Below the pieces are notes generated by a model. It ran no database searches. It was given only the letters and a program-made list of their open reading frames with translations, and was not told the DNA's origin. The translations under genes and the position numbers were made by a program. Shown here piece after piece: positions 1 to 64,000 of a stretch of DNA of 64,000 nucleotides (position 1 is the stretch's first letter; every line of letters starts with the position of its first letter). Origin of the DNA: Rhodothermales bacterium (GTDB taxonomy: Bacteria > Bacteroidota > Rhodothermia > Rhodothermales > VXPQ01); the NCBI GenBank assembly GCA_022821845.1, contig JAJECT010000023.1, positions 1 through 64,000 of the forward strand, written 5' to 3'.

Positions 1-503
1 TCCAGCGTGTTCGAGACGCGGTGCGAAAGCACCTTGCGGCTCTTCCAGTCGATTACGGCTACGAGATAAAGAAAGCCGCGCTCCATGGGTATGTACGTAA
101 TGTCCGCCGCGTAGACCTGGCCCGGTTCTGTGATCTTCATCGTTTTAAGCAGGTAGGGGTAAATCTTGTGGCCCTCTCCAGGAGAGGACGTGCGCCGCTT
201 CGGGTAGATGGCCCGCAATCCCATAAGCCGCATAAGGCGTACGACGCGGCTTCTCGCCACCGTAAGCCCGCGCGCTTCGAGCAGGCTCTTTATCGTGCGC
301 GAGCCGCTCGTCGGACGATCCATGTAGATGCGGTCGATCTCTCTCATGACGGCGAGGTCCTCCGCGCTTACCCCTTTGGGGCGATAGTACGCCGTGGAAC
401 GGCTCAGCGCCAAGAGCGCGCACTGCCGAACGATAGACAAGCGGTGCTCGCGATTGATCTGGCCCCTGCGCTCGGCTACAGGCCGCGACCGAGCGCCTTC
501 GAT
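1..503 (-). CDS. IS3-family transposase OrfB (DDE integrase), 3' end outside window
   Basis: The frame is open from the frameshift site at 503-509 to the window edge, about 167 codons, with no stop. It contains an HTH_21-like region (REIDRIYMDRPTSGSR) and the start of the rve/DDE integrase fold (VYAADITYIPMERGFLYLV, where the D of AADITYIP is the first catalytic acid). No convincing ATG is present near its start and a TGA lies just upstream in frame, so production as an OrfA-OrfB fusion is the likely route. The remaining catalytic residues lie beyond the edge, so integrity cannot be judged. Confidence 0.8.
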   Translation of the reverse strand, partial: MEGARSRPVAERRGQINREHRLSIVRQCALLALSRSTAYYRPKGVSAEDLAVMREIDRIYMDRPTSGSRTIKSLLEARGLTVARSRVVRLMRLMGLRAIYPKRRTSSPGEGHKIYPYLLKTMKITEPGQVYAADITYIPMERGFLYLVAVIDWKSRKVLSHRVSNTL

Positions 504-769
504 AAAAAATCATTCTCGATCAGAAGCTCCCCTATCTTGGACTGAAGCGTCTTGACATGCTCGTCGCGCTCGGCGGCGGACACGACGCGGCCTCGTCGGA
601 ACGAGTCCGCCATCAGGTCGACGGCCTGCCTCTTCCAGGACTGTATCTGGTTCGGATGCACTTCGAAGCGGGCGGCGAGCTCGGCTATCGTGCCGTCGCC
701 GCGAATGGCGGCATGGGCCACCCTCGCCTTGAAGTCGGGACTGTGGGTTCTGCGGGTGCGTTTGGGCAT
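476..769 (-). CDS. IS3-family transposase OrfA (HTH protein)
   Basis: This 97-residue protein is the DNA-binding subunit of an IS3-type transposase and recognises the element's ends. Residues 1-60 hold a basic N terminus and an HTH_Tnp_1-type helix-turn-helix (the IAELAARFEVHPNQIQSWK-like core). A short leucine-zipper-like helix follows (LQSKIGELLIENDFL), used for multimerisation in this family. The ATG has a good ribosome site, GGAGGT, a few bases upstream on the minus strand. The stop lies about 25 bases beyond a slippery heptamer, as expected for a gene that also makes an OrfAB fusion by -1 frameshifting. It appears intact. Confidence 0.85.
   Translation of the reverse strand: MPKRTRRTHSPDFKARVAHAAIRGDGTIAELAARFEVHPNQIQSWKRQAVDLMADSFRRGRVVSAAERDEHVKTLQSKIGELLIENDFLSKALGRGL
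503..509 (-). promoter_or_regulatory. Programmed -1 frameshift heptamer T_TTT_TTA
   Basis: Read on the minus strand, the zero-frame OrfA codons are GAT TTT TTA TCG. The heptamer T TTT TTA fits the X_XXY_YYZ rule exactly, and a -1 slip leads straight into the OrfB frame (ATC GAA GGC). Most IS3 members use A_AAA_AAG-type sites; this one has the same heptamer as the HIV-1 gag-pol site. A downstream stimulatory stem-loop was not worked out. Confidence 0.6.
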
Positions 770-828
770 GGAATACCTCCAGTGGGTTGGTTGGATTGGA
801 ACAAGGTCGCAATCCTATACCTTAAAAG

Positions 829-848
829 CCCAAAATCCTGTTCAGACA
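829..848 (-). repeat. Possible right terminal inverted repeat of the IS3 element
   Basis: On the minus strand the sequence starts TGTCTGAACAGGATTTTGGG, about 60 bases upstream of the OrfA ribosome site. It has the 5'-TG start usual for IS3-family ends. The partner repeat is outside the window, so this is a suggestion based on position and the TG terminus only. Confidence 0.3.
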
Positions 849-945
849 ACCCGAACCACCTCTGTATTCTACATAAAAAATTGATGATCCGATTAACGCG
901 CTACAGGCAATAGCGTCCATGCGATCAGTTTAGGAGATAGCCCCC

Positions 946-1941
946 ATGAAACTCCGCCGAAAAGAAATCAATGTTTTCTCCATGTCCGCGCTGGATTTAT
1001 TTGCATCCGGCATGGGGGCTTTTGTGCTGCTTGCGGTGATGGCGTTGCCGTTTTTTCCAAACACCGGCGATTCGCAAGAGCGCATTGAAGATATCAAAGA
1101 AGAACTTTCGCAGGCGCAGGCGGAACGCGACGCCGCTACAGAGCGGGTGAGTAGTCTCGAACAAGCGCTGTCGCAAATACAGCACGACGACAACGTTCGG
1201 GAAGTTCTTCAGCAGGCGCTTAACGACGCGCTGCAAGAACTCGAAAATGCCCGCCAGAAAACGCGCGAGCTACAAGCAGCGCTGAACAACGCGGAAAACC
1301 GGGCAAACAGCCTGGAAGAGGCGTTGGTTCATGCGAAAATGCCGTCGCTCGATATCGTGATTTGTCTGGACGTGACGGCCAGCATGACCGAGCAGATAGA
1401 GGGTCTGAAGCGCGAAATTTCTGTGTTGGCGGAGATACTGAATCGCCTGGCGCCTTCGGCGGGTATCGGACTCGTTGCATTCGGGGACCGCACATGGATG
1501 CAACCTATTCATATTCAGAATATTGTGCCCACATCAAACCTGCAACGCATCGAGTCTTTCATTCGTCAGCTTGAGCCAAATATGGATCCGCAAGCTTTTC
1601 AGAATCGGGATGGGCCAGAAATGCTGGCAACGGCCCTGGAACGGGGTATTGCACTGAACTGGCGCCCGGACAGCCAGCGGCGGTACGTGATTGTTGTGAC
1701 GGACAATGCAGCGTACCCGGAACGGGAGCAAGCCGCTCTTCAAGCAGCGCGATGGTTTGCCTCTGCGCAGGGGCGGTACGTTGCCACCGTCAGGGCCAAT
1801 TTCGTGCCGTTTATTTCGGATCGCCAGGCTGCCGACAGGTTTTTGCCCGAACTTGCCAGAGCAGGCAACGGACAATTCGTCGACGCCGCGGGAGGCGAAT
1901 CCATGATCGGCAGTTTGCTGCTGGCGATTTTGGGAACATAA
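946..1941 (+). CDS. Membrane-anchored vWA-domain protein with coiled coil
   Basis: A 331-residue protein. Residues 1-15 are short and basic, and about 16-38 form one membrane helix (LDLFASGMGAFVLLAVMALPFF). The segment before and through this helix resembles the N terminus of MotB/ExbD-like partners. A glutamate/glutamine-rich coiled coil covers about 45-130. The rest is a von Willebrand A fold: a MIDAS-like DVTAS starts at residue 142 (a DxTxS variant of DxSxS), and TDNAAY could supply the later metal ligand. The expected role is metal-dependent protein-protein interaction in the periplasm or at the membrane. It is the first gene after the IS element, and a channel partner (MotA/ExbB-like), common for such proteins, is not seen. 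It may belong with the kinase at 7.8 kb, but that is inference. Confidence 0.75.
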   Translation: MKLRRKEINVFSMSALDLFASGMGAFVLLAVMALPFFPNTGDSQERIEDIKEELSQAQAERDAATERVSSLEQALSQIQHDDNVREVLQQALNDALQELENARQKTRELQAALNNAENRANSLEEALVHAKMPSLDIVICLDVTASMTEQIEGLKREISVLAEILNRLAPSAGIGLVAFGDRTWMQPIHIQNIVPTSNLQRIESFIRQLEPNMDPQAFQNRDGPEMLATALERGIALNWRPDSQRRYVIVVTDNAAYPEREQAALQAARWFASAQGRYVATVRANFVPFISDRQAADRFLPELARAGNGQFVDAAGGESMIGSLLLAILGT

Positions 1942-2037
1942 AATCATGCGGAGTGCTCCCCCTGTTGGCGCAAAGGGTTGCAGCATATTCCGGCGCGGCA
2001 TATATTCCTCTCCCCCGAGTGAAAATATAGCGGCTCT

Positions 2038-3198
2038 ATGTCCCCCAAAGACCACTGTAACTATGCAATACCCTCCCTTGCACTGATTCTTTTCGCGCTG
2101 GCGTGGCCTTGCGCGGCACAAACACAGGCAGGAGCGGCATTTGAAACGCTGGCGCGAGCGCATGAAACGGCAGCAGAGGCTTCAGAGACGGAAAAAAAGA
2201 GGGTGTGGAGAGAAAGGGCCTGGCAAGCGCGAGAGGCTATGGTGCAATTATTAGGCTCAGTGGCTTTGGGAGAACAGGTTTCGTTTGCGCAAGAATGGGC
2301 TGCTTTTTCGGAGGGATCGGCTGTGTCGGCGAAGCTTTCTGAGGATATTCACCGAGCGAATTTATGGGAACGCGCCGCGAGAACGTACAAAGAGGCGGCA
2401 AAGGCATTGGCAGAAGCGCAGCAACGGGCACAGGAAAGGGAAGTGGCAGCGCAACGGGCACAAGCGGAGGCACAACGACAGGCGCGGGAAAGGGAGGCGG
2501 CAGCGCGGCGAGCGCGGGCGGCGGCGGAAGCGCAACAACAGGCGCGAGAAAGGGAAGCGGAAGCGCGACGGGCGCGGGCAGCGGCGGAGGCGAAACGACA
2601 GGCACGAGAAAGGGAAGCGGCAGCGCGACGGGCGCGGGCAGCGGCAGAGGCGCAACGACGGGTGCGGGAAAGAGAAGCGGCAGCGCGACGGGCGCGAGCG
2701 GCGGAGGAGGCGCAACGCAGATTCGTAATGGATCTCAAATATGCGCCGGGACGGTTTGACCTGAACGGAGAAAATGTATCTTTCCCTTTGGGTATTTATT
2801 ACTCTATGGGCATGAAAAAGAAATCTTATTCGTTTTTTTGGCCATTAACTTTGCATTATAAAAAAAATATTGATAACAATGATAATAATATACGTGAATA
2901 TATTATATTTACAGGCATTGGAGCACGATATTATATTCACGAATTTTATACTTCTGCTTCGATGGGTGTGGATTTTTATTTATATGATGACATAAATTCA
3001 TATAATTACATAAATATGAATGCATTTGCGATAGAATTAAAAACGGGGTTTAGAATCAATCCATTGGAATTTTCGATTGGTTTTCGGGAACGATTTTATG
3101 AAGAAAATGCTGTCTGTACCCGTTGCAATGATACGTCTTATTTTCTCTTTCCATCGGGGCGTGGAATTATTGTGTCATTTGGCATTCATTACTATTGA
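2038..3198 (+). CDS. Exported coiled-coil repeat protein with barrel-like C-terminal domain
   Basis: A 386-residue protein of unknown function. Residues 1-27 look like a signal peptide ending near CAAQTQA. About 35-120 are helical. Residues 122-228 are an Ala/Arg/Glu-rich coiled coil built from 20-residue repeats (RAREREAAARRARAAAEAQR-like, encoded by 60-bp units). From about residue 230 the composition flips: codons become very AT-rich and the protein alternates aromatic and polar residues (IYYSMGMKK, GARYYIHEFY, IIVSFGIHYY), like a small beta barrel or beta-sandwich ending in an aromatic residue. The sharp base-composition break at about 2725 suggests that a transferred domain was joined to a local repeat region. 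It follows the vWA gene on the same strand with about 95 bases between. Confidence 0.6.
   Translation: MSPKDHCNYAIPSLALILFALAWPCAAQTQAGAAFETLARAHETAAEASETEKKRVWRERAWQAREAMVQLLGSVALGEQVSFAQEWAAFSEGSAVSAKLSEDIHRANLWERAARTYKEAAKALAEAQQRAQEREVAAQRAQAEAQRQAREREAAARRARAAAEAQQQAREREAEARRARAAAEAKRQAREREAAARRARAAAEAQRRVREREAAARRARAAEEAQRRFVMDLKYAPGRFDLNGENVSFPLGIYYSMGMKKKSYSFFWPLTLHYKKNIDNNDNNIREYIIFTGIGARYYIHEFYTSASMGVDFYLYDDINSYNYINMNAFAIELKTGFRINPLEFSIGFRERFYEENAVCTRCNDTSYFLFPSGRGIIVSFGIHYY
2401..2720 (+). repeat. 60-bp tandem repeat inside the coiled-coil gene
   Basis: Units of exactly 60 bases start near 2401, 2461, 2521, 2581 and 2641, with a partial unit from 2701. The first is the most divergent and the later ones are very similar. 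Each encodes 20 residues, so copy-number changes keep the frame. The GC-rich AGCGCGACGGGCGCG core is the most conserved part. Confidence 0.85.
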
Positions 3199-3296
3199 CG
3201 CCCTCTCTATCGAAATGTTTCGTTACGCCGATCAAGAAACCCAAGCAGTCCAAAATACGGTTATTTTCCTATATAATTCCCATCAGATTTAAGGGT

Positions 3297-3431
3297 TTAG
3301 CATGCAGCCAGTCTCTTGAGCAGGTAAGGTTCCATCCCGCGATTGCCCTTGCCACGGTTACAATGGCCGCAGAGCAATTGCCGGTTTTCAATGTGATCCG
3401 TCCCCCTTTGTTCCCCATGAAGGGTGTCCTC
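3297..3431 (-). pseudogene. HNH endonuclease C-terminal remnant
   Basis: In one minus frame the sequence reads EDTLHGEQRGTDHIENRQ followed by LLCGHCNRGKGNRGMEPYLL, then stops at TAA. The DHIEN...LLCGHCNRGKGNR pattern is the conserved end of the HNH domain found in HNH nucleases and in HNH-fused DNA methyltransferases. An in-frame TGA sits immediately upstream and no start is available, so only about 44 codons remain. The upstream minus-strand DNA does not continue the domain in a single frame. I regard it as a dead fragment, possibly of a restriction-modification gene once near the Gabija pair. Confidence 0.6.
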
Positions 3432-3557
3432 TCACCTGTGTAAGTTTGGTTAAGTTTCGTCTGGTATTCTGTCTCCATAGAGTATGACGGACTGGTTGAG
3501 CGCGTCCTTCCAGGTCTTCACGGGCCGCGTCCATTTCTTCGATGCCTCGTTCACTAT

Positions 3558-3582
3558 AAAACCGGTATTTTTCGCCGGTTTT
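3558..3582 (-). terminator. Candidate bidirectional terminator downstream of gajB
   Basis: AAAACCGG and CCGGTTTT are perfect inverted repeats around a 9-base loop. Each strand shows a hairpin flanked by As and Ts. It lies about 140 bases past the gajB stop, so it could end that operon. The stem is only eight base pairs. Confidence 0.4.
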
Positions 3583-3721
3583 CCGCCCTAGCCTTACGGG
3601 CTGGGCCACAGCCGACAAAGAACCTACGCCTTTTTCTGGTGAAAACGTCTCTCAAGATAAAGTTACACAATTTTCTGGACATCCCTCAATTTGGGCATGT
3701 CCAGAAGCAGACGGTGCCTGA

Positions 3722-5680
3722 TCAGACAATGGTCATGGGTGCCGTTGGCTGACTTCCATTGCGCAAAGCGTCGTTGCTCGACAAGTTGAGCAGGTCCATT
3801 TCTTTGAGGAATCGGGATGGTTTCCTGAGCCGCCCATTGTACGATTCTGCTCTGGAAAGAATCAAATGCTGCTTGGTGCGCGTGATGGCCACGAAGCAAC
3901 CTCGGCGTTCTTCCTCGATCGCTGCGTTGCCATTTTCTTTCTGAATACTGTGCCAGGATGGCAAAATATCTTCCGCCATGCCAATCAAATAGACTGTATC
4001 GAATTCCAGCCCTTTCGCGCCATGAATGGTGGCAAGAGAAACAGCGCCCGATGCAGGAGCGGGTTCTTTGGAGCGCAATTCCATTTCTTGCAGAAACTGG
4101 TCAAGCGCGACAGACCCTCGAACTTGGCGAATTTCTCGCTCAATCCGGCGCCATGCGCTTACGTCATCCTTGAAGTCGTCATGCGCCGTATGGCGTTCGT
4201 CGAAAAACGCTATAATCTCGTTCACTGCGTCGAACAAGCGCATCTTTCCTGATGCAAGGCGCGCTACGGCCTCAACAGCAGGCAGGGTTGAAGGCTCTTC
4301 TTCGCGTACGGCGTCAACCCATGCCGCAAGTAGCGTGACCTGGTTTGTCTCCGAACGCGAAGACAGGTCCTCAGGCTCTACTCGCATGCCTGCGAAGTTG
4401 CAAAACATTTCATTCAACGCAGCCATGTTGCGACGATCCAGCGGACGATTGATCTGCTTCAAACAAGTAACCATCCAGCGCATTTGAGGCGACGCGAAGT
4501 CGTCTCGGCGGCCTAAAAGCGTGGTATCCACATTGAGGTTGCTGAATGCTGCCTTGAGAGTTTCCAGCATGGCTCGATTTCGCGCCAACACTATCGTATT
4601 TTTTCGCTCTTGCGGGTTGAGGGCAGCGATTTCTTGAGCGATGCCGGATACTTCCTCCTCGTCGCCTGGAAACACGCGACATTGAATTTGCGGTCTACTG
4701 TTTTGAGAGGCTGATTTGGCCGCTTCGGTAACCCGCCTTGAGGGAGTGCGCTGGACATTATACACGATGAGCCGGTTGGCGACCTCGACAATGCGTGGCG
4801 GGCATCGGAAATTCTCTGTGAGTTGTATGACGTCGCATCCGAAATCGGTGACCAAATTACGCAGGCGACGAACATTGGCGCCATTCCATTCATAGATAGT
4901 CTGATCGTCGTCAGCCACGGCGAACACCTGTCGAAAGCTGTCGCCCGCCATCAGGCGAAGCAAGGCGTACTGCGAGGTGTTCGTATCCTGGAACTCGTCA
5001 ATAAGCCAATATCGATAGATTGTCTGGTAGTGTCGCGCAAAAGCGGGATGCTCCAGGAGCTGACAGGCGCGGAAGATCAGGGAATTAAAGTCCAGTGCGT
5101 TGGATCGATGCAATTCTTCCTCGTAGAGCTGGTAGGCTTGTGCGATTCGTTCTACCGCCTTGGATGCTCCTCCATTTTTGCTAAGTAGATATTGTGGAGC
5201 CTGTTCAGGGCCGACCAGAAGATTCTTCAGCGCGTCGATACGCGGCAAAAGCCGGAGATCATTGCGTTCGTAATAATCGGATTGATGTCGTAGTGCATTT
5301 TCCAGCACGGCCTGCCGGTCAGCGGTACGAGAGTATATCTCGAAATTCGGTTTGATGCCGAGATGAACACCGTGCTGGCGCAACAACTGTGCGCAGAATC
5401 CGTGGAACGTGTTGATTTCGGCGCGCTCCTCGCCGCCAGGCGCCAGGGCGGCGATCCGGGTTTTCATTTCGTGCGCCGCCTTGTTGGTAAAGGTCAATGC
5501 AAGGATACGGAACCGCTCATCCAGAGATTCTTCAAGCAATCGGGCGACTCGGCAGGTGAGCACGCGCGTTTTACCGGAACCAGGTCCAGCCAGTACCAAC
5601 AAGGGACCGTCATTCCACTCGACGGCCTTGCGCTGCATTTCTGTCAGGTTATGAAGCGTTGTTGCATGAGTATCTGTCAT
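3722..5680 (-). CDS. gajB: Gabija protein GajB-like, UvrD/Rep-family helicase
   Basis: A 652-residue superfamily 1 helicase, the second component of a Gabija anti-phage pair. The motifs occur in order: Q motif LTEMQRKAV, Walker A AGPGSGKT near residue 31, TFTNKAAHEM, Walker B LIDEFQDT near 228, VADDDQTIYEWNGA, LTENFRCP, TIHGAKGLEFD near 550, and AITRTKQHLIL. In characterised Gabija, GajB binds the GajA nuclease ring and senses DNA or nucleotide state. It is longer than the classical GajB of roughly 500 residues, nearer to a full UvrD/PcrA. The ATG overlaps the gajA stop (TGATG), with a GTG just upstream as alternative. The overlap implies coupled translation. A stand-alone UvrD role is less likely given the partner. 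Confidence 0.85.
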   Translation of the reverse strand: MTDTHATTLHNLTEMQRKAVEWNDGPLLVLAGPGSGKTRVLTCRVARLLEESLDERFRILALTFTNKAAHEMKTRIAALAPGGEERAEINTFHGFCAQLLRQHGVHLGIKPNFEIYSRTADRQAVLENALRHQSDYYERNDLRLLPRIDALKNLLVGPEQAPQYLLSKNGGASKAVERIAQAYQLYEEELHRSNALDFNSLIFRACQLLEHPAFARHYQTIYRYWLIDEFQDTNTSQYALLRLMAGDSFRQVFAVADDDQTIYEWNGANVRRLRNLVTDFGCDVIQLTENFRCPPRIVEVANRLIVYNVQRTPSRRVTEAAKSASQNSRPQIQCRVFPGDEEEVSGIAQEIAALNPQERKNTIVLARNRAMLETLKAAFSNLNVDTTLLGRRDDFASPQMRWMVTCLKQINRPLDRRNMAALNEMFCNFAGMRVEPEDLSSRSETNQVTLLAAWVDAVREEEPSTLPAVEAVARLASGKMRLFDAVNEIIAFFDERHTAHDDFKDDVSAWRRIEREIRQVRGSVALDQFLQEMELRSKEPAPASGAVSLATIHGAKGLEFDTVYLIGMAEDILPSWHSIQKENGNAAIEEERRGCFVAITRTKQHLILSRAESYNGRLRKPSRFLKEMDLLNLSSNDALRNGSQPTAPMTIV

Positions 5681-7593
5681 CACGCCAATCCCCGAAGCTG
5701 CTCAATGGCATCGCGGAAGGCCGCTGGAGTTCGCGCCGCTAATTCAGAATTACACCGAATGCGCGTCGCCAGTTCCGCAGCGTACTTTGTCTTGCTGCTT
5801 CGCAGGCGGTGCAAGAGGGATTCGTCGTCCAGATTTTTCGCGTTTTCGCCGTCGATTCCCGCCAGCGTTTCGCGCAACTCGGGCCCGAGTCCGTCGGCAA
5901 CAAGCTGCTCCTCCAGATCGCCTTTGGGAAGGGTGCGACAACGCTTTTGTATCTCGGTGGACTCGAATCCTCGGTTCTGAATTTGCTTAATGAACTCGTT
6001 CCCCTTTTCGTCGCCGTCGAATACGGCGAGCCAGGGAATAGCCAATGCTCTTGCCAGCGCCGCAAAGATCGCTGGGCTGCCATTGTTCTGAGCGTCAATA
6101 ACCGAAACGCCATGCTGGTCAAGGTCGTAATCCAGGGCATGCGCAATGGCGTGCACGATAAGGTAATCCGCCTGCCCTTCAACGATCAGCCAGCGTTCCG
6201 CGAAAAAAATCTCCCCGCGCATACGCCGAGCGTACGTTTCCAGCGCTTGCAGTTCGTCGTCGGTTACATGTAGAGACGATTGCGCCCGCAGGTCGCAAAG
6301 ACGCGACGCAAGTTCGGCGCGGCGTTCATCTTGCCCACAGCATGAAAGCAGTTTGCGATAGAAATTTTCTTCGAGATTGCCATGAACTGTCAGTGTTTCC
6401 GAAGAAGGTTCGTAGGTCAGCTTTCCGCCCGATTGGGCGACTACGTCAACAAGGCCGTCCATTTCGGGAAAGGACACGAAGAAACTGGCCGGAAGCGAGC
6501 GCACCTCGGTCCCCTCCGTGGTCAGGCGAACAAGGCGAAGGTCGCGAAACGGGACATGCTGAACGAAGTATGGCGAATGCGTGGTGACGATCTTTTGGCC
6601 CGGTAACGCATTGATGTGACTCCACAACGTACGAACCGCTTGGGGATGCAGGTGCGTTTCTGGTTCTTCCAGGGCCAGCACAGGTTCGCTCCCCGGGGCG
6701 TACAATTCGTGCAACAGATGGTCGACGAATGCCTGAAAAAGGAAGATAACCGAAAGGCTCTGGATACCTTGGCCTTGACGCCTGAGCGGAAGCCATGGCA
6801 GGGCAGGTTCATTGCGAAGAATGATCTCGGCTCTTGAGAGGAGGTCCCAGGTCTTCAATGGAACCATCCGAAGGTCAAGTTCGCCTTCCTGATCGCGCGC
6901 CGCAATACTGGTCGTCTCCGACAAGGTTTCTGCGATTTGCCCCAGACGCGGGTCAGCCTTCAGGAGTTGCTCATTGAGCACGTCAAGATCCTGCAATATA
7001 CGAGACTCCAAGTCCGATGGGATATGCAGATCCTTGAGTAGACGGGTCCAGAATTGGGATGATCGAGCCGAGAACTCATCCCCCGCATCGCGCAATGCGC
7101 CGAGATAAAATACAGGCAGGTAACGCCAGAACCGTTCGAAATTGACTCTGCGGGCGGCGACCCCAACCAACGGCTCGCGATCCGCGGCCAAAAAACCCCA
7201 ACTCGGCTCGAAGTTTTCGGTGCCCGCGTTCCATGCGTAACGCACGCGCAGGGAGACTGAGCGATGACCGTCCAAATCCAACTGAACAATATCTCCAAGG
7301 TCTTCGGCTATCGTATCTGGCCATTCGCCGGGGCGTCTTTCCTCCGACTTCAGTTCGATACGTACGCCACTGGATTTCTTGGGATCGGTCGCCTCGTCGG
7401 CCATATGGATATCGTATTCGCTGAAACCGGTCCCACGCTGACCCCAGCGGCGTGTCAGCGCAATCCGAAGCGCGTCGAGAATTGCCGTCTTTCCAGCGTT
7501 ATTCGGTCCGACCAGGACGGTCGTCTCGCCAAGATCCATTGCCAGACGCCGAATGGATCGGAAGTTCTCGATTTCGATACGTGTTATGCGCAT
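5680..7593 (-). CDS. gajA: Gabija protein GajA-like, OLD-family ATPase/TOPRIM nuclease
   Basis: A 637-residue protein with the two-domain layout of OLD-family nucleases. The N-terminal SMC/RecF-like ATPase begins MRITRIEIENFRSI, with Walker A GPNNAGKT at residues 29-36 and Walker B LALEEPETHLHPQ near 305-316. A TOPRIM domain follows, with the acidic residue in LIVEGQADYL near 472 and the DGD of VFDGDEKG near 526-528. In known Gabija systems GajA is a sequence-specific DNA nicking nuclease restrained by nucleotides. I chose the ATG at 7593 because it gives the family N terminus; a start 39 codons upstream adds unrelated residues. It is divergent from the kinase gene with about 200 bases between. 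Confidence 0.88.
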   Translation of the reverse strand: MRITRIEIENFRSIRRLAMDLGETTVLVGPNNAGKTAILDALRIALTRRWGQRGTGFSEYDIHMADEATDPKKSSGVRIELKSEERRPGEWPDTIAEDLGDIVQLDLDGHRSVSLRVRYAWNAGTENFEPSWGFLAADREPLVGVAARRVNFERFWRYLPVFYLGALRDAGDEFSARSSQFWTRLLKDLHIPSDLESRILQDLDVLNEQLLKADPRLGQIAETLSETTSIAARDQEGELDLRMVPLKTWDLLSRAEIILRNEPALPWLPLRRQGQGIQSLSVIFLFQAFVDHLLHELYAPGSEPVLALEEPETHLHPQAVRTLWSHINALPGQKIVTTHSPYFVQHVPFRDLRLVRLTTEGTEVRSLPASFFVSFPEMDGLVDVVAQSGGKLTYEPSSETLTVHGNLEENFYRKLLSCCGQDERRAELASRLCDLRAQSSLHVTDDELQALETYARRMRGEIFFAERWLIVEGQADYLIVHAIAHALDYDLDQHGVSVIDAQNNGSPAIFAALARALAIPWLAVFDGDEKGNEFIKQIQNRGFESTEIQKRCRTLPKGDLEEQLVADGLGPELRETLAGIDGENAKNLDDESLLHRLRSSKTKYAAELATRIRCNSELAARTPAAFRDAIEQLRGLA

Positions 7594-7791
7594 GTGCGTT
7601 GCGATTTGCCAACGTGTATAAATTATGCCCATCCACGCTGTGCCAACACGAAACAGGGCATCCGCGTTCCCGTAAATGTCCGTTGCGACGCCTGTTTGGG
7701 TCACGGGCAATTAACCCGGCGAAGCAGTACATTTAGGCATTCCAGCGCATTGACCGGATTCTACAGCCCCCCTTGCCAATCCCTCAAGCCC

Positions 7792-9033
7792 ATGTCCATT
7801 CTGGTTCTGCTTATCGCCGCCGTGCACGCAATCCCCGTTTTGCTGGCGGCGCGCATCACGAAAAGCAGAAAAGCCGTAACGAGGGTTGCGCAAATTACAA
7901 GCATCGTCGCCATCGTAACCGGTGCCATCGTGTTTACGATCGTGGACCTGCTTGCAATATGGATAGCATGGAAATGGGTGGTATCCAGGCTGCCCGAACC
8001 GGAACCAAACCTGCATCAGGTCCAAATCCAGTCGCCGCAAAACGGCACTGGAATGTCGCGCATTTTGCCCGAACCGGCGCAACCCCGCCTCGCCTTGCAA
8101 GCGCAAAACCGCCTGCACGCAGAAGGCGCATCCCGCAATGGATTGCCGAGTGGCGCAATATTGAACGGCGTCTATACCGTGGAAGAGGAACTTGGACACG
8201 GCGGCGTGGGCATTGTGTAACAGGCAAGGCATCGGGAACTGGGACCTGTCGCCATCAAGGAATATCTGCCCGCAGAACTGGCCGTACGAGAAGGGCAATC
8301 CGTGCACCCACTGAACACAAATGCGGGCGACCTGTTCGAAGAAGGGCTGGATCGATTTCTGGACGAAGCCCGGCAACTCATCCGGTTCCGAACGCATCCG
8401 AACATCGTCTCCTGCCGGGATTTCTTTCGAGAAAACGGCACGGCCTATCTGGTCATGGACCTTGAAGAGGGCATGACGCTTTCGGCGTTGCTGTTCGCCC
8501 GCGAGGCCGAGGCGCGCTCTTTCGACAAAGAGGACCTGCTCACCGTGACGATCCCCCTGCTCGAAGGGCTGGACCAAGTGCACGAGGCCGGGGTGCTGCA
8601 TCGGGACATCAAGCCCGCCAACATATTCATTCGGCGGAAGAACAACAGCCCGGTGCTTATAGATTTCGGGGCCGCTAAACAGGAATTCGCCCTGCATAGC
8701 AAGTCGCTCGCGCCCTTCAGCCAGGGCTACGCGGCGCTTGAACAAGTGGCCGAGGGCACCTTGGGGCCCTGGACAGACATGTACGGGATCGGGGCGACGA
8801 TGTGGCGCATGGTGGCGGGTGGAAACAAACCCTTCGATCCGCCGAACCCCGTGCGGGTAGAGCGTCGCGCACACGCCGTATTTCAGGGAGAATCGGATCC
8901 GATGCCGTCGGCGCAAACGCTGGGCAAGGACAGATTTTCTCCGCATATTCTGGAGGCTATCGACCAGTGCCTGATGCTGCGGGAAGGCGACCGCGTACAG
9001 AATTGCCAGGAATTGTTGCAAAGGCTGGGGTAG
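7792..9033 (+). pseudogene. Membrane Ser/Thr protein kinase interrupted by an in-frame TAA
   Basis: A kinase of about 413 codons in one frame with a single TAA at 8218-8220. Residues 1-60 contain two hydrophobic helices (ILVLLIAAVHAIPVLL; IVAIVTGAIVFTIVDLL). A polar linker leads to the kinase fold: Gly loop GHGGVGIV, then the stop exactly where related kinases have Tyr, then VAIKEYLP (ATP lysine), HRDIKPANI (catalytic loop), DFGAAKQ (Mg-binding) and GPWTDMYGIGA. Everything after the stop is intact and undegraded, so a recent mutation, readthrough or a sequence error are all possible. The mutation is one base (TAT or TAC to TAA). Without readthrough the product lacks its catalytic part. Such kinases often pair with vWA, FHA or phosphatase genes. 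Confidence 0.8.
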
Positions 9034-9187
9034 GCTTGGAGACGCCTTGTTGCTTCATGGCCTCGGCGACCTGAAAAGCCAGTACGCGCTTTACGGCCTG
9101 TTCAGTGGTTGCCTCATAAGTACCCTCTTCCTTGAGATAATCGTCAAAGAATTGTCCAGGGGAGCCTTTCTCTATGTCGCGGGTCAT
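9034..9187 (-). pseudogene. Truncated HigA-like antitoxin
   Basis: The ATG at 9187 begins a protein whose first 51 residues fit a Xre/HigA-type antitoxin (FDDYLKEEGTYEATTEQAVK, RVLAFQVAEAMKQQGVSK). In this family a helix-turn-helix should follow GVSK. Here similarity stops at about 9035, next to the kinase stop codon, and the frame then runs antisense through the kinase. The DNA-binding domain is therefore lost. The start overlaps the end of the toxin remnant by ATGA, the usual toxin-first HigBA order. Confidence 0.65.
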
Positions 9188-9372
9188 TTCAGGCCTCTCA
9201 TTCTTTTAATCGCCAGCTGGAGATCAGATTTTGGCATCTTCCGGGATTTCTTGATAAACCCGTGAAGCAAGATCATCTCACCTTCATGGTTGCAGAACAA
9301 AATCCGGGCGATCCTGTTCCCTGGAAGGTTTGTCCGCACTTCCCAAAGCCCTCCGTGGCCCCGTATGGAACG
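9184..9372 (-). pseudogene. HigB/Gp49-like toxin remnant
   Basis: The last 62 codons read GHGGLWEVRTNLPGNRIARI, then LFCNHEGEMILLHGFIKKSR and KMPKSDLQLAIKRMRGLK. This is the C-terminal half of a RelE-superfamily HigB/Gp49-like mRNA interferase. A TGA at 9373-9375 closes the frame upstream. Another frame (EKAYQGCAYDV and onward) shows no clear continuation, so the N terminus is lost or frameshifted. Together with the truncated antitoxin this is a dead toxin-antitoxin locus at the right border of the island. Confidence 0.6.
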
Positions 9373-9477
9373 TCATAGGCGCAACCCTGGTACGCTTTCT
9401 CCAGGCGCGCCTAAACCTCTCCGGCTATACACGCCGCTGCGTTACCGGTTCCAGTAGACCCCCTCCCAAAAAAAACA

Positions 9478-10752
9478 TCACCCCGCCAACCCCTGCACCA
9501 CCGCGTCGCACACCATTTTTCCTGCATCCGTGAGGCGGAGGCAGCCGTTTCCTATCCACTCGATATACCCTTCCTGCTCAAGCGAAGCGAGCAAATCCGG
9601 CTTGTCGGACAAAATATCCCTGCCGTACGAGCGTTTCAGGCGGCGGACGTCCAGCCCGTCCGACGTGCGAAGCCGCAAAAACACATACTCGTCCGCCAGC
9701 ATCCCCAACGACAGCGCGTCCACCTCTTCTACCGGAGGCATGCGCTGCTCCACGAGCGCTTCATACTTGCGCAGATTGGCTTCGTTGCGCCAGCGGCGAG
9801 CGCCCGCGCCGGTTTTGCGGGCCGATCCGTTCTCCATAGGCGTCTGGACCGCCCCATTACTTGATCCGTTACGCGCCTCTCCCGCATCTGCGCCGGCCCG
9901 TTCCAGAGCCCCCGCCGCTTCGCCCGCCTCCCCCCGCCCATCCCACCAGAACGAATGCGCGGACGGCCCGAATCCAAGATAATTGGCGTGCCGCCAGTAG
10001 ACCTCGTTGTGCCGGGAGCGCCTGCCCGGCAAAGCGAAACTCGATATTTCGTAGTGTTCGTACCCCTGCTCCCGCATAAAATCCATCGCGAACTGAAAGC
10101 GCGCCGCGAATTCCTCGTCCGCCGCAGGCGTTACGCGCCCCTGCATCGCCATCTTGTAGAGGGGCGTGCGTTCCTCTATCGTCAGCCCGTACGCAGAGAG
10201 ATGCGGCACGCCCATCCGGGCCAGTTTCTGCACATTGGCGCACCAGTACTCTTCCGGCTGATCGGGAATGCCGAAAATAAGATCGACGGACAGGTTATCG
10301 AACCCCGCCTGCTGCGCCCGGTCTATCGCCTGCGCGGCCTGCTCCGGCGTATGGCTCCGGTTCAGAAACGTCAGGTCCGCCTCGTAAAAAGATTGCACCC
10401 CGATGCTCAACCGATCGAACCCGAAAGAACGAAGCGCGCGCAGGTAGTCGGGGTCCGCGTCGTCCGGATTCATCTCCAGCGTCGTTTCGCGCACGTCGCC
10501 GGTCTGGAAAACGCGATGGATCTCGCCGAGCAAATCGCCCAGGGCGCGGGCGGACAGCAGCGAGGGCGTGCCGCCCCCGAAATAAATGGTCTCAATGGGT
10601 TCGCGCGAACCGTATTCCGCCCCGTAATGCGCCAGTTCGGCGCGCATGGCTTCGAGAAACGGCGCCCGGGACGACCGCGTCGTCGTAAAATAGAAATCGC
10701 AGTAGATGCAGCGTTGCGCGCAAAAAGGGATATGAAGATACAGGGACGCCAC
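9478..10752 (-). CDS. hemW: Radical SAM heme chaperone/coproporphyrinogen III oxidase-like protein HemW
   Basis: A 424-residue HemW-family protein. The radical SAM cluster motif is CAQRCIYCDF (Cx3CxxC) near residue 11, which favours the HemW branch. GGGTPS follows near 75, and HNEVYWRHANYLGFGPSAHS shows the HNxxYW motif typical of HemW rather than true HemN. HemW binds heme and delivers it to respiratory enzymes; many entries are still named coproporphyrinogen oxidase. Residues about 268-320 form an Ala/Gly/Glu-rich low-complexity linker that normal HemW lacks, followed by the C-terminal winged-helix domain (DGLDVRRLKRSYG). It starts immediately after the stop of the upstream outer-membrane gene on the same strand. 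Confidence 0.9.
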   Translation of the reverse strand: MASLYLHIPFCAQRCIYCDFYFTTTRSSRAPFLEAMRAELAHYGAEYGSREPIETIYFGGGTPSLLSARALGDLLGEIHRVFQTGDVRETTLEMNPDDADPDYLRALRSFGFDRLSIGVQSFYEADLTFLNRSHTPEQAAQAIDRAQQAGFDNLSVDLIFGIPDQPEEYWCANVQKLARMGVPHLSAYGLTIEERTPLYKMAMQGRVTPAADEEFAARFQFAMDFMREQGYEHYEISSFALPGRRSRHNEVYWRHANYLGFGPSAHSFWWDGRGEAGEAAGALERAGADAGEARNGSSNGAVQTPMENGSARKTGAGARRWRNEANLRKYEALVEQRMPPVEEVDALSLGMLADEYVFLRLRTSDGLDVRRLKRSYGRDILSDKPDLLASLEQEGYIEWIGNGCLRLTDAGKMVCDAVVQGLAG

Positions 10753-11274
10753 TCAGAAGATGAGGCCAATCCGAAAAGGCGCCAAAAAGCCCAGCCTGTC
10801 GCTGCCGATGATAAGCGTGGGACTTATTTCGTAGAACATGGCGGATTCCCCGAAACCATGCACCCGCCCGACCCCGATATGAATGGTGGGGCCGCTCAAG
10901 TCCTTGTTCCCTGCAAGCGGAAGGTACCCCCCCATTCCGAAAAAGAAATACGTGGCGCGCAACCGGCTGGGAGGCGGCGTAATAATGAGCGAAATCTGCG
11001 GATCGAAGAGATAATCGGCGCCTTTCCACCCCTCGAACACAAATCCAGTGAGTCCGAGCTCCAGCGCAGTGGAGATGTCCGCGTTAATCGGGATGGCGGC
11101 CCGCCCCCGAAAACCCATGCCCACGCCGTGCTCGGTGCTGTACAGGGTATTCAGGCTAATTCCGAATTGGGAGTTCCTGGCCGGGGCCTCGTCCTGCGCG
11201 CGCGCGAGCGGGACCGCGGCCTGGACAATGAGCGCCAGGAAGGCGAATGCGAGAGAAAAACGAATGATTTTCAT
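10753..11274 (-). CDS. Putative small outer-membrane beta-barrel protein
   Basis: A 173-residue protein with a clear signal peptide (hydrophobic residues 5-22, cleavage after ARA). The mature part has alternating beta-strand patterns (FGISLNTLYSTEHGVGMGFRG; LRATYFFFGMGGYLPLAG) and ends in Phe (FRIGLIF), a usual signal for barrel assembly. No specific family is recognised. Its stop directly abuts the hemW start, suggesting co-transcription, and it is divergent from etfB. Confidence 0.6.
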   Translation of the reverse strand: MKIIRFSLAFAFLALIVQAAVPLARAQDEAPARNSQFGISLNTLYSTEHGVGMGFRGRAAIPINADISTALELGLTGFVFEGWKGADYLFDPQISLIITPPPSRLRATYFFFGMGGYLPLAGNKDLSGPTIHIGVGRVHGFGESAMFYEISPTLIIGSDRLGFLAPFRIGLIF

Positions 11275-11380
11275 GGATCAAGCGGCGTAGCGGGCTACAT
11301 GAACAGGCATAAGCACAGGCATAATACGAACACGAGACGATTCTCGTCGTTCATGGGATACTCCACGAAAGATAGCAGAT

Positions 11381-12160
11381 ATGAAGTTCATTGTTTGCAT
11401 CAAACAAGTGCCCGACGTGACGTCGCTGTTGCGCGTCGAGAACGGGCGCATCGATACGAGCGCGGGGCGCATGGCGCTGAATGCGTTCGACGCCTCGGCG
11501 GCGGAAGGCGCGATCGCCTTTGCCGAACGCTGCGGCGGAGAAGTGCATGTCGTGCTGGCGGGCCCGCCCGAAGCCGAGGGAGCGCTGCGCAAGGCGCTGG
11601 CTATGGGGGCGGCGGCGGGCGTTCGCCTTCAGGTCCGGGAGGGCGACGCGCCTCCCGTCGGACAGGCTTGCGCGCAGATGCTTGCGGATCATTTAAGGAC
11701 GGAAACGTTCGATGCGATTCTGTGCGGCAAGCAGGCGCAGGATACCGACGCCGGGGTAACGCCCGCCATGCTGGCCGCATTGCTGGGTTTGCCCTTCGTC
11801 GGAAACGCCATTGCGCTGGAGCCGGACCCGGACGGACGCAGCGACAACCACCTGCTGGTCACCCGGCAGGCGGACGCGCGCCAGGAAATTACGCGGATAC
11901 AAACGCCCTGCGTCGTCTCCTGCTCCAACAATATGTGCGACCCGCGCATTCCAAACATACGAAGCGTCATGGCGGCGCGCAAAAAACCAATCCGTACGAA
12001 AATCATGGAAACGCCCGTCGGATTGCCCGCCCTCGCGGTACAACGCTACGAACCCATGCCGGGCCGCCCGCCGGCGCGCATGGTGGACGAACCATGGGAC
12101 GAAGCGCTCGACGTCCTGGCCCCCTATGTAAAGATACCAAGCGGTTCGCCCGCGCCATAG
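11381..12160 (+). CDS. etfB: Electron transfer flavoprotein subunit beta
   Basis: A 259-residue ETF beta subunit that binds AMP and, with EtfA, carries electrons from acyl-CoA and other flavin dehydrogenases to the quinone pool. It starts MKFIVCIKQVPDV, the family N terminus. It contains an adenine-nucleotide-binding core (ILCGKQAQDTDAGVTPAMLA) and a recognition-loop-like LLVTRQADARQEI. Only one base separates it from etfA, so the two are translated together. No ETF:quinone oxidoreductase or acyl-CoA dehydrogenase is adjacent. Confidence 0.93.
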   Translation: MKFIVCIKQVPDVTSLLRVENGRIDTSAGRMALNAFDASAAEGAIAFAERCGGEVHVVLAGPPEAEGALRKALAMGAAAGVRLQVREGDAPPVGQACAQMLADHLRTETFDAILCGKQAQDTDAGVTPAMLAALLGLPFVGNAIALEPDPDGRSDNHLLVTRQADARQEITRIQTPCVVSCSNNMCDPRIPNIRSVMAARKKPIRTKIMETPVGLPALAVQRYEPMPGRPPARMVDEPWDEALDVLAPYVKIPSGSPAP

Positions 12161-12161
12161 C

Positions 12162-13154
12162 ATGGCCCGCCTCCTTGTTTTCGTCGAAATTCGGAAAAGG
12201 CACATCACGCGCCCGTCGCTGGAAGCCCTGTCCCGGTGCCGGGAAATCGGCGGAAAAAGCGTGGCCGCCGCCATCGCGTCCGACGCGCCCGCCGCCTCGT
12301 TCGAAGCATTGGCCCGCTACGGGATAGAAGAGGCGTTCGTCGCGACCGACCCGGTGTTTGCGCCGGACAGCAGCATTCCGCAGGGCGCCCCCCTCGCCGC
12401 CGCGCTGGTCCGCATCGCCGAACAGGCTGCCCCCGACGTCGTCGTGCTTCCCTCCGGGGAGACCGCGCGGGAAATCCTCGGCGCGCTGGCCGTGCGCATG
12501 GCGGCCCCCGCCCTCCCCGACGTATCCCGATTTGACGTGTTCGAGGGCGGCGTGGAAGCCGCGCGTCCCGTCTTCACAGCCGGATTCATGGCCCGCGTAC
12601 GGGCAGAAGGCGCGCCCGTGCTCGTCTCGCTGCGCGGCGGTTCGTACGCCGCCTCGGAACATCCGGCCGCGTCTCCCTTGCGCATCCGGGACGTGCCCTT
12701 CGCCTTCGACGAGAAACAGTCCAGAACAACGCTCCACAAGGTGTCGGCGGGGACTTCCGGGGGCGTCGACCTGGCCGAAGCCGCCGTCGTGGTGGCCGCC
12801 GGGCGCGGGGTGCGGGACGAACAAGGCAAACGCCTGATCGAAGAACTTGCGGCGCTGCTCGGAGCCGCCGTCGGGGCGTCGCGCGGGGCCATCGAAGCCG
12901 GGCTGTTCCCCGCCGCTTCGCTGATCGGGCAAACCGGCAAAACCGTTTCGCCGGACGTATACGTTGCGGTGGGTATTTCAGGCGCCCTGCAACATGTGGC
13001 GGGGATGGCGGACAGCCGCACGATCATCGCCGTCAACAAGGACCCCGACGCGCCCGTTTTTCGCCACGCCACCTACGGAATCGCAGGCGACCTGTACGAA
13101 ATTTTGCCCGCCTGGATCAAGGCGCTAAAGAAAAAAGCCGCCGCAAGCAAATAA
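12162..13154 (+). CDS. etfA: Electron transfer flavoprotein subunit alpha
   Basis: A 330-residue ETF alpha subunit that binds FAD. The C-terminal FAD domain is clear: VVVAAGRGVRD, then GLFPAASLIGQTGKTVSPDVYVAVGISGALQH with the conserved GQTGK.V.P..Y.A.GISGA.QH pattern, and IIAVNKDPDAPVF.ATYGIAGD. The N-terminal half has the usual ETF alpha/beta fold. It follows etfB with a one-base gap. The soluble heterodimer acts in the cytoplasm and links fatty-acid or amino-acid oxidation to respiration. Confidence 0.93.
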   Translation: MARLLVFVEIRKRHITRPSLEALSRCREIGGKSVAAAIASDAPAASFEALARYGIEEAFVATDPVFAPDSSIPQGAPLAAALVRIAEQAAPDVVVLPSGETAREILGALAVRMAAPALPDVSRFDVFEGGVEAARPVFTAGFMARVRAEGAPVLVSLRGGSYAASEHPAASPLRIRDVPFAFDEKQSRTTLHKVSAGTSGGVDLAEAAVVVAAGRGVRDEQGKRLIEELAALLGAAVGASRGAIEAGLFPAASLIGQTGKTVSPDVYVAVGISGALQHVAGMADSRTIIAVNKDPDAPVFRHATYGIAGDLYEILPAWIKALKKKAAASK

Positions 13155-13169
13155 CGCCATAGAAAGAAA

Positions 13170-13194
13170 CGACAGGGCGCATATAGCCCCGTCG
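13170..13194 (+). terminator. Candidate terminator after etfA
   Basis: CGACAGGGC and GCCCCGTCG can pair with one mismatch around a 7-base loop, and CCTTTCCC follows. It is 15 bases past the etfA stop. The T run is weak, so this is tentative. Confidence 0.35.
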
Positions 13195-13215
13195 CCTTTC
13201 CCGGAATATATTTAT

Positions 13216-13470
13216 GGATACTCTGATCAAAACCACTTCGCTCAGCGCGTCGCTACTGCCCGCCAAAGAACGTCATGCCCGGATCATTGAAATCAGCAGA
13301 AAACACCGTAGATTCGGTATGTCTTGGACGCGACGCGCCCTTCGGGAGGCTGCGAGGGGCACGCTGGCTGTGTCATTCCTCATTACGTGGGGCCTGCCAC
13401 GCTGCTTCGTCATTCCTTGCCAGCGCACCCCTCGCAGCCTCTGAGCTTCGTGGATTTAATCAGAGTATCC
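13216..13470. repeat. MITE-like element with inverted ends (full copy)
   Basis: The 255-bp element starts GGATACTCTGATCAAA and ends TTTAATCAGAGTATCC, which is an inverted terminal repeat with one mismatch. An inner inverted repeat pairs CTGCGAGGGGCACGCTGG near 13350 with CCAGCGCACCCCTCGCAG near 13425. No transposase is encoded. Partial copies occur at 25330-25432 (right half, inverted) and 45982-46022 (left end, inverted). This explains most of the 395-base gap between etfA and the next gene. Confidence 0.75.
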
Positions 13471-13549
13471 TTATCGTAATATATCCCGATATATTCTGGA
13501 CCGTACGTCTGCAACCCCTTGGCTTGTAGCAAGGAATTGCATGCAAAAC

Positions 13550-13891
13550 TTACGCCGCGCCGGCCTTCTTGCGCTTCCGGCGAGGCGGCTTGGTGGCGCT
13601 CAGGGACACATACGCGCGGAAGACCTTCGGTTGGTCCGTCTTGCGCGCAGAAATCCTGAAATATCTGCCCGGCTTTTCCGCATGGCGCTCAAGCCAGGAA
13701 CGCAAATTGGTCACGTCCGTCGCGGAACACGGCTCAATGCGCAAAACCTGCTCGCCTTTAAGGGCGTCGATATGCTTCATGAGCGGTACGAACTTGGAAA
13801 CGCGCCCGGCGGGCGTCGGCGTTTTGGCGCGAAGTTTGGCCAAAAGCGCTTCGGCTTCGTCCTTGTAGATCGTGGTTGTGTAGAATGCCAT
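13550..13891 (-). CDS. Small basic protein of unknown function, paralogue of its upstream neighbour
   Basis: About 113 residues starting MAFYTTTIYKDEAEALLAK; a longer start at 13957 adds 22 unrelated residues. The protein ends in a Lys/Arg tail (KPPRRKRKKAGAA), suggesting nucleic-acid contact. The core RVSKFVPLMKHIDALKGEQV, LRIEP, VTNLRSWLERH and RYFRISARK aligns position by position with the 96-residue protein encoded just upstream, so the two are likely a tandem duplication. No known family is recognised. It is followed by the MITE. Confidence 0.55.
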   Translation of the reverse strand: MAFYTTTIYKDEAEALLAKLRAKTPTPAGRVSKFVPLMKHIDALKGEQVLRIEPCSATDVTNLRSWLERHAEKPGRYFRISARKTDQPKVFRAYVSLSATKPPRRKRKKAGAA

Positions 13892-13974
13892 AAGGAATGG
13901 ATGGTTCTTGCAATAAGGAGTAGATGTCTGCGCGCGAGGCGGCGGTACATGCGACAAGGCCCGCCGCGGCCCCG

Positions 13975-14265
13975 TCAGGCAGCGAGAAAGATGAATCCGG
14001 TGAACGTTCCGGCTTTGCCGGTGGACGCCGTCTTGAGCACGTATTTGCTCTCAAAGTTTTTCCGAAGATACTGGCGCAAAGGCTGCACTTCCTTCTTGTC
14101 CAGCTTGAGTTTGATCACCGTATCTCCGGTCAGGCGCCGCACCGAGCGCCCGATAGAGTCGTACTTGGACGTTCGACCCGACCGCCCGCCGCCGGAAATT
14201 TCCGTACGGAATTTTTCGGGAGATAAAACTTCGACAAAAAACTGACCGGCTTTTTTCTTGGCCAT
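13975..14265 (-). CDS. Small protein of unknown function, paralogue of its downstream neighbour
   Basis: A 96-residue, Lys/Arg-rich protein beginning MAKKKAGQFFVEVLSPEKF. The core RTSKYDSIGRSVRRLTGDTV, IKLKL, VQPLRQYLRKN and KYVLKTASTGKAG matches the neighbouring 113-residue protein in order and spacing (RxSK, a hydrophobic helix, G-[DE]-x-V, LR-x-[WY]-L, [KR]Y). Both lie on the minus strand in succession. The function is unknown; the basic character and small size would suit a nucleic-acid-associated protein or regulator. Confidence 0.6.
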   Translation of the reverse strand: MAKKKAGQFFVEVLSPEKFRTEISGGGRSGRTSKYDSIGRSVRRLTGDTVIKLKLDKKEVQPLRQYLRKNFESKYVLKTASTGKAGTFTGFIFLAA

Positions 14266-14665
14266 TGTTTACGCGGTACCGTTTTGATGAGTGATAGCGA
14301 TGTTATCGTGAACCCTCTGGAAGGCATACGCTCCGCAGGCAGGTCATAATCCGGGAAAATCCCGGCACAGCGCATGAGTATACATAATGCAACACAAATA
14401 CACAAGGCAATACATTGTAAAGTATATAATTTTTTTCTGCATACGCCCTTCCTTGTCCGCCGCGCTCCCTGTGGATACGCGGGGATCCTCTGATATTTAT
14501 TCCTGTAGGATACGCTCGCGAAGTCCGCAAGGCGTTCCGGCGCCGTGGCCGAAACGGGGCCGCCTCGCCGCAGCCGCAAACCAGCCGCCTCGCCGCCCGC
14601 CTCGAAAAAATCGCCTTGCGCGCTTTTCGCGCTTACGCTCATACGTCTTCCGTCCGCTGCGCCCC
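14266..14665. other. Divergent intergenic region of about 400 bases
   Basis: It lies between the minus-strand small-protein pair and the plus-strand DUF192 gene. It contains a short perfect hairpin CCGGGA-AAA-TCCCGG at 14351-14365 without a T tract, and an AT-rich patch at about 14385-14435 (TAAAGTATATAATTTTTT) that may hold promoters for either side. I see no gene; open frames here continue into DUF192 without protein-like character. Confidence 0.4.
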
Positions 14666-15172
14666 ATGCGATATATATGCCTTCTCCTGCTGGTCGCCAC
14701 GCTTGCGGCGTGCGGCGGCGACCCCGCTTCCCGCGCCACGCAGCGCGCAGACGACGCCTTCCCCGATATCCCCTTCCGGGACGACGGCGACCTGACGTTC
14801 TTCCAGGGCGACACGGAAATATTGACCATCGACATCGAAATCGCCGAGTCGGACTCCGAGCGCGCGCGCGGACTCATGCAACGCCCCTCCTTGCCCGAAA
14901 AAAGCGGCATGCTGTTCCTTTTCGAGCAGGAAGCCATGCAAACGTTTTACATGGCGAACACGCCGCTTGCGCTGGACCTCCTGTTCGTGGACCGCGATTC
15001 CATGGTCATCGATATAGACAAATACAACCGTCCCTTCACCTCCACGCTCATTCGCTCGGATGCGCCGGCGCAGTACGTGATCGAAGTGCCCGCCGGGTTC
15101 GCGGATATCTACGGCCTACTCGAAGGCGAACGCGTCCATTGGACCCGGCGCGAGGCGGGCTCCGACGGATAA
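14666..15172 (+). CDS. DUF192-family lipoprotein
   Basis: A 168-residue protein. The first residues MRYICLLLLVATLAACGG form a lipoprotein signal with lipobox LAAC. The rest is a DUF192 domain: DIEIAESDSERARGLMQR, then MLFLFEQEAMQTFYMANTP, LDLLFVDRD, and the C-terminal YVIEVPAGF. DUF192 proteins are small exported or periplasmic beta proteins of unclear biochemical role. The start was chosen at the ATG giving the signal peptide; frames further upstream are arginine-rich and not protein-like. It is convergent with the A-type carrier gene. Confidence 0.8.
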   Translation: MRYICLLLLVATLAACGGDPASRATQRADDAFPDIPFRDDGDLTFFQGDTEILTIDIEIAESDSERARGLMQRPSLPEKSGMLFLFEQEAMQTFYMANTPLALDLLFVDRDSMVIDIDKYNRPFTSTLIRSDAPAQYVIEVPAGFADIYGLLEGERVHWTRREAGSDG

Positions 15173-15179
15173 CAAGCGC

Positions 15180-15515
15180 CTACAGCCCGAAGCTTTCGCC
15201 GCAGGCGCAGGTCCGGGCCGCTTGCGGATTGGCGAAATGAAACCCGCTCCCTTCAAGACCATCCGTGAAATCCAGTTCCGAGCCGTCGAGACACGCGGCG
15301 CTGCGGCGGTCAAGCACGACGGATAACCCGTCCGCCTCGATCAATTCGTCGTCGGCCCGGCGAACCGTATCCCAGCCGAGGTCGTAGGTAAGGCCCGAAC
15401 AGCCTCCGGGCGCGACGGCAAGGCGAAGCATGGTTTCGGACAAATTCACGCCCTCGCCTGCGGCAACCGCAAGCAGCTGCTTCAGGGCGCGCTCGGTAAT
15501 GCGTATGGATTCCAT
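15180..15515 (-). CDS. A-type iron-sulfur carrier (HesB/IscA/SufA family)
   Basis: A 111-residue Fe-S carrier. It contains ITERALKQLLAVA, the first conserved cysteine in APGGCSGLTYDL near residue 39, and the C-terminal pair in CACGESFGL near 104-106. These three cysteines hold a transient cluster for transfer to apoproteins. It is divergent from the suf operon with a short shared promoter region, consistent with joint use. It could be SufA or ErpA-like; I do not assign a subtype. Confidence 0.88.
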   Translation of the reverse strand: MESIRITERALKQLLAVAAGEGVNLSETMLRLAVAPGGCSGLTYDLGWDTVRRADDELIEADGLSVVLDRRSAACLDGSELDFTDGLEGSGFHFANPQAARTCACGESFGL

Positions 15516-15580
15516 AGGAAGAAAAAAGAAAGGTTCTCGTAGCGCCCGGCGAAAACAGGAACGAAAAGCCGCCGCTTCGG

Positions 15581-15590
15581 TTGCATACCT
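15581..15590 (+). promoter_or_regulatory. TTGCATACCT element upstream of sufB
   Basis: The decamer is repeated exactly at 17161-17170 upstream of sufC. Here TATCTTTC follows 11 bases later, loosely like the Bacteroidota -7 box (TAnnTTTG), so TTG could be part of a -33 box. It could be a promoter element or a shared regulator site; no regulator is known. Confidence 0.3.
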
Positions 15591-15646
15591 GCCTTATTTT
15601 TTATCTTTCCCGCGCGCGTTGCGCACACGCTTTTTTCCCACTGCCC

Positions 15647-17113
15647 ATGCCCACCACGGAAACAGAGTTCCTGCACGAGGTCGCCGCCAGCGAGTATAAA
15701 TACGGCTGGGAGACGAACGTCGAGGCGGACACCATACCCAAAGGCCTCGACGAAGAGGTCATCCGCCTGATTTCTGCGAAAAAAGAGGAGCCCAGGTGGC
15801 TGCTCGAATGGCGCCTGCGCGCATGGCGGCACTGGGAAAAACTGGCCGCCAACCCGTCGGAGGCGTACCCGCGCTGGCCGCATTTGACGTATACGGAACC
15901 GGATTTTCGGAACATCACGTATTATTCGTCGCCAAGCAAGAAGCCTCGGTACGAAAGCCTGGACGAGGTGGATCCGAAATTACTGGAAACGTTCGAGCGG
16001 CTGGGCATTCCGCTGGCCGAACAGGAAAAACTGGCGGGCGTCGCCGTGGACGTCGTCCTGGACAGCGTATCGGTGCACACCACCTTCAAGGAAGAACTGG
16101 CCGAATTGGGAATCATCTTCTGTTCGTTCGGCGACGCCGTGCAGGAGCATCCCGAACTGGTGCAGAAATACATGGGCTCCGTGGTGCCCTACACGGACAA
16201 TTTCTATGCCGCGCTGAACGCCGCAGTCTTCTCCGACGGCTCCTTTTGCTACATTCCGAAGGGCGTTCGCTGCCCCATGGAGCTCTCCACGTACTTCCGA
16301 ATCAATCAGGCAGGGACGGGCCAGTTCGAACGTACGCTGATCATCGCCGAAGAGGGGAGCTACGTAAGTTACCTCGAAGGCTGCACCGCTCCGATGCGCG
16401 ACGAAAATCAGCTGCACGCCGCCGTGGTGGAAATCGTCGCCGAGGCGAACGCGGAAGTCAAGTATTCCACCATTCAAAACTGGTACCCCGGCGATAACGA
16501 GGGGCGCGGAGGGGTTTACAATTTTGTCACCAAGCGGGGCATTTGTAAAGGAGATCGCGCAAAAATCTCCTGGACCCAGCTGGAAACCGGCTCGGCGATC
16601 ACCTGGAAATACCCCAGCGTGATTCTGAAAGGAGACGGATCGGTGGGCGAATTCTACTCGGTGGCCTTTACGAAAGGACAGCAGCAGGCCGACACGGGCA
16701 CGAAAATGGTGCATGTGGGGAAAAACACGAAAAGCACCATCATTTCGAAAGGCATTTCCGGGGGGCGCAGCAACAATTCCTACCGGGGACTCGTGAAGAT
16801 CAACAAGGGCGCGGAACGGGCGCGCAACTTCTCCCAGTGCGACTCCATGTTGCTTGGAGACCGGTGCGGCGCGCATACCTTCCCCTACATAGAAATCAAA
16901 AACCCCTCGGCGCAGGTGGAGCACGAAGCAACCACCTCCAAAATAGGGGAAGACCAGTTATTCTACTGCTTCCAGCGCGGCATTGGCGAAGAAGCGGCGA
17001 TCAAACTGATCGTCAATGGATTTTGCAAGGAAATCCTCGCCAAACTTCCTATGGAGTTTGCCGTGGAGGCGCAAAAATTGCTGGATATCGAACTGGAAGG
17101 CTCCGTAGGCTGA
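15647..17113 (+). CDS. sufB: Fe-S cluster assembly scaffold protein SufB
   Basis: A 488-residue SufB. The SufBC2D complex assembles Fe-S clusters from SufE-delivered sulfur. The family core is plain: [86 protein letters not shown] (with conserved Cys) and [16 protein letters not shown]. The ATG at 15647 gives the usual N terminus; the region upstream is not conserved. It is first in the sufBCDSE-sufT order. The gap to sufC is about 93 bases and has its own TTGCATACCT motif. Confidence 0.95.
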
Positions 17114-17160
17114 CCTGAGCGGCGGCGATGCGCCCGGCGCAACGCGCGCGAACGCACCCT

Positions 17161-17170
17161 TTGCATACCT
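17161..17170 (+). promoter_or_regulatory. TTGCATACCT element upstream of sufC
   Basis: An identical copy of the decamer 57 bases before the sufB start, here 37 bases before the sufC start. AT-rich sequence (TAATACATTACG) follows. It may be an internal promoter or regulator site. Confidence 0.3.
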
Positions 17171-17206
17171 TAATACATTACGCAATTACGAAAACATCGG
17201 CGAAAC

Positions 17207-17968
17207 ATGGCCCTTCTTGAAATCAATAATCTGCATGCCCGAATCGAGGAGCAGAACATCCTCAAGGGCGTCGATTTGACGGTCGGCGCAGGCGAAGTGC
17301 ATGCCATCATGGGCCCGAATGGATCGGGAAAAAGCACCTTCGCAGCGGTGCTTGCGGGACGGGAGGAATTCGAGGTAACCGACGGCGACGTCCTGTACGA
17401 GGGGAACGACTTGCTGGACATGGAGCCGGACGAACGGGCGCTGGAAGGCGTTTTCCTGGCCTTTCAGTACCCGGTCGAGCTGCCCGGCGTAAGCATGAAC
17501 AACTTTCTTCGGCAGGCCCTCAACCAGCAGCGGGAGCATCGCGGCGAAGAACCGCTTCCGGCGGGCGCTTTTCTCAAACGCATGAGGGAATGCGCCGCCC
17601 TCGTATCGCTGGACCCGCAACTCATGAGCCGTTCCGTCAACGACGGATTCTCGGGCGGAGAGAAAAAACGCAACGAGATTTTCCAGCTCGCCATGCTCGA
17701 ACCGCGCCTTGCGATCCTCGACGAAACGGATTCGGGGCTGGATATCGACGCCTTGCGGATTGTGGCGGACGGCGTAAACGCGCTCCGGCGCAGCGACCGG
17801 TCCTTTGTCGTGATTACCCACTACCAGCGGCTGCTCAATTATATCGTGCCCGACGTTGTGCATGTCATGGCGGACGGCCGCATCGTTCGGTCCGGGGACA
17901 AGAGCCTGGCCCTCGAACTCGAAGAAAAAGGGTACGACTGGATTCGGGAAGAAGCGGTGGCGGCGTAA
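17207..17968 (+). CDS. sufC: Fe-S cluster assembly ATPase SufC
   Basis: A 253-residue ABC-type ATPase that powers conformational change of the SufBC2D scaffold. Walker A is GPNGSGKST near residue 36, the signature is FSGGEKKRNEI near 148, and Walker B is LAILDETDSGLDIDAL (the DETDSGLD form typical of SufC). The H-loop is VITHYQRLL. No membrane segments are present, as expected. It lies between sufB and sufD on the same strand. Confidence 0.95.
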   Translation: MALLEINNLHARIEEQNILKGVDLTVGAGEVHAIMGPNGSGKSTFAAVLAGREEFEVTDGDVLYEGNDLLDMEPDERALEGVFLAFQYPVELPGVSMNNFLRQALNQQREHRGEEPLPAGAFLKRMRECAALVSLDPQLMSRSVNDGFSGGEKKRNEIFQLAMLEPRLAILDETDSGLDIDALRIVADGVNALRRSDRSFVVITHYQRLLNYIVPDVVHVMADGRIVRSGDKSLALELEEKGYDWIREEAVAA

Positions 17969-18029
17969 CCAACCTCATACATCATTTCAGGAAACCCTGC
18001 CCCCCTCGCCCATCCAACCGATTGCGAAT

Positions 18030-19382
18030 ATGTCGCATCCCCACGCCCTCGCCTCGCTCGAAGCATCGTTCGTCGACGCATTCGAAGCGCACGCTGGCCT
18101 GCTGGCGAAAAACGGAACGGGGCCCGCAGAGGCCCTCTCCTTCGCCGCCGCGCCGGCGCTTCGGCGACAAGCCCTGAACCGCTTTCGCGACCTGGGCGTC
18201 CCCTCGCGGAAAAACGAAGCCTGGAAGTATACGAATATCCCGGAGGCGCTTGCCGCCGGCTTTGCCGTATCCCCCGCCGATCCCCCGTCCGACGCATTGC
18301 CTGCGCGCTGGCGGGACTGCCTGCTGCCCAATCTGGATGCCCACCTCGTCGTGCTGGTCAACGGGCGTTTTTCCAGCGCGCATTCCATGATCGGCGACCT
18401 CCCGGAAGGCGTCGCGATCTGCGGCCTGGAAACGGCGGCGACCGTCCGCCCGGACATTCTTCGGCGCCATCTGGGCCGCTACGCGGACTGGGAAACGGAA
18501 AGCCTCACGGCGCTCAACACCGCGTTTGCGCGGGACGGACTGTTCGTGTACGTTCCCAAGGGGACGGTCCTTGAAAAGCCCATCTACGCGCTGCACTTGC
18601 CTGCGGCGAACGAACGCCTGTTCCTGCAGCCCCGGCACCTGCTCGTGTTCGAGGAAAACGCGCAGGCCCGTATCGTCGAAAGGTGCTGCGGGCTCGACGG
18701 CGAAGCCACCTTCACGAACGCCGTAACCGAAATTTTCGTGGGCGAGCGGGCCGTGGTCGAGACCTATCTGGTGCAGGATCCGGGCGACGAACACAGCGTC
18801 GTTTCGACCACGCATGCGTACCAGGAAGCGGCCAGCACGTTCTCGACCGCCACGATAACGCTGGACGGCAAGGTGGTCCGAAACAACCTGAACGTGCTGC
18901 CCAACGCCCCGCACTGCGAAACGCACCTGTACGGCCTGTTTCTGCCCGCGGGCGACACGCAAGTGGACAACCGTACGCTCGTGGATCATGCGAAGCCGGA
19001 TTGCGTCAGCAACGAATTGTACAAAGGCGTCCTGAACGACCGGGCTTCCGGCGTATTCAACGGCAAGGTGTTCGTGCGACAGGACGCGCAGCGCATCAAC
19101 GCTTTTCAGGAGAACAAAACCATCGTCCTGAACAACGAGGCCACGATGAACGCCAAGCCGGAACTGGAAATTTACGCGGACGACGTAAAATGCAGCCACG
19201 GCGCCACCACCGGCCAACTGGATCCGGAAGCCCTGTTTTACCTGCGCTCCCGCGGCATGAGCAAACGACAGGCGCAGGGCCTCTTGCTCCATGCGTTCGC
19301 AGGCGACATCCTGGAACGCATATCCATCGAACCGCTGCGCGAAATGCTCGACGAACGCGTGACGCGCCTTTTCGGCGAATAA
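18030..19382 (+). CDS. sufD: Fe-S cluster assembly protein SufD
   Basis: A 450-residue SufD, a structural homologue of SufB in the SufBC2D scaffold. The N-terminal region ends in RKNEAWKYTNIPEAL, diagnostic of SufD. The beta-helix core has LFVYVPKGTVLEKPI, LDGKVVRNNLNVLPN, GDTQVDNRTLVDHA, GVLNDRASGVFNGKVFVRQDA and the C-terminal CSHGATTGQLDPEALFYLRS with its conserved Cys and His. The start was set at ATG 18030 after the sufC stop; upstream frames overlap sufC. Confidence 0.94.
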   Translation: MSHPHALASLEASFVDAFEAHAGLLAKNGTGPAEALSFAAAPALRRQALNRFRDLGVPSRKNEAWKYTNIPEALAAGFAVSPADPPSDALPARWRDCLLPNLDAHLVVLVNGRFSSAHSMIGDLPEGVAICGLETAATVRPDILRRHLGRYADWETESLTALNTAFARDGLFVYVPKGTVLEKPIYALHLPAANERLFLQPRHLLVFEENAQARIVERCCGLDGEATFTNAVTEIFVGERAVVETYLVQDPGDEHSVVSTTHAYQEAASTFSTATITLDGKVVRNNLNVLPNAPHCETHLYGLFLPAGDTQVDNRTLVDHAKPDCVSNELYKGVLNDRASGVFNGKVFVRQDAQRINAFQENKTIVLNNEATMNAKPELEIYADDVKCSHGATTGQLDPEALFYLRSRGMSKRQAQGLLLHAFAGDILERISIEPLREMLDERVTRLFGE

Positions 19383-19459
19383 CGCGAGGACATTGAGCGC
19401 GCCGGGCCGCCCGAACCCTGCGGCGCCCGGACCTTGACCACAAATACAACGCGGCGTCC

Positions 19460-20713
19460 ATGCATGCCACCGGCGCAATACAAGACATTCCGGGGAAATT
19501 CGACCCCGCCCAGGTGCGCGACCAGTTTCCAGCGCTCCGGCGCGAAGTGTACGGGAAGCCCCTCGTCTATCTGGACAACGCCGCCAGTTCGCAGAAACCC
19601 CAGGCAGTCATCGACCGGCTCATCCGGTACTACTCCTCGGAACACAGCAACGTGCACCGAGGCGTGCATTTTCTGAGCCGGGAAGCAACCGACGCCTACG
19701 AGGCGGCGCGCAAACGGGCCGCCGACTTCCTCCACGCGCCTTCCGAATCCGCCGTGTTGTACACCCGGGGCGCCACGGAAGGCATCAACCTCGTGGCGTC
19801 TTCGTTCGGTCCCCTGCATGTCGGGCAAGGCGACGTGGTGCTCGTTTCGCACATGGAGCACCATTCGAATATCGTTCCGTGGCAAATGCTTTGCGAAGCG
19901 CAAGGGGCGCGGGTTCGGGCCATTCCCGTGTCGGATACGGGCGAAATCATCTACGAAGAATTCGAGCGGCTGCTTGGCGAACGCGTCCGCCTGCTGGCCA
20001 TTGGCCATGTGTCCAACGCCCTTGGCACGATCAATCCGCTGCAAAGCATGATCCGGCAAGCGCACGAACTGGGCATACCGGTCGTCGTGGACGGCGCGCA
20101 GGCGGCGCCGCACATGAAAATAGACGTGCAGGCGCTGGACTGCGATTTTTACGCGCTTTCCTCGCACAAGATGTTCGGCCCGACCGGCGTCGGCATCCTC
20201 TACGCAAAACCGGAGCACCTGAAAGCCATGGGGCCCTGGCAAGGCGGCGGCGACATGATCGAAACGGTCACGTTCGAGCAAACGACCTACAACGAACCGC
20301 CCCACAAATTCGAGGCGGGCACGCCAAACATCGCCGACGTGCTGGCGTTCGCCGAAGCCATAGATTTTCTGGAAGGAATCGGCCAGGACCGCATTGCGGC
20401 GTACGAACGCGACCTGCTGGACTACGCCACCGAACGACTCTTGCAGATCGAAGGCGTTCGCCTCGTCGGAACCGCAACGGAAAAGGCAAGCGTACTTTCC
20501 TTTCTGATCGGCGACATACACCCGTACGACGCAGGCACCATTCTGGACAGATTGGGCATTGCGGTGCGCACGGGACATCATTGCGCCCAACCGCTGATGA
20601 GGCGGTTCGGCATACCGGGCACCGTGCGGGCTTCATTTGCCCTGTACAACACCTTCGACGAGGCGGACGCGCTGGCGGCGGGCGTGCGGCGCGTTCGGGA
20701 AATGCTCGGCTAA
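19460..20713 (+). CDS. sufS: Cysteine desulfurase SufS
   Basis: A 417-residue PLP enzyme that removes sulfur from cysteine and passes the persulfide to SufE. It has LVYLDNAASSQKP near the N terminus, RGATEGINLVA, SHMEHHSNIVPW, VVDGAQAAPHMKID, the PLP lysine in LSSHKMFGPTGVGILY, and the catalytic cysteine in RTGHHCAQPLMRRF. This group II (SufS/CsdA) pattern is complete. It sits after sufD and about 35 bases before sufE. Confidence 0.95.
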   Translation: MHATGAIQDIPGKFDPAQVRDQFPALRREVYGKPLVYLDNAASSQKPQAVIDRLIRYYSSEHSNVHRGVHFLSREATDAYEAARKRAADFLHAPSESAVLYTRGATEGINLVASSFGPLHVGQGDVVLVSHMEHHSNIVPWQMLCEAQGARVRAIPVSDTGEIIYEEFERLLGERVRLLAIGHVSNALGTINPLQSMIRQAHELGIPVVVDGAQAAPHMKIDVQALDCDFYALSSHKMFGPTGVGILYAKPEHLKAMGPWQGGGDMIETVTFEQTTYNEPPHKFEAGTPNIADVLAFAEAIDFLEGIGQDRIAAYERDLLDYATERLLQIEGVRLVGTATEKASVLSFLIGDIHPYDAGTILDRLGIAVRTGHHCAQPLMRRFGIPGTVRASFALYNTFDEADALAAGVRRVREMLG

Positions 20714-20748
20714 AAGAGGATACTCTGAGCGGAACCTGCGTGGCGAAC

Positions 20749-21180
20749 ATGGCGGCACAAGGAACGATTCGGGAACGCGCCCGGGACATCGTGGAAGAGT
20801 TTGGCCTCTTCGACGACTGGATGGGGAAGTACGAATATCTTATCGAAATCGGACAGGGCCTGCCCCCGCTCGACCCGCTGTACAAGACCGAAGCGTACCG
20901 GATTCACGGTTGCCAGGCCCAGGTATGGGTCCGCCCGGAAATGAAAAACGGACTGGTGTTCTACGAAGGCGACAGCGACGCGCTCATTACGAAGGGTCTC
21001 GTGGCCTTGTTGATCCGGGTCCTGTCCGGGCAGCCCCCGCAAGACGTGGTCGAAACCAGCCTGGAATTTCTGGACGAGATCGGGATGCAGGATCACCTTT
21101 CGGCCACGCGCAGAAACGGCCTGGCCTCCATGGTCCGGCAACTGAAGCGTTTCGCGCAGGTGCATTCGAACAAAACGTAA
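20749..21180 (+). CDS. sufE: Sulfur acceptor protein SufE
   Basis: A 143-residue SufE that accepts persulfide sulfur from SufS. It has FDDWMGKYEYLIEIGQGLPP, the catalytic cysteine in YRIHGCQAQVWV near residue 51, ALITKGLVALLIRVLSG and SATRRNGLASMV. An in-frame GTG three codons upstream is an alternative start. Position after sufS fits an operon. Confidence 0.93.
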   Translation: MAAQGTIRERARDIVEEFGLFDDWMGKYEYLIEIGQGLPPLDPLYKTEAYRIHGCQAQVWVRPEMKNGLVFYEGDSDALITKGLVALLIRVLSGQPPQDVVETSLEFLDEIGMQDHLSATRRNGLASMVRQLKRFAQVHSNKT

Positions 21181-21274
21181 GCCCGTCCGCGCAGAGAACC
21201 GGACCAAAAGGGCGCCAACCGAATACTTTATCTGGAAACCGCTGACCGCAAACACACATTTTCCCGACGGACCC

Positions 21275-21619
21275 ATGGCGGAAACAACCTCGACCGAACA
21301 AAACGAGCAGGCAGAAGCGCAAGACCTCGAAGCCCAGGTTGTCGAGACGCTCAAAAGCATCTACGACCCGGAAATTCCGGTAAACATCTACGATCTCGGG
21401 CTTATTTATGAAATTCAGGTGAAAAACAAATCCGTTTTCGTCCGAATGACCCTTACCGCGCCGAATTGCCCCGTCGCCGATATACTCCCCCAGCAGGTCG
21501 AGGCGGCGATAGGCATGCTCCCGGAGGTGGAGGAATCGACGGTGGTTTTGACCTTCGATCCGCCTTTCACGCCCGACATGATGTCCGAGGAAGCCCGGCT
21601 CGAATTGGGATTCATGTAG
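21275..21619 (+). CDS. sufT: SUF-associated DUF59/MIP18 protein (SufT)
   Basis: A 114-residue MIP18-family protein. The DUF59 core is VETLKSIYDPEIPVNIYDLG, LIYEI, RMTLTAPNCPVADILP with the reactive Cys, and VVLTFDPPFTPDMMSEEAR. Members assist maturation or targeting of Fe-S proteins, and in many Bacteroidota the gene closes the suf operon. About 20 residues at the N terminus are Glu/Gln-rich and not conserved. It is followed after three bases by modB. Confidence 0.9.
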   Translation: MAETTSTEQNEQAEAQDLEAQVVETLKSIYDPEIPVNIYDLGLIYEIQVKNKSVFVRMTLTAPNCPVADILPQQVEAAIGMLPEVEESTVVLTFDPPFTPDMMSEEARLELGFM

Positions 21620-21622
21620 CAC

Positions 21623-22360
21623 ATGGCGCCGCTTTGTTCGACCGCATATTTTTTTCCGGGCTTCCTGCTCGCGCCGGCCGAATGGGAGGCGGTCGGGCTT
21701 TCGCTGCGCGTAGCGGCGGCGGCGGTGCTGATTACGGCGCCGATCGGGGTGGCGACGGCCTATCTGCTTGCCCGAAACCGGTTGCCGATGGCGTTCGTCG
21801 CAGAGAACCTCGTGCAGTTGCCGCTGGTGCTTCCGCCGGTCGTGACGGGGTGGGTATTGCTCATTCTGCTAAGCCCCGAATCGGCCATCGGGGGTTGGCT
21901 GGCGTCCGCCTTCGGGCTGCGCATCGCCTTTGGGTGGTTCGGGGCCGCTGTGGCGGCGGGCGTCGTGGCGTTCCCGCTGATGGTGCAAACCATGCGCGTC
22001 GGCTTCGAACAAGTCGATCCCTCCTGGGAAGAGGCGGGGTATGTGTACGGCGGTACGCGGGCCGCTGTTTTTCGGTATGTCACGGCGCCGCTCGCGGGGC
22101 GGGCCATCGCGGCGGGGGTCGTGATCGCGTTTGCGCGGGCGCTTGGCGAATTCGGGGCCACCATCGTGCTGGCGGGCAACATTCCGTCCGAAACGCGTAC
22201 GCTTCCATTGGCTATCTTTACGGAGATACATCGCATGGGCGGCGAACGGGCGGCGCTGCGGCTGGTTGTGGTGGCGATCCTGCTGTCCGCCGCCAGCCTC
22301 GTAGCGCATGCCGCGTTGCGGCGGCGCTTGCCAAGTCGAACAGACCGTCCGAGCGCATGA
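21623..22360 (+). CDS. modB: Molybdate ABC transporter permease ModB
   Basis: A 245-residue inner-membrane permease with about five membrane helices. The family pattern is present: PLVLPPVVTGWVLLILL, a BPD_transp_1 domain, EEAGYVYGGTRAAVF, and the EAA-like loop ending ARALGEFGATIVLAGN, where GEFGAT is characteristic of ModB. It directly follows sufT by three bases, so it may be read through from suf. ModA lies 2.2 kb away on the other strand and no ModC is visible, so its ATPase must be elsewhere or lost. Confidence 0.9.
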   Translation: MAPLCSTAYFFPGFLLAPAEWEAVGLSLRVAAAAVLITAPIGVATAYLLARNRLPMAFVAENLVQLPLVLPPVVTGWVLLILLSPESAIGGWLASAFGLRIAFGWFGAAVAAGVVAFPLMVQTMRVGFEQVDPSWEEAGYVYGGTRAAVFRYVTAPLAGRAIAAGVVIAFARALGEFGATIVLAGNIPSETRTLPLAIFTEIHRMGGERAALRLVVVAILLSAASLVAHAALRRRLPSRTDRPSA

Positions 22361-22488
22361 CGACCCGGCAGGCCTTGCGGATTCGTGCAGGTTTCGCGAA
22401 TTCTGCGGATTTTCGCTAACCCTTCGCCCAAAATAACGTATCCCTACTGCAATGCCCCGCAAGCGGCAGAGCGCATACCAGGCAGACC

Positions 22489-23142
22489 ATGAAAGAGCGG
22501 CTATCGAAGGAAGACCTAGAACGCATCCGGCAGGCGGTAGCCGAAGCGGAGCGCCGTACGTCGGGCGAAATCGTCCCGTATGTCGTCCCCCGCAGCGATA
22601 CGTACGAGGGCGTCGTATGGAAAGGCGCAGGCATTGCCGCCGCGCTGGCGCTGGCCTGCACGGCGGCGATATTCCAGTTCTACGAAGGATGGGGACTGGC
22701 GTGGCTCCATACGGGATGGGGGACCGCGTCGCTGGCGCTGGCGGCGGGCATGGCCGGCGGCGCGTTGACCGCGTTCGCGCCGCCGCTCGGGCGGATGCTG
22801 GCAGGCCCGGCCTGGCTGACGCGGAGCGTGCACCGGCGGGCCATGAAGGCTTTCGTGGAGGAAGAGGTGTTCGCCACGCGGGAACGCACCGGCGTCCTGA
22901 TCTTCGTATCGCTCTGGGAACACCGCATCGAGGTGCTGGGAGACGCAGGCATTAACGCGCAGGTATCCGCCGACGACTGGACGGATATCGTGGCCCGCAT
23001 CCGGGACGGAGTGCGAGGCGGGCGTTTTGCGGACGGCCTCGCCGAGGCCATTCGGATGTGCGGCGACCTGCTTGAAAGCAGCCAGGTAGAACGCCGCGAC
23101 GACGACGCCAACGAATTATCTGACGCGCTACGGATGGGATAA
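22489..23142 (+). CDS. TPM-domain membrane protein
   Basis: A 217-residue protein. The N terminus ERIRQAVAEAERRTSGEIVP is the start of a TPM (TLP18.3/Psb32/MOLO-1) domain, followed by two membrane helices (about 46-65 and 77-95) inserted before the rest of the domain (RERTGVLIFVSLWEHRIEVL, GDAGI, GRFADGLAEAI). It resembles the C-terminal partner of YgcG/LemA-associated TPM proteins. The function is uncertain: such proteins act at membranes, and some bind metal or phosphate. Confidence 0.75.
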   Translation: MKERLSKEDLERIRQAVAEAERRTSGEIVPYVVPRSDTYEGVVWKGAGIAAALALACTAAIFQFYEGWGLAWLHTGWGTASLALAAGMAGGALTAFAPPLGRMLAGPAWLTRSVHRRAMKAFVEEEVFATRERTGVLIFVSLWEHRIEVLGDAGINAQVSADDWTDIVARIRDGVRGGRFADGLAEAIRMCGDLLESSQVERRDDDANELSDALRMG

Positions 23143-23161
23143 ATTTAGTGCACGGTAAAAT

Positions 23162-23575
23162 ATGGATACGGACCTTATTCAAGAAAACGCGCAACAGGGC
23201 GACTCCCTGGCCCAGTACATATTGGGCAATATGTACGTCAAGGGCGTAGGCGTGCCGAAGGATTTTTCGAAAGCGATGGATTGGTTTCGCGAGGCCGCCA
23301 TACAGAATCACGCCGGCGCGCAATTAAAACTGGGCATGTTCTTGCTGGTGAAATGCATGGTAACGAAAGAGCACGACGACTTCCTCGAAGAAGCCCAGAA
23401 GTGGCTTTACCGCGCGGAAGGGCAGAGAATGCCCGAAGCGGTGAATCTGAAACCAAAGTATGTGCTCGAACGCGGAGACTGGCAGGACATGATGCGCATG
23501 ATTGAGGAGTACTCCAGGGTGTCCACCCTGGAAGAGAAAGACTGGACGGATTTCGTCAAGCAGATGAAGAAGTAG
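23162..23575 (+). CDS. Small Sel1-repeat protein
   Basis: A 137-residue cytoplasmic protein. Residues 7-45 (AQQGDSLAQYILGNMYVKG, then DFSKAMDWFREAA) are one good Sel1/TPR-like repeat; 46-85 (NHAGAQLKLGMFLL, EAQKWLYRAEG) a second, looser one. The C terminus is acidic and basic without a known fold. Sel1 proteins are adaptors. It starts 20 bases after the TPM gene. Confidence 0.65.
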   Translation: MDTDLIQENAQQGDSLAQYILGNMYVKGVGVPKDFSKAMDWFREAAIQNHAGAQLKLGMFLLVKCMVTKEHDDFLEEAQKWLYRAEGQRMPEAVNLKPKYVLERGDWQDMMRMIEEYSRVSTLEEKDWTDFVKQMKK

Positions 23576-23708
23576 GGGTTGGGGTTCCAACTGACGAATA
23601 TCCCGTTTAAGCGAATTTTCTCGAAGATATTACGGATAGCTTGCCATTGCCAGCGTCTTTTTGTAACCTTGCAACCTATGCTTCCCGACACCCCTCACCC
23701 TGCAGATC

Positions 23709-23951
23709 ATGGAAAAGACAATCCAAACGCCTGACGGTGCTTCGCTGACGGGCGAGGTTGTCCGCGTGGTCGAATCTACCGAACGATACAGCGACATCGT
23801 GCTTGAAGATGGCGCGGTGCTCCGGATCAAAGCAACCGCCAGCGAAGCCTTGCGGCTTGAGGGACAATCCGACGCGGACGGAAACCCGTTGTACTATGCA
23901 AGGCTGCATACGGTGATTAATCTGCTTTCCCCTCCCGATTCTGCCAAGTAA
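23709..23951 (+). CDS. Small hypothetical protein
   Basis: An 80-residue protein, MEKTIQTPDGASLTGEVVRV and onward, with beta-rich character (DIVLEDGAVLRIKATASEAL) that could form a small beta barrel. No family is recognised. It is 14 bases from the next gene, in line with the toxin-antitoxin pair downstream, and may be co-transcribed with it. Confidence 0.5.
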   Translation: MEKTIQTPDGASLTGEVVRVVESTERYSDIVLEDGAVLRIKATASEALRLEGQSDADGNPLYYARLHTVINLLSPPDSAK

Positions 23952-23964
23952 AACAGAGATTATC

Positions 23965-24186
23965 ATGGTATTGCCTGCTTGCACATTGCCCGTATCATCT
24001 TATGGGCGCTCTTCGGATGAAAATACATGGACACGCGTCGATGGAGTCAAAAAAGTTTCCACGGCGAATGATTTACGCGCCAGGTTGGCGGAGGACGCCA
24101 AATTAATGAATGAACGGGGCGACGACCGTCTGCTTGATCCCTATATTCCTACGAAGTTCGACGAGGAGGAGTGGGAATGGGATTAA
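23965..24186 (+). CDS. Putative antitoxin of a MazEF-type pair
   Basis: A 73-residue acidic protein ending LLDPYIPTKFDEEEWEWD. It has no clear DNA-binding domain but overlaps the start of the MazF-like toxin, as antitoxins commonly do. The acidic, aromatic-rich tail resembles the toxin-binding C terminus of MazE-like antitoxins. The assignment rests mainly on position and overlap. Confidence 0.5.
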   Translation: MVLPACTLPVSSYGRSSDENTWTRVDGVKKVSTANDLRARLAEDAKLMNERGDDRLLDPYIPTKFDEEEWEWD

Positions 24187-24533
24187 CGAGAAAACCAAAG
24201 CGTGGCGAGGTGTATTTGGTGTCTGTGGATCCTCGTTCCACGCAAGGCAGGGAAATACAGAAAACCCGACCCTACGTGATTGTATCCCCCGAATTCATGA
24301 ATCGCCGCCTGGCAACGTTTTTGTGCGCGCCAATGACGCGAGGCAGCTATAACTATGCTTCCCGAGTCAAAGTCAAATTCAACGAAAGCGATTCCTATAT
24401 TGTGTTGGACCAATTAAGGGTTATTGACCAGAGCAGGATAATCAAGCGATTGGGCAAAATACCTCCCGGAAAAACATCCGAGATTCTTGCGATTCTTCGA
24501 GAGATATTTTCAGAGGACCCTCCTCATATATAA
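24177..24533 (+). CDS. MazF/PemK-family mRNA interferase toxin
   Basis: A 118-residue toxin. It begins with the diagnostic RGEVYLVSVDPRSTQGREIQ, KTRPYVIVSP; the RG(E/D)xxxV and KxRPxxV motifs define the MazF/PemK fold. It continues APMTRGSYNYASRV and SYIVLDQLRVIDQSRIIKRL. MazF proteins cut mRNA or tRNA at short sequences. The ATG at 24177 has GGAGGAG spaced correctly; a GTG six bases earlier would overlap that site. It overlaps the antitoxin gene by 10 bases and is convergent with modA. Confidence 0.82.
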   Translation: MGLTRKPKRGEVYLVSVDPRSTQGREIQKTRPYVIVSPEFMNRRLATFLCAPMTRGSYNYASRVKVKFNESDSYIVLDQLRVIDQSRIIKRLGKIPPGKTSEILAILREIFSEDPPHI

Positions 24534-24552
24534 TCACGCCCCCCCACGCCCT

Positions 24553-25350
24553 TTATCCACCGTTTTCGGATATAAACCCGAATCCGAACCGGCGCCACAG
24601 GCGGGCTGCCGCCGGGTCTCGCAGCAAGGCCAGAAAGCGGCGGGCGTCCTGACGCAGCGCGCTTTCCCGCACTACCGCCGCCGCATATCGTATCCGGGGG
24701 CGACACGCCTCCGAGATCGCCTCCTCCGCGTGTAATTCCGGCGCCATGGCAGCATCCGAGGCATACGCAATGGCCGCCCCCGCCGCGCCCGCCTCCACCG
24801 CCGCCACCGCTGCCCGCGCGTCCAGCGTCGGCGCGAGCCGAGGCGTCAGCGCCGCCCACGTCCCCTCGCAAAGCAACGCCTCGCGGGCATACATCCCCGC
24901 CGGCGCATGGTCCGGGTCGGCCAGCGCGATGCGGTCGTTTGCGGCGGCGCCTCCGTCCCGCCGCCGCACCTGCACGAGCCGGTTGGCGACAGGCAGTTCC
25001 TCGGGCCACAGAATGCGCTCCGCCGCATGCAAATAGTCCGTCCAGTCCGGGTGCGCGGAAACGAACAGGTCGGCGGCGGCCCCCCGCTCGATCTGCCGCG
25101 CCAAGAGCGAACTCCCCGCCACGTTCACCGTAACCGGCACGCCCGTCGCAACCTGAAACGTATCCGCAAAGGCTTCCATTACGTCCGTCAGCGACGCGGC
25201 AGCATACACCGTGAGCGCAGGCGCGGACGGCGAACGGCGGCATCCCGCAAGCAGCGCGGCGACGCACAACATCAGGACGAAACCGCACAACGCCCCATGC
25301 GACGGGCGCTCCGGGAATACGCTATATGAGGATACGCTGATTAAGTCCAC
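24553..25350 (-). CDS. modA: Molybdate ABC transporter substrate-binding protein ModA
   Basis: About 265 residues. After a lipoprotein-like signal ending LLAGC, the mature protein has the ModA pattern TVYAAASLTDVMEAFADTFQ, VAGSSLLARQIERGAAADLF, VSAHPDWTDYL, IALADPDHAPAGMYAREAL and AIAYASDAA. It binds molybdate or tungstate outside the membrane and delivers it to ModB. The first dozen codons, from a GTG, lie inside a repeat copy (25330-25350), so the true start is uncertain; an ATG at 25272 is too close to the lipobox. The repeat may have displaced the original promoter. Confidence 0.85.
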   Translation of the reverse strand: MDLISVSSYSVFPERPSHGALCGFVLMLCVAALLAGCRRSPSAPALTVYAAASLTDVMEAFADTFQVATGVPVTVNVAGSSLLARQIERGAAADLFVSAHPDWTDYLHAAERILWPEELPVANRLVQVRRRDGGAAANDRIALADPDHAPAGMYAREALLCEGTWAALTPRLAPTLDARAAVAAVEAGAAGAAIAYASDAAMAPELHAEEAISEACRPRIRYAAAVVRESALRQDARRFLALLRDPAAARLWRRFGFGFISENGG

Positions 25351-25432
25351 GAATCTCAGAGGCTTGCGAGGGGTGCGCTGGCAAGGAATGACGAGGCCAG
25401 CGCGCCCCTCGCAACCTCCCGAAGGGCGCGCA
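25330..25432 (-). repeat. Partial MITE-like copy next to modA
   Basis: It begins GGATACGCTGATTAAGTCCA and matches the reverse complement of the right part of the 13216-13470 element, with about 36 internal bases missing. It lies between the stop of the TPR gene and the modA start region. Confidence 0.7.
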
Positions 25433-25442
25433 TCGTCGGCTG

Positions 25443-26339
25443 CTATAGAGCATCTTCCGCATTCTGGCGGATGGTGCGTATCCAGGCCTGGGCTTGCCGC
25501 TGGTATGCAGAACCGTCTTCGGCCAGCGCGCCCACCCGCTCGAACTGCTCCAGCGCATCCTGAATCCGGTTGATGCGTAGCAAGAAAACGGCCCGGTTAT
25601 AGTTGGCCGCCAGATGATCCGGGTCCTGTTCGAGCGCCAGATTCGTTTGCCGGATCGCTTCCATGGGGTTTTGCGGATCGTACTGATAGGCCCACCCCAG
25701 GTCGGCGCGAACGTCCACGTCGTCCGGATTCTCGGCAAGCACTTTTCCAAGCGCCTCGATGGCCAGCAACGCCACGTCGGTTTTGCGCTCGTTGTAGACG
25801 GCTTCCATCCAGCCGTACAAAAGCCCGCCCGCATGGCGCCAGTCGGCCGTCGCGTCGGTGCGGCGGGCCAGGCGCTGCTGCTCGATGGCGGCCAGGTCCG
25901 CCCGCCCGATTTCGGCCAGAAAACGAACCAGTTCCCGCTGCGCTTCCAGGGCGAGGGCTTCGTCCCCGGACTGCATGATTTCCCGGAGCGAATCCGCCGC
26001 AAGAGCATATTGGGCGGCGACAGGGATGGACTCGAATTCGTCGATCACGGCGGCGCTCCGCATTTCGGCGGGCATGGCGGCGGCAACCGCGGCGTCAGGA
26101 CGGGCCTGGCGGGTAGACATCTCGCTGATCATGAACAGGGCGATCACAATCAGCACGGGGATACATATAAGAATAGCCACCCGGACGCCAAGAGACCCTT
26201 TTTCCGATTCGCCCGCCGCAGGAACCGCCGCGGAAGGCGCCTCGTCCGCGGATTCGGAGCGCGTCCGTCCGCATAATTCGCACCGGTCTGCGTCTCCGGC
26301 CATCCGGGCGCCGCAATCCATGCAAGAAACGTTAGACAT
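25443..26339 (-). CDS. Zinc-ribbon, membrane-anchored TPR protein
   Basis: A 298-residue protein. Residues 1-25 contain a rubredoxin-like zinc ribbon (CMDCG near 6-10; CELCG near 20-24), 50-72 form one membrane helix (AILICIPVLIVIALFMIS), and 100-290 are helical with TPR-like units (PDDVDVRADLGWAYQYDP; PDHLAANYNRAVFLLRI). TPRs mediate protein contacts. It overlaps the HU-like gene by 8 bases, suggesting co-transcription. The role is unknown. I chose the ATG at 26339 because the zinc ribbon follows directly. Confidence 0.7.
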   Translation of the reverse strand: MSNVSCMDCGARMAGDADRCELCGRTRSESADEAPSAAVPAAGESEKGSLGVRVAILICIPVLIVIALFMISEMSTRQARPDAAVAAAMPAEMRSAAVIDEFESIPVAAQYALAADSLREIMQSGDEALALEAQRELVRFLAEIGRADLAAIEQQRLARRTDATADWRHAGGLLYGWMEAVYNERKTDVALLAIEALGKVLAENPDDVDVRADLGWAYQYDPQNPMEAIRQTNLALEQDPDHLAANYNRAVFLLRINRIQDALEQFERVGALAEDGSAYQRQAQAWIRTIRQNAEDAL

Positions 26340-26652
26340 CGGGCAGGCCCCTCTCGCTCTCGAGGCTGTTTCTGACCGCCGCATCCACCCGGTCGCGCAA
26401 ACTTCTGGAAGGACGAAACATCGGCAAGTAGCGCGCGCCCACCGGAACTTCCTGATTCGTACGCGGATTGCGCGCCTTGCGGGGCCGCCGGTACTGCACG
26501 TGAAAGGTCCCGAACCCCCGAAGTTCGACGCCCTCTCCCGATTCGAGGGCCTCCGAAACGCAGGCTATGAAACCGTTCACGACCGCCTCCGTTTCGATGC
26601 GGGTCATTCCGGTGCCCGTGGCGATGCGTTCGACAATATCTGATTTTGTCAC
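26332..26652 (-). CDS. HU/IHF-family DNA-binding protein
   Basis: A 106-residue histone-like protein. The HU signature is clear: TKSDIVERIATGTGM, GRGFGTFHV-like ELRGFGTFHVQYRRPRKARN, then PRTNQEVPVGARYLPMF. These proteins bend DNA as dimers and help nucleoid structure, replication and recombination. The GTG at 26652 gives the standard N terminus (VTKSDIVER); an ATG 17 codons upstream is possible but adds non-conserved residues. It precedes the TPR gene. Confidence 0.88.
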   Translation of the reverse strand: MTKSDIVERIATGTGMTRIETEAVVNGFIACVSEALESGEGVELRGFGTFHVQYRRPRKARNPRTNQEVPVGARYLPMFRPSRSLRDRVDAAVRNSLESERGLPDV

Positions 26653-26861
26653 CGTCGTAAGGTTTTTTTTAATGAAACAGGCAAATAATGCATCATGACG
26701 CATGCGTGGCGCGACGCTTCCTTAACGCCGAGGCGGGCGCGGCGTTTCCTGTTCAGGAACAAGCGCAGGCGGGAAGCATACGTGTTTTGACGCGGCTATC
26801 GCGCCAACGCCTCCTCGTTCGCAGCGCGCATGCACGCCTGGTCGTCCCCGTATACGCTGTT

Positions 26862-29800
26862 ATGATGTCCTTTCGATACGCCCTGCTCTTTGCGCTCGCT
26901 TGTTTGCTCCCGGCGACAAGCGGACAAGCCCGCCAGGCAGCGGCCCCCGCCTCCTCCGCGTCTCCCGGACCGAATCCACCCGGCCAGACGCCCGTCGTCC
27001 AGTACGAAATGGACGTTATCGTCCACCCGGACCGGCACGCCATGGAAGGGCGGCAGCGCCTTACGTACGCGAACGCCTCGCCGGACACGCTTTTCCGGGT
27101 GTTCTACCACCTCTATTTCAATGCCTTCCAGCCGCATTCCATGATGGCCGAGCGGAACCGGGCATTGCCAGACCCCGACCCGCGTACGGCGCCGCGCATC
27201 TTCGAACTGGGCCCGGACGAAATCGGGTATCACCGCATCGAATCGCTCGCGCAGGACGGAGAACCCGTTTCGCACCGCGCCTTCGACACGGTGCTGGAAG
27301 TGACGCTGGCGCGCCCCCTGCCGCCGGGCGGGCAGACTGTTTTCGACATGGCGTTCGTTTCGCAAATTCCCTTGCAAACCCGCCGAAGCGGACGAGACAG
27401 CCGGGAGGGAATCGATTATTCCATGACCCAGTGGTACCCGAAACTCGCGCAGTACGATGCGCGCGGATGGCATGCGGACCCCTACGTCGGACGGGAATTC
27501 TATGCTCCGTTCGGGACATTCGACGTACGCATTACGCTACCCGCCGAATATATCCTGGGCGCGACGGGGACCCTCCTGAACCCGGACGAGGTGGGCCACG
27601 GCTATGCAAGCGATTCGCTGGATGCGGACACGGCCGCGGCGCCCGCCGACTCGCTGACCTGGCGATTCCATGCGGAAAACGTCCACGATTTCGCCTGGTC
27701 GGCGGACCCGGACTACGTTCACGACGTGCTGGAAACGGAGGCGGGCTACGCGATTCACCTGCTCTACCAGCCGGACGTAGCCGAGACATGGGCAACGCTC
27801 CACGAAGCCGCCCCGAAAATCATGGCGTTCTTCGAAGCGCGCTACGGCCCCTACCTCTATCCGCAGATGACCATTGCGCAGGGCGGAGACGGCGGCATGG
27901 AGTATCCTATGATCACGCTTGTAACCGGAAAACGTTCCCCGGCTTCCCTGCACGGCGTAACCGCCCACGAAGTGGCGCATATGTGGTTCTACGGCATGAT
28001 CGGGTCCAACGAAGCGGACCATGCGTGGATGGACGAAGGATTTACGAGTTACGCGACGCGGGAAGCGCTGGCGCATATCCGCGGGCAACCGAGGCCATCC
28101 CATGCAAGCGCCACGTACAGCATCCTGAACCTGAAACGCTTCGGCCTCTTCGAGCCGCTAAATACGCCCAGCGACTGGTTCGACACGAACGCGGCCTACG
28201 GCGTGGCCTCGTATTCGGGCGGAGAGATGATGCTCGACATGCTGGGGTACGTCATCTCGGATTCGCTGCGCGACCGGTTTTTGCTCGAATACCACCGGCA
28301 ATATACATTCCGCCACGCCGGTCCCTACGACGTGGAGCGCGTAGCCGAGCAAGTGTCGGGCATTCATCTGGACTGGTATTTCCAGCAATTCGGAGATTTG
28401 GATTGGGAACTGGATTACGCCATACGAAGGTTCAGGAGCAATCCGCACGGACCCCAGTGGCGCGCCACGATGACGCTCGAAAGGCACGGACGCGCCGTCA
28501 TGCCCATTGACCTGCGAATCACGCTTGAGGACGGATCGACGCAGTGGGTGCATATACCGCTGGGCGTGATGCGGGGGCATAAACCGGTCCCCGAAGACTG
28601 GATCGTGGCGGAGCCCTGGCCCTGGACCTCGCCCGAATACACGCTGGACGTCATGCTGCCCGTCCGGGCGCGCCGCGCCGAAATCGATCCGTATCTGCGC
28701 ACCCCGGAATCGAATCGGCTGGACAATGTCACCGGGCGAGCGCGCGAATATTCCTTCCTGCAACCCCCTGCGCCCAATATCCGCCGCTTCGACGTCGGAT
28801 GGCGGCCGCTCGCGCACTACGCGCAGCACTGGGGGCCGGGCGTCGGGGTGCAATTTCGCGGCGCGTATACGCTCACCGGAGAAACGCAAAAACGAACGGT
28901 GACGATCTGGCCGCAGGTGCTCTTCAGCGGCGGCGAATTCCCCGCCGTCGCATCCCGCATCGCGCACGTCGAATCGCCGGAGTTCCATGCGCTGAACGGC
29001 ATCGACTTCGACTTCTCCCGTTCAGAAAGTTATTTGAAGGGTTACCTGATCGACTGGCGCTCCTGGACCCGGAAACAGCTGGGTATTTATGAGACCGGCA
29101 TGGAGATTTCCTTTTCGGATCCGGAAAACCTTCTCCTGAAACGCAGCAGGCGATACACGATAGGAGCCAAACTCGTCTACCCGGTCAACGACCGCGCCAA
29201 AGTCCGGAACACCTCCAGCGCCTGGATACAAGATACGGGCTCCGTATACGGTCGCATGGAAGGGGCAAGCGACTGGTATCGCTATATCATGTTCGGAGAA
29301 TTGGGCGCCGCATGGAATGAAGACTTGGATACAGAATACAAAAATCGGTATTCCCTCAACCGCATGTCCATGGACTTGGCCCTCGGCATGCCCATCGGCC
29401 CGCTCATGGGCTCCGTGCGCGTGTTCCTGGGCAGTGGAGATGACGACCTCTCCCCGGACCGGCGCTTCCGCTTCGGAGGCGTATCGGTCGAGGAACAATG
29501 GAACCATGCGGGCTATCGGAACGTGGAGGCGCTCTTCGAGGAGCCGCTCGCCGACGCAAACTGGGTGGCCTTCGGCGCGCCGGGACCCGTCGCCTACATG
29601 CGGCAGGCAGAGCCGTACGCCGAGCGGGAGCATACGGACCATGACCACACGCGCCATAAAGACGACACGGATCGCCATGAACGCCACGAAGCGGGTCATG
29701 CGACAGCGGAGCCGTTTTTCCTGGGATCCACGGGAATGCTCGCATTCAGCGCGCGGCTGCTTACGCCTCGGCTCCAGGGCCCGCCCCTTTTGCGCCCGCT

Positions 29801-30086
29801 CCGGCTGGAATTGTTTATGGGCGCCGGAGTCACAGGCGATTCGCGAGACAACATACGCCGTGACAGAAAACACACCCTGATGGACGCAGGGCTGGGCGTC
29901 CGCTACGACCTGAACCGCCTGCGGGGATTCGACCGATGGATCAAACAGTCCGATGTATTGTCGGATCTTGCGCTCGTGGCGCGCTTTCCCTTGTGGGCCA
30001 ATGATTACGAATATGCGGACAGCGACAAGGCGTTCGCATTCCGCTGGGTACTCGGCGTCCAGCTGGACCGCCTTCCCTGGGACTGA
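26862..30086 (+). CDS. Exported M1-family aminopeptidase-like protein with barrel-like C-terminal half
   Basis: About 1,074 residues. A signal peptide (MMSFRYALLFALACLLPATS) leads to an M1 gluzincin domain: a GGMEYP substrate motif, the zinc site HEVAH at 369-373, and the third ligand Glu at about 392 in WMDEGFTSY. Residues beyond about 620 are beta-rich (TIGAKLVYPVND, FRWVLGVQLDRLPWD) and end near an aromatic residue, compatible with an outer-membrane or surface domain. Around 920-950 lies a His/Asp-rich stretch (EHTDHDHTRHKDDTDRHERH) that may bind metal. It probably trims peptides in the periplasm or at the surface. It is divergent from the HU gene. Confidence 0.82.
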   Translation: MMSFRYALLFALACLLPATSGQARQAAAPASSASPGPNPPGQTPVVQYEMDVIVHPDRHAMEGRQRLTYANASPDTLFRVFYHLYFNAFQPHSMMAERNRALPDPDPRTAPRIFELGPDEIGYHRIESLAQDGEPVSHRAFDTVLEVTLARPLPPGGQTVFDMAFVSQIPLQTRRSGRDSREGIDYSMTQWYPKLAQYDARGWHADPYVGREFYAPFGTFDVRITLPAEYILGATGTLLNPDEVGHGYASDSLDADTAAAPADSLTWRFHAENVHDFAWSADPDYVHDVLETEAGYAIHLLYQPDVAETWATLHEAAPKIMAFFEARYGPYLYPQMTIAQGGDGGMEYPMITLVTGKRSPASLHGVTAHEVAHMWFYGMIGSNEADHAWMDEGFTSYATREALAHIRGQPRPSHASATYSILNLKRFGLFEPLNTPSDWFDTNAAYGVASYSGGEMMLDMLGYVISDSLRDRFLLEYHRQYTFRHAGPYDVERVAEQVSGIHLDWYFQQFGDLDWELDYAIRRFRSNPHGPQWRATMTLERHGRAVMPIDLRITLEDGSTQWVHIPLGVMRGHKPVPEDWIVAEPWPWTSPEYTLDVMLPVRARRAEIDPYLRTPESNRLDNVTGRAREYSFLQPPAPNIRRFDVGWRPLAHYAQHWGPGVGVQFRGAYTLTGETQKRTVTIWPQVLFSGGEFPAVASRIAHVESPEFHALNGIDFDFSRSESYLKGYLIDWRSWTRKQLGIYETGMEISFSDPENLLLKRSRRYTIGAKLVYPVNDRAKVRNTSSAWIQDTGSVYGRMEGASDWYRYIMFGELGAAWNEDLDTEYKNRYSLNRMSMDLALGMPIGPLMGSVRVFLGSGDDDLSPDRRFRFGGVSVEEQWNHAGYRNVEALFEEPLADANWVAFGAPGPVAYMRQAEPYAEREHTDHDHTRHKDDTDRHERHEAGHATAEPFFLGSTGMLAFSARLLTPRLQGPPLLRPLRLELFMGAGVTGDSRDNIRRDRKHTLMDAGLGVRYDLNRLRGFDRWIKQSDVLSDLALVARFPLWANDYEYADSDKAFAFRWVLGVQLDRLPWD

Positions 30087-30118
30087 CGCGCCCCTCACTG
30101 CCTAACCCCTACGAAAAC

Positions 30119-30919
30119 ATGCTTCGCGTATCGACCCGTTTGTCCACCCATGCGGTGGCCGCGCTCCTCGCCGCCGCGCTACTGGCCTTCGCCGCCTGCG
30201 GCGGCCCTTCCGAAGAGGCTGCCGCCCCCGGCAAAGCCGAAACCATCATACGGCAGGCGGCGCTTGCGCACGGCAGCGAACACGCAGACCGCGTAAAGAT
30301 CGAATTCGACTTTCGCGAATATCATTACGTCATCGCGCTGGACGGAGGACGGTTCCAGTACGAACGCGCCCGCCCGGACTCCGCCGGATACATCCGGGAC
30401 GTACTGAACAACGACGGCTTCCACCGGGAAATAGACGGGGCGCCCGTAGCGCTTTCCAGGGAGGCCGACTCCAGCTACGCCTCCTCGCTCAACGCCGTGG
30501 CCTACTTCATGCTGCTGCCCTTCAAGTTGACCGACGACGCGGTGCAGGCCCGATACCTGTCCAAAGACGACATCCTTGGCGAACCGTACCATGAAATCGA
30601 AGTCACTTTCGAGCGGGAGGGCGGCGGCGACGATTACCAGGATCGGTATGTGTACTGGTTCCATCGGGACCGCCACACCATGGACTATTTCGCCTACGAC
30701 TACCAGACGAGCGACGCGGGAACGCGCTTCCGCAAAGCCTACAACGCGCGAACTGTGGGCGGCGTCCGCTTTCAGGATTACCTGAATTTCACCTCGGAAA
30801 CCATCGCCATGCCGGGGGATCCTATCGAGCAAATGGACAGCCTGCTGGCTATTCAGGCGCTGGATACGGTGTCCGTCATCGAAAAAACGAACATCGTCGT
30901 AGAGAAAACAGGCGAATAG
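30119..30919 (+). CDS. DUF6503-like lipoprotein
   Basis: A 266-residue protein with a lipoprotein signal (ALLAAALLAFAACGG, lipobox Cys near residue 27). The mature part fits a family of Bacteroidota lipoproteins: VKIEFDFREYHYVI, LNNDGFHREIDG, SLNAVAYFMLLPFKLTDDAV, VYWFHRDRHTMDYFAY. The function is unknown. The beta-rich pattern resembles LolA-like folds. It follows the peptidase gene by 32 bases. Confidence 0.7.
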   Translation: MLRVSTRLSTHAVAALLAAALLAFAACGGPSEEAAAPGKAETIIRQAALAHGSEHADRVKIEFDFREYHYVIALDGGRFQYERARPDSAGYIRDVLNNDGFHREIDGAPVALSREADSSYASSLNAVAYFMLLPFKLTDDAVQARYLSKDDILGEPYHEIEVTFEREGGGDDYQDRYVYWFHRDRHTMDYFAYDYQTSDAGTRFRKAYNARTVGGVRFQDYLNFTSETIAMPGDPIEQMDSLLAIQALDTVSVIEKTNIVVEKTGE

Positions 30920-30996
30920 ATTCCGCGCCCGGTCGTATATTCAGGGTATTCCAGACATTTTCCACCCACGTTATCCAACCCAACACGCACAACGCC

Positions 30997-31566
30997 ATGA
31001 CTGTATCCATGCCTCGCACCCTGCTTCCCCTGCTCGTTACGGCGGGCCTCCTCGTTTTCGGCGCGCGCTCTGTCGCCGCGCAAGACATCGTTCCGCCGCC
31101 CAACCCGGCAAGTCCGCGGGCCGTTACCCAAACGTCGTTCGGCGACGGGACCTACGCCAGCATCCACTATGGATCGCCCCGCAAGCGCGACCGGGAAATT
31201 TTCGGAGGCCTGGTGCCGTTCGGCGAGGTCTGGCGATTGGGCGCCAACGAGGCCACGGAAATGACCGTTACGCAAGACGTCCATCTCGGAGACATGGACC
31301 TGGCCGCAGGCACGTATGCTCTCCTCGCCATCCCGAACGAGGAATCATGGACCCTGATCGTGAACGCCGGCCTCGGCATGTGGGGCGCCTTTTCCTATTC
31401 GGACGAGCACGACGTCCTGCGCCTGGACGCCCCGGCAAGCATGACCGAAAGCATCCACGAAGCCTTCACGATCAGCCTCGAAGCCAACGAGGACGGCTCG
31501 GCGGGCACGCTTTCCATGATGTGGGATCAGACGAGCGTGTCGATTCCCGTAACGCCTGCGGAATAG
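30997..31566 (+). CDS. DUF2911 exported protein
   Basis: A 189-residue protein with an N-terminal signal (TLLPLLVTAGLLVFGARS) and a DUF2911 domain: SPRKRDREIFGGLVPFGEVW, RLGANEATEM, MDLAAGTYALLAIPNEESW. This exported beta-domain family is common in Bacteroidota and its function is not established. It follows the DUF6503 gene by 77 bases. Confidence 0.8.
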   Translation: MTVSMPRTLLPLLVTAGLLVFGARSVAAQDIVPPPNPASPRAVTQTSFGDGTYASIHYGSPRKRDREIFGGLVPFGEVWRLGANEATEMTVTQDVHLGDMDLAAGTYALLAIPNEESWTLIVNAGLGMWGAFSYSDEHDVLRLDAPASMTESIHEAFTISLEANEDGSAGTLSMMWDQTSVSIPVTPAE

Positions 31567-31655
31567 TTTCGGCGTTATATTTCCAATACATGCTTCTTCC
31601 GGCAGGACGACGCCTCGCACGGCGGCTCGTCTCGCAACCATGATGCGGACACGCC

Positions 31656-34481
31656 ATGCAGTTTTCGGGGCTTGACGTCGAAGCGGAGGGCACGGGCATA
31701 TCGCGCCCGCTGAGCCGCCAGGTCAATCTCCTCGGCGCGCTCCTTGGGCAAGCGATACGCCAGCAGGCGGGACAGCGCGTCTTCGACCTGGCGGAATCGT
31801 TGCGTACGCTTTGCAAACAGGCGCTGACGGAACAAAGCCCGGCGCCTCGCATTGAGGCCAAGCGCCGCATTGCAGCGCTCGGCAACGAGGACATTCTCTG
31901 GATGCTGCGGGCCTACACCGCATTCTTCCATCTGGTGAACCAGGCGGAGCAGGAGGAAATTATTCGGATAAACCGGGACCGGGCGCGGGGCGCGTCGGCG
32001 GAAACCCCCCGGGCAGAATCCATCCTGGAGGCCATCCGCTATCTCAAGGAGCAGGGATATTCCCGCGAGGAAGCGCTGGCGCTCCTCCGCCAACTGGATA
32101 TCCAGCCTACGCTGACGGCGCACCCCACCGAAGCGCGGCGACTCAGCATCCTGTACAAGCAGCAGCACATCTCCCGGATACTGTCCCGGCTGAACCGGGA
32201 GCGCCTGACGCCAAGAGAAAAAGAACATGTCCTCGCGGATATCCAGAACCAGATATCCCTGCTGCTCTCCACCGACGAGATTCGGGCGGACAGGCCCAGC
32301 GTAGACGACGAAGTGGACCAGGGGCTGTATTTCCTGCGCAACGCGATTCGGGAAACCGTCCCGGACATATACGACGACATACGACGGGGGCTGCATACGT
32401 ATTACGGGGCGGCGGGCGACATTCCCGTATTTCTTCGGTACCGATCCTGGATCGGCAGTGATCGGGACGGCAACCCGAACGTCACGGCGGAGGTAACGCG
32501 GCGGACATTCGCCAAACAGCGCCTCGCCGCCATCGGCCTCTTTCTCGACGAACTGGTGGAGTTGCGGCGGGAACTGAGCATTTCGGACCGACAGGCTTCC
32601 GTCCCCCGCGCGCTGTACGACGCCCTTGCCGCCGACGCGGAGGCGATCAACCTGGACGCAAGAAGCAAGCGAATCTACCGCCACGAGCCGTACCGACTCA
32701 AGATAAGTTACATGGCGGAGCGCCTGCGGCGCCTTGCGGAGCAAGCGGAAGCCGCGCAGGACGGGAAACCTTCGGGATCCGCCGAGGCATGTAGCTACGC
32801 CAGCGCGGCTTTTGTCAAGGACCTGGAACTGCTCCGGGAATGCCTTGTCGAGACGGGCTGCGAAACTTGCGCCGAAGCCGGTCGCCTGCAACGCATGCTG
32901 GTGCGGGCGCGCACGTTCGGATTTCATATGGCGGCGCTCGACGTGCGGCAGCACAGCCGCATACACGAGCAAGCCGTCGCCGCCATCCTGCGCGCCGCAA
33001 ACGTACACGACGCATACGACCGCCTGGGCGAATCCGAAAAAATCGACTTGTTGGCCGCCGAACTGGAAAATCCGCGCGCCCTCCTGCCCCGCGACGCGCG
33101 CCTCACCGGCATGGCGCAGCAAGTCGTAGAAAGTTTCGAGGCGATCCGGGAGATTCTCCAGAGAGAACCGGCGGCCATGGGAAGTTACGTCATCAGCATG
33201 ACGCATACGGTGAGCGACGTGCTGGAAGCCCTGTTGCTGGCGAAAGCCGTTGGACTCTGGCGAATGGAGGACGGCGCGTGGCGCTGTCCGCTCGACATCG
33301 TGCCCCTTTTCGAAACGATAGAGGACCTGGCCGAGGCGGACGCGCTCATGGCCGCGCTCTTCGCCAATCCGGTATACGCCCGGCACCTCGAATCCCGCGG
33401 ACGTTTCCAGGAAATCATGCTGGGCTACTCGGATTCGAACAAGGACGGCGGATACTGGATGGCCAACTGGGCGCTGCACAAGGCCCAGAAAGCCCTTGGC
33501 GCCGCGTGCAGGGAGCGCGGGGTCACGCTGCGGCTGTTTCACGGACGGGGCGGGACGGTCGGACGCGGCGGCGGACGGGCCAACCAGGCTATTCTCGCCA
33601 TGCCTCCCGTCGTGCACAACGGACAAATCCGGTTTACCGAACAGGGCGAGGTGATCTCGTTCCGGTACGCGCTGCCGGACATCGCCCGGCGGCACCTGGA
33701 ACAGATTGTCAGCGCCATGATTGTGAGCACGGCGGCGGGATCGCGGCGAAACGGCGAAAACGACTACGGAACAGCCCCCGAAAACGTCGAGACGCTGGAC
33801 CGCATCGCCGAGCGCTCCATGGAGGCCTACCGGACGCTCATTGAAGACCCTGCGCTGTGGCCATGGTATACCTGCGTCACGCCTATCGAACAGATAAGCC
33901 GTTTGCCTATCGCTTCCCGCCCGGTTTCCCGGGGGGCCGCGCACGAGGTCCACTTCGAGTCGCTGCGGGCCATCCCGTGGGTCTTCGCATGGACCCAGAC
34001 GCGGTATACGCTGCCGGGATGGTTCGGGACGGGCCGCGGCCTCGCCGCGCTCGCCGACGAAGACCCGGAAACGCTCCCCCGGCTCCAGGTGCTCTTCCGG
34101 GAATGGACCTTCTTCCGGGCCGTCGTAAACAGCGCCCAACGGGAAATGGCGCGGGCGCGGTTCGCAATTTCGCAACATTACCGGGAACTGGAAAATTCCC
34201 CGGAGGGCGCCCGCATCCATCGGCAGATCGAGGAAGATTTCCGGCAGGCGCGCGACATGATCCTCCAGATCACCGGGCAAAGCGAATTGCTCGGCAGCAA
34301 TCCGGTCATCCAGAAATCCATTTCCCTGCGGAATCCCTATACGGACGTGCTCAACCTCTTGCAGATCGAACTCGTCAAACGGTACCGGGCCGCCGAGGAC
34401 GAAACAACGCAGGATGCGCTGCGACACGCCTTGTTCCTGAGCATCAACGGCATCGCAGCGGCGATGCAGAGTACGGGGTAG
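31656..34481 (+). CDS. ppc: Phosphoenolpyruvate carboxylase
   Basis: A 941-residue PEP carboxylase that fixes bicarbonate onto PEP to give oxaloacetate for the TCA cycle. Conserved sites: the catalytic His in LTAHPTEARR, GSDRDGNPNVTAEVT, GYSDSNKDGGYWMANW, the FHGRGGTVGRGGG mobile loop, and the C-terminal QKSISLRNPYTDVLNLLQIELVKRYR. The protein ends STG, close to the canonical C terminus needed for activity. It is of full length and convergent with the nuclease gene. Confidence 0.95.
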   Translation: MQFSGLDVEAEGTGISRPLSRQVNLLGALLGQAIRQQAGQRVFDLAESLRTLCKQALTEQSPAPRIEAKRRIAALGNEDILWMLRAYTAFFHLVNQAEQEEIIRINRDRARGASAETPRAESILEAIRYLKEQGYSREEALALLRQLDIQPTLTAHPTEARRLSILYKQQHISRILSRLNRERLTPREKEHVLADIQNQISLLLSTDEIRADRPSVDDEVDQGLYFLRNAIRETVPDIYDDIRRGLHTYYGAAGDIPVFLRYRSWIGSDRDGNPNVTAEVTRRTFAKQRLAAIGLFLDELVELRRELSISDRQASVPRALYDALAADAEAINLDARSKRIYRHEPYRLKISYMAERLRRLAEQAEAAQDGKPSGSAEACSYASAAFVKDLELLRECLVETGCETCAEAGRLQRMLVRARTFGFHMAALDVRQHSRIHEQAVAAILRAANVHDAYDRLGESEKIDLLAAELENPRALLPRDARLTGMAQQVVESFEAIREILQREPAAMGSYVISMTHTVSDVLEALLLAKAVGLWRMEDGAWRCPLDIVPLFETIEDLAEADALMAALFANPVYARHLESRGRFQEIMLGYSDSNKDGGYWMANWALHKAQKALGAACRERGVTLRLFHGRGGTVGRGGGRANQAILAMPPVVHNGQIRFTEQGEVISFRYALPDIARRHLEQIVSAMIVSTAAGSRRNGENDYGTAPENVETLDRIAERSMEAYRTLIEDPALWPWYTCVTPIEQISRLPIASRPVSRGAAHEVHFESLRAIPWVFAWTQTRYTLPGWFGTGRGLAALADEDPETLPRLQVLFREWTFFRAVVNSAQREMARARFAISQHYRELENSPEGARIHRQIEEDFRQARDMILQITGQSELLGSNPVIQKSISLRNPYTDVLNLLQIELVKRYRAAEDETTQDALRHALFLSINGIAAAMQSTG

Positions 34482-34484
34482 GGC

Positions 34485-35216
34485 TCACTCCCCCCACAAC
34501 CCCCGCCTTGCTTCGCGCGCCTCCCGCTCGTACTCCCGGTACTCCTCCATGTACTCGAACGGAAAGCGCGAATAGATATTCGCATATCCGTCCGCCACGA
34601 GGCGGTCGTTTACCCGGTACAGGCGCTGGCCGTCCTCGTTGAGGACCCATACGTACGCCAGGGTCCTGCCAAACACATCCGTTCTGCCTCCGGAATCGTA
34701 TTCCAGTTCGACCGGCTTGCCGAGGGCCAGTTCCGCGGCGTACGCGCTGGCCCGCCGCGCCAGCGCCCGAATCGTTTCCTTGTCCTTGCCGGTGCGTTCT
34801 ACGTCGCTGTCGCGAGGACGCAGCTCGGGCGTGTCGACGCCTATGAGGCGCACCCGCGTACTGTCCGAAAGGACGAACGTATCCCCATCGATAATGCGGG
34901 CAACGGTCATCCGCTCGCCCGCCTCCCCGTTCGCAACGCCAGGACACGACGGATCGGGCGCCGGTACGAACACCGTGTCGGCAGCGATGCCCTCCTGCAG
35001 GGCCGCGGAACGCACAGGGCCGACATGGTTTCGATACGGCGGCGGCAGGACTGTCCCCGCAGCGTCGTAATACGACAAATAACATGGGAGCGGCACAGGC
35101 GCGGAGACCGTTTCCGCCATAGAAACCCCTGGCGGATCCACGCGATTCCATAATTCCACGCCGAGGTTGGCCGCAAGAAGCAGGATGAGTACCGCAAGAA
35201 GCGTCCGCAGAGTCAT
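34485..35216 (-). CDS. Membrane-anchored staphylococcal-nuclease-like protein
   Basis: A 243-residue protein with an N-terminal hydrophobic helix (LLAVLILLLAANLGVEL), a non-conserved linker to about 100, then an SNase domain: VARIIDGDTFVL, VRLIGVDTPELRP (catalytic Arg and Glu) and GRTLAYVWVLNEDG (second Arg), ending in a DGYANIYSRFPF-like helix. This is likely a secreted or membrane-bound calcium-dependent nuclease. It comes last in the minus-strand yraN-msrB-oxidoreductase order. Confidence 0.8.
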   Translation of the reverse strand: MTLRTLLAVLILLLAANLGVELWNRVDPPGVSMAETVSAPVPLPCYLSYYDAAGTVLPPPYRNHVGPVRSAALQEGIAADTVFVPAPDPSCPGVANGEAGERMTVARIIDGDTFVLSDSTRVRLIGVDTPELRPRDSDVERTGKDKETIRALARRASAYAAELALGKPVELEYDSGGRTDVFGRTLAYVWVLNEDGQRLYRVNDRLVADGYANIYSRFPFEYMEEYREYEREAREARRGLWGE

Positions 35217-35275
35217 AATTCAAGAGGGCCTGACTCAAAAGGGCATGAATCCGAAAGAGTGCAGAAAAAGTCCGG

Positions 35276-36268
35276 TTATTTTCGCAAATCCACAAGCAAC
35301 CGGCCCCGGATCGCGCCGGACAAAAGCCGCTCGCTATACGCTGCAAGATCGCCCAGGCCAATCGTATCCGCAAGAAGATGTCCCGCCCGCTCGTCCGTCA
35401 TCCAGCGGGCAAGACGCGCCCAGGCTTCTCGGCGCGCGGGTACGGGACAGGTGTTCGTATCCACCCCGATCAGGCGCGCGCCGCGCAGAATGAACGGAAA
35501 CACCGTGGTATGCAAGGCATGCCCTCCGGCCAGTCCGCAGGCCACGACCGCCCCGTGCCGCTTCAGGCCCGCCAGAATTGCTTCGAGCGTTTTCCCGCCT
35601 GCGACGTCCACCGCGCCCGCCCACCGCCCCGAATCCAGCGGACGGGCCGCGCCCGCGGCAAGCGCCTCGCGTTCGACGATCCGGCCTGCGCCAAGCCAAC
35701 GCAGCCAGTCGTGGGCGCCCGGGCTTCCGGTAGACGCCGCCACGCGATATCCCGCCGCATGCAGCAATCCCGCGGCAAAACTGCCTACCCCGCCCGACGC
35801 GCCCGTAACCAGGACTTCGCCCCCGTCCGGCTTCACGCCGTGCGCCTCCAATTCCATCACAGCCAGCATGGCCGTAAGCCCCGCCGTACCGGCCAACATG
35901 GCCTTGTCCGGGGACATGCCCTCGGGCAGCGGGAGCAGTTTGGCCGCATCCACGCGCTGCGCGGTGGCATATCCGCCCCAATGGGATTCGCCCAGCCCCC
36001 ATCCCGTGCCAATCGCCAGATCGCCCGGCTTGAACGCCTCCGAATCGGACGTCCGCACTTTTCCGGCCAGATCGATCCCCGGCACGAACGGCCAGGCGCC
36101 GCGGATAATCTTGCCCCGCCCGGTAATGGCCAGCGCATCCTTGTAATTAAGCCCCGAATACCATACGTCGATTAGCACATCGCCCTCAGGCAAGCGGGAT
36201 TCGGCTATCTCGCTTACCGAAGCCTCCACCCGCCCCTCCCGGCGATGCAGCAAAAGCGCGCTCGTCAT
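35276..36268 (-). CDS. Zinc-free MDR oxidoreductase (YhdH/AcuI-like acrylyl-CoA reductase)
   Basis: A 330-residue medium-chain dehydrogenase/reductase. It has [29 protein letters not shown], the nucleotide-binding [19 protein letters not shown] and [19 protein letters not shown]. The YhdH/AcuI branch reduces acrylyl-CoA or quinones with NADPH and lacks the catalytic zinc ligands. I chose ATG 36268, which overlaps the msrB stop (ATGA), over a longer frame antisense to msrB. The substrate is not certain. Confidence 0.85.
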
Positions 36269-36675
36269 GCCGTCTGCGAAGCGTTGTCTGCAAAATCGAG
36301 CGCGGCGGAATTGATGCAATACCGCAACCCGGTGGGGTTCGGCCCGTCCGCGAACACATGGCCAAGATGGGAACCGCATCGCGAGCACAGCACCTCCGTG
36401 CGCACCCTGCCCCCGCTAAGGTCTTCCTGCGTTTCAATGGCGTCTCCATCCTCCGGCTGGTAAAAACTGGGCCATCCGCAGCCAGAGTCGTACTTGGCCA
36501 GGGAAGCAAAAAGCGGCTGGCCGCAGGCGGCGCAGACATAGGTCCCGTCCCCCTTATGATCATACAAAACGCCGGAAAACGCCCGTTCGGTGCCCTTTTC
36601 CCGAAGTATCCTGTACTGTTCGGGAGAAAGCACGGCTTTCCATTCGGCTTCGGACTTCCTTATTTTTTTGTTCAT
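36265..36675 (-). CDS. msrB: Peptide methionine (R)-S-oxide reductase MsrB
   Basis: A 136-residue MsrB that repairs methionine-R-sulfoxide in oxidised proteins. It has two zinc CxxC pairs (CAAC and CSRC), GWPSF near residue 68, GHVFADGP and the catalytic Cys in RYCINSAAL. The ATG at 36675 gives the normal length. It overlaps the following oxidoreductase gene by four bases. Confidence 0.94.
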
Positions 36676-36784
36676 ATCGTAAAACAGGGTTGGCGACAGG
36701 ATGGCTTCCCTGTAAAATGCCGAAAAAAGCGCATTGTTCGGGCGGACGAACGCAAAACGCAAGGCCTCCCGCGGCCGCATGGCC

Positions 36785-37183
36785 TTACGAAACCCAAAAC
36801 GCTTGCTTGAAATGGGTCACGACCGGCTCGGCGTTTTTGCGCAGCACCACAGCGACCACGTCGAACCGGCACGGCGCCTGCTCCATGCGTCGCTCCCGCA
36901 GCCAGGCCTGCGCCGCCTGCGCGATGCGGCGTTTCTTCGTGTCCGACACGGCTTCCTCGGGACGCCCGAACCCGAAACCGGAGCGGGTTTTTACTTCCAC
37001 GAACACAATCTCCCTTTGGCCGGGAAGCGCGGCGGAAGAAGCGGGGGCGGCATGGCATATCATATCCAGTTCCAGGCGCCCAAACCGGTAATTGCGGCAG
37101 AGCATGCGGTATCCGGCAGCCTCCAGATACGCGGCGGCGATATCTTCGCCGCGCTTGCCCACGTCTTGTCCATGTCCAGACAT
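36785..37183 (-). CDS. YraN/UPF0102-family nuclease-like protein
   Basis: A 132-residue protein of the YraN family, a restriction-endonuclease-like fold of unsettled function, probably in DNA or RNA maintenance. It has [20 protein letters not shown] and RNYRF, then the nuclease-like core GRLELDMI and [13 protein letters not shown] (with the D-ExK arrangement), and PCRFDVVAV. The ATG at 37183 gives the family N terminus. It leads the minus-strand cluster. Confidence 0.88.
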
Positions 37184-37365
37184 AATTTCCCCTCCGGAAA
37201 TACTCCAAATATCCGAAAGGCGTACCGCGCCCGGCGCTTTGCGTTCCGGCGAACGGCAATTCCTCTCCGGCGCCCCGTGCGGCAAACCCGCCATAACGCG
37301 CCGCAGCGAAAACCAAAGCCTGCTTTCTTCGTACTTTGGAACAAGAAATTACCCTTCGCGCCGCC

Positions 37366-38157
37366 GTGTCTGCTATCATAACGCTTACCACCGACTTCGG
37401 AACGCAGGATGCGTATGTCGGAGCGCTCAAAGGGGTCCTCCTGGGCCTGTGCCCCAGCGCGCGCATCGTGGACATTTCGCATGAGATCGCGCCGCAGGAC
37501 ATTATGGAATGCGCCTTCGTGCTGCGCGAGGCCGCCGGCTATTTTCCACCCGGCGCCATACACCTCGCCGTGGTAGATCCGGGCGTGGGAACAGACCGGA
37601 AGCCCGTCGCGCTGCGCGCCGGCGAGCACTTTTTTACAGGGCCGGACAACGGCATTTTCCCGTTGGTTCTGGACGGCGCCGCGCCCGACGCCTGCGTCGA
37701 GCTCGACCAACGGGCGTACTGGCGCAACGACACCCCTTCGCAAACTTTTCACGGACGCGACATCTTTGCGCCCGCGGCGGCCCATCTCGCGAGCGGCGTC
37801 CCCATCGAACGCCTCGGCAGCGCGATCGACCAGCTCGCCCCCATGAAATGGGCGCTGCCTATCATGGACGATCAAGGCGTACAAGGGTGGGTAGTGCACA
37901 TCGACCGTTTTGGCAATTGCATTACGAACATTGCGCGCGAGATGATTGAGGAACGGCGCGCGGGCAGGCCCGTCAAGTGCTTTGCGGGCAACGCCATCAT
38001 CGAAGGCCTCCAGCCCACGTACGCCGCCGCGGAGACCGGAGAACCCCTTTTGCAATACAACAGCAGCCGCCTGCTCGAAGTGGCGGTCAATGCGGGCAAC
38101 GCAGCGGAATTGCTCGGCATTCGCAAGGGCAATCCGGTAAATATTCTTTTTTCGTAA
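37366..38157 (+). CDS. SAM hydrolase/halogenase-family protein (DUF62)
   Basis: About 263 residues. The family pattern is clear: IITLTTDFGTQDAYVGALKG, HEIAPQDI, VVDPGVGTDRKPVA, FFTGPDNGIF, TFHGRDIFAPAAAHLA and HIDRFGNCITNI. Most bacterial members hydrolyse S-adenosylmethionine to adenosine and methionine; a few are fluorinases or chlorinases. A halogenase role is unlikely without neighbouring pathway genes. I chose GTG 37366; a TTG ten codons earlier is possible. It is convergent with the histidine kinase. Confidence 0.87.
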   Translation: MSAIITLTTDFGTQDAYVGALKGVLLGLCPSARIVDISHEIAPQDIMECAFVLREAAGYFPPGAIHLAVVDPGVGTDRKPVALRAGEHFFTGPDNGIFPLVLDGAAPDACVELDQRAYWRNDTPSQTFHGRDIFAPAAAHLASGVPIERLGSAIDQLAPMKWALPIMDDQGVQGWVVHIDRFGNCITNIAREMIEERRAGRPVKCFAGNAIIEGLQPTYAAAETGEPLLQYNSSRLLEVAVNAGNAAELLGIRKGNPVNILFS

Positions 38158-38199
38158 ACCGCAAAAAGCCGAGACGCCTGTTCCCGCCCCGGCCCCGCC

Positions 38200-39552
38200 T
38201 CAGGGTTTCTGCGCCGCCGGAATCGTAATCCGAAACACGCTGCCCTGATCGGGCCGCGAAGAGAGGAGCGCAAGGCGTCCGCCGTGGTGGTCCTCCACGA
38301 TGCGACGGGCCAGGTTCAGGCCAAGCCCCCAACCCCGCTTTTTGGTGCTGTACCCGGGCCGGAAGATATTTTTCCAGTTTTTCCGGTCAATGCCCTTGCC
38401 CGTATCGCGTATATCTATCCGGACGTCGTTTTCCTCGCGCCACGCCTGCACATGGATGGCGCCCCCGGTCCTCTCCATGGCGTCCAGCGCGTTCTTGAGC
38501 AGATTCTCTATCACCCATTCGAACAGCTCGGCATTCAGCGGCGCATACAACGCGCCGGATGCGTCCACATGCAACGCAACGAACCCGTCTCCCTGGGGGA
38601 TGCGCTTGCGTACATAGTCCGCCGCCGCCTCGATAACCGGCGCCACCGCATCCACCTCCAGCCTCGGCATGGAGCCTATATCCGAAAACCGGGCGGTGAC
38701 CCGTTCAAGCCGCGCCACGTCGCGCTTCATTTCCTTGAGCGCGCCCTGCTTCTGCTCTCTGGACAGCGCATTGCCTCCAAGCAATTCGACCCACCCCATC
38801 AAACTGGAAATCGGGGTGCCCAGCTGATGCGCCGCCTCCCTGGCCATGCCAACCCACAAACTGCTTTGCTCGCTGCGGCGCACATACGAAAACCCGAAAT
38901 AGCCAATCAGAATGAAAAAGGCCACGAACAGCAGTTGCAGAAACGGAAAAATCCGGAGTTCCTGGATCAGCCTCGAATCCTCGTAGAATACGTATTGCGT
39001 GAAGGATTCCGGGGGCTCGCCATATTCTATCGCGATGGGGTCGTAATCCTGCGCCATGGCGCGCGCGCGTTCGTTCAGGCTACGCAGCGCGGCGGCTTGC
39101 TCCTCGGGCGACAAATCCCCTATCGAATCCGGCGTCGATACATGCCGCCAGGACACAGGCGCCGATTGCGTCGAATCGATGATGATGGCCGGAATGCCAA
39201 ATTCTCCCTGCAATATGATCTCTCCGGCAAGCGTTACGTCGTCCGCGGGAGGCATCGCGCGAGACCAGGCGAGCGCGCTGCGATACCGGGCCAGCGCTTC
39301 GGGAGAAATCGCCCTGTCCGACGCCGCCGCGACCAGCTGCTGTTCTATTTCTGCAAAAGCGGGAATATGCGGATTTTCCCGGGGCGTCGCCAAGCGCTCC
39401 TGCGCCGACGCCCATAAATGTATCGCAAATTGCTCGCGTTCGCGCAACCGGTCTACGGTATGGCGGGTGTACGCAAGCGAAGCGACCGATATAAGCACGG
39501 CCAATACGATCAGGCCGAGTTTGAGTCGTACGGAATGGCGATACGCCTTCAT
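38200..39552 (-). CDS. Orphan membrane sensor histidine kinase
   Basis: A 450-residue sensor kinase. Two membrane helices (about 10-28 and 200-220) flank an extracytoplasmic sensor region of about 170 residues. The kinase part has an atypical H box REAAHQLGTPISSLMGW (His near 242), the N box ENLLKNALDAM, DTGKGIDRKNW, the F box IFRPGYSTK and GWGLGLNLARRIV. HQLGTP in place of HELRTP is seen in several Bacteroidota kinases. No response regulator lies nearby. It follows purA by 41 bases. Confidence 0.87.
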   Translation of the reverse strand: MKAYRHSVRLKLGLIVLAVLISVASLAYTRHTVDRLREREQFAIHLWASAQERLATPRENPHIPAFAEIEQQLVAAASDRAISPEALARYRSALAWSRAMPPADDVTLAGEIILQGEFGIPAIIIDSTQSAPVSWRHVSTPDSIGDLSPEEQAAALRSLNERARAMAQDYDPIAIEYGEPPESFTQYVFYEDSRLIQELRIFPFLQLLFVAFFILIGYFGFSYVRRSEQSSLWVGMAREAAHQLGTPISSLMGWVELLGGNALSREQKQGALKEMKRDVARLERVTARFSDIGSMPRLEVDAVAPVIEAAADYVRKRIPQGDGFVALHVDASGALYAPLNAELFEWVIENLLKNALDAMERTGGAIHVQAWREENDVRIDIRDTGKGIDRKNWKNIFRPGYSTKKRGWGLGLNLARRIVEDHHGGRLALLSSRPDQGSVFRITIPAAQKP

Positions 39553-39593
39553 GGTCACCAGCGCTGTCCAATGGACACGGAGCGGAGCGAGGG

Positions 39594-40907
39594 CTATTCC
39601 CCCGCTGTACTGACGGAAAAGGCGGGCGCGGCCTCCTCCGAAACGATCTGATCCCGCCTGGGGCCCGTCGAAATCATGGAAATGCGGACGCCAAGCGCAT
39701 CGCGCAAAAAACGCACATAGCGGCGGGCGGCGGGCGGCAAATCGTCCATGCGCCTGGCGCTGGTAATGTCTTCGGACCACCCTTCGAACGAAACATACGC
39801 AGGCTCCACTTTTTCGAGGGTTTGGACCTCGCTCGGGAAACGCGTCGTCTCCTTGCCGTCGTACCGATAGGCCGTGCATACCTTGAGCTCGTCCAGCCCC
39901 GTCAGCACGTCGAGCTTGGTGATGGCCAATTCCGTAAGCCCGTTGATCATGGAGGCGTACCGGAGCGCAACCAGGTCCAGCCACCCGCACCGCCGGGGCC
40001 TGCCGGTGGTTGCGCCAAACTCGCCTCCCGCCTGACGCAATCGCTCCCCGGTGGCATCGTCCAGTTCCGTGGGAAACGGTCCGTTGCCCACGCGCGTGCT
40101 ATAGGCCTTTACGATCCCGGTAACCGTATCCACCGCCGTGGGCGGCACGCCCAATCCCGTGCAGCACCCCCCGACGGTAGGATGGCTCGAAGTCACGAAT
40201 GGATAGGTCCCGAAATCCACGTCCAGCAAGGAACCCTGCGCCCCTTCGGCAAGGATGCGTTTGCCTGCGCGCAGCGCCTGCCCGAGGTATTGCGACGTAT
40301 CCGTAACGAACGGATCGATCAATTGGTCGAACTCCACATATTCCTCGATAATCCGCTCCACGTCAAGCCCGTCGGCGTCGTACACGCCGCGCAGCACGGC
40401 GTTCTTTTCCTCGATCGCGCGCTTGAGCTTGCGGCGCAGCGTATCCCTGTCCAGCAAATCCACCACGCGGATGCCCGTGCGGGCGAACTTGTCCATATAG
40501 GCCGGTCCAATGCCGCGCCCGGTCGTACCAATGGCGCTGCTGTCGCGCATCCGCTCCCGGGCCTCCTCGATCCGCTTGTGGTACGGCATGATGAGGTGCG
40601 CATTGTGCGAAATCAGCAGGCGCCCGTCCACATCGTACCCCAGATCGCGAATCATGCGAATTTCTTCCATGATCGCCACGGGGTCCAGCACCACGCCATT
40701 CCCGATCACGCAGGTCGCATGCTCATGGAAAATGCCGCTTGGAACGAGATGCAGCACAAACGTTTCGTCCCCCCAGCAGATCGTATGCCCGGCATTGGCC
40801 CCGCCCTGATACCGCGCCACAATGTCCACGTCCGCGCTCAGGAGATCAACGATCTTGCCCTTGCCTTCGTCTCCCCATTGCGCTCCTATGATAACGTTAA
40901 CACCCAT
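39594..40907 (-). CDS. purA: Adenylosuccinate synthetase
   Basis: A 437-residue GTP-dependent enzyme that makes adenylosuccinate from IMP and Asp in AMP synthesis. It starts MGVNVIIGAQWGDEGKGKIV (GTP loop), then NAGHTI, SSAIGTTGRGIGPAYMDK, LLDVDFGTYPFVTSSHPTVG and GATTGRPRRCGWLDLVALRY. The ATG at 40907 is the canonical start; longer frames upstream overlap the STAS gene. It is of full length and probably expressed with the histidine kinase downstream. Confidence 0.95.
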   Translation of the reverse strand: MGVNVIIGAQWGDEGKGKIVDLLSADVDIVARYQGGANAGHTICWGDETFVLHLVPSGIFHEHATCVIGNGVVLDPVAIMEEIRMIRDLGYDVDGRLLISHNAHLIMPYHKRIEEARERMRDSSAIGTTGRGIGPAYMDKFARTGIRVVDLLDRDTLRRKLKRAIEEKNAVLRGVYDADGLDVERIIEEYVEFDQLIDPFVTDTSQYLGQALRAGKRILAEGAQGSLLDVDFGTYPFVTSSHPTVGGCCTGLGVPPTAVDTVTGIVKAYSTRVGNGPFPTELDDATGERLRQAGGEFGATTGRPRRCGWLDLVALRYASMINGLTELAITKLDVLTGLDELKVCTAYRYDGKETTRFPSEVQTLEKVEPAYVSFEGWSEDITSARRMDDLPPAARRYVRFLRDALGVRISMISTGPRRDQIVSEEAAPAFSVSTAGE

Positions 40908-41034
40908 TTCAGCAAAATCCTGAGGCGCGTCTTGTCGCGATATGCCAGCGGATGGGGAAATTGCAGACAAAGGAGACGATTTGCAGGGGAACGCGCGCTG
41001 CGCAAACGGTCCGCCGACCGAAACCAGGCGGCCT

Positions 41035-41394
41035 CTATGCCGGCGTTGGCGGATCCTCCTCGTAGCCAAGCACGGCCTCGTCTACGGATTCGTAGTGCTT
41101 GAACACCGTATCGAGGCGCGTGATCGCCAGCACGGACCGAATGCCATCGGCCAGTCCCGCCAGACGAAAATCGCCCCCGGCGTTGCGCATGGTGGTCATG
41201 GCGCTAATCAGCATGCCCAGTCCGCTCGAATTCATGAACCGCACCCCGGACATGTCGCCCACGATATACCGCTTGCCTTCGTCTTTCAATTCGTGCAGCC
41301 GATCATGCAATTTCGCGCCGTCGGGACCGCCCAGCACGTTGCCTTCCAGCGCCAGAACCACTACGCGCCCCTGTTCCTGCACATCGTATTTCAT
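41035..41394 (-). CDS. STAS-domain anti-sigma-factor antagonist-like protein
   Basis: A 119-residue STAS protein. It has VVVLALEGNVLGGPDGAKLH, VGDMSGVRFMNSSGLGML (with the Ser pair used for phosphorylation in SpoIIAA-like antagonists) and FKHYESVDEAVLGY. Such proteins sequester anti-sigma kinases or act in membrane signalling. No anti-sigma factor is adjacent. It lies between secF and purA. Confidence 0.87.
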   Translation of the reverse strand: MKYDVQEQGRVVVLALEGNVLGGPDGAKLHDRLHELKDEGKRYIVGDMSGVRFMNSSGLGMLISAMTTMRNAGGDFRLAGLADGIRSVLAITRLDTVFKHYESVDEAVLGYEEDPPTPA

Positions 41395-41454
41395 GAAGAC
41401 CTCTCGGATTCGTTAATCCTTAACAGCGAAGCAAGCCGCATACGGGACAGAGAT

Positions 41455-42366
41455 TCATCGGCGGGCCGCTTTCATGCGCATCCTGAGTTCCACCACAACC
41501 GGCGAAGCCACGAAAACGGAGGAATACGTACCGATCGTAACGCCCAGAATCAAACCGAAAGCAAAGCCGCGCAGCACCTCTCCGCCAAAAATAAAGAGCA
41601 CCGCCACGACGAGCAAGGTCGTACCGGACGTAACGATAGTCCGGCTGAGCGTATTGTTGATGGAACGATTCACCAGTTTATCATACGTCTCTGTCTTGAA
41701 AAGATTCGAATACTCCCGGATTCGGTCGAAAACCACCACGGTGTCGTTGAGCGAATACCCCACGATGGTCAAAAACGCGGCAATGATCGCCTGATCGATC
41801 TGAAGCGAAAACGGCAGGACGCCCGCGCCCAGCGAAAAAATGCCCAGCGTGATCGTGACGTCGTGGAACAGGGCGGCCACCGCGCCCACCCCGAACCGCC
41901 ACTCGAACCGCAGCAGGATGTAAACGAAAACCACCAGAAGCCCCCCGAGAATAGCCCAGATGGCCCCTTGCTTCAGGTCCTCTGCGAAGCGCGGCCCCAC
42001 CACATCGGTCTTGACCACTTCCGGACTGGAGCCGGGAAAGGCCTCCGAAACGCCTTCCACGATCCGGTTCTGCATTTCCGAAATGTCTCCTTCGGCGGGC
42101 GTGCGAATAAGTATCTGTCCGGCGCCGAACGTTTTCACTTCCGGTTCGGAACCCAACACGGCGGCCAGTTCCCCGCGCACGGCCACGGGCTCCAGTTCGA
42201 TCGGGCTTGCCAACACGAACTCCATGCCGCCCTGGAAATCAATGCCCACTTCCAGGCCGCGCGCAAGCAGCGACCCGATGCTTAAGAGGAGCAGGATCCC
42301 GGAAACGACATACGCCTTTTGCCGGTTGCCTATGAAATCGAAATCGGTGTTTTCAAAAATTCTCAT
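41455..42366 (-). CDS. secF: Protein translocase subunit SecF
   Basis: A 303-residue membrane protein that works with SecD to pull proteins through SecYEG. It has GIDFQGGMEF after the first helix, then a periplasmic domain and five further helices, with GFALTLGVTIG-like FGLILGVTIGTYSSVFVASP and YSLNDTVVVFDRIREY. It is 55 bases downstream of secD. Confidence 0.94.
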   Translation of the reverse strand: MRIFENTDFDFIGNRQKAYVVSGILLLLSIGSLLARGLEVGIDFQGGMEFVLASPIELEPVAVRGELAAVLGSEPEVKTFGAGQILIRTPAEGDISEMQNRIVEGVSEAFPGSSPEVVKTDVVGPRFAEDLKQGAIWAILGGLLVVFVYILLRFEWRFGVGAVAALFHDVTITLGIFSLGAGVLPFSLQIDQAIIAAFLTIVGYSLNDTVVVFDRIREYSNLFKTETYDKLVNRSINNTLSRTIVTSGTTLLVVAVLFIFGGEVLRGFAFGLILGVTIGTYSSVFVASPVVVELRMRMKAARR

Positions 42367-42421
42367 CGTTCTGTCTTTATCGAAAGCCCGTCGGCGGATG
42401 CTGGACGCCCCGAAACGGCCA

Positions 42422-44311
42422 TCATCCGTAACTGACGTTCATGCGCCGCTTGACCACCATATAGTCGAACACGATCCGGGACACGATAATGGCCGTAAAC
42501 AGCGACGAAAGGATGCCTGCCATCAACGTCACCGCAAACCCCTGAATGGGGCCTACGCCAAACGAATACAGGATAGCGCCCACGAAAAACGTGGTGATGT
42601 TGGCGTCGAAAATAGCGCTGAACGCCTTCGAATAGCCGGCGTCGATGGCCGCCTTCAGCGTTTTGCCCGTACCGCGTTCTTCGCGTATTCGCTCGAAGAT
42701 CAGTACGTTGGCGTCCACAGCCATGCCGATCGTCAACACGATGCCGGCAATGCCCGGCAGCGTCAGCGTCGCCTGAAACGCAGCCAGTATCCCGAAGATG
42801 AAAATGATATTGAACAACAAGGCCAGGTCCGCGACCACCCCGGCCGTGCGGTAATAGAAGATCATGAACAGCGCCACCAGTCCAAGCCCCACCATAACCG
42901 AAATGAATCCGGCCCGGATGGACGCCTGGCCCAGGCTCGGGCCCACCGTGCGCTCCTCCACGATATCGACCGGCGCCGGCAACGCGCCGGACATAAGCAC
43001 CGTAACGATGTCCTGCGCCTCGTCCCGGCTGGCCAGTCCCGTAATGGACGAACGTCCGCCTACGATGCGGTTGATGACGGTCGGATACGAATACACCACG
43101 CCATCCAGCACGATGGCGATGTTCTTGTTGACGTTCGCCCCGGTCAGCCGGGCCCAGGTGCGCGATCCTTCCGAATTCATCACCATGGTTACTTCCGGAA
43201 GATTCAACTCGTCGAAATCGACGCGGGCCGACGTAATCACCTCGCCCGACAATTCGACCTGATCCCGAACGCCCAGCAAGTAATACATTTCCAGGCCCTC
43301 CTCGGTCGCTCCGGCGGGATTCGCGTCATAAAGCAGGTCTACGCCCACCGGAAGGAAATCCTGCACGGCGGGAACGGAAAGCAGCGCCCGAACGCGCGCC
43401 GTATCCTGCTCCGAAACCAGCCCGAACTCCACCCCCTGTCCGGCGGGCTGCATCACCGCCAGCAACGGATTGGTCGGCTCGTCCAGAACCTCTTCGAACA
43501 GGTCGGCGACGGCGGACGTATCCGCGACGGCAGTCGTGTCGGCGACGGCGGACGTGTCTGCGGCCTCCGCCATGGCTGCGTCCGCGGTATCGACTTGCGT
43601 ATCGTACCAGGTGATCGTCTGCTGCAAGGCGCGCGCCAGCTCCTCCGGTTCGGCCATGAGGTGAAATTCGAGGCGGGCCGTGCCTTTCAGCAAATTCCGT
43701 ACGCGCTCGGGATCGTCGATGCCCGGCAATTCGACCACCACGCGCCGCGTACCCTGTTTCTGAATGGACGGCTCCGTCACGCCGTACCGGTCCACGCGGT
43801 CCCGGATAATGGAAATGGCCCGGTCGATGGCGTTGTCGGCCTGCCCGAGAAGATATTGCGACACATCGCCGTTCGTGGACCGGCGCGTAATCCCGGCGTC
43901 GGAATCCCGAAAATACCGGGACAAACGCGCGTTCGGGTCGCGCCGCTCGAACTCCATCGCAAACGCATCGATGATGGAAGCGCCGGTCTCGTCCGCCGTT
44001 ACGCGCGCCGCGGCCAACACCTCCTCGAACGTTTGATCCACATCCGTAGCCAGCTCCCGAATCAGGGCGTCGGTACGAACCTCCATGGTGACATGCATGC
44101 CCCCTTGCAAATCAAGGCCGAGTTTCAGCGCATCCTCCTTCACGTTTCGGATTCGCTGAAGATTCTCTCGTTCATATTCCTCCCGTTCCTGCTGCTCCAT
44201 GCCGTCGATCCGCTGCTGAATGAAATAATTCCGGGCGGAGGGATAGAGATACCAGGCCGATAGAGCAAAGAAAAATACGACCAGGCCGATTTTGAACCCG
44301 TTTCCCTGCAT
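42422..44311 (-). CDS. secD: Protein translocase subunit SecD
   Basis: A 629-residue SecD. It has GLDLQGGMHVTM after the N-terminal helix, a P1 periplasmic head, RVVVELPGIDDPERVRNLLK, then GFAVTLMAGILSSLF and the TIGMAVDANVLIFERIREE transport helix. Residues about 243-272 are an inserted Ala/Asp/Thr run made of TSAVAD-like hexamers, absent from ordinary SecD. It lies upstream of secF with asnS before it. I chose ATG 44311, which begins at the first membrane helix. Confidence 0.93.
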   Translation of the reverse strand: MQGNGFKIGLVVFFFALSAWYLYPSARNYFIQQRIDGMEQQEREEYERENLQRIRNVKEDALKLGLDLQGGMHVTMEVRTDALIRELATDVDQTFEEVLAAARVTADETGASIIDAFAMEFERRDPNARLSRYFRDSDAGITRRSTNGDVSQYLLGQADNAIDRAISIIRDRVDRYGVTEPSIQKQGTRRVVVELPGIDDPERVRNLLKGTARLEFHLMAEPEELARALQQTITWYDTQVDTADAAMAEAADTSAVADTTAVADTSAVADLFEEVLDEPTNPLLAVMQPAGQGVEFGLVSEQDTARVRALLSVPAVQDFLPVGVDLLYDANPAGATEEGLEMYYLLGVRDQVELSGEVITSARVDFDELNLPEVTMVMNSEGSRTWARLTGANVNKNIAIVLDGVVYSYPTVINRIVGGRSSITGLASRDEAQDIVTVLMSGALPAPVDIVEERTVGPSLGQASIRAGFISVMVGLGLVALFMIFYYRTAGVVADLALLFNIIFIFGILAAFQATLTLPGIAGIVLTIGMAVDANVLIFERIREERGTGKTLKAAIDAGYSKAFSAIFDANITTFFVGAILYSFGVGPIQGFAVTLMAGILSSLFTAIIVSRIVFDYMVVKRRMNVSYG

Positions 44312-44435
44312 GGCGAATTTTATGGATAGATGATGACCTTCTGGAGAATGCGGAAAAGAAAGACCTCTTCCTATACCGCACCCTGCGCGTTTGTTCCGTG
44401 GCGCGGGGGGCCGGCGGGCGTTTCCTGTCTTCGCG

Positions 44436-45956
44436 TCATGGCGAAAGACGCCCCATAAGCCTCGGAAACGGAATGGTCTCCCGCACATGGTCGATTCCCC
44501 CAATCCACGTAAGCAGGCGCTCCAGCCCCAAACCGAATCCGGCGTGCGGAACGGAGCCGAACCGCCGCAAATCCAGATACCATTCGAACGCTTCTTTCGG
44601 AAGGTCGTGCGCGGCAATCTGTTCTTCGAGAAACGCCAGGTCCGTCGCCCGCTCGCCGCCGCCTATGATTTCCCCGTATCCCTCCGGGGCCAACACGTCC
44701 AGCGCCATGGCGAGACGGGCGTCGTCGGGGTCTCGTTTCATATAGAACGCCTTGGCGGCGGCGGGGTAGCGATGCACCATCGCCGGACGGTCGAAATGCC
44801 AGGTCAATACCGTTTCGTCGCTGCCCCCGAAATCGCTCCCCCATTCGAAGGATCGGGCCGAATCTTTCCAGGCCGGGAGGTTTTGCAACGCCTCCGCGAT
44901 CTCGTCCGCCCGCCGCCGTATCGCAATTTCGCGAGCGTCCAGTCGGCGGCGCTCGCCTTTTTTGGCCTGACCGTATCGCTTCCGGTTCGCCGCCAGTTCT
45001 TCGGCAAGCGCGGCGTTTTCTTCCTCCAGCGCCTGCATCCTGTCCTCCAGCATCCGGGCCGTGGCGTCGCTCCGCAACAAGTCAACCGCCTCCGTATAGG
45101 AAATCCGGGGAAATGGCTTGCGAACCCGCTCCAGCGGCGCCGTATCGCGTCCGAGGATCGCAAGTTCCTCTGCGCAATGCGCCAGCGCGTCGCGGACAAC
45201 GCGCGTCAGCAAATCCTCGGCCAGGCCCAGCGTATCCTCCAGATCGAAAAACGCCATTTCGGGTTCGATCATCCAGAACTCCGTAAGATGCCGCCGGGTC
45301 TTGGACTTTTCGGCGCGGAACGTCGGGCCAAACGTATAAATGCGCCCAAACGCCATGGCCATCGCCTCGCCGTACAGCTGTCCGCTCTGCGTCAGGTACG
45401 CCTTCTCGTCGAAATAATCCAGTTCGAAGAGGCTCGACGTGCCTTCTACCGCGTTCCCCGTCAGAATCGGGGCGTCCATCTGCAAAAATCCGCGCTCCTG
45501 AAAAAACGCATGGATCGACGCGATGAGCCGGTTGCGAATTCGCAAAATGGCCCAGGGCAGGCGGCTGCGCAACCACAAATGGCGATGCGACATCAGAAAA
45601 TCGATCCCGTGCTCCTTGGGCGTAATGGGATACTCCGCAGACGCGCCGACAAGCGCGAGCGAAGACACGACGAGTTCGACGCCGCCCGCCTGACGCTCGT
45701 CAAGCACGACCTTGCCCGTTACCGTCAGGGCGCTTTCCTGCGTGGCTTCGTCCGCCACGCGCCAGGTCCCGGCGTCCACGCTGTCCGCGGCCGCCACGCA
45801 TTGCGCCAGGCCCGTGCCGTCCCGCAACAGCAGAAACAGCAGATGCTTCGAGCCGCGCTTGTTGTAGAGCCAGCCCTTGAGCGTCACTTCCTGACCGACA
45901 TGCGCAGCCAGTTCCTGAATGGTCACATGCCGGGGTCCGACGTCGGCGTGGGTCAT
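44436..45956 (-). CDS. asnS: Asparaginyl-tRNA synthetase
   Basis: A 506-residue class II synthetase. The N-terminal OB-fold starts near GQEVTLKGWLYNKR. The catalytic motifs are GNAVEGTSSLFELDYF, TFRAEKSKTRRHLTEFWMIE (motif 2) and GFGLGLERLLTWI (motif 3). Residues about 297-368 insert a charged helical segment (ALEEENAALAEELAANRKRY and following) between the TEAVDLL helix and FEWGSDFG; bacterial AsnRS usually has a short connector here. A MITE fragment sits just upstream. Confidence 0.93.
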   Translation of the reverse strand: MTHADVGPRHVTIQELAAHVGQEVTLKGWLYNKRGSKHLLFLLLRDGTGLAQCVAAADSVDAGTWRVADEATQESALTVTGKVVLDERQAGGVELVVSSLALVGASAEYPITPKEHGIDFLMSHRHLWLRSRLPWAILRIRNRLIASIHAFFQERGFLQMDAPILTGNAVEGTSSLFELDYFDEKAYLTQSGQLYGEAMAMAFGRIYTFGPTFRAEKSKTRRHLTEFWMIEPEMAFFDLEDTLGLAEDLLTRVVRDALAHCAEELAILGRDTAPLERVRKPFPRISYTEAVDLLRSDATARMLEDRMQALEEENAALAEELAANRKRYGQAKKGERRRLDAREIAIRRRADEIAEALQNLPAWKDSARSFEWGSDFGGSDETVLTWHFDRPAMVHRYPAAAKAFYMKRDPDDARLAMALDVLAPEGYGEIIGGGERATDLAFLEEQIAAHDLPKEAFEWYLDLRRFGSVPHAGFGLGLERLLTWIGGIDHVRETIPFPRLMGRLSP

Positions 45957-45981
45957 CGGCGAAAAAGGATAGGGATAAGCG

Positions 45982-46022
45982 ACAGTGACGCGCTGAGCGA
46001 AGCGGTTTTGATCAGCGTATCC
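45982..46022 (-). repeat. Fragment of the MITE-like element next to asnS
   Basis: On the minus strand, GGATACGCTGATCAAAACC and the CTTCGCTCAGCGCGTC that follows match the left end of the 13216 element with few changes. It fills the short gap between the GWxTD gene stop and asnS. Confidence 0.65.
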
Positions 46023-47456
46023 TTAACGACGATACAACGCCGATTCCCAGTTGGGCAACGAGCGTTCGCCGGGAACGCTGGAATGCAACAACTCGAAACG
46101 GCCGAAGCCGTTCATGTCCGCAAACACGAAAATGGACTGCCCGTATCCCGGAACGTTGTTGTATTGCCATATCTCGTAGGGAACCGTGGCCTGATCGTAC
46201 AGATGCGGATCGATGTCGTTGGGCAACCCGTACGTAACGACCACCCGGCCCCGGTCGCTTTGCCAACCCGGCTCCATGGTGGACGTATACCTGTCGTTGG
46301 CGTACTGAATGCGGCTGTAAAAAGCGTCCTTGAACTCGTTGAGCGGCGTCATGGGCCGGTCGTCGCGCTTTTGCCAGAAATCCATGAGAAAACGGCGGCG
46401 GGCGTCCAGATCGGGCAACCTTCGTATCCGGCGCCGCTCCGTATCGTTGGCGATAAGGCGCGCGTGCGCCAGCCCCTGTTCTACCTCTTCCTCCGTCATG
46501 GCCGCATAGGAACTCGTTTCGAAATCCAGTTCGAGCGCCGCCGGGTCTTCGCGGGATACGTCCGGATTGTACACGAAAAACCTGCGAGACCGTTCGAAAA
46601 CGCCCTCGTTTCTATCGTTGACGAGCGCCATATGGAGCGCATACGACCCCGTAGGCAGCGCGCTCGTATCGAAACTTCCGACGAGAATGTCGGGGGACCT
46701 TGCCGCGCGTTCGAGGCGGCGCTCCATGCCGGGCAGCGGATTCGACCGGTCGGCGTCCGCCACATAAGCGTACGCCACGTACTGGCCTTGCGCGGAAGCG
46801 ACCTCCCCGGCACCATACGTTTCCGCATAGTAGTACATGCGGGGCAACCCTTCGCCAAAAAGACGATTCGGACTGGGATGCACAAGCAATCCATTCTTGA
46901 AAAAGAGGTTCTCCCGCTGCGCGTTCGGCGCAATGCTCGTGGCCAGCGCAATGTCCGAAATAGCCGCCGCGCCCTCCGGTTCGAAGCGATCTACGGCCAG
47001 GGACTGCCGCAGCTGCAGTTCGGGCCGGTCGGATGCATCGGAGGCGGCGAGGCGCAGCACATACTCGTCCGGCGCGACCGCCGCGCGTATCTGGTGCGTA
47101 AAATAATGCCCGGAATGCATCCCGGCGGTATCGGGAAGCGCAAAGCGAAGCACCGTGGAGTCGGCCCACGCCGGGGCGTCGGTCTCCAGCCCCGCGTTGC
47201 GCACCAGATCAAGGCGCAACGGCAAAAGCGCCGCGAAACCTTCCGGTTCGGCCGCCTCGAAATACAGGGACGGGGCCTCTACGCCGATATAAATCTCCAC
47301 GAGCGACAATGCGTCGTCGTACGCAAAGGCCGCATAATCGACGTCTACCTTCAGCGGCGCGTCTTGCGCGCAGGCGCCCCCTGCGAGCAGGCCGAAAAAA
47401 GCCAGCGACGCCATGCCCGCCGCGCCGAAAAGCCGTGTCCTGAAACAACCGATCAT
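46023..47456 (-). CDS. Exported GWxTD-domain protein
   Basis: A 477-residue protein with a signal peptide (GAAGMASLAFFGLLAGGACA). The N-terminal 300 residues are beta-rich; the C-terminal 150 form a GWxTD domain (RRRFLMDFWQKRD, YSRIQYANDRY, EPGWQSDRGRVVVTYGLPND), here with GWxSD instead of GWxTD. The family is common in Bacteroidota and relatives, and its function is not known. It precedes asnS on the same strand. Confidence 0.82.
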   Translation of the reverse strand: MIGCFRTRLFGAAGMASLAFFGLLAGGACAQDAPLKVDVDYAAFAYDDALSLVEIYIGVEAPSLYFEAAEPEGFAALLPLRLDLVRNAGLETDAPAWADSTVLRFALPDTAGMHSGHYFTHQIRAAVAPDEYVLRLAASDASDRPELQLRQSLAVDRFEPEGAAAISDIALATSIAPNAQRENLFFKNGLLVHPSPNRLFGEGLPRMYYYAETYGAGEVASAQGQYVAYAYVADADRSNPLPGMERRLERAARSPDILVGSFDTSALPTGSYALHMALVNDRNEGVFERSRRFFVYNPDVSREDPAALELDFETSSYAAMTEEEVEQGLAHARLIANDTERRRIRRLPDLDARRRFLMDFWQKRDDRPMTPLNEFKDAFYSRIQYANDRYTSTMEPGWQSDRGRVVVTYGLPNDIDPHLYDQATVPYEIWQYNNVPGYGQSIFVFADMNGFGRFELLHSSVPGERSLPNWESALYRR

Positions 47457-47546
47457 GCCATCTCCTTGCTGAAGCGAAGAACGCTTACAAAATAGGCCGG
47501 GAAAACGGGAAAAGAAAACGAAGCGGCAGCAAAACGCGCAAGCGGC

Positions 47547-48356
47547 CTATCGATCAAACCGGGTTACGCCCTCCGAAACAAACCGACCCGTTTCGACAAG
47601 GTACTGCCTCCCCTCTATCGAAAAAGCGTCCGACGCGACGTCGATTATATTGTAATGATTCCGGGAGCGGTACGCCCGGCGGCCCCGGGTGCTGGTAGCG
47701 GTCCCGGCCACGGCGACCACGATCCGCTGCATGGGGTGCGCGCCCACCGTAATTTCAAGCGGTTCTACATGCGATACGTGCAGATGCCCGCACAGAATAA
47801 GGGATACGCCCGCCTCGCCCGCCCGATCCAGCGCGCGGGGAGCATGGCGAGCCACGTCGTGCAACCAGAGGGCGCGCATGCGCGACAACTGATGATGCAC
47901 CACAAGCACCTTGAATACGGACGCAGGGACCGGCGCCAGGCGCTGCGTAATATCCTCGCACGTCTGCTCGTCGATGCGCCCGGCCTTGATCGTGCACCGG
48001 CGGGCCGAATTCATTCCCAGGACCGCCACGCCGTCGGTCTGGAAAAACGGCGCCACATCGGGATGGATAAAGCGACGATACCGCTCGAACGGCGCGAAAA
48101 TGCGCAGGAAAGGTTGCCACCACGGCGAAACGTCATGGTTGCCGGGCACGACAAGCACCGGCGGCTTCAGGGCAGCGAGCATCGCAGCGGCCTCCTTGAA
48201 CTCAACGAGGCGCGCCCGCTGGGTCAAATCCCCGCTTACGGCGACAAGATCGACATTCGAGGCATTGATTTCATCGACCAGCGCCCCGACGACGCCGCGA
48301 TGCGCAATCTTGCCGAAATGCAAATCCGATACATGCGCGATCCTGAATCCGCTCAC
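47547..48356 (-). CDS. Calcineurin-like metallophosphoesterase
   Basis: A 269-residue protein with all metallophosphoesterase blocks: ISDLHFG-like HVSDLHFGKI, VSGDLTQ, VPGNHDVS, VVHHQ and GHLHVSH, which bind two metal ions. Likely substrates are cyclic nucleotides or other phosphodiesters; the sequence does not decide. It follows pdhC by 20 bases and may be transcribed with the pyruvate dehydrogenase genes. Confidence 0.87.
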   Translation of the reverse strand: MSGFRIAHVSDLHFGKIAHRGVVGALVDEINASNVDLVAVSGDLTQRARLVEFKEAAAMLAALKPPVLVVPGNHDVSPWWQPFLRIFAPFERYRRFIHPDVAPFFQTDGVAVLGMNSARRCTIKAGRIDEQTCEDITQRLAPVPASVFKVLVVHHQLSRMRALWLHDVARHAPRALDRAGEAGVSLILCGHLHVSHVEPLEITVGAHPMQRIVVAVAGTATSTRGRRAYRSRNHYNIIDVASDAFSIEGRQYLVETGRFVSEGVTRFDR

Positions 48357-48376
48357 CGTGCTGGTCCCGTAACAAC

Positions 48377-49672
48377 CTATAGCAACATGGAAAGCGGCTC
48401 CTCAAGATAGCTCCGCACCGTCCCGACGAAAGCCGCCGCGACCGCGCCGTCTACTACGCGATGATCGGACGAAAGCGTCAACTTCATGCGCTTGCCGGGC
48501 GCGATCGCCCCGTCCCGGACCACGGCCTCGTCCCGAATCGCCCCGATAGCAAGGATGCATGCGTTCGGGGGATTGATGATGGCCGTAAACTCTTCCACGC
48601 CATACATGCCGAGGTTGCTGGTCGTGAACGTAGACCCTTCCCAGTCTTCCGGCTGCAACGAACGGTCGCGCGCGCGGCGGGCCAGTTCCCGGGTTTCCGC
48701 GGCGATCTGCGCGAGTCCCTTGCGGTCCGCATGGCGAATAACCGGCGTCACGAGGCCATCGTCTATGGCGACGGCGATAGCCACATGGACCTGTCCATGC
48801 CGCTGAATCACGCCCTCCTGCTCAAGCCAGGATGCATTCGCCGCGGGGTGCCGGGACAGGGCCAGCGCGCACGCCTTGGTAACAAGGTCGTTGAACGAAA
48901 TTTTTACGCCGCCCTCGGCTTCGGCTTTCTGGTTGATGCGGGCGCGCGCCGCGACGGCCTGCTCCACGTCCACGTCCACCGTAAGGTAAAAGTGCGGCGA
49001 CGTGAATTTGCTCTCTGCCAGGCGGCGGGCGATGGTCTTGCGCATCTGCGAAATGGGCAGGATATCGAAAGCGCCCTCCGCCGGCGCTTCGAGCGCGGCG
49101 GCGGCGCTATAGCCCGGGTCGGCGCTCCGCCCTGGAACGGCTTGCCGAATCGCCGCCTCGACGTCCCGCTTCACGATGCGCCCTTCCGGGCCGCTTCCCG
49201 CAACCTGCTGCAATGCGACGCCATGCTCCTCGGCCAGGCGGCGGGCCAGCGGCGAACTCTTGACGCGCCCGGCGTCTGCGGAAACAGGCGGCTCCGCAGT
49301 CTCCGTCGTTTGCGGCGGGGCTTCTGTCTCGGCGGATTGTACGGCCCCGTCCCCCGTCGACGCGGCGGGCGCTTCGGAATGCGCAACGCCCGCTCCGCCG
49401 TCATATCCGGCAAGCAATCCCGAAATATCCTCGCCCGCCTCGCCCAGCACGGCGATCAGGCCGCCGATCGGCACAGCGGCGCCCGCCGGAATCACTTTTT
49501 TGAGCAAGACGCCGTCGTCGTATACTTCCAGGTCCATCGTGGCCTTGTCCGTCTCAACCTGGGCGATAATGTCCCCGGACGATACGGCGTCCCCTTCCTC
49601 TGCAAGCCATGAAACGAGGACGCCCTCCTCCATGGTATCGCTCATTTTGGGCATTTCGACAGGAATGGGCAT
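48377..49672 (-). CDS. pdhC: Pyruvate dehydrogenase complex E2, dihydrolipoamide acetyltransferase
   Basis: A 431-residue E2. One lipoyl domain starts MPIPVEMPKMSDTMEEGVLV with the lipoyl Lys in VETDKATMDLEV near residue 43. A linker follows, then a peripheral subunit-binding domain (SSPLARRLAEEHGVALQQV, GSGPEGRIVKRD) and the catalytic domain ending DHRVVDGAVAAAF with the active His and Asp. It is downstream of pdhB. The ATG at 49672 starts the lipoyl domain. Confidence 0.94.
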   Translation of the reverse strand: MPIPVEMPKMSDTMEEGVLVSWLAEEGDAVSSGDIIAQVETDKATMDLEVYDDGVLLKKVIPAGAAVPIGGLIAVLGEAGEDISGLLAGYDGGAGVAHSEAPAASTGDGAVQSAETEAPPQTTETAEPPVSADAGRVKSSPLARRLAEEHGVALQQVAGSGPEGRIVKRDVEAAIRQAVPGRSADPGYSAAAALEAPAEGAFDILPISQMRKTIARRLAESKFTSPHFYLTVDVDVEQAVAARARINQKAEAEGGVKISFNDLVTKACALALSRHPAANASWLEQEGVIQRHGQVHVAIAVAIDDGLVTPVIRHADRKGLAQIAAETRELARRARDRSLQPEDWEGSTFTTSNLGMYGVEEFTAIINPPNACILAIGAIRDEAVVRDGAIAPGKRMKLTLSSDHRVVDGAVAAAFVGTVRSYLEEPLSMLL

Positions 49673-49797
49673 GGTCCGGCGTACGAAGTAAAGATTTTCT
49701 TGGTAAAAACGCGCTTTGCGCGGAGTTTCCGGGGGCTTTAGCGCGGGAGCGTTTTTTCCGGGTTCGCAAACGACGCATCCGGGAAGCCGCCCCGCGT

Positions 49798-50781
49798 TCA
49801 ACGTGCGTAGAGCGCTTTTTTGGCGGCCGCTACGATGTCCTCGGCGCGCGGCATGTAATACTCGATCAGGTTTTTGGCGTACGGAGCCGGCGTATCCTTC
49901 GCCGTCACGCGCAGGACGGGCGCATCCAGCCAGTCGAATAGGCGCTCCTGTACCTGACAGGCCACCTCCGACGAAAAGCTGGCGAACGGATTGCTTTCGT
50001 CCACAACCACGAGCCGGTTCGTTTTCCGTACGGAAGCAGCGATCGCGTCGATATCCAGCGGGCGGATCGTCCGCGGATCGATGACTTCGGCTTCGTACCC
50101 GTCTTCCGCCAGCCGGTCGGCTGCTTCCAGCGCGCGCCAGTAACTTTTCTGATGCGCTACGAGGGTCACGTCGGCGCCTTCGCGCGCAATGCGCGCCTTG
50201 CCGAGCGGGATCAGGTAATCGGCAGCGTCCGAAACCTCTCCCTTCAACCCGTACATGGATTCGCTTTCGAGGAAAATCACCGGATCGTCGTCCCGGATCG
50301 CCGACTTCAGGAGGCCCTTCGCATCGTCCGGGTTGGACGGCGCCACCACCTTCAGGCCGGGAAAATACGAATACAGGGATTCGACCGCCGTGTTGTGCGT
50401 CGCGGCCAACTGTCCCGCCGCGCCGTTCGGCCCCCGAAAAACGATGGGGACCGCGTATTGTCCGCCCGACATGTAGCGAATTTTCGCCGCATTGTTGACC
50501 AGCTGATCGAACGCTACGAACGAAAAATTAAAGGTCATGAACTCGACGACAGGGCGCAATCCGGCCATGGCGGCGCCCACGCCAAGCCCTGCAAACCCGC
50601 TTTCGCTGATCGGCGTATCGATCACCCGGCCCGCGCCGAAACGATCCAGCATCCCCTCGCTGACCTTGTACGCTCCATTGTACTCGGCAACCTCTTCGCC
50701 AATCAGAAAGATGTTCTCGTCGCGCTCCATCTCCTCCACCATGGCGGCGCGAAGCGCTTCGCGAAATTGCAATACAGCCAT
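49798..50781 (-). CDS. pdhB: Pyruvate dehydrogenase E1 beta subunit
   Basis: A 327-residue transketolase-like subunit. It has REALRAAMVEEMERDENIFL, IGEEVAEYNGAYKVSEG, LLDRFG and DTPISESGFAGLGVGAAMAG, and VVVDESNPFASFSSEVACQV in the C-terminal domain. It forms the E1 heterotetramer with PdhA, binding thiamine diphosphate at their interface. It starts 12 bases after pdhA. Confidence 0.95.
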   Translation of the reverse strand: MAVLQFREALRAAMVEEMERDENIFLIGEEVAEYNGAYKVSEGMLDRFGAGRVIDTPISESGFAGLGVGAAMAGLRPVVEFMTFNFSFVAFDQLVNNAAKIRYMSGGQYAVPIVFRGPNGAAGQLAATHNTAVESLYSYFPGLKVVAPSNPDDAKGLLKSAIRDDDPVIFLESESMYGLKGEVSDAADYLIPLGKARIAREGADVTLVAHQKSYWRALEAADRLAEDGYEAEVIDPRTIRPLDIDAIAASVRKTNRLVVVDESNPFASFSSEVACQVQERLFDWLDAPVLRVTAKDTPAPYAKNLIEYYMPRAEDIVAAAKKALYAR

Positions 50782-50793
50782 AATCTGCCTGGA

Positions 50794-51948
50794 TCAATCG
50801 GTTAAAAACGGATAGTCGGTTTGCGCATATACCTGTTCGTATATCTCGGAGATGGCCGGCGCGGGGCTTTCTTCGCTGAAGGTAACCGAATCCATCACTT
50901 CCTGCTTTATTTCGGCGTCCACAGCGTCCAGGTCCTCGTTCGAGGCCAGTTCGCGCTCCAGCAGGTAGCCCTTGAGACGAACGATCGGGTCTTGCTCCTT
51001 GCGCGCGTCCAGTTCTTCCCTGGTCCGGTAATTCGCCGGATCGCTCATGGAATGGCCCCGATACCGGTAGGTGCGCACCTCCAGAATCGACGGGCGGTTG
51101 TTCCGGGCCATCGCGATATGGTCGGACATGGCCTTGTACACGCTGAAAATATCCATCCCGCTGGCCAGCGCGGAAGGCATGCCGTAACTATCGGCGTACC
51201 GGTAAAAGTCCGGCTGCGCAAACGCCCGGTGGGTCGCCGTGCCCATGGCGTACTCGTTGTTCTCGATCACAAAGACGCACGGCGTTTCGTACAGCGCCGC
51301 CAGGTTCATGGCTTCGTGAAAAGACCCCTGCCCCACGGCCCCGTCGCCGAAATAGGTCAGGCACACCCCGCCGTCGCCCTTGTACTTGTGCGCAAAGGCA
51401 ATGCCCGCGCCCACGGCGATGTGCCCGCCAACGATGCCATGCCCTCCGTAAAAATTCAGCTCTTTCTTGAAATAGTGCATGGACCCGCCCTTCCCTCTGG
51501 ACGAACCGCCGACCTTGCCAAAGAGCTCCGCCATGCATTCGTTCGACGTCATGCCGAGCGCCAGGCCAAGTCCATGATCCCGATAGGCCGTGATCGCCGA
51601 ATCCTTGCCGATTTCCATGGCGTACGCCGACCCGGTGGACACCGCCTCCTGGCCAATATAAAGGTGCAGGAAGCCGCCGATCTTTTGCTTTCCGTACATT
51701 TGCGCCGCCCGCTCCTCGAACCGGCGCTGCAACAACATGTTGCGATACATGGCGCGCGCGTCGTCGCCCGAAAGCCCAAGTTCCTCATGGGTATACGCGC
51801 CCGCCGGATACTCGACGAAGGCCTCGCTCGCGCCGTCTTCCGCCGTCGCGTCGGCATGGCCATTCTGGCTCACAGCCGAAATCCCATTGCCTTGCGCTTT
51901 ACCCTCTGCGACGGGTTGCCTTGCTTGTTTCCGCGTTTCACCAGCCAT
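50794..51948 (-). CDS. pdhA: Pyruvate dehydrogenase E1 alpha subunit
   Basis: A 384-residue subunit that decarboxylates pyruvate using thiamine diphosphate. It has the ThDP motif GDGAVGQGSFHEAMN, GFLHLYIGQEAVSTG, and the phosphorylation-loop-like YRYRGHSMSDPANYR. The first 45 residues are a non-conserved, Gln/Ala-rich extension. It leads pdhA-pdhB-pdhC. No E3 is within the window. Confidence 0.95.
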   Translation of the reverse strand: MAGETRKQARQPVAEGKAQGNGISAVSQNGHADATAEDGASEAFVEYPAGAYTHEELGLSGDDARAMYRNMLLQRRFEERAAQMYGKQKIGGFLHLYIGQEAVSTGSAYAMEIGKDSAITAYRDHGLGLALGMTSNECMAELFGKVGGSSRGKGGSMHYFKKELNFYGGHGIVGGHIAVGAGIAFAHKYKGDGGVCLTYFGDGAVGQGSFHEAMNLAALYETPCVFVIENNEYAMGTATHRAFAQPDFYRYADSYGMPSALASGMDIFSVYKAMSDHIAMARNNRPSILEVRTYRYRGHSMSDPANYRTREELDARKEQDPIVRLKGYLLERELASNEDLDAVDAEIKQEVMDSVTFSEESPAPAISEIYEQVYAQTDYPFLTD

Positions 51949-52149
51949 GGCGTATCATAGCATGCATTGTTTTTCAAAAACGACGAACCGGGCCGTTAAC
52001 CCGTTTGTATCAGAATAGAATCCGGGGGGTTTCCTGTTTCCCTAAAAATTAATCGAACATCGCCTGGGCGATAGCCCGCGCATGGACGCGCGCCCCTTTC
52101 GGAACCGCCTGCCCGCTCCTGTGTCAGAATGCGGCTTGAACATGCGCAG

Positions 52150-52183
52150 TTTGTCAAGATAATAAAAAATCGCAATATTTTCG
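52150..52183 (+). promoter_or_regulatory. Candidate Bacteroidota-type promoter upstream of the DPM1-like gene
   Basis: TTTG at 52150 and TATTTTCG at 52176 resemble the TTTG (-33) and TAnnTTTG (-7) boxes of Bacteroidota sigma ABfr promoters, with one mismatch and slightly long spacing. It lies in the 263-base divergent gap between pdhA and the glycosyltransferase, which holds no gene. Confidence 0.3.
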
Positions 52184-52211
52184 TACGCTGTCCCGCAGAT
52201 TTTCGCTCCCC

Positions 52212-52970
52212 GTGAAACCGCTTCGCAAACAGGATGCTTCGGGCGAGAACCGCTCCATAGTGGTGATTCCCACCTACAACGAAGCCGAAAACGTCCCCGT
52301 CGTGCTCGACGAACTCATGACGCTCCCCGAGCAGGTGCACGCGCTGGTGGTGGACGACGGCTCGCCCGACGGCACGGGCCGGTGCGTCAAGACGCGCATG
52401 CAGAAATACCCGGGACGCATCTCGTTGATCGAGCGGGAAGGGAAAATGGGCCTCGGTTCCGCCTATCTTTGCGGCTTCGACTGGGCGCTTGAGCGGGGGT
52501 ACGCCTTTATTTGCAGCATGGACGCAGACTTGTCGCATAACCCCGCCGACATTTCCCGCCTCATCGCGCCCGTCCTCGAAGGCCGCGCCGACCTGGCGGT
52601 CGGATCGCGGTACGCAGAGGGCGTACGCGTCGTAAACTGGCCGCTTACCCGCCTCATTCTCTCCTACTGCGCCGGCATGTACACCCGTTTCGTAACGCGC
52701 CTGCCGATCCGGGACGTAACCGCCGGGTTCATGTGCTACCATCGGCGCGTACTGGAAGCCATCGATTTCGACCGGGTCACCTCCAATGGATACTCCTTCC
52801 TGCTGGAAATGAAATTCCGGGCCTGGCGGCGGCGATTCGTCCTGCTGGAAATCCCGATCATCTTCACCGAACGCACCGAAGGCCAGTCCAAGATGACGCG
52901 GGCCATCGTGCGCGAAGCGGCGTTCAAGGTCTGGGAACTGCGCCTGCGGCAGCTGTTCGGACGCTTGTAG
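52212..52970 (+). CDS. Polyprenol-phosphate glycosyltransferase (DPM1-like)
   Basis: A 252-residue GT2 enzyme. It has [30 protein letters not shown], the DADLSHNP metal-binding motif and [18 protein letters not shown], all matching dolichol/polyprenol-phosphate mannosyltransferase. No membrane helix is present, as in DPM1. It would load a sugar on a lipid carrier for envelope glycans. The start is GTG at 52212. Confidence 0.88.
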
Positions 52971-53083
52971 CGAGCGTACAATTTTACACGCTTTGCACGA
53001 AAAGCCCGCATCCCCTCCGTCCCTTGCGCGTTAACAGGCCCAGCGAATCGCTATCCACCTTTCAACGCGCAAATACTATATCC

Positions 53084-54328
53084 ATGTCCGCCTACAGCAA
53101 CCTGATCCCGCCCGCCGAAGGCCAGTCCATCGCCATGGAACAAGGCCGACTGCATGTGCCGGAGCGCCCCATCGTACCGTTCATAGAAGGCGACGGCACG
53201 GGCCCGGACATATGGGCCGCCGCGCAACATGTTTTCGACCAGGCGGTCCGGCATGCCTACGGAGACGCGCGGAAAATCGTGTGGTTCGAGGTGTTTGCGG
53301 GCGAAAAGGCGAAAAACCGGCTCGACGAATGGCTGCCGAACGATACGCTCGAAGCCATCCGGCGGCATCTCGTCGCCATCAAAGGCCCCCTGACTACGCC
53401 CGTCGGCGGCGGCATTCGCTCGCTGAACGTGGCCCTGCGGCAAATACTGGACCTGTACGCCTGCGTACGTCCCGTGCGCCATTTTGCAGGCGTCCCCTCC
53501 CCCGTCAAGCAGCCCGAAAAGGTGAACATGGTCATCTTTCGGGAAAATTCGGAGGACATCTATGCAGGCATCGAGTATGAAATGGGTACGCCGGAAGCGC
53601 AAAAACTCATTGGCTTTCTGCGAGACGAACTGGGCGTAGCGAATATCCGTTTCCCTGAAACGAGCGGCGTCGGCGTGAAGCCGGTTTCCAAAGAAGGCAC
53701 AGAGCGGCTTGTGCGCGCGGCCTTCGCCTACGCCCGGCAGCGCGGCCACGACAGCGTTACGCTGGTGCACAAGGGAAACATCATGAAATTCACCGAAGGG
53801 GGCTTCCGGGACTGGGGATACGAACTGGCCCAGCGCGAATTCGGGGCCAGGGAGTTCGGCGGCGGCCCCTGGTGCAAGCTCCCCGACGGAACCATCGTGA
53901 AGGACGTCATCGCCGACGCCTTTTTGCAACAGATTTTGACGCGCCCGGACGAATACGGCGTCATTGCAACCATGAACCTGAACGGGGATTATATCTCCGA
54001 CGCGCTGGCCGCCCAGGTCGGAGGCATCGGGATTGCGCCGGGCGCCAACATCAACTACGACACCGGCCACGCCATCTTCGAAGCGACGCACGGCACGGCG
54101 CCCAAATACGCGGGCCAGGACAAGGTGAATCCCGGATCGGTCATCCTTTCCGGGGAAATGATGTTCCGGTACATGGGCTGGGACGAGGCCGCCGACCTGA
54201 TCGTGTCTTCGCTGGAAAAAACGATTGCGCAGAAGCGGGTCACGTATGACTTCGAACGCCAGATGGACGATGCCACGCTGCTCAAAACCAGCGAGTTCGG
54301 CGCGGCGATGGTCGAAAACATGGCGTAA
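53084..54328 (+). CDS. icd: Isocitrate dehydrogenase (NADP-type)
   Basis: A 414-residue enzyme of the TCA cycle. It has [27 protein letters not shown], the substrate Ser in [43 protein letters not shown] and [20 protein letters not shown]. Residues around NINYDTG support NADP use, but the cofactor was not tested. The ATG at 53084 gives the normal length. It lies 113 bases after the glycosyltransferase gene. Confidence 0.94.
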
Positions 54329-54358
54329 CGCCGCAGCCCGGAAACGAGGCGGGCGCGG

Positions 54359-55516
54359 CTACAGGCGCGCCTCCCGGGGCGCCGCGGCGACCTCTTCCAG
54401 CAGCGCATCGTATTGCGTAACGTGCTTGCGCCAGTCGAGCGGTTGCGGAATGGTCTGGAGCGTAGACGTCGGCAACGGCCGCTCCTCGCTTTCCATGATC
54501 CGGGACAACGCCTCGAAAAGGTCCTGCTCCTCCTCGTACAGCACGGGCGCGTGCAGCAACGGATGGTGGAGCGCGTCGGGAATCAGTTCGGGATAACTAA
54601 GGCGATTCGGCAGAAGCGGGTGGCACCCGCAATAAATGGCCTCCATAATGGCGATGCCGAAAAATTCGTGAATCGAGGTAGACACCACCAGATGCGCCCG
54701 GTGCAACAAACGGCTGTATTCCTTGAAGTCCTCCGCATAGCCATAGTGCAGGATGCGGTCCGCATACCGCTCGAACGCTTTTTCGAATTCGTAGGGCTGC
54801 TCCTCGAAATGCTCGCCGGCGAGAATAAGGCGAAAACGGTATCCGCAATCGTCGAGCCGGTTCATCACCCGGAAAAAGGATTCCGGATTCTTGTCGTACT
54901 CCCAGCGCTGATTCCATAGCACGATCGGGGATTGCATGGAGGGGCCCCAATCGGGCGGCGCGTACGCCGCGCGGTAGCGGTCGTGCGCCTCCAGGTCCAT
55001 GCCCACATGCAGCACGGCGGACTTCTTGCGCAGCGCATTCATCGTATTCAAATGGGTGTAATCCGGAAACGTACGCAAGAGTTTGGGGAGCGCGTCCATG
55101 AACTCGTCGAAATGGAACCGGGAATTGAACACGATCCGGTCGGCGGCCAGCGAGGACAGGTAGTTGATATATCCGTAGGTATAATCCCGCTCGGCGTCCG
55201 GCGGCAAGGGATAGGTCAGCTGGTTCTCGTGGAAATACAGCGCAACGGGTACGTTTCCCAGATGCGGGCGAACAAGCGCCAGGAAGGCCGGCAGATTGAC
55301 CATGCCCGTCGCGAACACGACGTCCGGCTCGAAACCGTCCCGAAACGCCTTGAGGGCCTTGCGCGCCATGGTTACGGCGCCGCCATGCATGCGCCACTTC
55401 CAGAAGCGGTCCGTCATGGTGACCGTCCGAAACTCGTGGCGGCTATGCTTGACCAGGCCATCGAGAAAATTTCTATGGGAACCGCCGTACCACGGCTCCA
55501 GGGCAAGCACTTTCAT
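54359..55516 (-). CDS. tRNA-queuosine alpha-mannosyltransferase-like glycosyltransferase (DUF3524)
   Basis: A 385-residue protein. The N-terminal DUF3524 region starts LALEPWYGGSHRNFLDGL, then PDVVFATGMVNLPAFLALV, YFHENQLTYPLPP, DYTYGYINYLS and IVFNSRFHFDEF. The C-terminal GT-B half has LWNQRWEYDKNPE, HYGYAEDFKEYSRLL, STSIHEFFGIAIMEA. This matches the GTDC1/QTMAN group, which mannosylates queuosine in tRNA-Asp in animals, with bacterial homologues. No queuosine biosynthesis gene lies in the window. It ends convergently with icd. Confidence 0.8.
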   Translation of the reverse strand: MKVLALEPWYGGSHRNFLDGLVKHSRHEFRTVTMTDRFWKWRMHGGAVTMARKALKAFRDGFEPDVVFATGMVNLPAFLALVRPHLGNVPVALYFHENQLTYPLPPDAERDYTYGYINYLSSLAADRIVFNSRFHFDEFMDALPKLLRTFPDYTHLNTMNALRKKSAVLHVGMDLEAHDRYRAAYAPPDWGPSMQSPIVLWNQRWEYDKNPESFFRVMNRLDDCGYRFRLILAGEHFEEQPYEFEKAFERYADRILHYGYAEDFKEYSRLLHRAHLVVSTSIHEFFGIAIMEAIYCGCHPLLPNRLSYPELIPDALHHPLLHAPVLYEEEQDLFEALSRIMESEERPLPTSTLQTIPQPLDWRKHVTQYDALLEEVAAAPREARL

Positions 55517-55764
55517 CCCTGAACGCTCCCCGCTTCTTCCAACTCCTTCCGAAAGGCTTTCTCCTCCTCTTTCGTGACCGGACGCACGATAGAAATGGCG
55601 CGCACCTGCAGGTTCTTGCGGACTGCGGGGTCGCGCACTTCTTCCGCGGTGATCATCGTCGCTTCGCCGGGAAGCAACGTAATGCTGCGAGAAATCATGC
55701 CTATCTCAACCGGGCGCGAATTGGCGTTCTTGATAATCATTCCGCGCCGCACGGGTGTCGCCAT
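55513..55764 (-). CDS. Small hypothetical protein upstream of the DUF3524 gene
   Basis: An 83-residue protein, MATPVRRGMIIKNANSRPVE and onward, with hydrophobic and beta-like stretches (TLLPGEATMITAEEV; NLQVRAISIVRPVT) and a Glu/Lys-rich end. It overlaps the start of the mannosyltransferase gene by four bases, so it is likely translated with it. No family is recognised; phage tail or structural proteins can look similar. Confidence 0.55.
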   Translation of the reverse strand: MATPVRRGMIIKNANSRPVEIGMISRSITLLPGEATMITAEEVRDPAVRKNLQVRAISIVRPVTKEEEKAFRKELEEAGSVQG

Positions 55765-55921
55765 CGGATTCGGTAATGCTTGTTGCCTGTTTTCCAGAAT
55801 GTTCGGTCGAAAACCGCGGGGGAGCGCCGCAACAGGTTATAAAAATCGACCCGAAGCGTCTAATATATGAAATTCGAAGCAACTTTTTTCCACCGCCGTA
55901 GCGCAATACCCGATTGGAACC

Positions 55922-56659
55922 ATGCCTTTCTCCATGCGAAACCTTTGGCGAACCTCGATGCAAGCGGCCCGCGACGCAGGACAGGGACTCATGGGACTGG
56001 CCTTCCCCGCGTCGTGCCTCAACTGCGGCGGCGCCACCCCGAACGCCTCCACGCTGCTTTGCTTTTGCTGCCTGCGCAACGCGGATCGGGCCGATGCGGA
56101 CGACGTTCGGGAACGCCTGGACGACCTGCCCGGCATGCGCAGCGCCATCGACGGCGCATTCGCCCTGTGGATGTTCGACAAGGGGGGATTTTTGCAACGC
56201 ATACATCAGGCGCTGAAATACGAAAATCGGCCGCGCTACGGCGTGTGGCTGGGGGGCGCCCTCGGTTACGCCTTTGCCCAAACGCTTTTGTATCGGCCCG
56301 CGCCGGACCTGATCGTGCCCGTCCCCCTGCACCGCATGCGGCTATGCGAACGAGGATACAACCAAAGCGAATACCTGGTCCGGGGCATTGCGCCCGCCCT
56401 GGAAAAGCCGGTTGCGGCGGACGTCGTGGTCCGAAACAAGGCCACCCGCTCGCAAACGGCGCTTTCGCGGAACGAACGGCTGAACAATCTCGACGGGGCC
56501 TTCGCTGTGCCGATCCCGGAACGGGTCGCCGGACAACGCATCCTGCTTGTGGACGACATTCTGACTACGGGGGCCACGGCGGGCGTGGCCGCATGCGCCC
56601 TGCTTGAAGCCGGAGCAGAGGCCGTAGACGTCGCCGCGCTGGGCGTAACGCGGATGTGA
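55922..56659 (+). CDS. comF: ComF-family amidophosphoribosyltransferase-like protein
   Basis: A 245-residue ComF homologue, linked to DNA uptake in competent bacteria. It has two zinc CxxC pairs (CLNC near 40; CFCC near 55), ALKYENRPRYGVWLG, PVPLHRMRLCERGYNQSEYL, NKATRSQTALSRNER and the PRPP loop ILLVDDILTTGATAGVAA. The fold is a type I phosphoribosyltransferase. It is convergent with the ABC ATPase gene. Confidence 0.9.
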   Translation: MPFSMRNLWRTSMQAARDAGQGLMGLAFPASCLNCGGATPNASTLLCFCCLRNADRADADDVRERLDDLPGMRSAIDGAFALWMFDKGGFLQRIHQALKYENRPRYGVWLGGALGYAFAQTLLYRPAPDLIVPVPLHRMRLCERGYNQSEYLVRGIAPALEKPVAADVVVRNKATRSQTALSRNERLNNLDGAFAVPIPERVAGQRILLVDDILTTGATAGVAACALLEAGAEAVDVAALGVTRM

Positions 56660-56691
56660 ACGGGGAAATAGCGCGGCAAGGCGGGACGGAG

Positions 56692-57339
56692 CTATCGATA
56701 CGCCTCGACGCAAAGCGTACGGGCGTACTCGGCCGCCTCCCGGGCGTCGTTGGTGGCCGCCACCACGATGGCGCCGCGACGGACGCTGTTTTCGATCACA
56801 GAGGCCATGACGCGACGGCCTTCTTCGTCGAGATGTTCGTTCGGCTCGTCCAAGAGGAGCAACGGCGGATCGGCCAGCAGCGCCGCCGCCAGTTTGACAC
56901 GCTGCGTCATGCCGGAGGAAAACGTGGCGACCCGTTCATGCATGCGCCGCGCAAGCCCAACCGAGGCAAGCGCCGCTTCGATGCGCGCGCGCTGATCCTT
57001 GAGGCGACGCGCCCGGGCAATGAATCGCAGATTTTCCCAGGGAGAAAGCCCCGCGTATACATTCGCGTACGGCGCAACAAGCCCGGCATGCAGCGGATGC
57101 GCCTCTTTCGACAAGGCCTTGCCGCGTACGCTGAGCAAGACGGTTCCTTCGCTCGGCGGCAATACGCCGGCCAGCATCCGAAGCAACGTGGACTTTCCGG
57201 ACCCGTTTGCGCCGGTCACGGCCAGGCTGTCTCCGCCCGACAAGGCAAACGAAAGGTCCCTGAAAAGAAGCCGCCCTCCGAAACGGCGGGCCAGGCCGCA
57301 TACGGTCACGACCGGCAAGGCGTTTTGGGATTGGGGCAT
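56692..57339 (-). CDS. CcmA-like ABC transporter ATPase
   Basis: A 215-residue ATP-binding subunit. Walker A is GANGSGKST, the signature FSSGMTQRVKLA, Walker B LLLLDEPNEHLDEEG. Length and sequence resemble CcmA of the heme exporter used in cytochrome c maturation, but CcmB or CcmC are not adjacent, so other ABC exporters remain possible. The ATG at 57339 was chosen because upstream codons are not conserved. Confidence 0.75.
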   Translation of the reverse strand: MPQSQNALPVVTVCGLARRFGGRLLFRDLSFALSGGDSLAVTGANGSGKSTLLRMLAGVLPPSEGTVLLSVRGKALSKEAHPLHAGLVAPYANVYAGLSPWENLRFIARARRLKDQRARIEAALASVGLARRMHERVATFSSGMTQRVKLAAALLADPPLLLLDEPNEHLDEEGRRVMASVIENSVRRGAIVVAATNDAREAAEYARTLCVEAYR

Positions 57340-57427
57340 GGCTTGGGAAAAATTACTGTAGATAGTACGAACGCCTTGGCAAGGTACTGCATAATCTCCG
57401 GTTTCTGGAAAACAAGGAGAGCCGCGT

Positions 57428-59095
57428 TCATTTGAGATTACCCTCTTCTTTGATTTTTTCAGCAAGCGCCTCGCCTTGAGCGGTTCGGCGGTACTGCTGC
57501 TTGCGGCTTTGCGGTTTGTCCGGGAGCGTCATTTCGATCAGTCCGGCATGGAGGGCGGGGGCAAGATATGCTTCCACGAAGTGGGATCGGTTATTGATGC
57601 CCAGGATGTCCTGTAGCTGAGGACGGTTCATTTCCTCCGTAAGGAGCGCGATCAAGCGTTTAACATGTTGGGTTACATGTATGGTGTCATGTGGGGTGTC
57701 ATGTGGGGTGTCATGTATGGTGTCATGTATGGTGTCATGTATGGTTCCTTGGCCTTTTTCCTTATTTTTCAATGAGTTATCATGTATGGTGTCATGTATG
57801 GTATCATGTATGGCGCCATCGTCGGTTGGCGCAAGAGAAGCCTGTTCATGGACCGGCAGCCGGACCAGAAACCAGGTCCGATCCTCGTCGCTCTCGAAAA
57901 TCGGTTCCGGGGAGCCGTTCTGCCGCATGGCCCGAAAAATTTTCGGTACGCCGGTTGAGCGCGCCTCGGCAAGGTCGAGTTCTTTCAGGAATTCGCCAAT
58001 ACGCCGGTTCCGGTAGCGTCTGCTCACGGCCTGTCCCTCCTTGAAATCCTTCATACGGATGGAGCGGTCTGCACCGGGATAACTCAGAACCAGCAACTCT
58101 TCGCGCGTGATGCGAACTTCAACCGGCTCCCGTTCCTCGTATGAACGATGGTATATGGCGTTCACCAGCGCCTCTTCAATAGCGCCGATGGGGAAATTCC
58201 AGAATCGCTCGGCCTCTGGCTTGTGGGGATACTTGACCACGGTTTCCTTCAGGTAATTCCGCGTAATGTAACTGATCGCCTCGCTGAGAATGATGGACAA
58301 TGGGCCGCGAAACTCCTTCTCCTCGAACTGATCGCCGCCCGGCCCATCGGGAAACCACACGACATCGATCTGGGTGGACGGAAAAAACCTGTCCGGGCGC
58401 TCATTGAAAAACAGCAGGCCAACGTTCTTCGGAAACATCGCTTCGGACGGGCCTCCGACGATATTCAGGCGCTTGCCCAGATCTTCAACAGACAGCCCCT
58501 TCGCTTCCGCCGCCAGTTCGCTGCCGATATTGCGTAGAAATTCTCGAATCAGCCGGTGCGAAAGGTCGTCAAGCGAAGCCGTCTGGCGATAACGGTCGTC
58601 AAAAGGCACGGTAGCCGCCAGACTCAGCAGATCGCGCTCGTCCTGCCCCTTGGCGCGAACCGTACTGCTGTGCCTGCGAATAAAGTAGGCCCAATCGTTG
58701 CGCTCCGCGCTAAGACTCGTTTTGGCTTTGTAAGGACGGGTTTCGCCGCCAGGCGCCCAGAGCACGAGGATGGCCTGACCGTCAATATTGTAAATCCCTG
58801 TAAGCGGGTGATAATAAGGGCGAATCGCCGAATGCCCCAGATTCAGCAGTTCTTTGTGGATTGCATCAATGGAATCGGGCGCGATGCCCTTGGGCGGCAG
58901 TACAGGGCGGCCTTCGCGTTCCTCAACGCCCAGGACTACGTAACCGCCACCAAGGTTGTGGAAGTCGTTGGCGAATGCGCAGATCGTATGCAGGACGCTT
59001 TGCGGGTTCCAGCCCGCCTTGTACTCAATGCGCTCGCCTTCAATGGTGCGCTGCCGCAGCAGGTGGTCGATATTTATGGGTAGATTGCCGATCAT
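57428..59095 (-). CDS. AlbA_2 (Schlafen-type)/HATPase regulator with repeat linker
   Basis: A 555-residue protein. The N-terminal AlbA_2 domain is RIEYKAGWNPQSVLHTICAF, ANDFHNLGGGYVVLGVEER. The middle holds a RecG-like ATPase_c_4 module (PIGAIEEALVNAIYHRSYEE, LSYPGADRSI). Residues about 425-475 are a linker of HDTI/HDTP tetrads encoded by 12-bp repeats, followed by a winged-helix C terminus (MNRPQLQDILGINNRSHFVE). Such proteins are often called transcriptional regulators or helicase-like and can occur in defence contexts. The function is unproven. Confidence 0.8.
   Translation of the reverse strand: MIGNLPINIDHLLRQRTIEGERIEYKAGWNPQSVLHTICAFANDFHNLGGGYVVLGVEEREGRPVLPPKGIAPDSIDAIHKELLNLGHSAIRPYYHPLTGIYNIDGQAILVLWAPGGETRPYKAKTSLSAERNDWAYFIRRHSSTVRAKGQDERDLLSLAATVPFDDRYRQTASLDDLSHRLIREFLRNIGSELAAEAKGLSVEDLGKRLNIVGGPSEAMFPKNVGLLFFNERPDRFFPSTQIDVVWFPDGPGGDQFEEKEFRGPLSIILSEAISYITRNYLKETVVKYPHKPEAERFWNFPIGAIEEALVNAIYHRSYEEREPVEVRITREELLVLSYPGADRSIRMKDFKEGQAVSRRYRNRRIGEFLKELDLAEARSTGVPKIFRAMRQNGSPEPIFESDEDRTWFLVRLPVHEQASLAPTDDGAIHDTIHDTIHDNSLKNKEKGQGTIHDTIHDTIHDTPHDTPHDTIHVTQHVKRLIALLTEEMNRPQLQDILGINNRSHFVEAYLAPALHAGLIEMTLPDKPQSRKQQYRRTAQGEALAEKIKEEGNLK
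57675..57815 (-). repeat. 12-bp repeats inside the AlbA_2 gene
   Basis: Two blocks (57675-57745 and 57780-57815) of a 12-bp unit, TGTATGGTGTCA on the plus strand, encode HDTI or HDTP tetrads. About six units are in the first block and three in the second, split by a short unique stretch. Each change in number keeps the frame. Confidence 0.8.
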
Positions 59096-59144
59096 GCAAC
59101 CAATATACGTTCTCATGAATTCACAGAGAACCGGGACAACCCGT

Positions 59145-59843
59145 TTACTCTGCGCAGGACGAAGCATCGGTATCCGCCACAAGGTCGCAAAACACGAAGC
59201 GCTCCCGTTCGACTATTTCTCCGATAGATACCGGAACCGGGTGGCGAAAAATGGGCCCGTCGAACACGAATGTATGGAACTCGCCGTGCTCGCCGCAAGG
59301 ATCTACCTCCGCCGGAAGATCCGCCAGAAACGCCTCGTCGAACAGACGACCGGCAAACGAGGCATCCAGAACCGCCGGGTCCACGCAAACCACTACGGCC
59401 CTGAATCCGTCCGAGACGAACCGGCGCGCGAGTGCTGCGGTGTCGCGCCGCCAGATCGGAAACAGGCATTCGAGCCCCTGCGCCGCCAGCTGCGCTTCGC
59501 GATAGACGCGCAAGTCTTCAAGAAAGATGTCGCCAAAAGCCACGCGCCGGACGCCCTCGGCCTGCAATCGCGCAAAGGCGCGACCCATTTCGCGCTCGTA
59601 GACCGCATTGGAGGAACTGGGCGGAATGACGACTTCGACGAGCGGAATGCCGATAGCGTCCGCCTGTCGCCGCGCAAGCGTACGGCGAACGCCGTGCATG
59701 GTTACCCGGTCGTACGGAACGGTTACGGTCGTCAGCAATTCCCTGACGACATATGTCCCGGCCCGGCGAATCTCATGCAGCGCAAGCGCGCTGTCCTTGC
59801 CCCCGCTAAAACACAGGGCGATGGATTCAGCGGCGCTATTCAT
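59145..59843 (-). CDS. Diphthine-ammonia-ligase-like ATP pyrophosphatase
   Basis: A 232-residue protein of the Dph6/ATP_bind_4 (PP-loop) family. The P-loop is CFSGGKDSALALHEI; VTMHGVRRTLARRQADAI, VAFGDIFLEDL and DPCGEHGEFHTFVFDGP are diagnostic. In eukaryotes and archaea Dph6 finishes diphthamide; bacterial members have unknown substrates, since bacteria lack diphthamide. The ATG at 59843 overlaps the HicA-like gene by four bases, so it is read with that toxin-antitoxin pair. Confidence 0.85.
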   Translation of the reverse strand: MNSAAESIALCFSGGKDSALALHEIRRAGTYVVRELLTTVTVPYDRVTMHGVRRTLARRQADAIGIPLVEVVIPPSSSNAVYEREMGRAFARLQAEGVRRVAFGDIFLEDLRVYREAQLAAQGLECLFPIWRRDTAALARRFVSDGFRAVVVCVDPAVLDASFAGRLFDEAFLADLPAEVDPCGEHGEFHTFVFDGPIFRHPVPVSIGEIVERERFVFCDLVADTDASSCAE

Positions 59844-60064
59844 TCGAATGCCGCGCGCGGCACGCCAGACTGACGAATAATCGAAAGCAGTGTCCCGACA
59901 CGCAATTCCCGATGATTGGGAACAGGCACGGTGCTGGTCGTATTTTCCTGAACCTTCTGCATCACGATATGGCTTCCGCGCCTTCGCACTTCCACAAATC
60001 CATGGGAAGCCAGTATCTTGCAAACTTCCCGCCCCGACAAAACGCGCAACTTAGCCAACGGCAA
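59840..60064 (-). CDS. hicA: HicA-family toxin
   Basis: A 74-residue HicA-like mRNA interferase. It has LSGREVCKILASHGFVEVRR, RRGSHIVMQK (the catalytic His in GSHIVM) and VPVPNHRELRVGTLLSIIRQ. The double-stranded RNA-binding-like fold acts on mRNA. It overlaps its HicB partner upstream and the ATP pyrophosphatase downstream. In this order the antitoxin comes first. Confidence 0.88.
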   Translation of the reverse strand: MPLAKLRVLSGREVCKILASHGFVEVRRRGSHIVMQKVQENTTSTVPVPNHRELRVGTLLSIIRQSGVPRAAFE

Positions 60065-60272
60065 CCTCGACGCGGGTTATATATACTTCCGTACAAAGCC
60101 GTCGGTCTATTTCGCTTGCGGACGCCGTCTCGAAGAAAAGCCCGAGCGCTTCCTGAAGATTTTCATGCGCTTCGGCGACGGTGCTTCCCTCGCTCGCGAC
60201 ATCTATTTCGGGACATAGCGCCACATAGCCATCTCGCTCGCGTTCTATGATCGCAGTTAACTGTATGTTCAT
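60051..60272 (-). CDS. hicB: HicB-family antitoxin (short form)
   Basis: A 73-residue HicB-like protein. It has LTAIIERERDGYVALCPEID, VASEGSTVAEAHENLQEAL, the RNase-H-like HicB fold. No C-terminal helix-turn-helix or ribbon-helix-helix follows, so this form may neutralise HicA without a built-in DNA-binding domain. The ATG at 60272 was chosen because upstream codons are not conserved. It overlaps hicA by 14 bases. Confidence 0.85.
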   Translation of the reverse strand: MNIQLTAIIERERDGYVALCPEIDVASEGSTVAEAHENLQEALGLFFETASASEIDRRLCTEVYITRVEVAVG

Positions 60273-60582
60273 TGCCGCCTTGTTTGGTTGGTTACCGCTA
60301 TGCCATGTCAATCCGTTTTTTGCCCATATCTCTGTATTGATCGCGCCCCTGTTCCTTCGCTGGTCCATGCGCCCCGCCGCTCCAGATGCAATGCGACCAA
60401 GCATAATATCGCGCTCCGGCTTGTCGAATGCAATAGCCCTATGGATGCTCCGGCACCGTCTCCGCATCCATGTTTTCCACACCAATCCATACGCAAAAGG
60501 GCAGACCACAGCCGGCCTGCCCTTCGAAAACGCTGGATGCGCCGCCTCGCGGTTGCAGGCGGCACGGCAAGCAAGCGGCGGC
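60273..60582. other. Intergenic region between hicB and the 60583 gene
   Basis: About 310 bases with no supported gene. It holds a terminator-like hairpin at 60497-60524 for the gene to the right and a second stem (GCCGCCT/AGGCGGC, 60541-60563). The promoter of the hicBA operon is presumably just upstream of 60272, but I see no clear boxes. Confidence 0.4.
60497..60524 (-). terminator. Rho-independent terminator candidate
   Basis: On the minus strand AAGGGCAG pairs with CTGCCCTT across a 12-base loop, then TTTTGCG. It lies about 60 bases past the stop of the minus-strand gene ending at 60583. Confidence 0.5.
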
Positions 60583-61044
60583 TTATAACGCGCCGGCCTG
60601 CACGGCGTGATACTCTGAAATCACGCCAGAAACCAGCGACCGGTATTCTGCGTCGGCCATGCCGCCAAGGTGCGCCACATGCCGCCTGGCTCGCCAGGAA
60701 TCGATGGAGCGCAGCGCTGCGACCGCAAGACGACGGTTCGATCTGGACTCGTCTTCCTCGGCTACTTCGGCAAGCGTCGCCGTCAGTTTGGGCAAGTCAA
60801 CCCGGTCAAAATCAAGCGTCGCATACACGATCACGTTCTTCAGGGTCTGGCTGCGAACCTGCGCATGCGGCGATTCGAGCGACATGGCGATCTGCCTGGC
60901 GACCAGCCCGTCAAGCCGCTCGGGATTCGCAGAAGCATGGTCGTTCTGCGACCACGCAGGCGCAATCGGAACGAAACCGATCGCCAGCATGGGAACGAGC
61001 AGGAAAAGGGCTTTCAATTTTGCGGAGACTACATGCATGTTCAT
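60583..61044 (-). CDS. Exported HEAT-like small protein
   Basis: A 153-residue protein with a signal peptide (LKALFLLVPMLAIGFVPIAPA). The mature part is helical with HEAT-like phrasing (VARQIAMSLESPHAQVRSQT, LKNVIVYATLDFDRVDLPKL, NRRLAVAALRSIDSWRAR). The function is unknown. Confidence 0.6.
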   Translation of the reverse strand: MNMHVVSAKLKALFLLVPMLAIGFVPIAPAWSQNDHASANPERLDGLVARQIAMSLESPHAQVRSQTLKNVIVYATLDFDRVDLPKLTATLAEVAEEDESRSNRRLAVAALRSIDSWRARRHVAHLGGMADAEYRSLVSGVISEYHAVQAGAL

Positions 61045-61190
61045 GGCAATGCTTCAGGATGAAGAGGTGATGGAAATGGTTCCGCCCAGGATGAGCGCGC
61101 CCGGCCCGACCCGACGGACGGAGCGCTGGAACAAGCATCGTCTACGGAAGGCTCCCGAGGCAAGTTACAGGGGCAGCAACAATTTTTTAT

Positions 61191-61694
61191 TTATTCATCG
61201 AGCAAGGAATGGACGGCCATGGCCTGCCGAATATGCTCCTCCAGCTGTTCGGGATGGTCGCTGCCCACATACAGCGCCTGGCCGTTGGAAAGCGTAAGCA
61301 CCACAGCCTGGTTGCCGCGAGCGGTCCAGGCCTTCTTCTTCCCCATTCCGCGCACGCCCCACCCTCCAAACTCGGCGAGGGGACGGTAGCGCACGCTTTT
61401 CAGAGACGCGATGTCCGCAAAGCGCACCGACTTTTTCACCAGAGGAATCGACCCGAGATAAATGAACAAACGGGTTTCCTCCACCCGGACGTTAAGGCCG
61501 CCAAAGATATACTGAACGGCCCAGCCCAATCCCAGAATGGCCGCCATGGAAAGGAGGCGACCCGGCAGGCCGTACTCCGCGTTCAATCCGAACGCAAAGG
61601 GAAGCGCCGAAGCGCCCAGCGCGCCCCATACTATCCACCCTACCCACCGGGGCCAGGGAGAATATTCGCGGTATGAGACAGGTTCCACAGGCAT
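61191..61694 (-). CDS. Membrane protein with a PH-like C-terminal domain
   Basis: A 167-residue protein with two membrane helices (about 17-37 and 46-66) and a bacterial-PH-like domain (RVEETRLFIYLGSIPLVKKS, VRFADIASLKSVRYRP, VVLTLSNGQALYVGSDHPEQ). Such proteins may bind lipids or proteins at the inner membrane. No family symbol applies. Confidence 0.65.
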   Translation of the reverse strand: MPVEPVSYREYSPWPRWVGWIVWGALGASALPFAFGLNAEYGLPGRLLSMAAILGLGWAVQYIFGGLNVRVEETRLFIYLGSIPLVKKSVRFADIASLKSVRYRPLAEFGGWGVRGMGKKKAWTARGNQAVVLTLSNGQALYVGSDHPEQLEEHIRQAMAVHSLLDE

Positions 61695-61803
61695 GGGAAA
61701 TGGCGAACGAGGCGGTGTTGATCAGGGCATTTTGTACCTGTACGGAAAACATCGCTTCGGGATACACCGGCAAATTCAGCGCCCGCAATGAAAATCAGCG
61801 ACC

Positions 61804-62658
61804 CTATTCCGGCAGGCGCTCGATCGGCCCTTGCGGCCCCGTCAGAATCACCCGGCTCCAGGTAGCATCGTCGTCGCCGTCGCCGTACACCATGAAATGT
61901 CCGCCGTACGCCCCGCCGTCGGGATCGCAATGCACGATCATCAAGCTGTATTCGTCCCCGGCGGCGGGCGCAGTCCAGCGCGGGTCGCTGACCGGGAAAA
62001 ACGCATCCATGCGTACGCGCGCCTCCAGTTTGAAATCGCCGGGACCGGTTCCCCAGGGATCGAATTGCAACGCGTAATCCACCATGTCGTCCGGCATCTG
62101 CGCCTCCTGATACGTGTCTTCCGGGGTGCCGTAACGCCACCAGGCTCCGTACTCCGGCATGGACGCATCCGCCACGAAGCAAAACGCATTGTCGCCGCGT
62201 CCGAACCGTTCCGGCGCATGGTCCCGGGGCGCCTCCATGAACCAGCAAACGGAATCCTTGAACATCCAGCGGCGAGGAGCATGGTCCGGATCGTCCACGT
62301 CGTTCGCATTGTCATGCACCTCCGCGCCGAAATACAAATAGGTCTCGTCCCACGCCATATAGTACCGGGCGCGCAGATCGTCCTCCAGCACGGGTTCGTC
62401 GGGCGCCTGGTCCGTCAGGCGGTTGCGGGCGCCGCCATCGTACCAGGACGCATGGCGCAGGCGGTAGATATCCCACACGCCGTCATGGTGCGCGGCGTGC
62501 TTCCATTCATCGAGATCGCCGTCGACGACGGGCGCATTCGCAAGGTACGGCATATGAAGCGGCGGGGGTTCTACCAGCCTCTGGGCCTGCGCAGGCAGGG
62601 CGAAAAACAGCCCGCAGGCCGCGCACGCAAAGAAGGAAGCAAGGATAACACGGAGCAT
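61804..62658 (-). CDS. Exported CBM9-like sugar-binding protein
   Basis: A 284-residue protein with a signal peptide (ILASFFACAACGLFFALPA) and a CBM9-like domain: VDGDLDEWKHAAH, the Trp-rich YYMAWDETYLYFGAEVHD and LEARVRMDAFFPVSD. These domains bind carbohydrate ends or act in surface sensing. It follows the sugar-isomerase gene on the same strand, fitting a carbohydrate-use cluster. Confidence 0.72.
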   Translation of the reverse strand: MLRVILASFFACAACGLFFALPAQAQRLVEPPPLHMPYLANAPVVDGDLDEWKHAAHHDGVWDIYRLRHASWYDGGARNRLTDQAPDEPVLEDDLRARYYMAWDETYLYFGAEVHDNANDVDDPDHAPRRWMFKDSVCWFMEAPRDHAPERFGRGDNAFCFVADASMPEYGAWWRYGTPEDTYQEAQMPDDMVDYALQFDPWGTGPGDFKLEARVRMDAFFPVSDPRWTAPAAGDEYSLMIVHCDPDGGAYGGHFMVYGDGDDDATWSRVILTGPQGPIERLPE

Positions 62659-62751
62659 GGTCGTAGCCTTTACAGGAAACAGGTCGGGCGAACGCAGCGC
62701 GGATCAAGAGAAACGAAACAGGGCGGGCGAAACGGAATGCGGCAAGGAATG

Positions 62752-63687
62752 TCAGCGGGGACGGCGGTCTGCGCGCGGGACGAAAGAGCGCAAATACGCG
62801 GCGCTCTGGCGCAGAGCCAACTTCCGGCCCTCCAGCGAATGTTCGTAGGCGCGATCCTCCACCTCCACGCAAACCGGTCCGGCGTAGCCGGCGTCGGTCA
62901 ATGCGGAGAAAAAGCGGCCCCAGTCTACGTCGCCGAGTCCGGGCAATTTGGGCGTATGGTATTCCAGCGGGGTGGCCAGAATGCCCACCTCGTCCAGTCG
63001 ATCCCGGTCCAGGCGAGCGTCCTTCGCATGCACGTGAAAAAGCCGGTCGGCGAATGCGCGCAAGGGGCGCAGATAATCCATCTGCTGCCAGATCATATGC
63101 GACGGATCGAAATTCAGGCCGAAGCGGTCGCTGGGAATATCTTCGAACATGCGCCGCCAGACAGCCGGACTGTACGCCAGATTCTTGCCCGCGGGCCACT
63201 CGTCTTGCGTGAAAAACATGGGGCAGTTCTCAATGGCGATGCGTACGCCATGCTCCTCCGCAAACGCGACAAGCGGTTTCCACACGGCCAGGAATCGCGG
63301 CCATTGCTCCGCCACCGAACGCGTCGGGTCCCTCCCTGCGAACGTATTTACGAGGTCTACCCCAAGGAGCGCGGCGGCGCGCACGACCTGCTTGAGATGC
63401 TCGACATATACGGCCGCTTCGTCCGGGTCGGACGCAAGCGGATTGGGATAATACCCGAGGCCGCTGATTTCCACGCCCGCGTCTTCGACAACCGCGCGCG
63501 TCTGCCGGGCGTCCGCCTCGGAAAAATCCGTCGCGTCAATGTGGGTCACGCCCGCATAGCGGCGTTCCGCCTTTCCCCGGGGCCAGCAAAGCAACTCCAC
63601 GCAGTCATACCCCTCCGCCGCGGCCGTTTCGACCACGCCCCGAAGATCTAACTCCGCGAGAATAGCGCTTACGAACCCGAGTTTCAT
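62752..63687 (-). CDS. Sugar-phosphate isomerase/epimerase-like TIM-barrel protein
   Basis: A 311-residue AP-endonuclease-type TIM barrel. It has [72 protein letters not shown] and [12 protein letters not shown], matching IolE/xylose-isomerase-like enzymes. The substrate is unknown. The ATG at 63687 overlaps the stop of the oxidoreductase gene upstream (ATGA), so the two are co-translated. Confidence 0.82.
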
Positions 63688-64000
63688 ATCGGTATCCAGC
63701 GGGCCTCCCGATGACTCTGGAGAATGGCGTCGCACAATACGATCTCCTTGTGCCCCTCCTCGAACGAAGGATACATCCGCTCGCTCGAACCGCCTCCCGC
63801 CACCGCCTCGTAAAACGCGCGAAAACAGTGCTTGAACGTGTCCGCAAAGCCTTCGTTGTGCCCGCCCGGATAGCTGGTAAAACGTCCGGGGAGGTCGTGC
63901 AGCAGCGCCGGGTCCCGGACCAGTGCCTGGCTCGGAACGTTGCGGCGCCCTGCCTGGAGCTCGTTGGGGAACTGGCTGCTCCAGGAAACCGACTGCTCTG
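63684..64000 (-). CDS. Gfo/Idh/MocA-family oxidoreductase, 5' part outside window
   Basis: The last 104 codons are present on the minus strand and run off the edge: [87 protein letters not shown]. The [12 protein letters not shown] and [18 protein letters not shown] patterns are the C terminus of Gfo/Idh/MocA sugar dehydrogenases. The N-terminal Rossmann domain lies beyond 64000. It is a probable partner of the isomerase. Confidence 0.8.

Follow-up and report, generated by a model that had tools for sequence, protein, structure and literature searches.

The 64,000-base window analysed here, which forms the start of a 79,342-bp contig in a genome of 2.8 Mb, contains an ORF (2038–3198, + strand) encoding 386 aa from an ATG start. 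An ORF check showed the frame to be open throughout, and yet its base composition changes abruptly midway, raising the question of how the two halves came to be joined, and what kind of protein they form. The initial annotation proposed that foreign DNA had recently become fused to a local repeat, and that the product was a surface protein of variable length. The account that we favor, with confidence that we place midway on the scale, is that the ORF encodes an outer-membrane protein, in which an exported helical arm, which may act as a tether or spacer, is joined to a predicted 8-stranded barrel, and that this design predates the genome in which it was found.

Domain structure of the ORF product

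The domain layout was taken from an AF2 model. The protein starts with a putative signal peptide (residues 1–27; 2038–2118, +), with a cleavage site picked by eye between AWPCAA and QTQ. This is followed by an Ala-rich helical segment (residues 28–131; 2119–2430, +), which is mainly non-repetitive, contains the motif LWERAA, and is similar to a family of exported helices in the sister species G001. Next come about four copies of a 60-bp (20-aa) tandem repeat (2464–2717, +; typical unit AEAQRQAREREAAARRARAA), and after the array an aromatic C-terminal half, predicted from AF2, VIA-align, Foldseek and the strand gaps to form an 8-stranded OmpA/OprF-type β-barrel (2725–3195, +).

Scans of the product against Pfam, NCBIfam and PADLOC gave no usable family, with no match at all for the helix-barrel protein in PADLOC, and the literature searched contained no description of the protein. 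Two matches were rejected: Presenilin in Pfam (E 0.0022, under its cut-off), which fell on the low-complexity helix, and TrlF (E 0.0083, far under the cut-off). A promoter and terminator scan returned four promoter-like sites and no terminators.

Base composition along the reading frame

The GC content is 0.555 at 2038–2430, 0.724 at 2431–2724 and 0.323 at 2725–3195, compared with 0.603 for the window, in agreement with the abrupt change near 2725 that the initial annotation had described within one frame. The lowest-GC 300-bp stretches of the window fall here, and the lowest value over 290 bp elsewhere is 0.452. A single split fits best 45 bp into the barrel, at 2770, and a three-segment fit gives an AT-rich stretch (2719–3292, not assigned to a strand; GC 0.334) that extends ~94 bp past the stop codon.

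Expected values were obtained by re-coding each part with the codon usage of the core-like and of the island ORFs of the window. For the repeat part, island usage predicts a GC content of 0.742, close to that observed (z −1.0), and this part is GC-rich because of its Ala/Arg/Glu content. For the barrel, the expected GC content is 0.443 (z −9.9 for the observed value), and its GC3 is 0.28, as against 0.61 with island or 0.73 with core usage, so that its amino acids do not account for the composition. A sharp break in one ORF thus need not signal recent fusion: the GC-rich half is set by its amino acids, and the AT-rich half alone is truly anomalous.

A milder drop, at the same place, is present in the helix-barrel gene of the sister species (GC 0.634 in the helix, 0.473 in the barrel), in which the GC3 of the helix fits the expectation (0.619 versus 0.634) and that of the barrel is low (0.488 versus 0.640). 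Among barrels that stand alone, GC3 is low in G004 (0.497) and G005 (0.452), and slightly low in G002 (0.583). With island usage, z ranges from −3.6 to −5.0 for the sister, G004 and G005 barrels, and is −1.5 for G002. The AT-leaning composition is therefore partly a trait of the barrel family.

A tentative explanation, which we consider possible though rather doubtful, is that the gene is a mosaic, in which the 3′ part of an older helix-barrel gene (~2719–3292, including DNA after the stop codon) recombined with an AT-rich allele of an unsampled bacterium. The low GC3 of the barrel beside a repeat that fits island usage would be consistent with such an exchange, as would the continuation of the AT-rich stretch beyond the stop codon, and the 36% identity of the sister barrel set against 94% DNA identity in the shared flanking genome. 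However, no donor was found among 395 phylum genomes, 114 order genomes, plasmids, phages and viral contigs. The lowered GC3 of the sister, G004 and G005 barrels also counts against it, intergenic DNA is often AT-rich anyway, and the composition does not change sharply where the domains meet, as the position of the best single split indicates.

The abruptness of the break, together with the window beginning at a contig end and adjoining an IS3-type transposase gene, would also suit an assembly chimera in a metagenome bin. We regard this as highly improbable, as one reading frame runs through both halves and the arrangement recurs in the independent genome of the sister species.

Relatives of the barrel and of the helix-barrel design

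A barrel-only query matched the sister species G001 (E 3.4e-8), where the ORF at L002:682–1989 encodes a signal peptide, an Ala-rich arm and a barrel with 36% identity to that of the window. The two genomes are close, with 98% identity in pyruvate dehydrogenase beta and, in those parts of 9402–17000 that both possess, 94% identity at the DNA level. A profile made from two sequences (A1) matched 4 of the 114 order genomes at E ≤ 0.01, all in the same genus, and 3 of the 395 phylum genomes at E ≤ 0.001, the window's own genome being counted in both cases. A scan of genome contigs yielded one locus among 302 candidate stretches, on the G001 contig, and no barrel relatives were found in plasmids, phages and viral contigs. 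Two weak barrel matches, G032 at E 0.186 and G044 at E 0.464, were set aside; the G032 locus has no barrel gene.

Searching for the barrel with other N termini revealed armless barrels in three congeneric species (G002, G004 and G005), and none in G003 of the same genus. Those of G004 and G005 hit Pfam OMP_b-brl (PF13505) past the gathering cut-off (9.1e-9 and 4.6e-13), and were tied to the armed barrels by an hhalign comparison with profile A1 (probability 88.8, E 2.5e-6). The existence of armless barrels suggests that the barrel can do without an arm. PF13505 matches 111 of 113 genomes order-wide; the general family is common, and hence uninformative on the fusion.

The composition break and the tandem repeat are both real, as expected if a foreign barrel had recently been joined to a local repeat. 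However, the same architecture occurs in the sister species, with a barrel of only 36% identity and a drop in composition at the same place, and the join is therefore probably not a new accident. The differences between repeat copies and the predicted location of the repeats, described below, also argue against a recent fusion with surface display, which we consider very unlikely. The best-supported account is instead that the helix-barrel design is older than the window's genome. The recurrence of both break and fusion in G001 comes close to the vertical conservation across distant relatives that would contradict a recent origin, though it concerns one relative of the same genus, and not many distant ones. 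Simple vertical descent is not evident either, as the G001 copy lies at another site and is only 36% identical although the genomes are close. Because the genomes are close and yet the barrels are so divergent and differently placed, the barrels must belong to one family whose members either evolve quickly or were acquired separately.

Predicted fold and topology of the barrel

The full-length AF2 model, computed from a two-sequence alignment and of low confidence (mean pLDDT 57), contains helices at residues 25–76 and 83–224, followed by eight strands. The barrel modelled alone, also from a two-sequence alignment, has eight strands with a pLDDT of 70.7 and a pTM of 0.67. VIA-align ranked OprF (Z 16.3, 2.2 Å over 128) and OmpA (Z 15.8, 2.9 Å over 148) at the top, and Foldseek ranked NspA (8e-5) and OmpX (1e-4). 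An 8-stranded up-and-down barrel of the OmpA type is thus predicted, which bears out the earlier suggestion that the second half resembles a small outer-membrane barrel. The region 2725–3195 had no Pfam match at E ≤ 1, PF13505 included, and comparison with PDB sequences gave none of relevance (one ribosomal match, E 0.69). Autotransporter and OmpT barrels appearing in the fold searches came from the low-confidence full-length model, and were not taken as membership.

The gaps between successive strands in the barrel model are 9, 2, 5, 2, 5, 2 and 14 residues, alternating between long loops and short turns. In barrels of this kind, the short turns face the periplasm. The even number of predicted strands, together with this alternation, places the N-terminus, and hence the repeats, in the periplasm. 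Going by the model, the small barrel probably sits in the outer membrane, and the helical arm probably lies beneath it in the periplasm, contrary to the surface-exposed repeat originally proposed. The longest outer loop, the predicted extracellular loop 4 (3103–3144, +; ENAVCTRCNDTSYF), has a CxxC motif inside, which is absent from the G001 protein.

Repeat array and helical arm

TRF detected a 60-bp unit in 4.2 copies with 87% matches (2464–2717), in frame with the ORF. The four 20-aa copies correspond to residues 143–222, preceded by a degenerate copy at 123–142, and residues 1 to ~122 are non-repetitive. The clean copies (n = 4) differ pairwise at 5–10 of 60 bases, with 34 of 50 differences over the six pairs being synonymous. 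This predominance of synonymous changes indicates that the array has been preserved as a protein sequence, and did not arise just recently.

The first half had been described as a 20-residue tandem coiled coil. The repeat itself is real, but it does not make up the whole of the first half, and the analysis gives no support for a classical coiled coil. A helix is predicted for the repeat region; the hydrophobic power of residues 131–228 is 0.77 at the heptad period of 3.5, with the best value (5.54) at 3.34, and no period exceeds the shuffle 95% level of 6.07. The G001 helix does show a heptad-like period of 3.54, with a power of 15.1 versus a shuffle level of 6.8.

For comparison of the arms, an N-module profile was made from three sequences (the G001 barrel protein, C2 and C32), leaving out C25 of the window's own genome (G000) and C4a, C4b, C14, ds and C32b of G001. 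Residues 28–131 of the window protein scored 23.4 bits against this exported-helix profile, with shuffled sequences giving a mean of 10.1 and a maximum of 20.7 (0/500 reaching the score). Adding the repeats removed the excess, as 17/500 and 41/500 shuffles then reached the score. The comparison of sequences suggests that the window arm and the G001-type arms share an origin. With the N-terminal region alone as query, 5 of 60 relatives matched at E ≤ 0.01, the own genome being one of them; low complexity was judged to explain the other four (E 1.5e-4 to 0.0067).

The G001 arm belongs to a group of exported proteins with Ala/Trp-rich helices; besides itself, it had seven matches at E ≤ 0.001, six in G001 (two overlapping at one locus) and one, with a lipoprotein-like start, on contig 25 of the window's own genome (C25). 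Loci of this family, in G001 and with one member in the window's genome, lie at L030:1396–1980, L031:1438–2085, L032:641–1234, L033:574–2094, L034:1381–1965 and L036:853–2874; the L031 copy appears frameshifted near its end.

Comparison with known systems and proposed role

The predicted barrel shares its eight strands, short periplasmic turns and longer outer loops with OmpA, OprF, OmpX and NspA (OMP_b-brl clan). It differs from OmpA-type barrels in having an N-terminal helix of ~200 residues in place of a C-terminal OmpA domain, and in lacking a Pfam match. Domain II of TolA is a long, Ala-rich, charged periplasmic helix. The arm is likewise a long Ala-rich charged helix with short repeats, but it is joined to a barrel and not to an inner-membrane helix, and no TolA family match was found in Pfam or NCBIfam. 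Trimeric autotransporters (type Vc) have a short anchor contributing four strands per chain, and a surface coiled-coil passenger. The window protein has eight predicted strands per chain, and no anchor match in Pfam.

Comparison was also made with OmpM of Veillonella, SlpA of Deinococcus and FapF, using their published descriptions (PMC10628300, PMC6173795, PMC9388160). The OmpM and SlpA tethers, as presented there, combine a C-terminal barrel with an N-terminal periplasmic stalk, as the window protein is predicted to do. Both are trimers, SlpA having 30-stranded barrels and SLH domains, in contrast to the eight strands predicted here; no sequence relation to the window protein was found, and SLH had no match in Pfam at E ≤ 1. 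The amyloid transporter FapF carries an N-terminal periplasmic helical domain ahead of its barrel, described as a trimeric coiled coil, whereas the window protein has no heptads and eight predicted strands.

By analogy with OmpM, SlpA and FapF, service as a spacer or tether is the likeliest use of the protein. As profile scans (Pfam, SLH at E ≤ 1) found no SLH or OmpA_C domain, tethering is guesswork. The first module would be the exported Ala/Arg/Glu-rich helical arm (residues ~28–224), and the second the C-terminal 8-stranded OmpA/OprF-type barrel (residues ~228–386). The arm, whose 142 residues would span ~21 nm as one straight helix, may act as a spacer or tether from the outer membrane, with its far partner possibly being peptidoglycan or a protein of the inner membrane or periplasm. 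Each 20-aa unit added or lost would shift its reach by ~3 nm. This copy of the gene is located next to hemW, in a segment that varies and carries defence genes, and the break in composition would reflect histories, or a codon usage, that differ between barrel and helix. If this account is right, the proteins known to combine a periplasmic stalk with a large barrel gain a small-barrel counterpart, in Rhodothermales. To our knowledge, the envelope of Rhodothermales has been little studied.

Alternatively, the barrel could be a FapF-like secretion channel for a co-encoded helical substrate, with the helix serving in the periplasm as an arm for oligomerisation or gating. Such a role would agree with the N-terminal periplasmic coiled coil reported for FapF, and with the second Ala/Trp-rich helical ORF directly downstream in G001 (L002:1967–2422). 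However, the pore of an 8-stranded monomer is too narrow, the window's helix gives no heptad signal, and the window has no comparable downstream ORF, 3722–5683 being GajB on the other strand. We consider a channel quite improbable.

A further reading, which we think unlikely, is that of a modular system restricted to the genus, whose exported Ala-rich helices occur free, lipid-anchored or joined to a small outer-membrane barrel, and whose genes sit in defence islands that can be exchanged. Recombination would swap the barrel half, and the arm would change in length through its unit repeats. The result would be a periplasmic ruler that can be adjusted, or a phage-related modifier of the outer membrane.

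Genomic neighbourhood

The gene is flanked by a VWA protein (946–1941, +) and a complete-looking Gabija pair on the − strand (GajB, 3722–5683; GajA, 5680–7710), with a 4-base overlap and PADLOC E values of 4.6e-223 and 9.6e-252. The DNA beside hemW (window 1–9402) is a variable segment. Its 8.5-kb Gabija-bearing part (window 834–9402) had no DNA match in any of the four fetched stretches beside hemW (G001–G004), the G001 contig ending beside hemW in an IS3-type element, so that the far side lies beyond comparison. The name hemW was assigned presumptively from the protein sequence. The G001 helix-barrel gene lies near an integrase, an NB-ARC protein and a HicB antitoxin. With two cases as the basis, no functional link to defence is drawn.

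The N-terminus of the VWA protein is weakly like MotB/ZorB (E 0.0087), and its close relatives among 60 genomes are in G038 and G056 only. Downstream of the barrel, a fragment at ~3310–3420 (−; ENRQLLCGHCNRGKGN) resembles the end of an HNH endonuclease, and is presumably a gene remnant, judging by its appearance. Farther along, a dispersed, MITE-like element of ~260 bp (13211–13472) has 17-bp inverted ends (13220–13236 and 13450–13466); it is missing at the matching G001 site and has at least ~40 matches elsewhere in G001 (40 of 218 candidates scored). At 57663–57813, the window contains 12-bp tandem repeats similar to CATGTATGGTGT.
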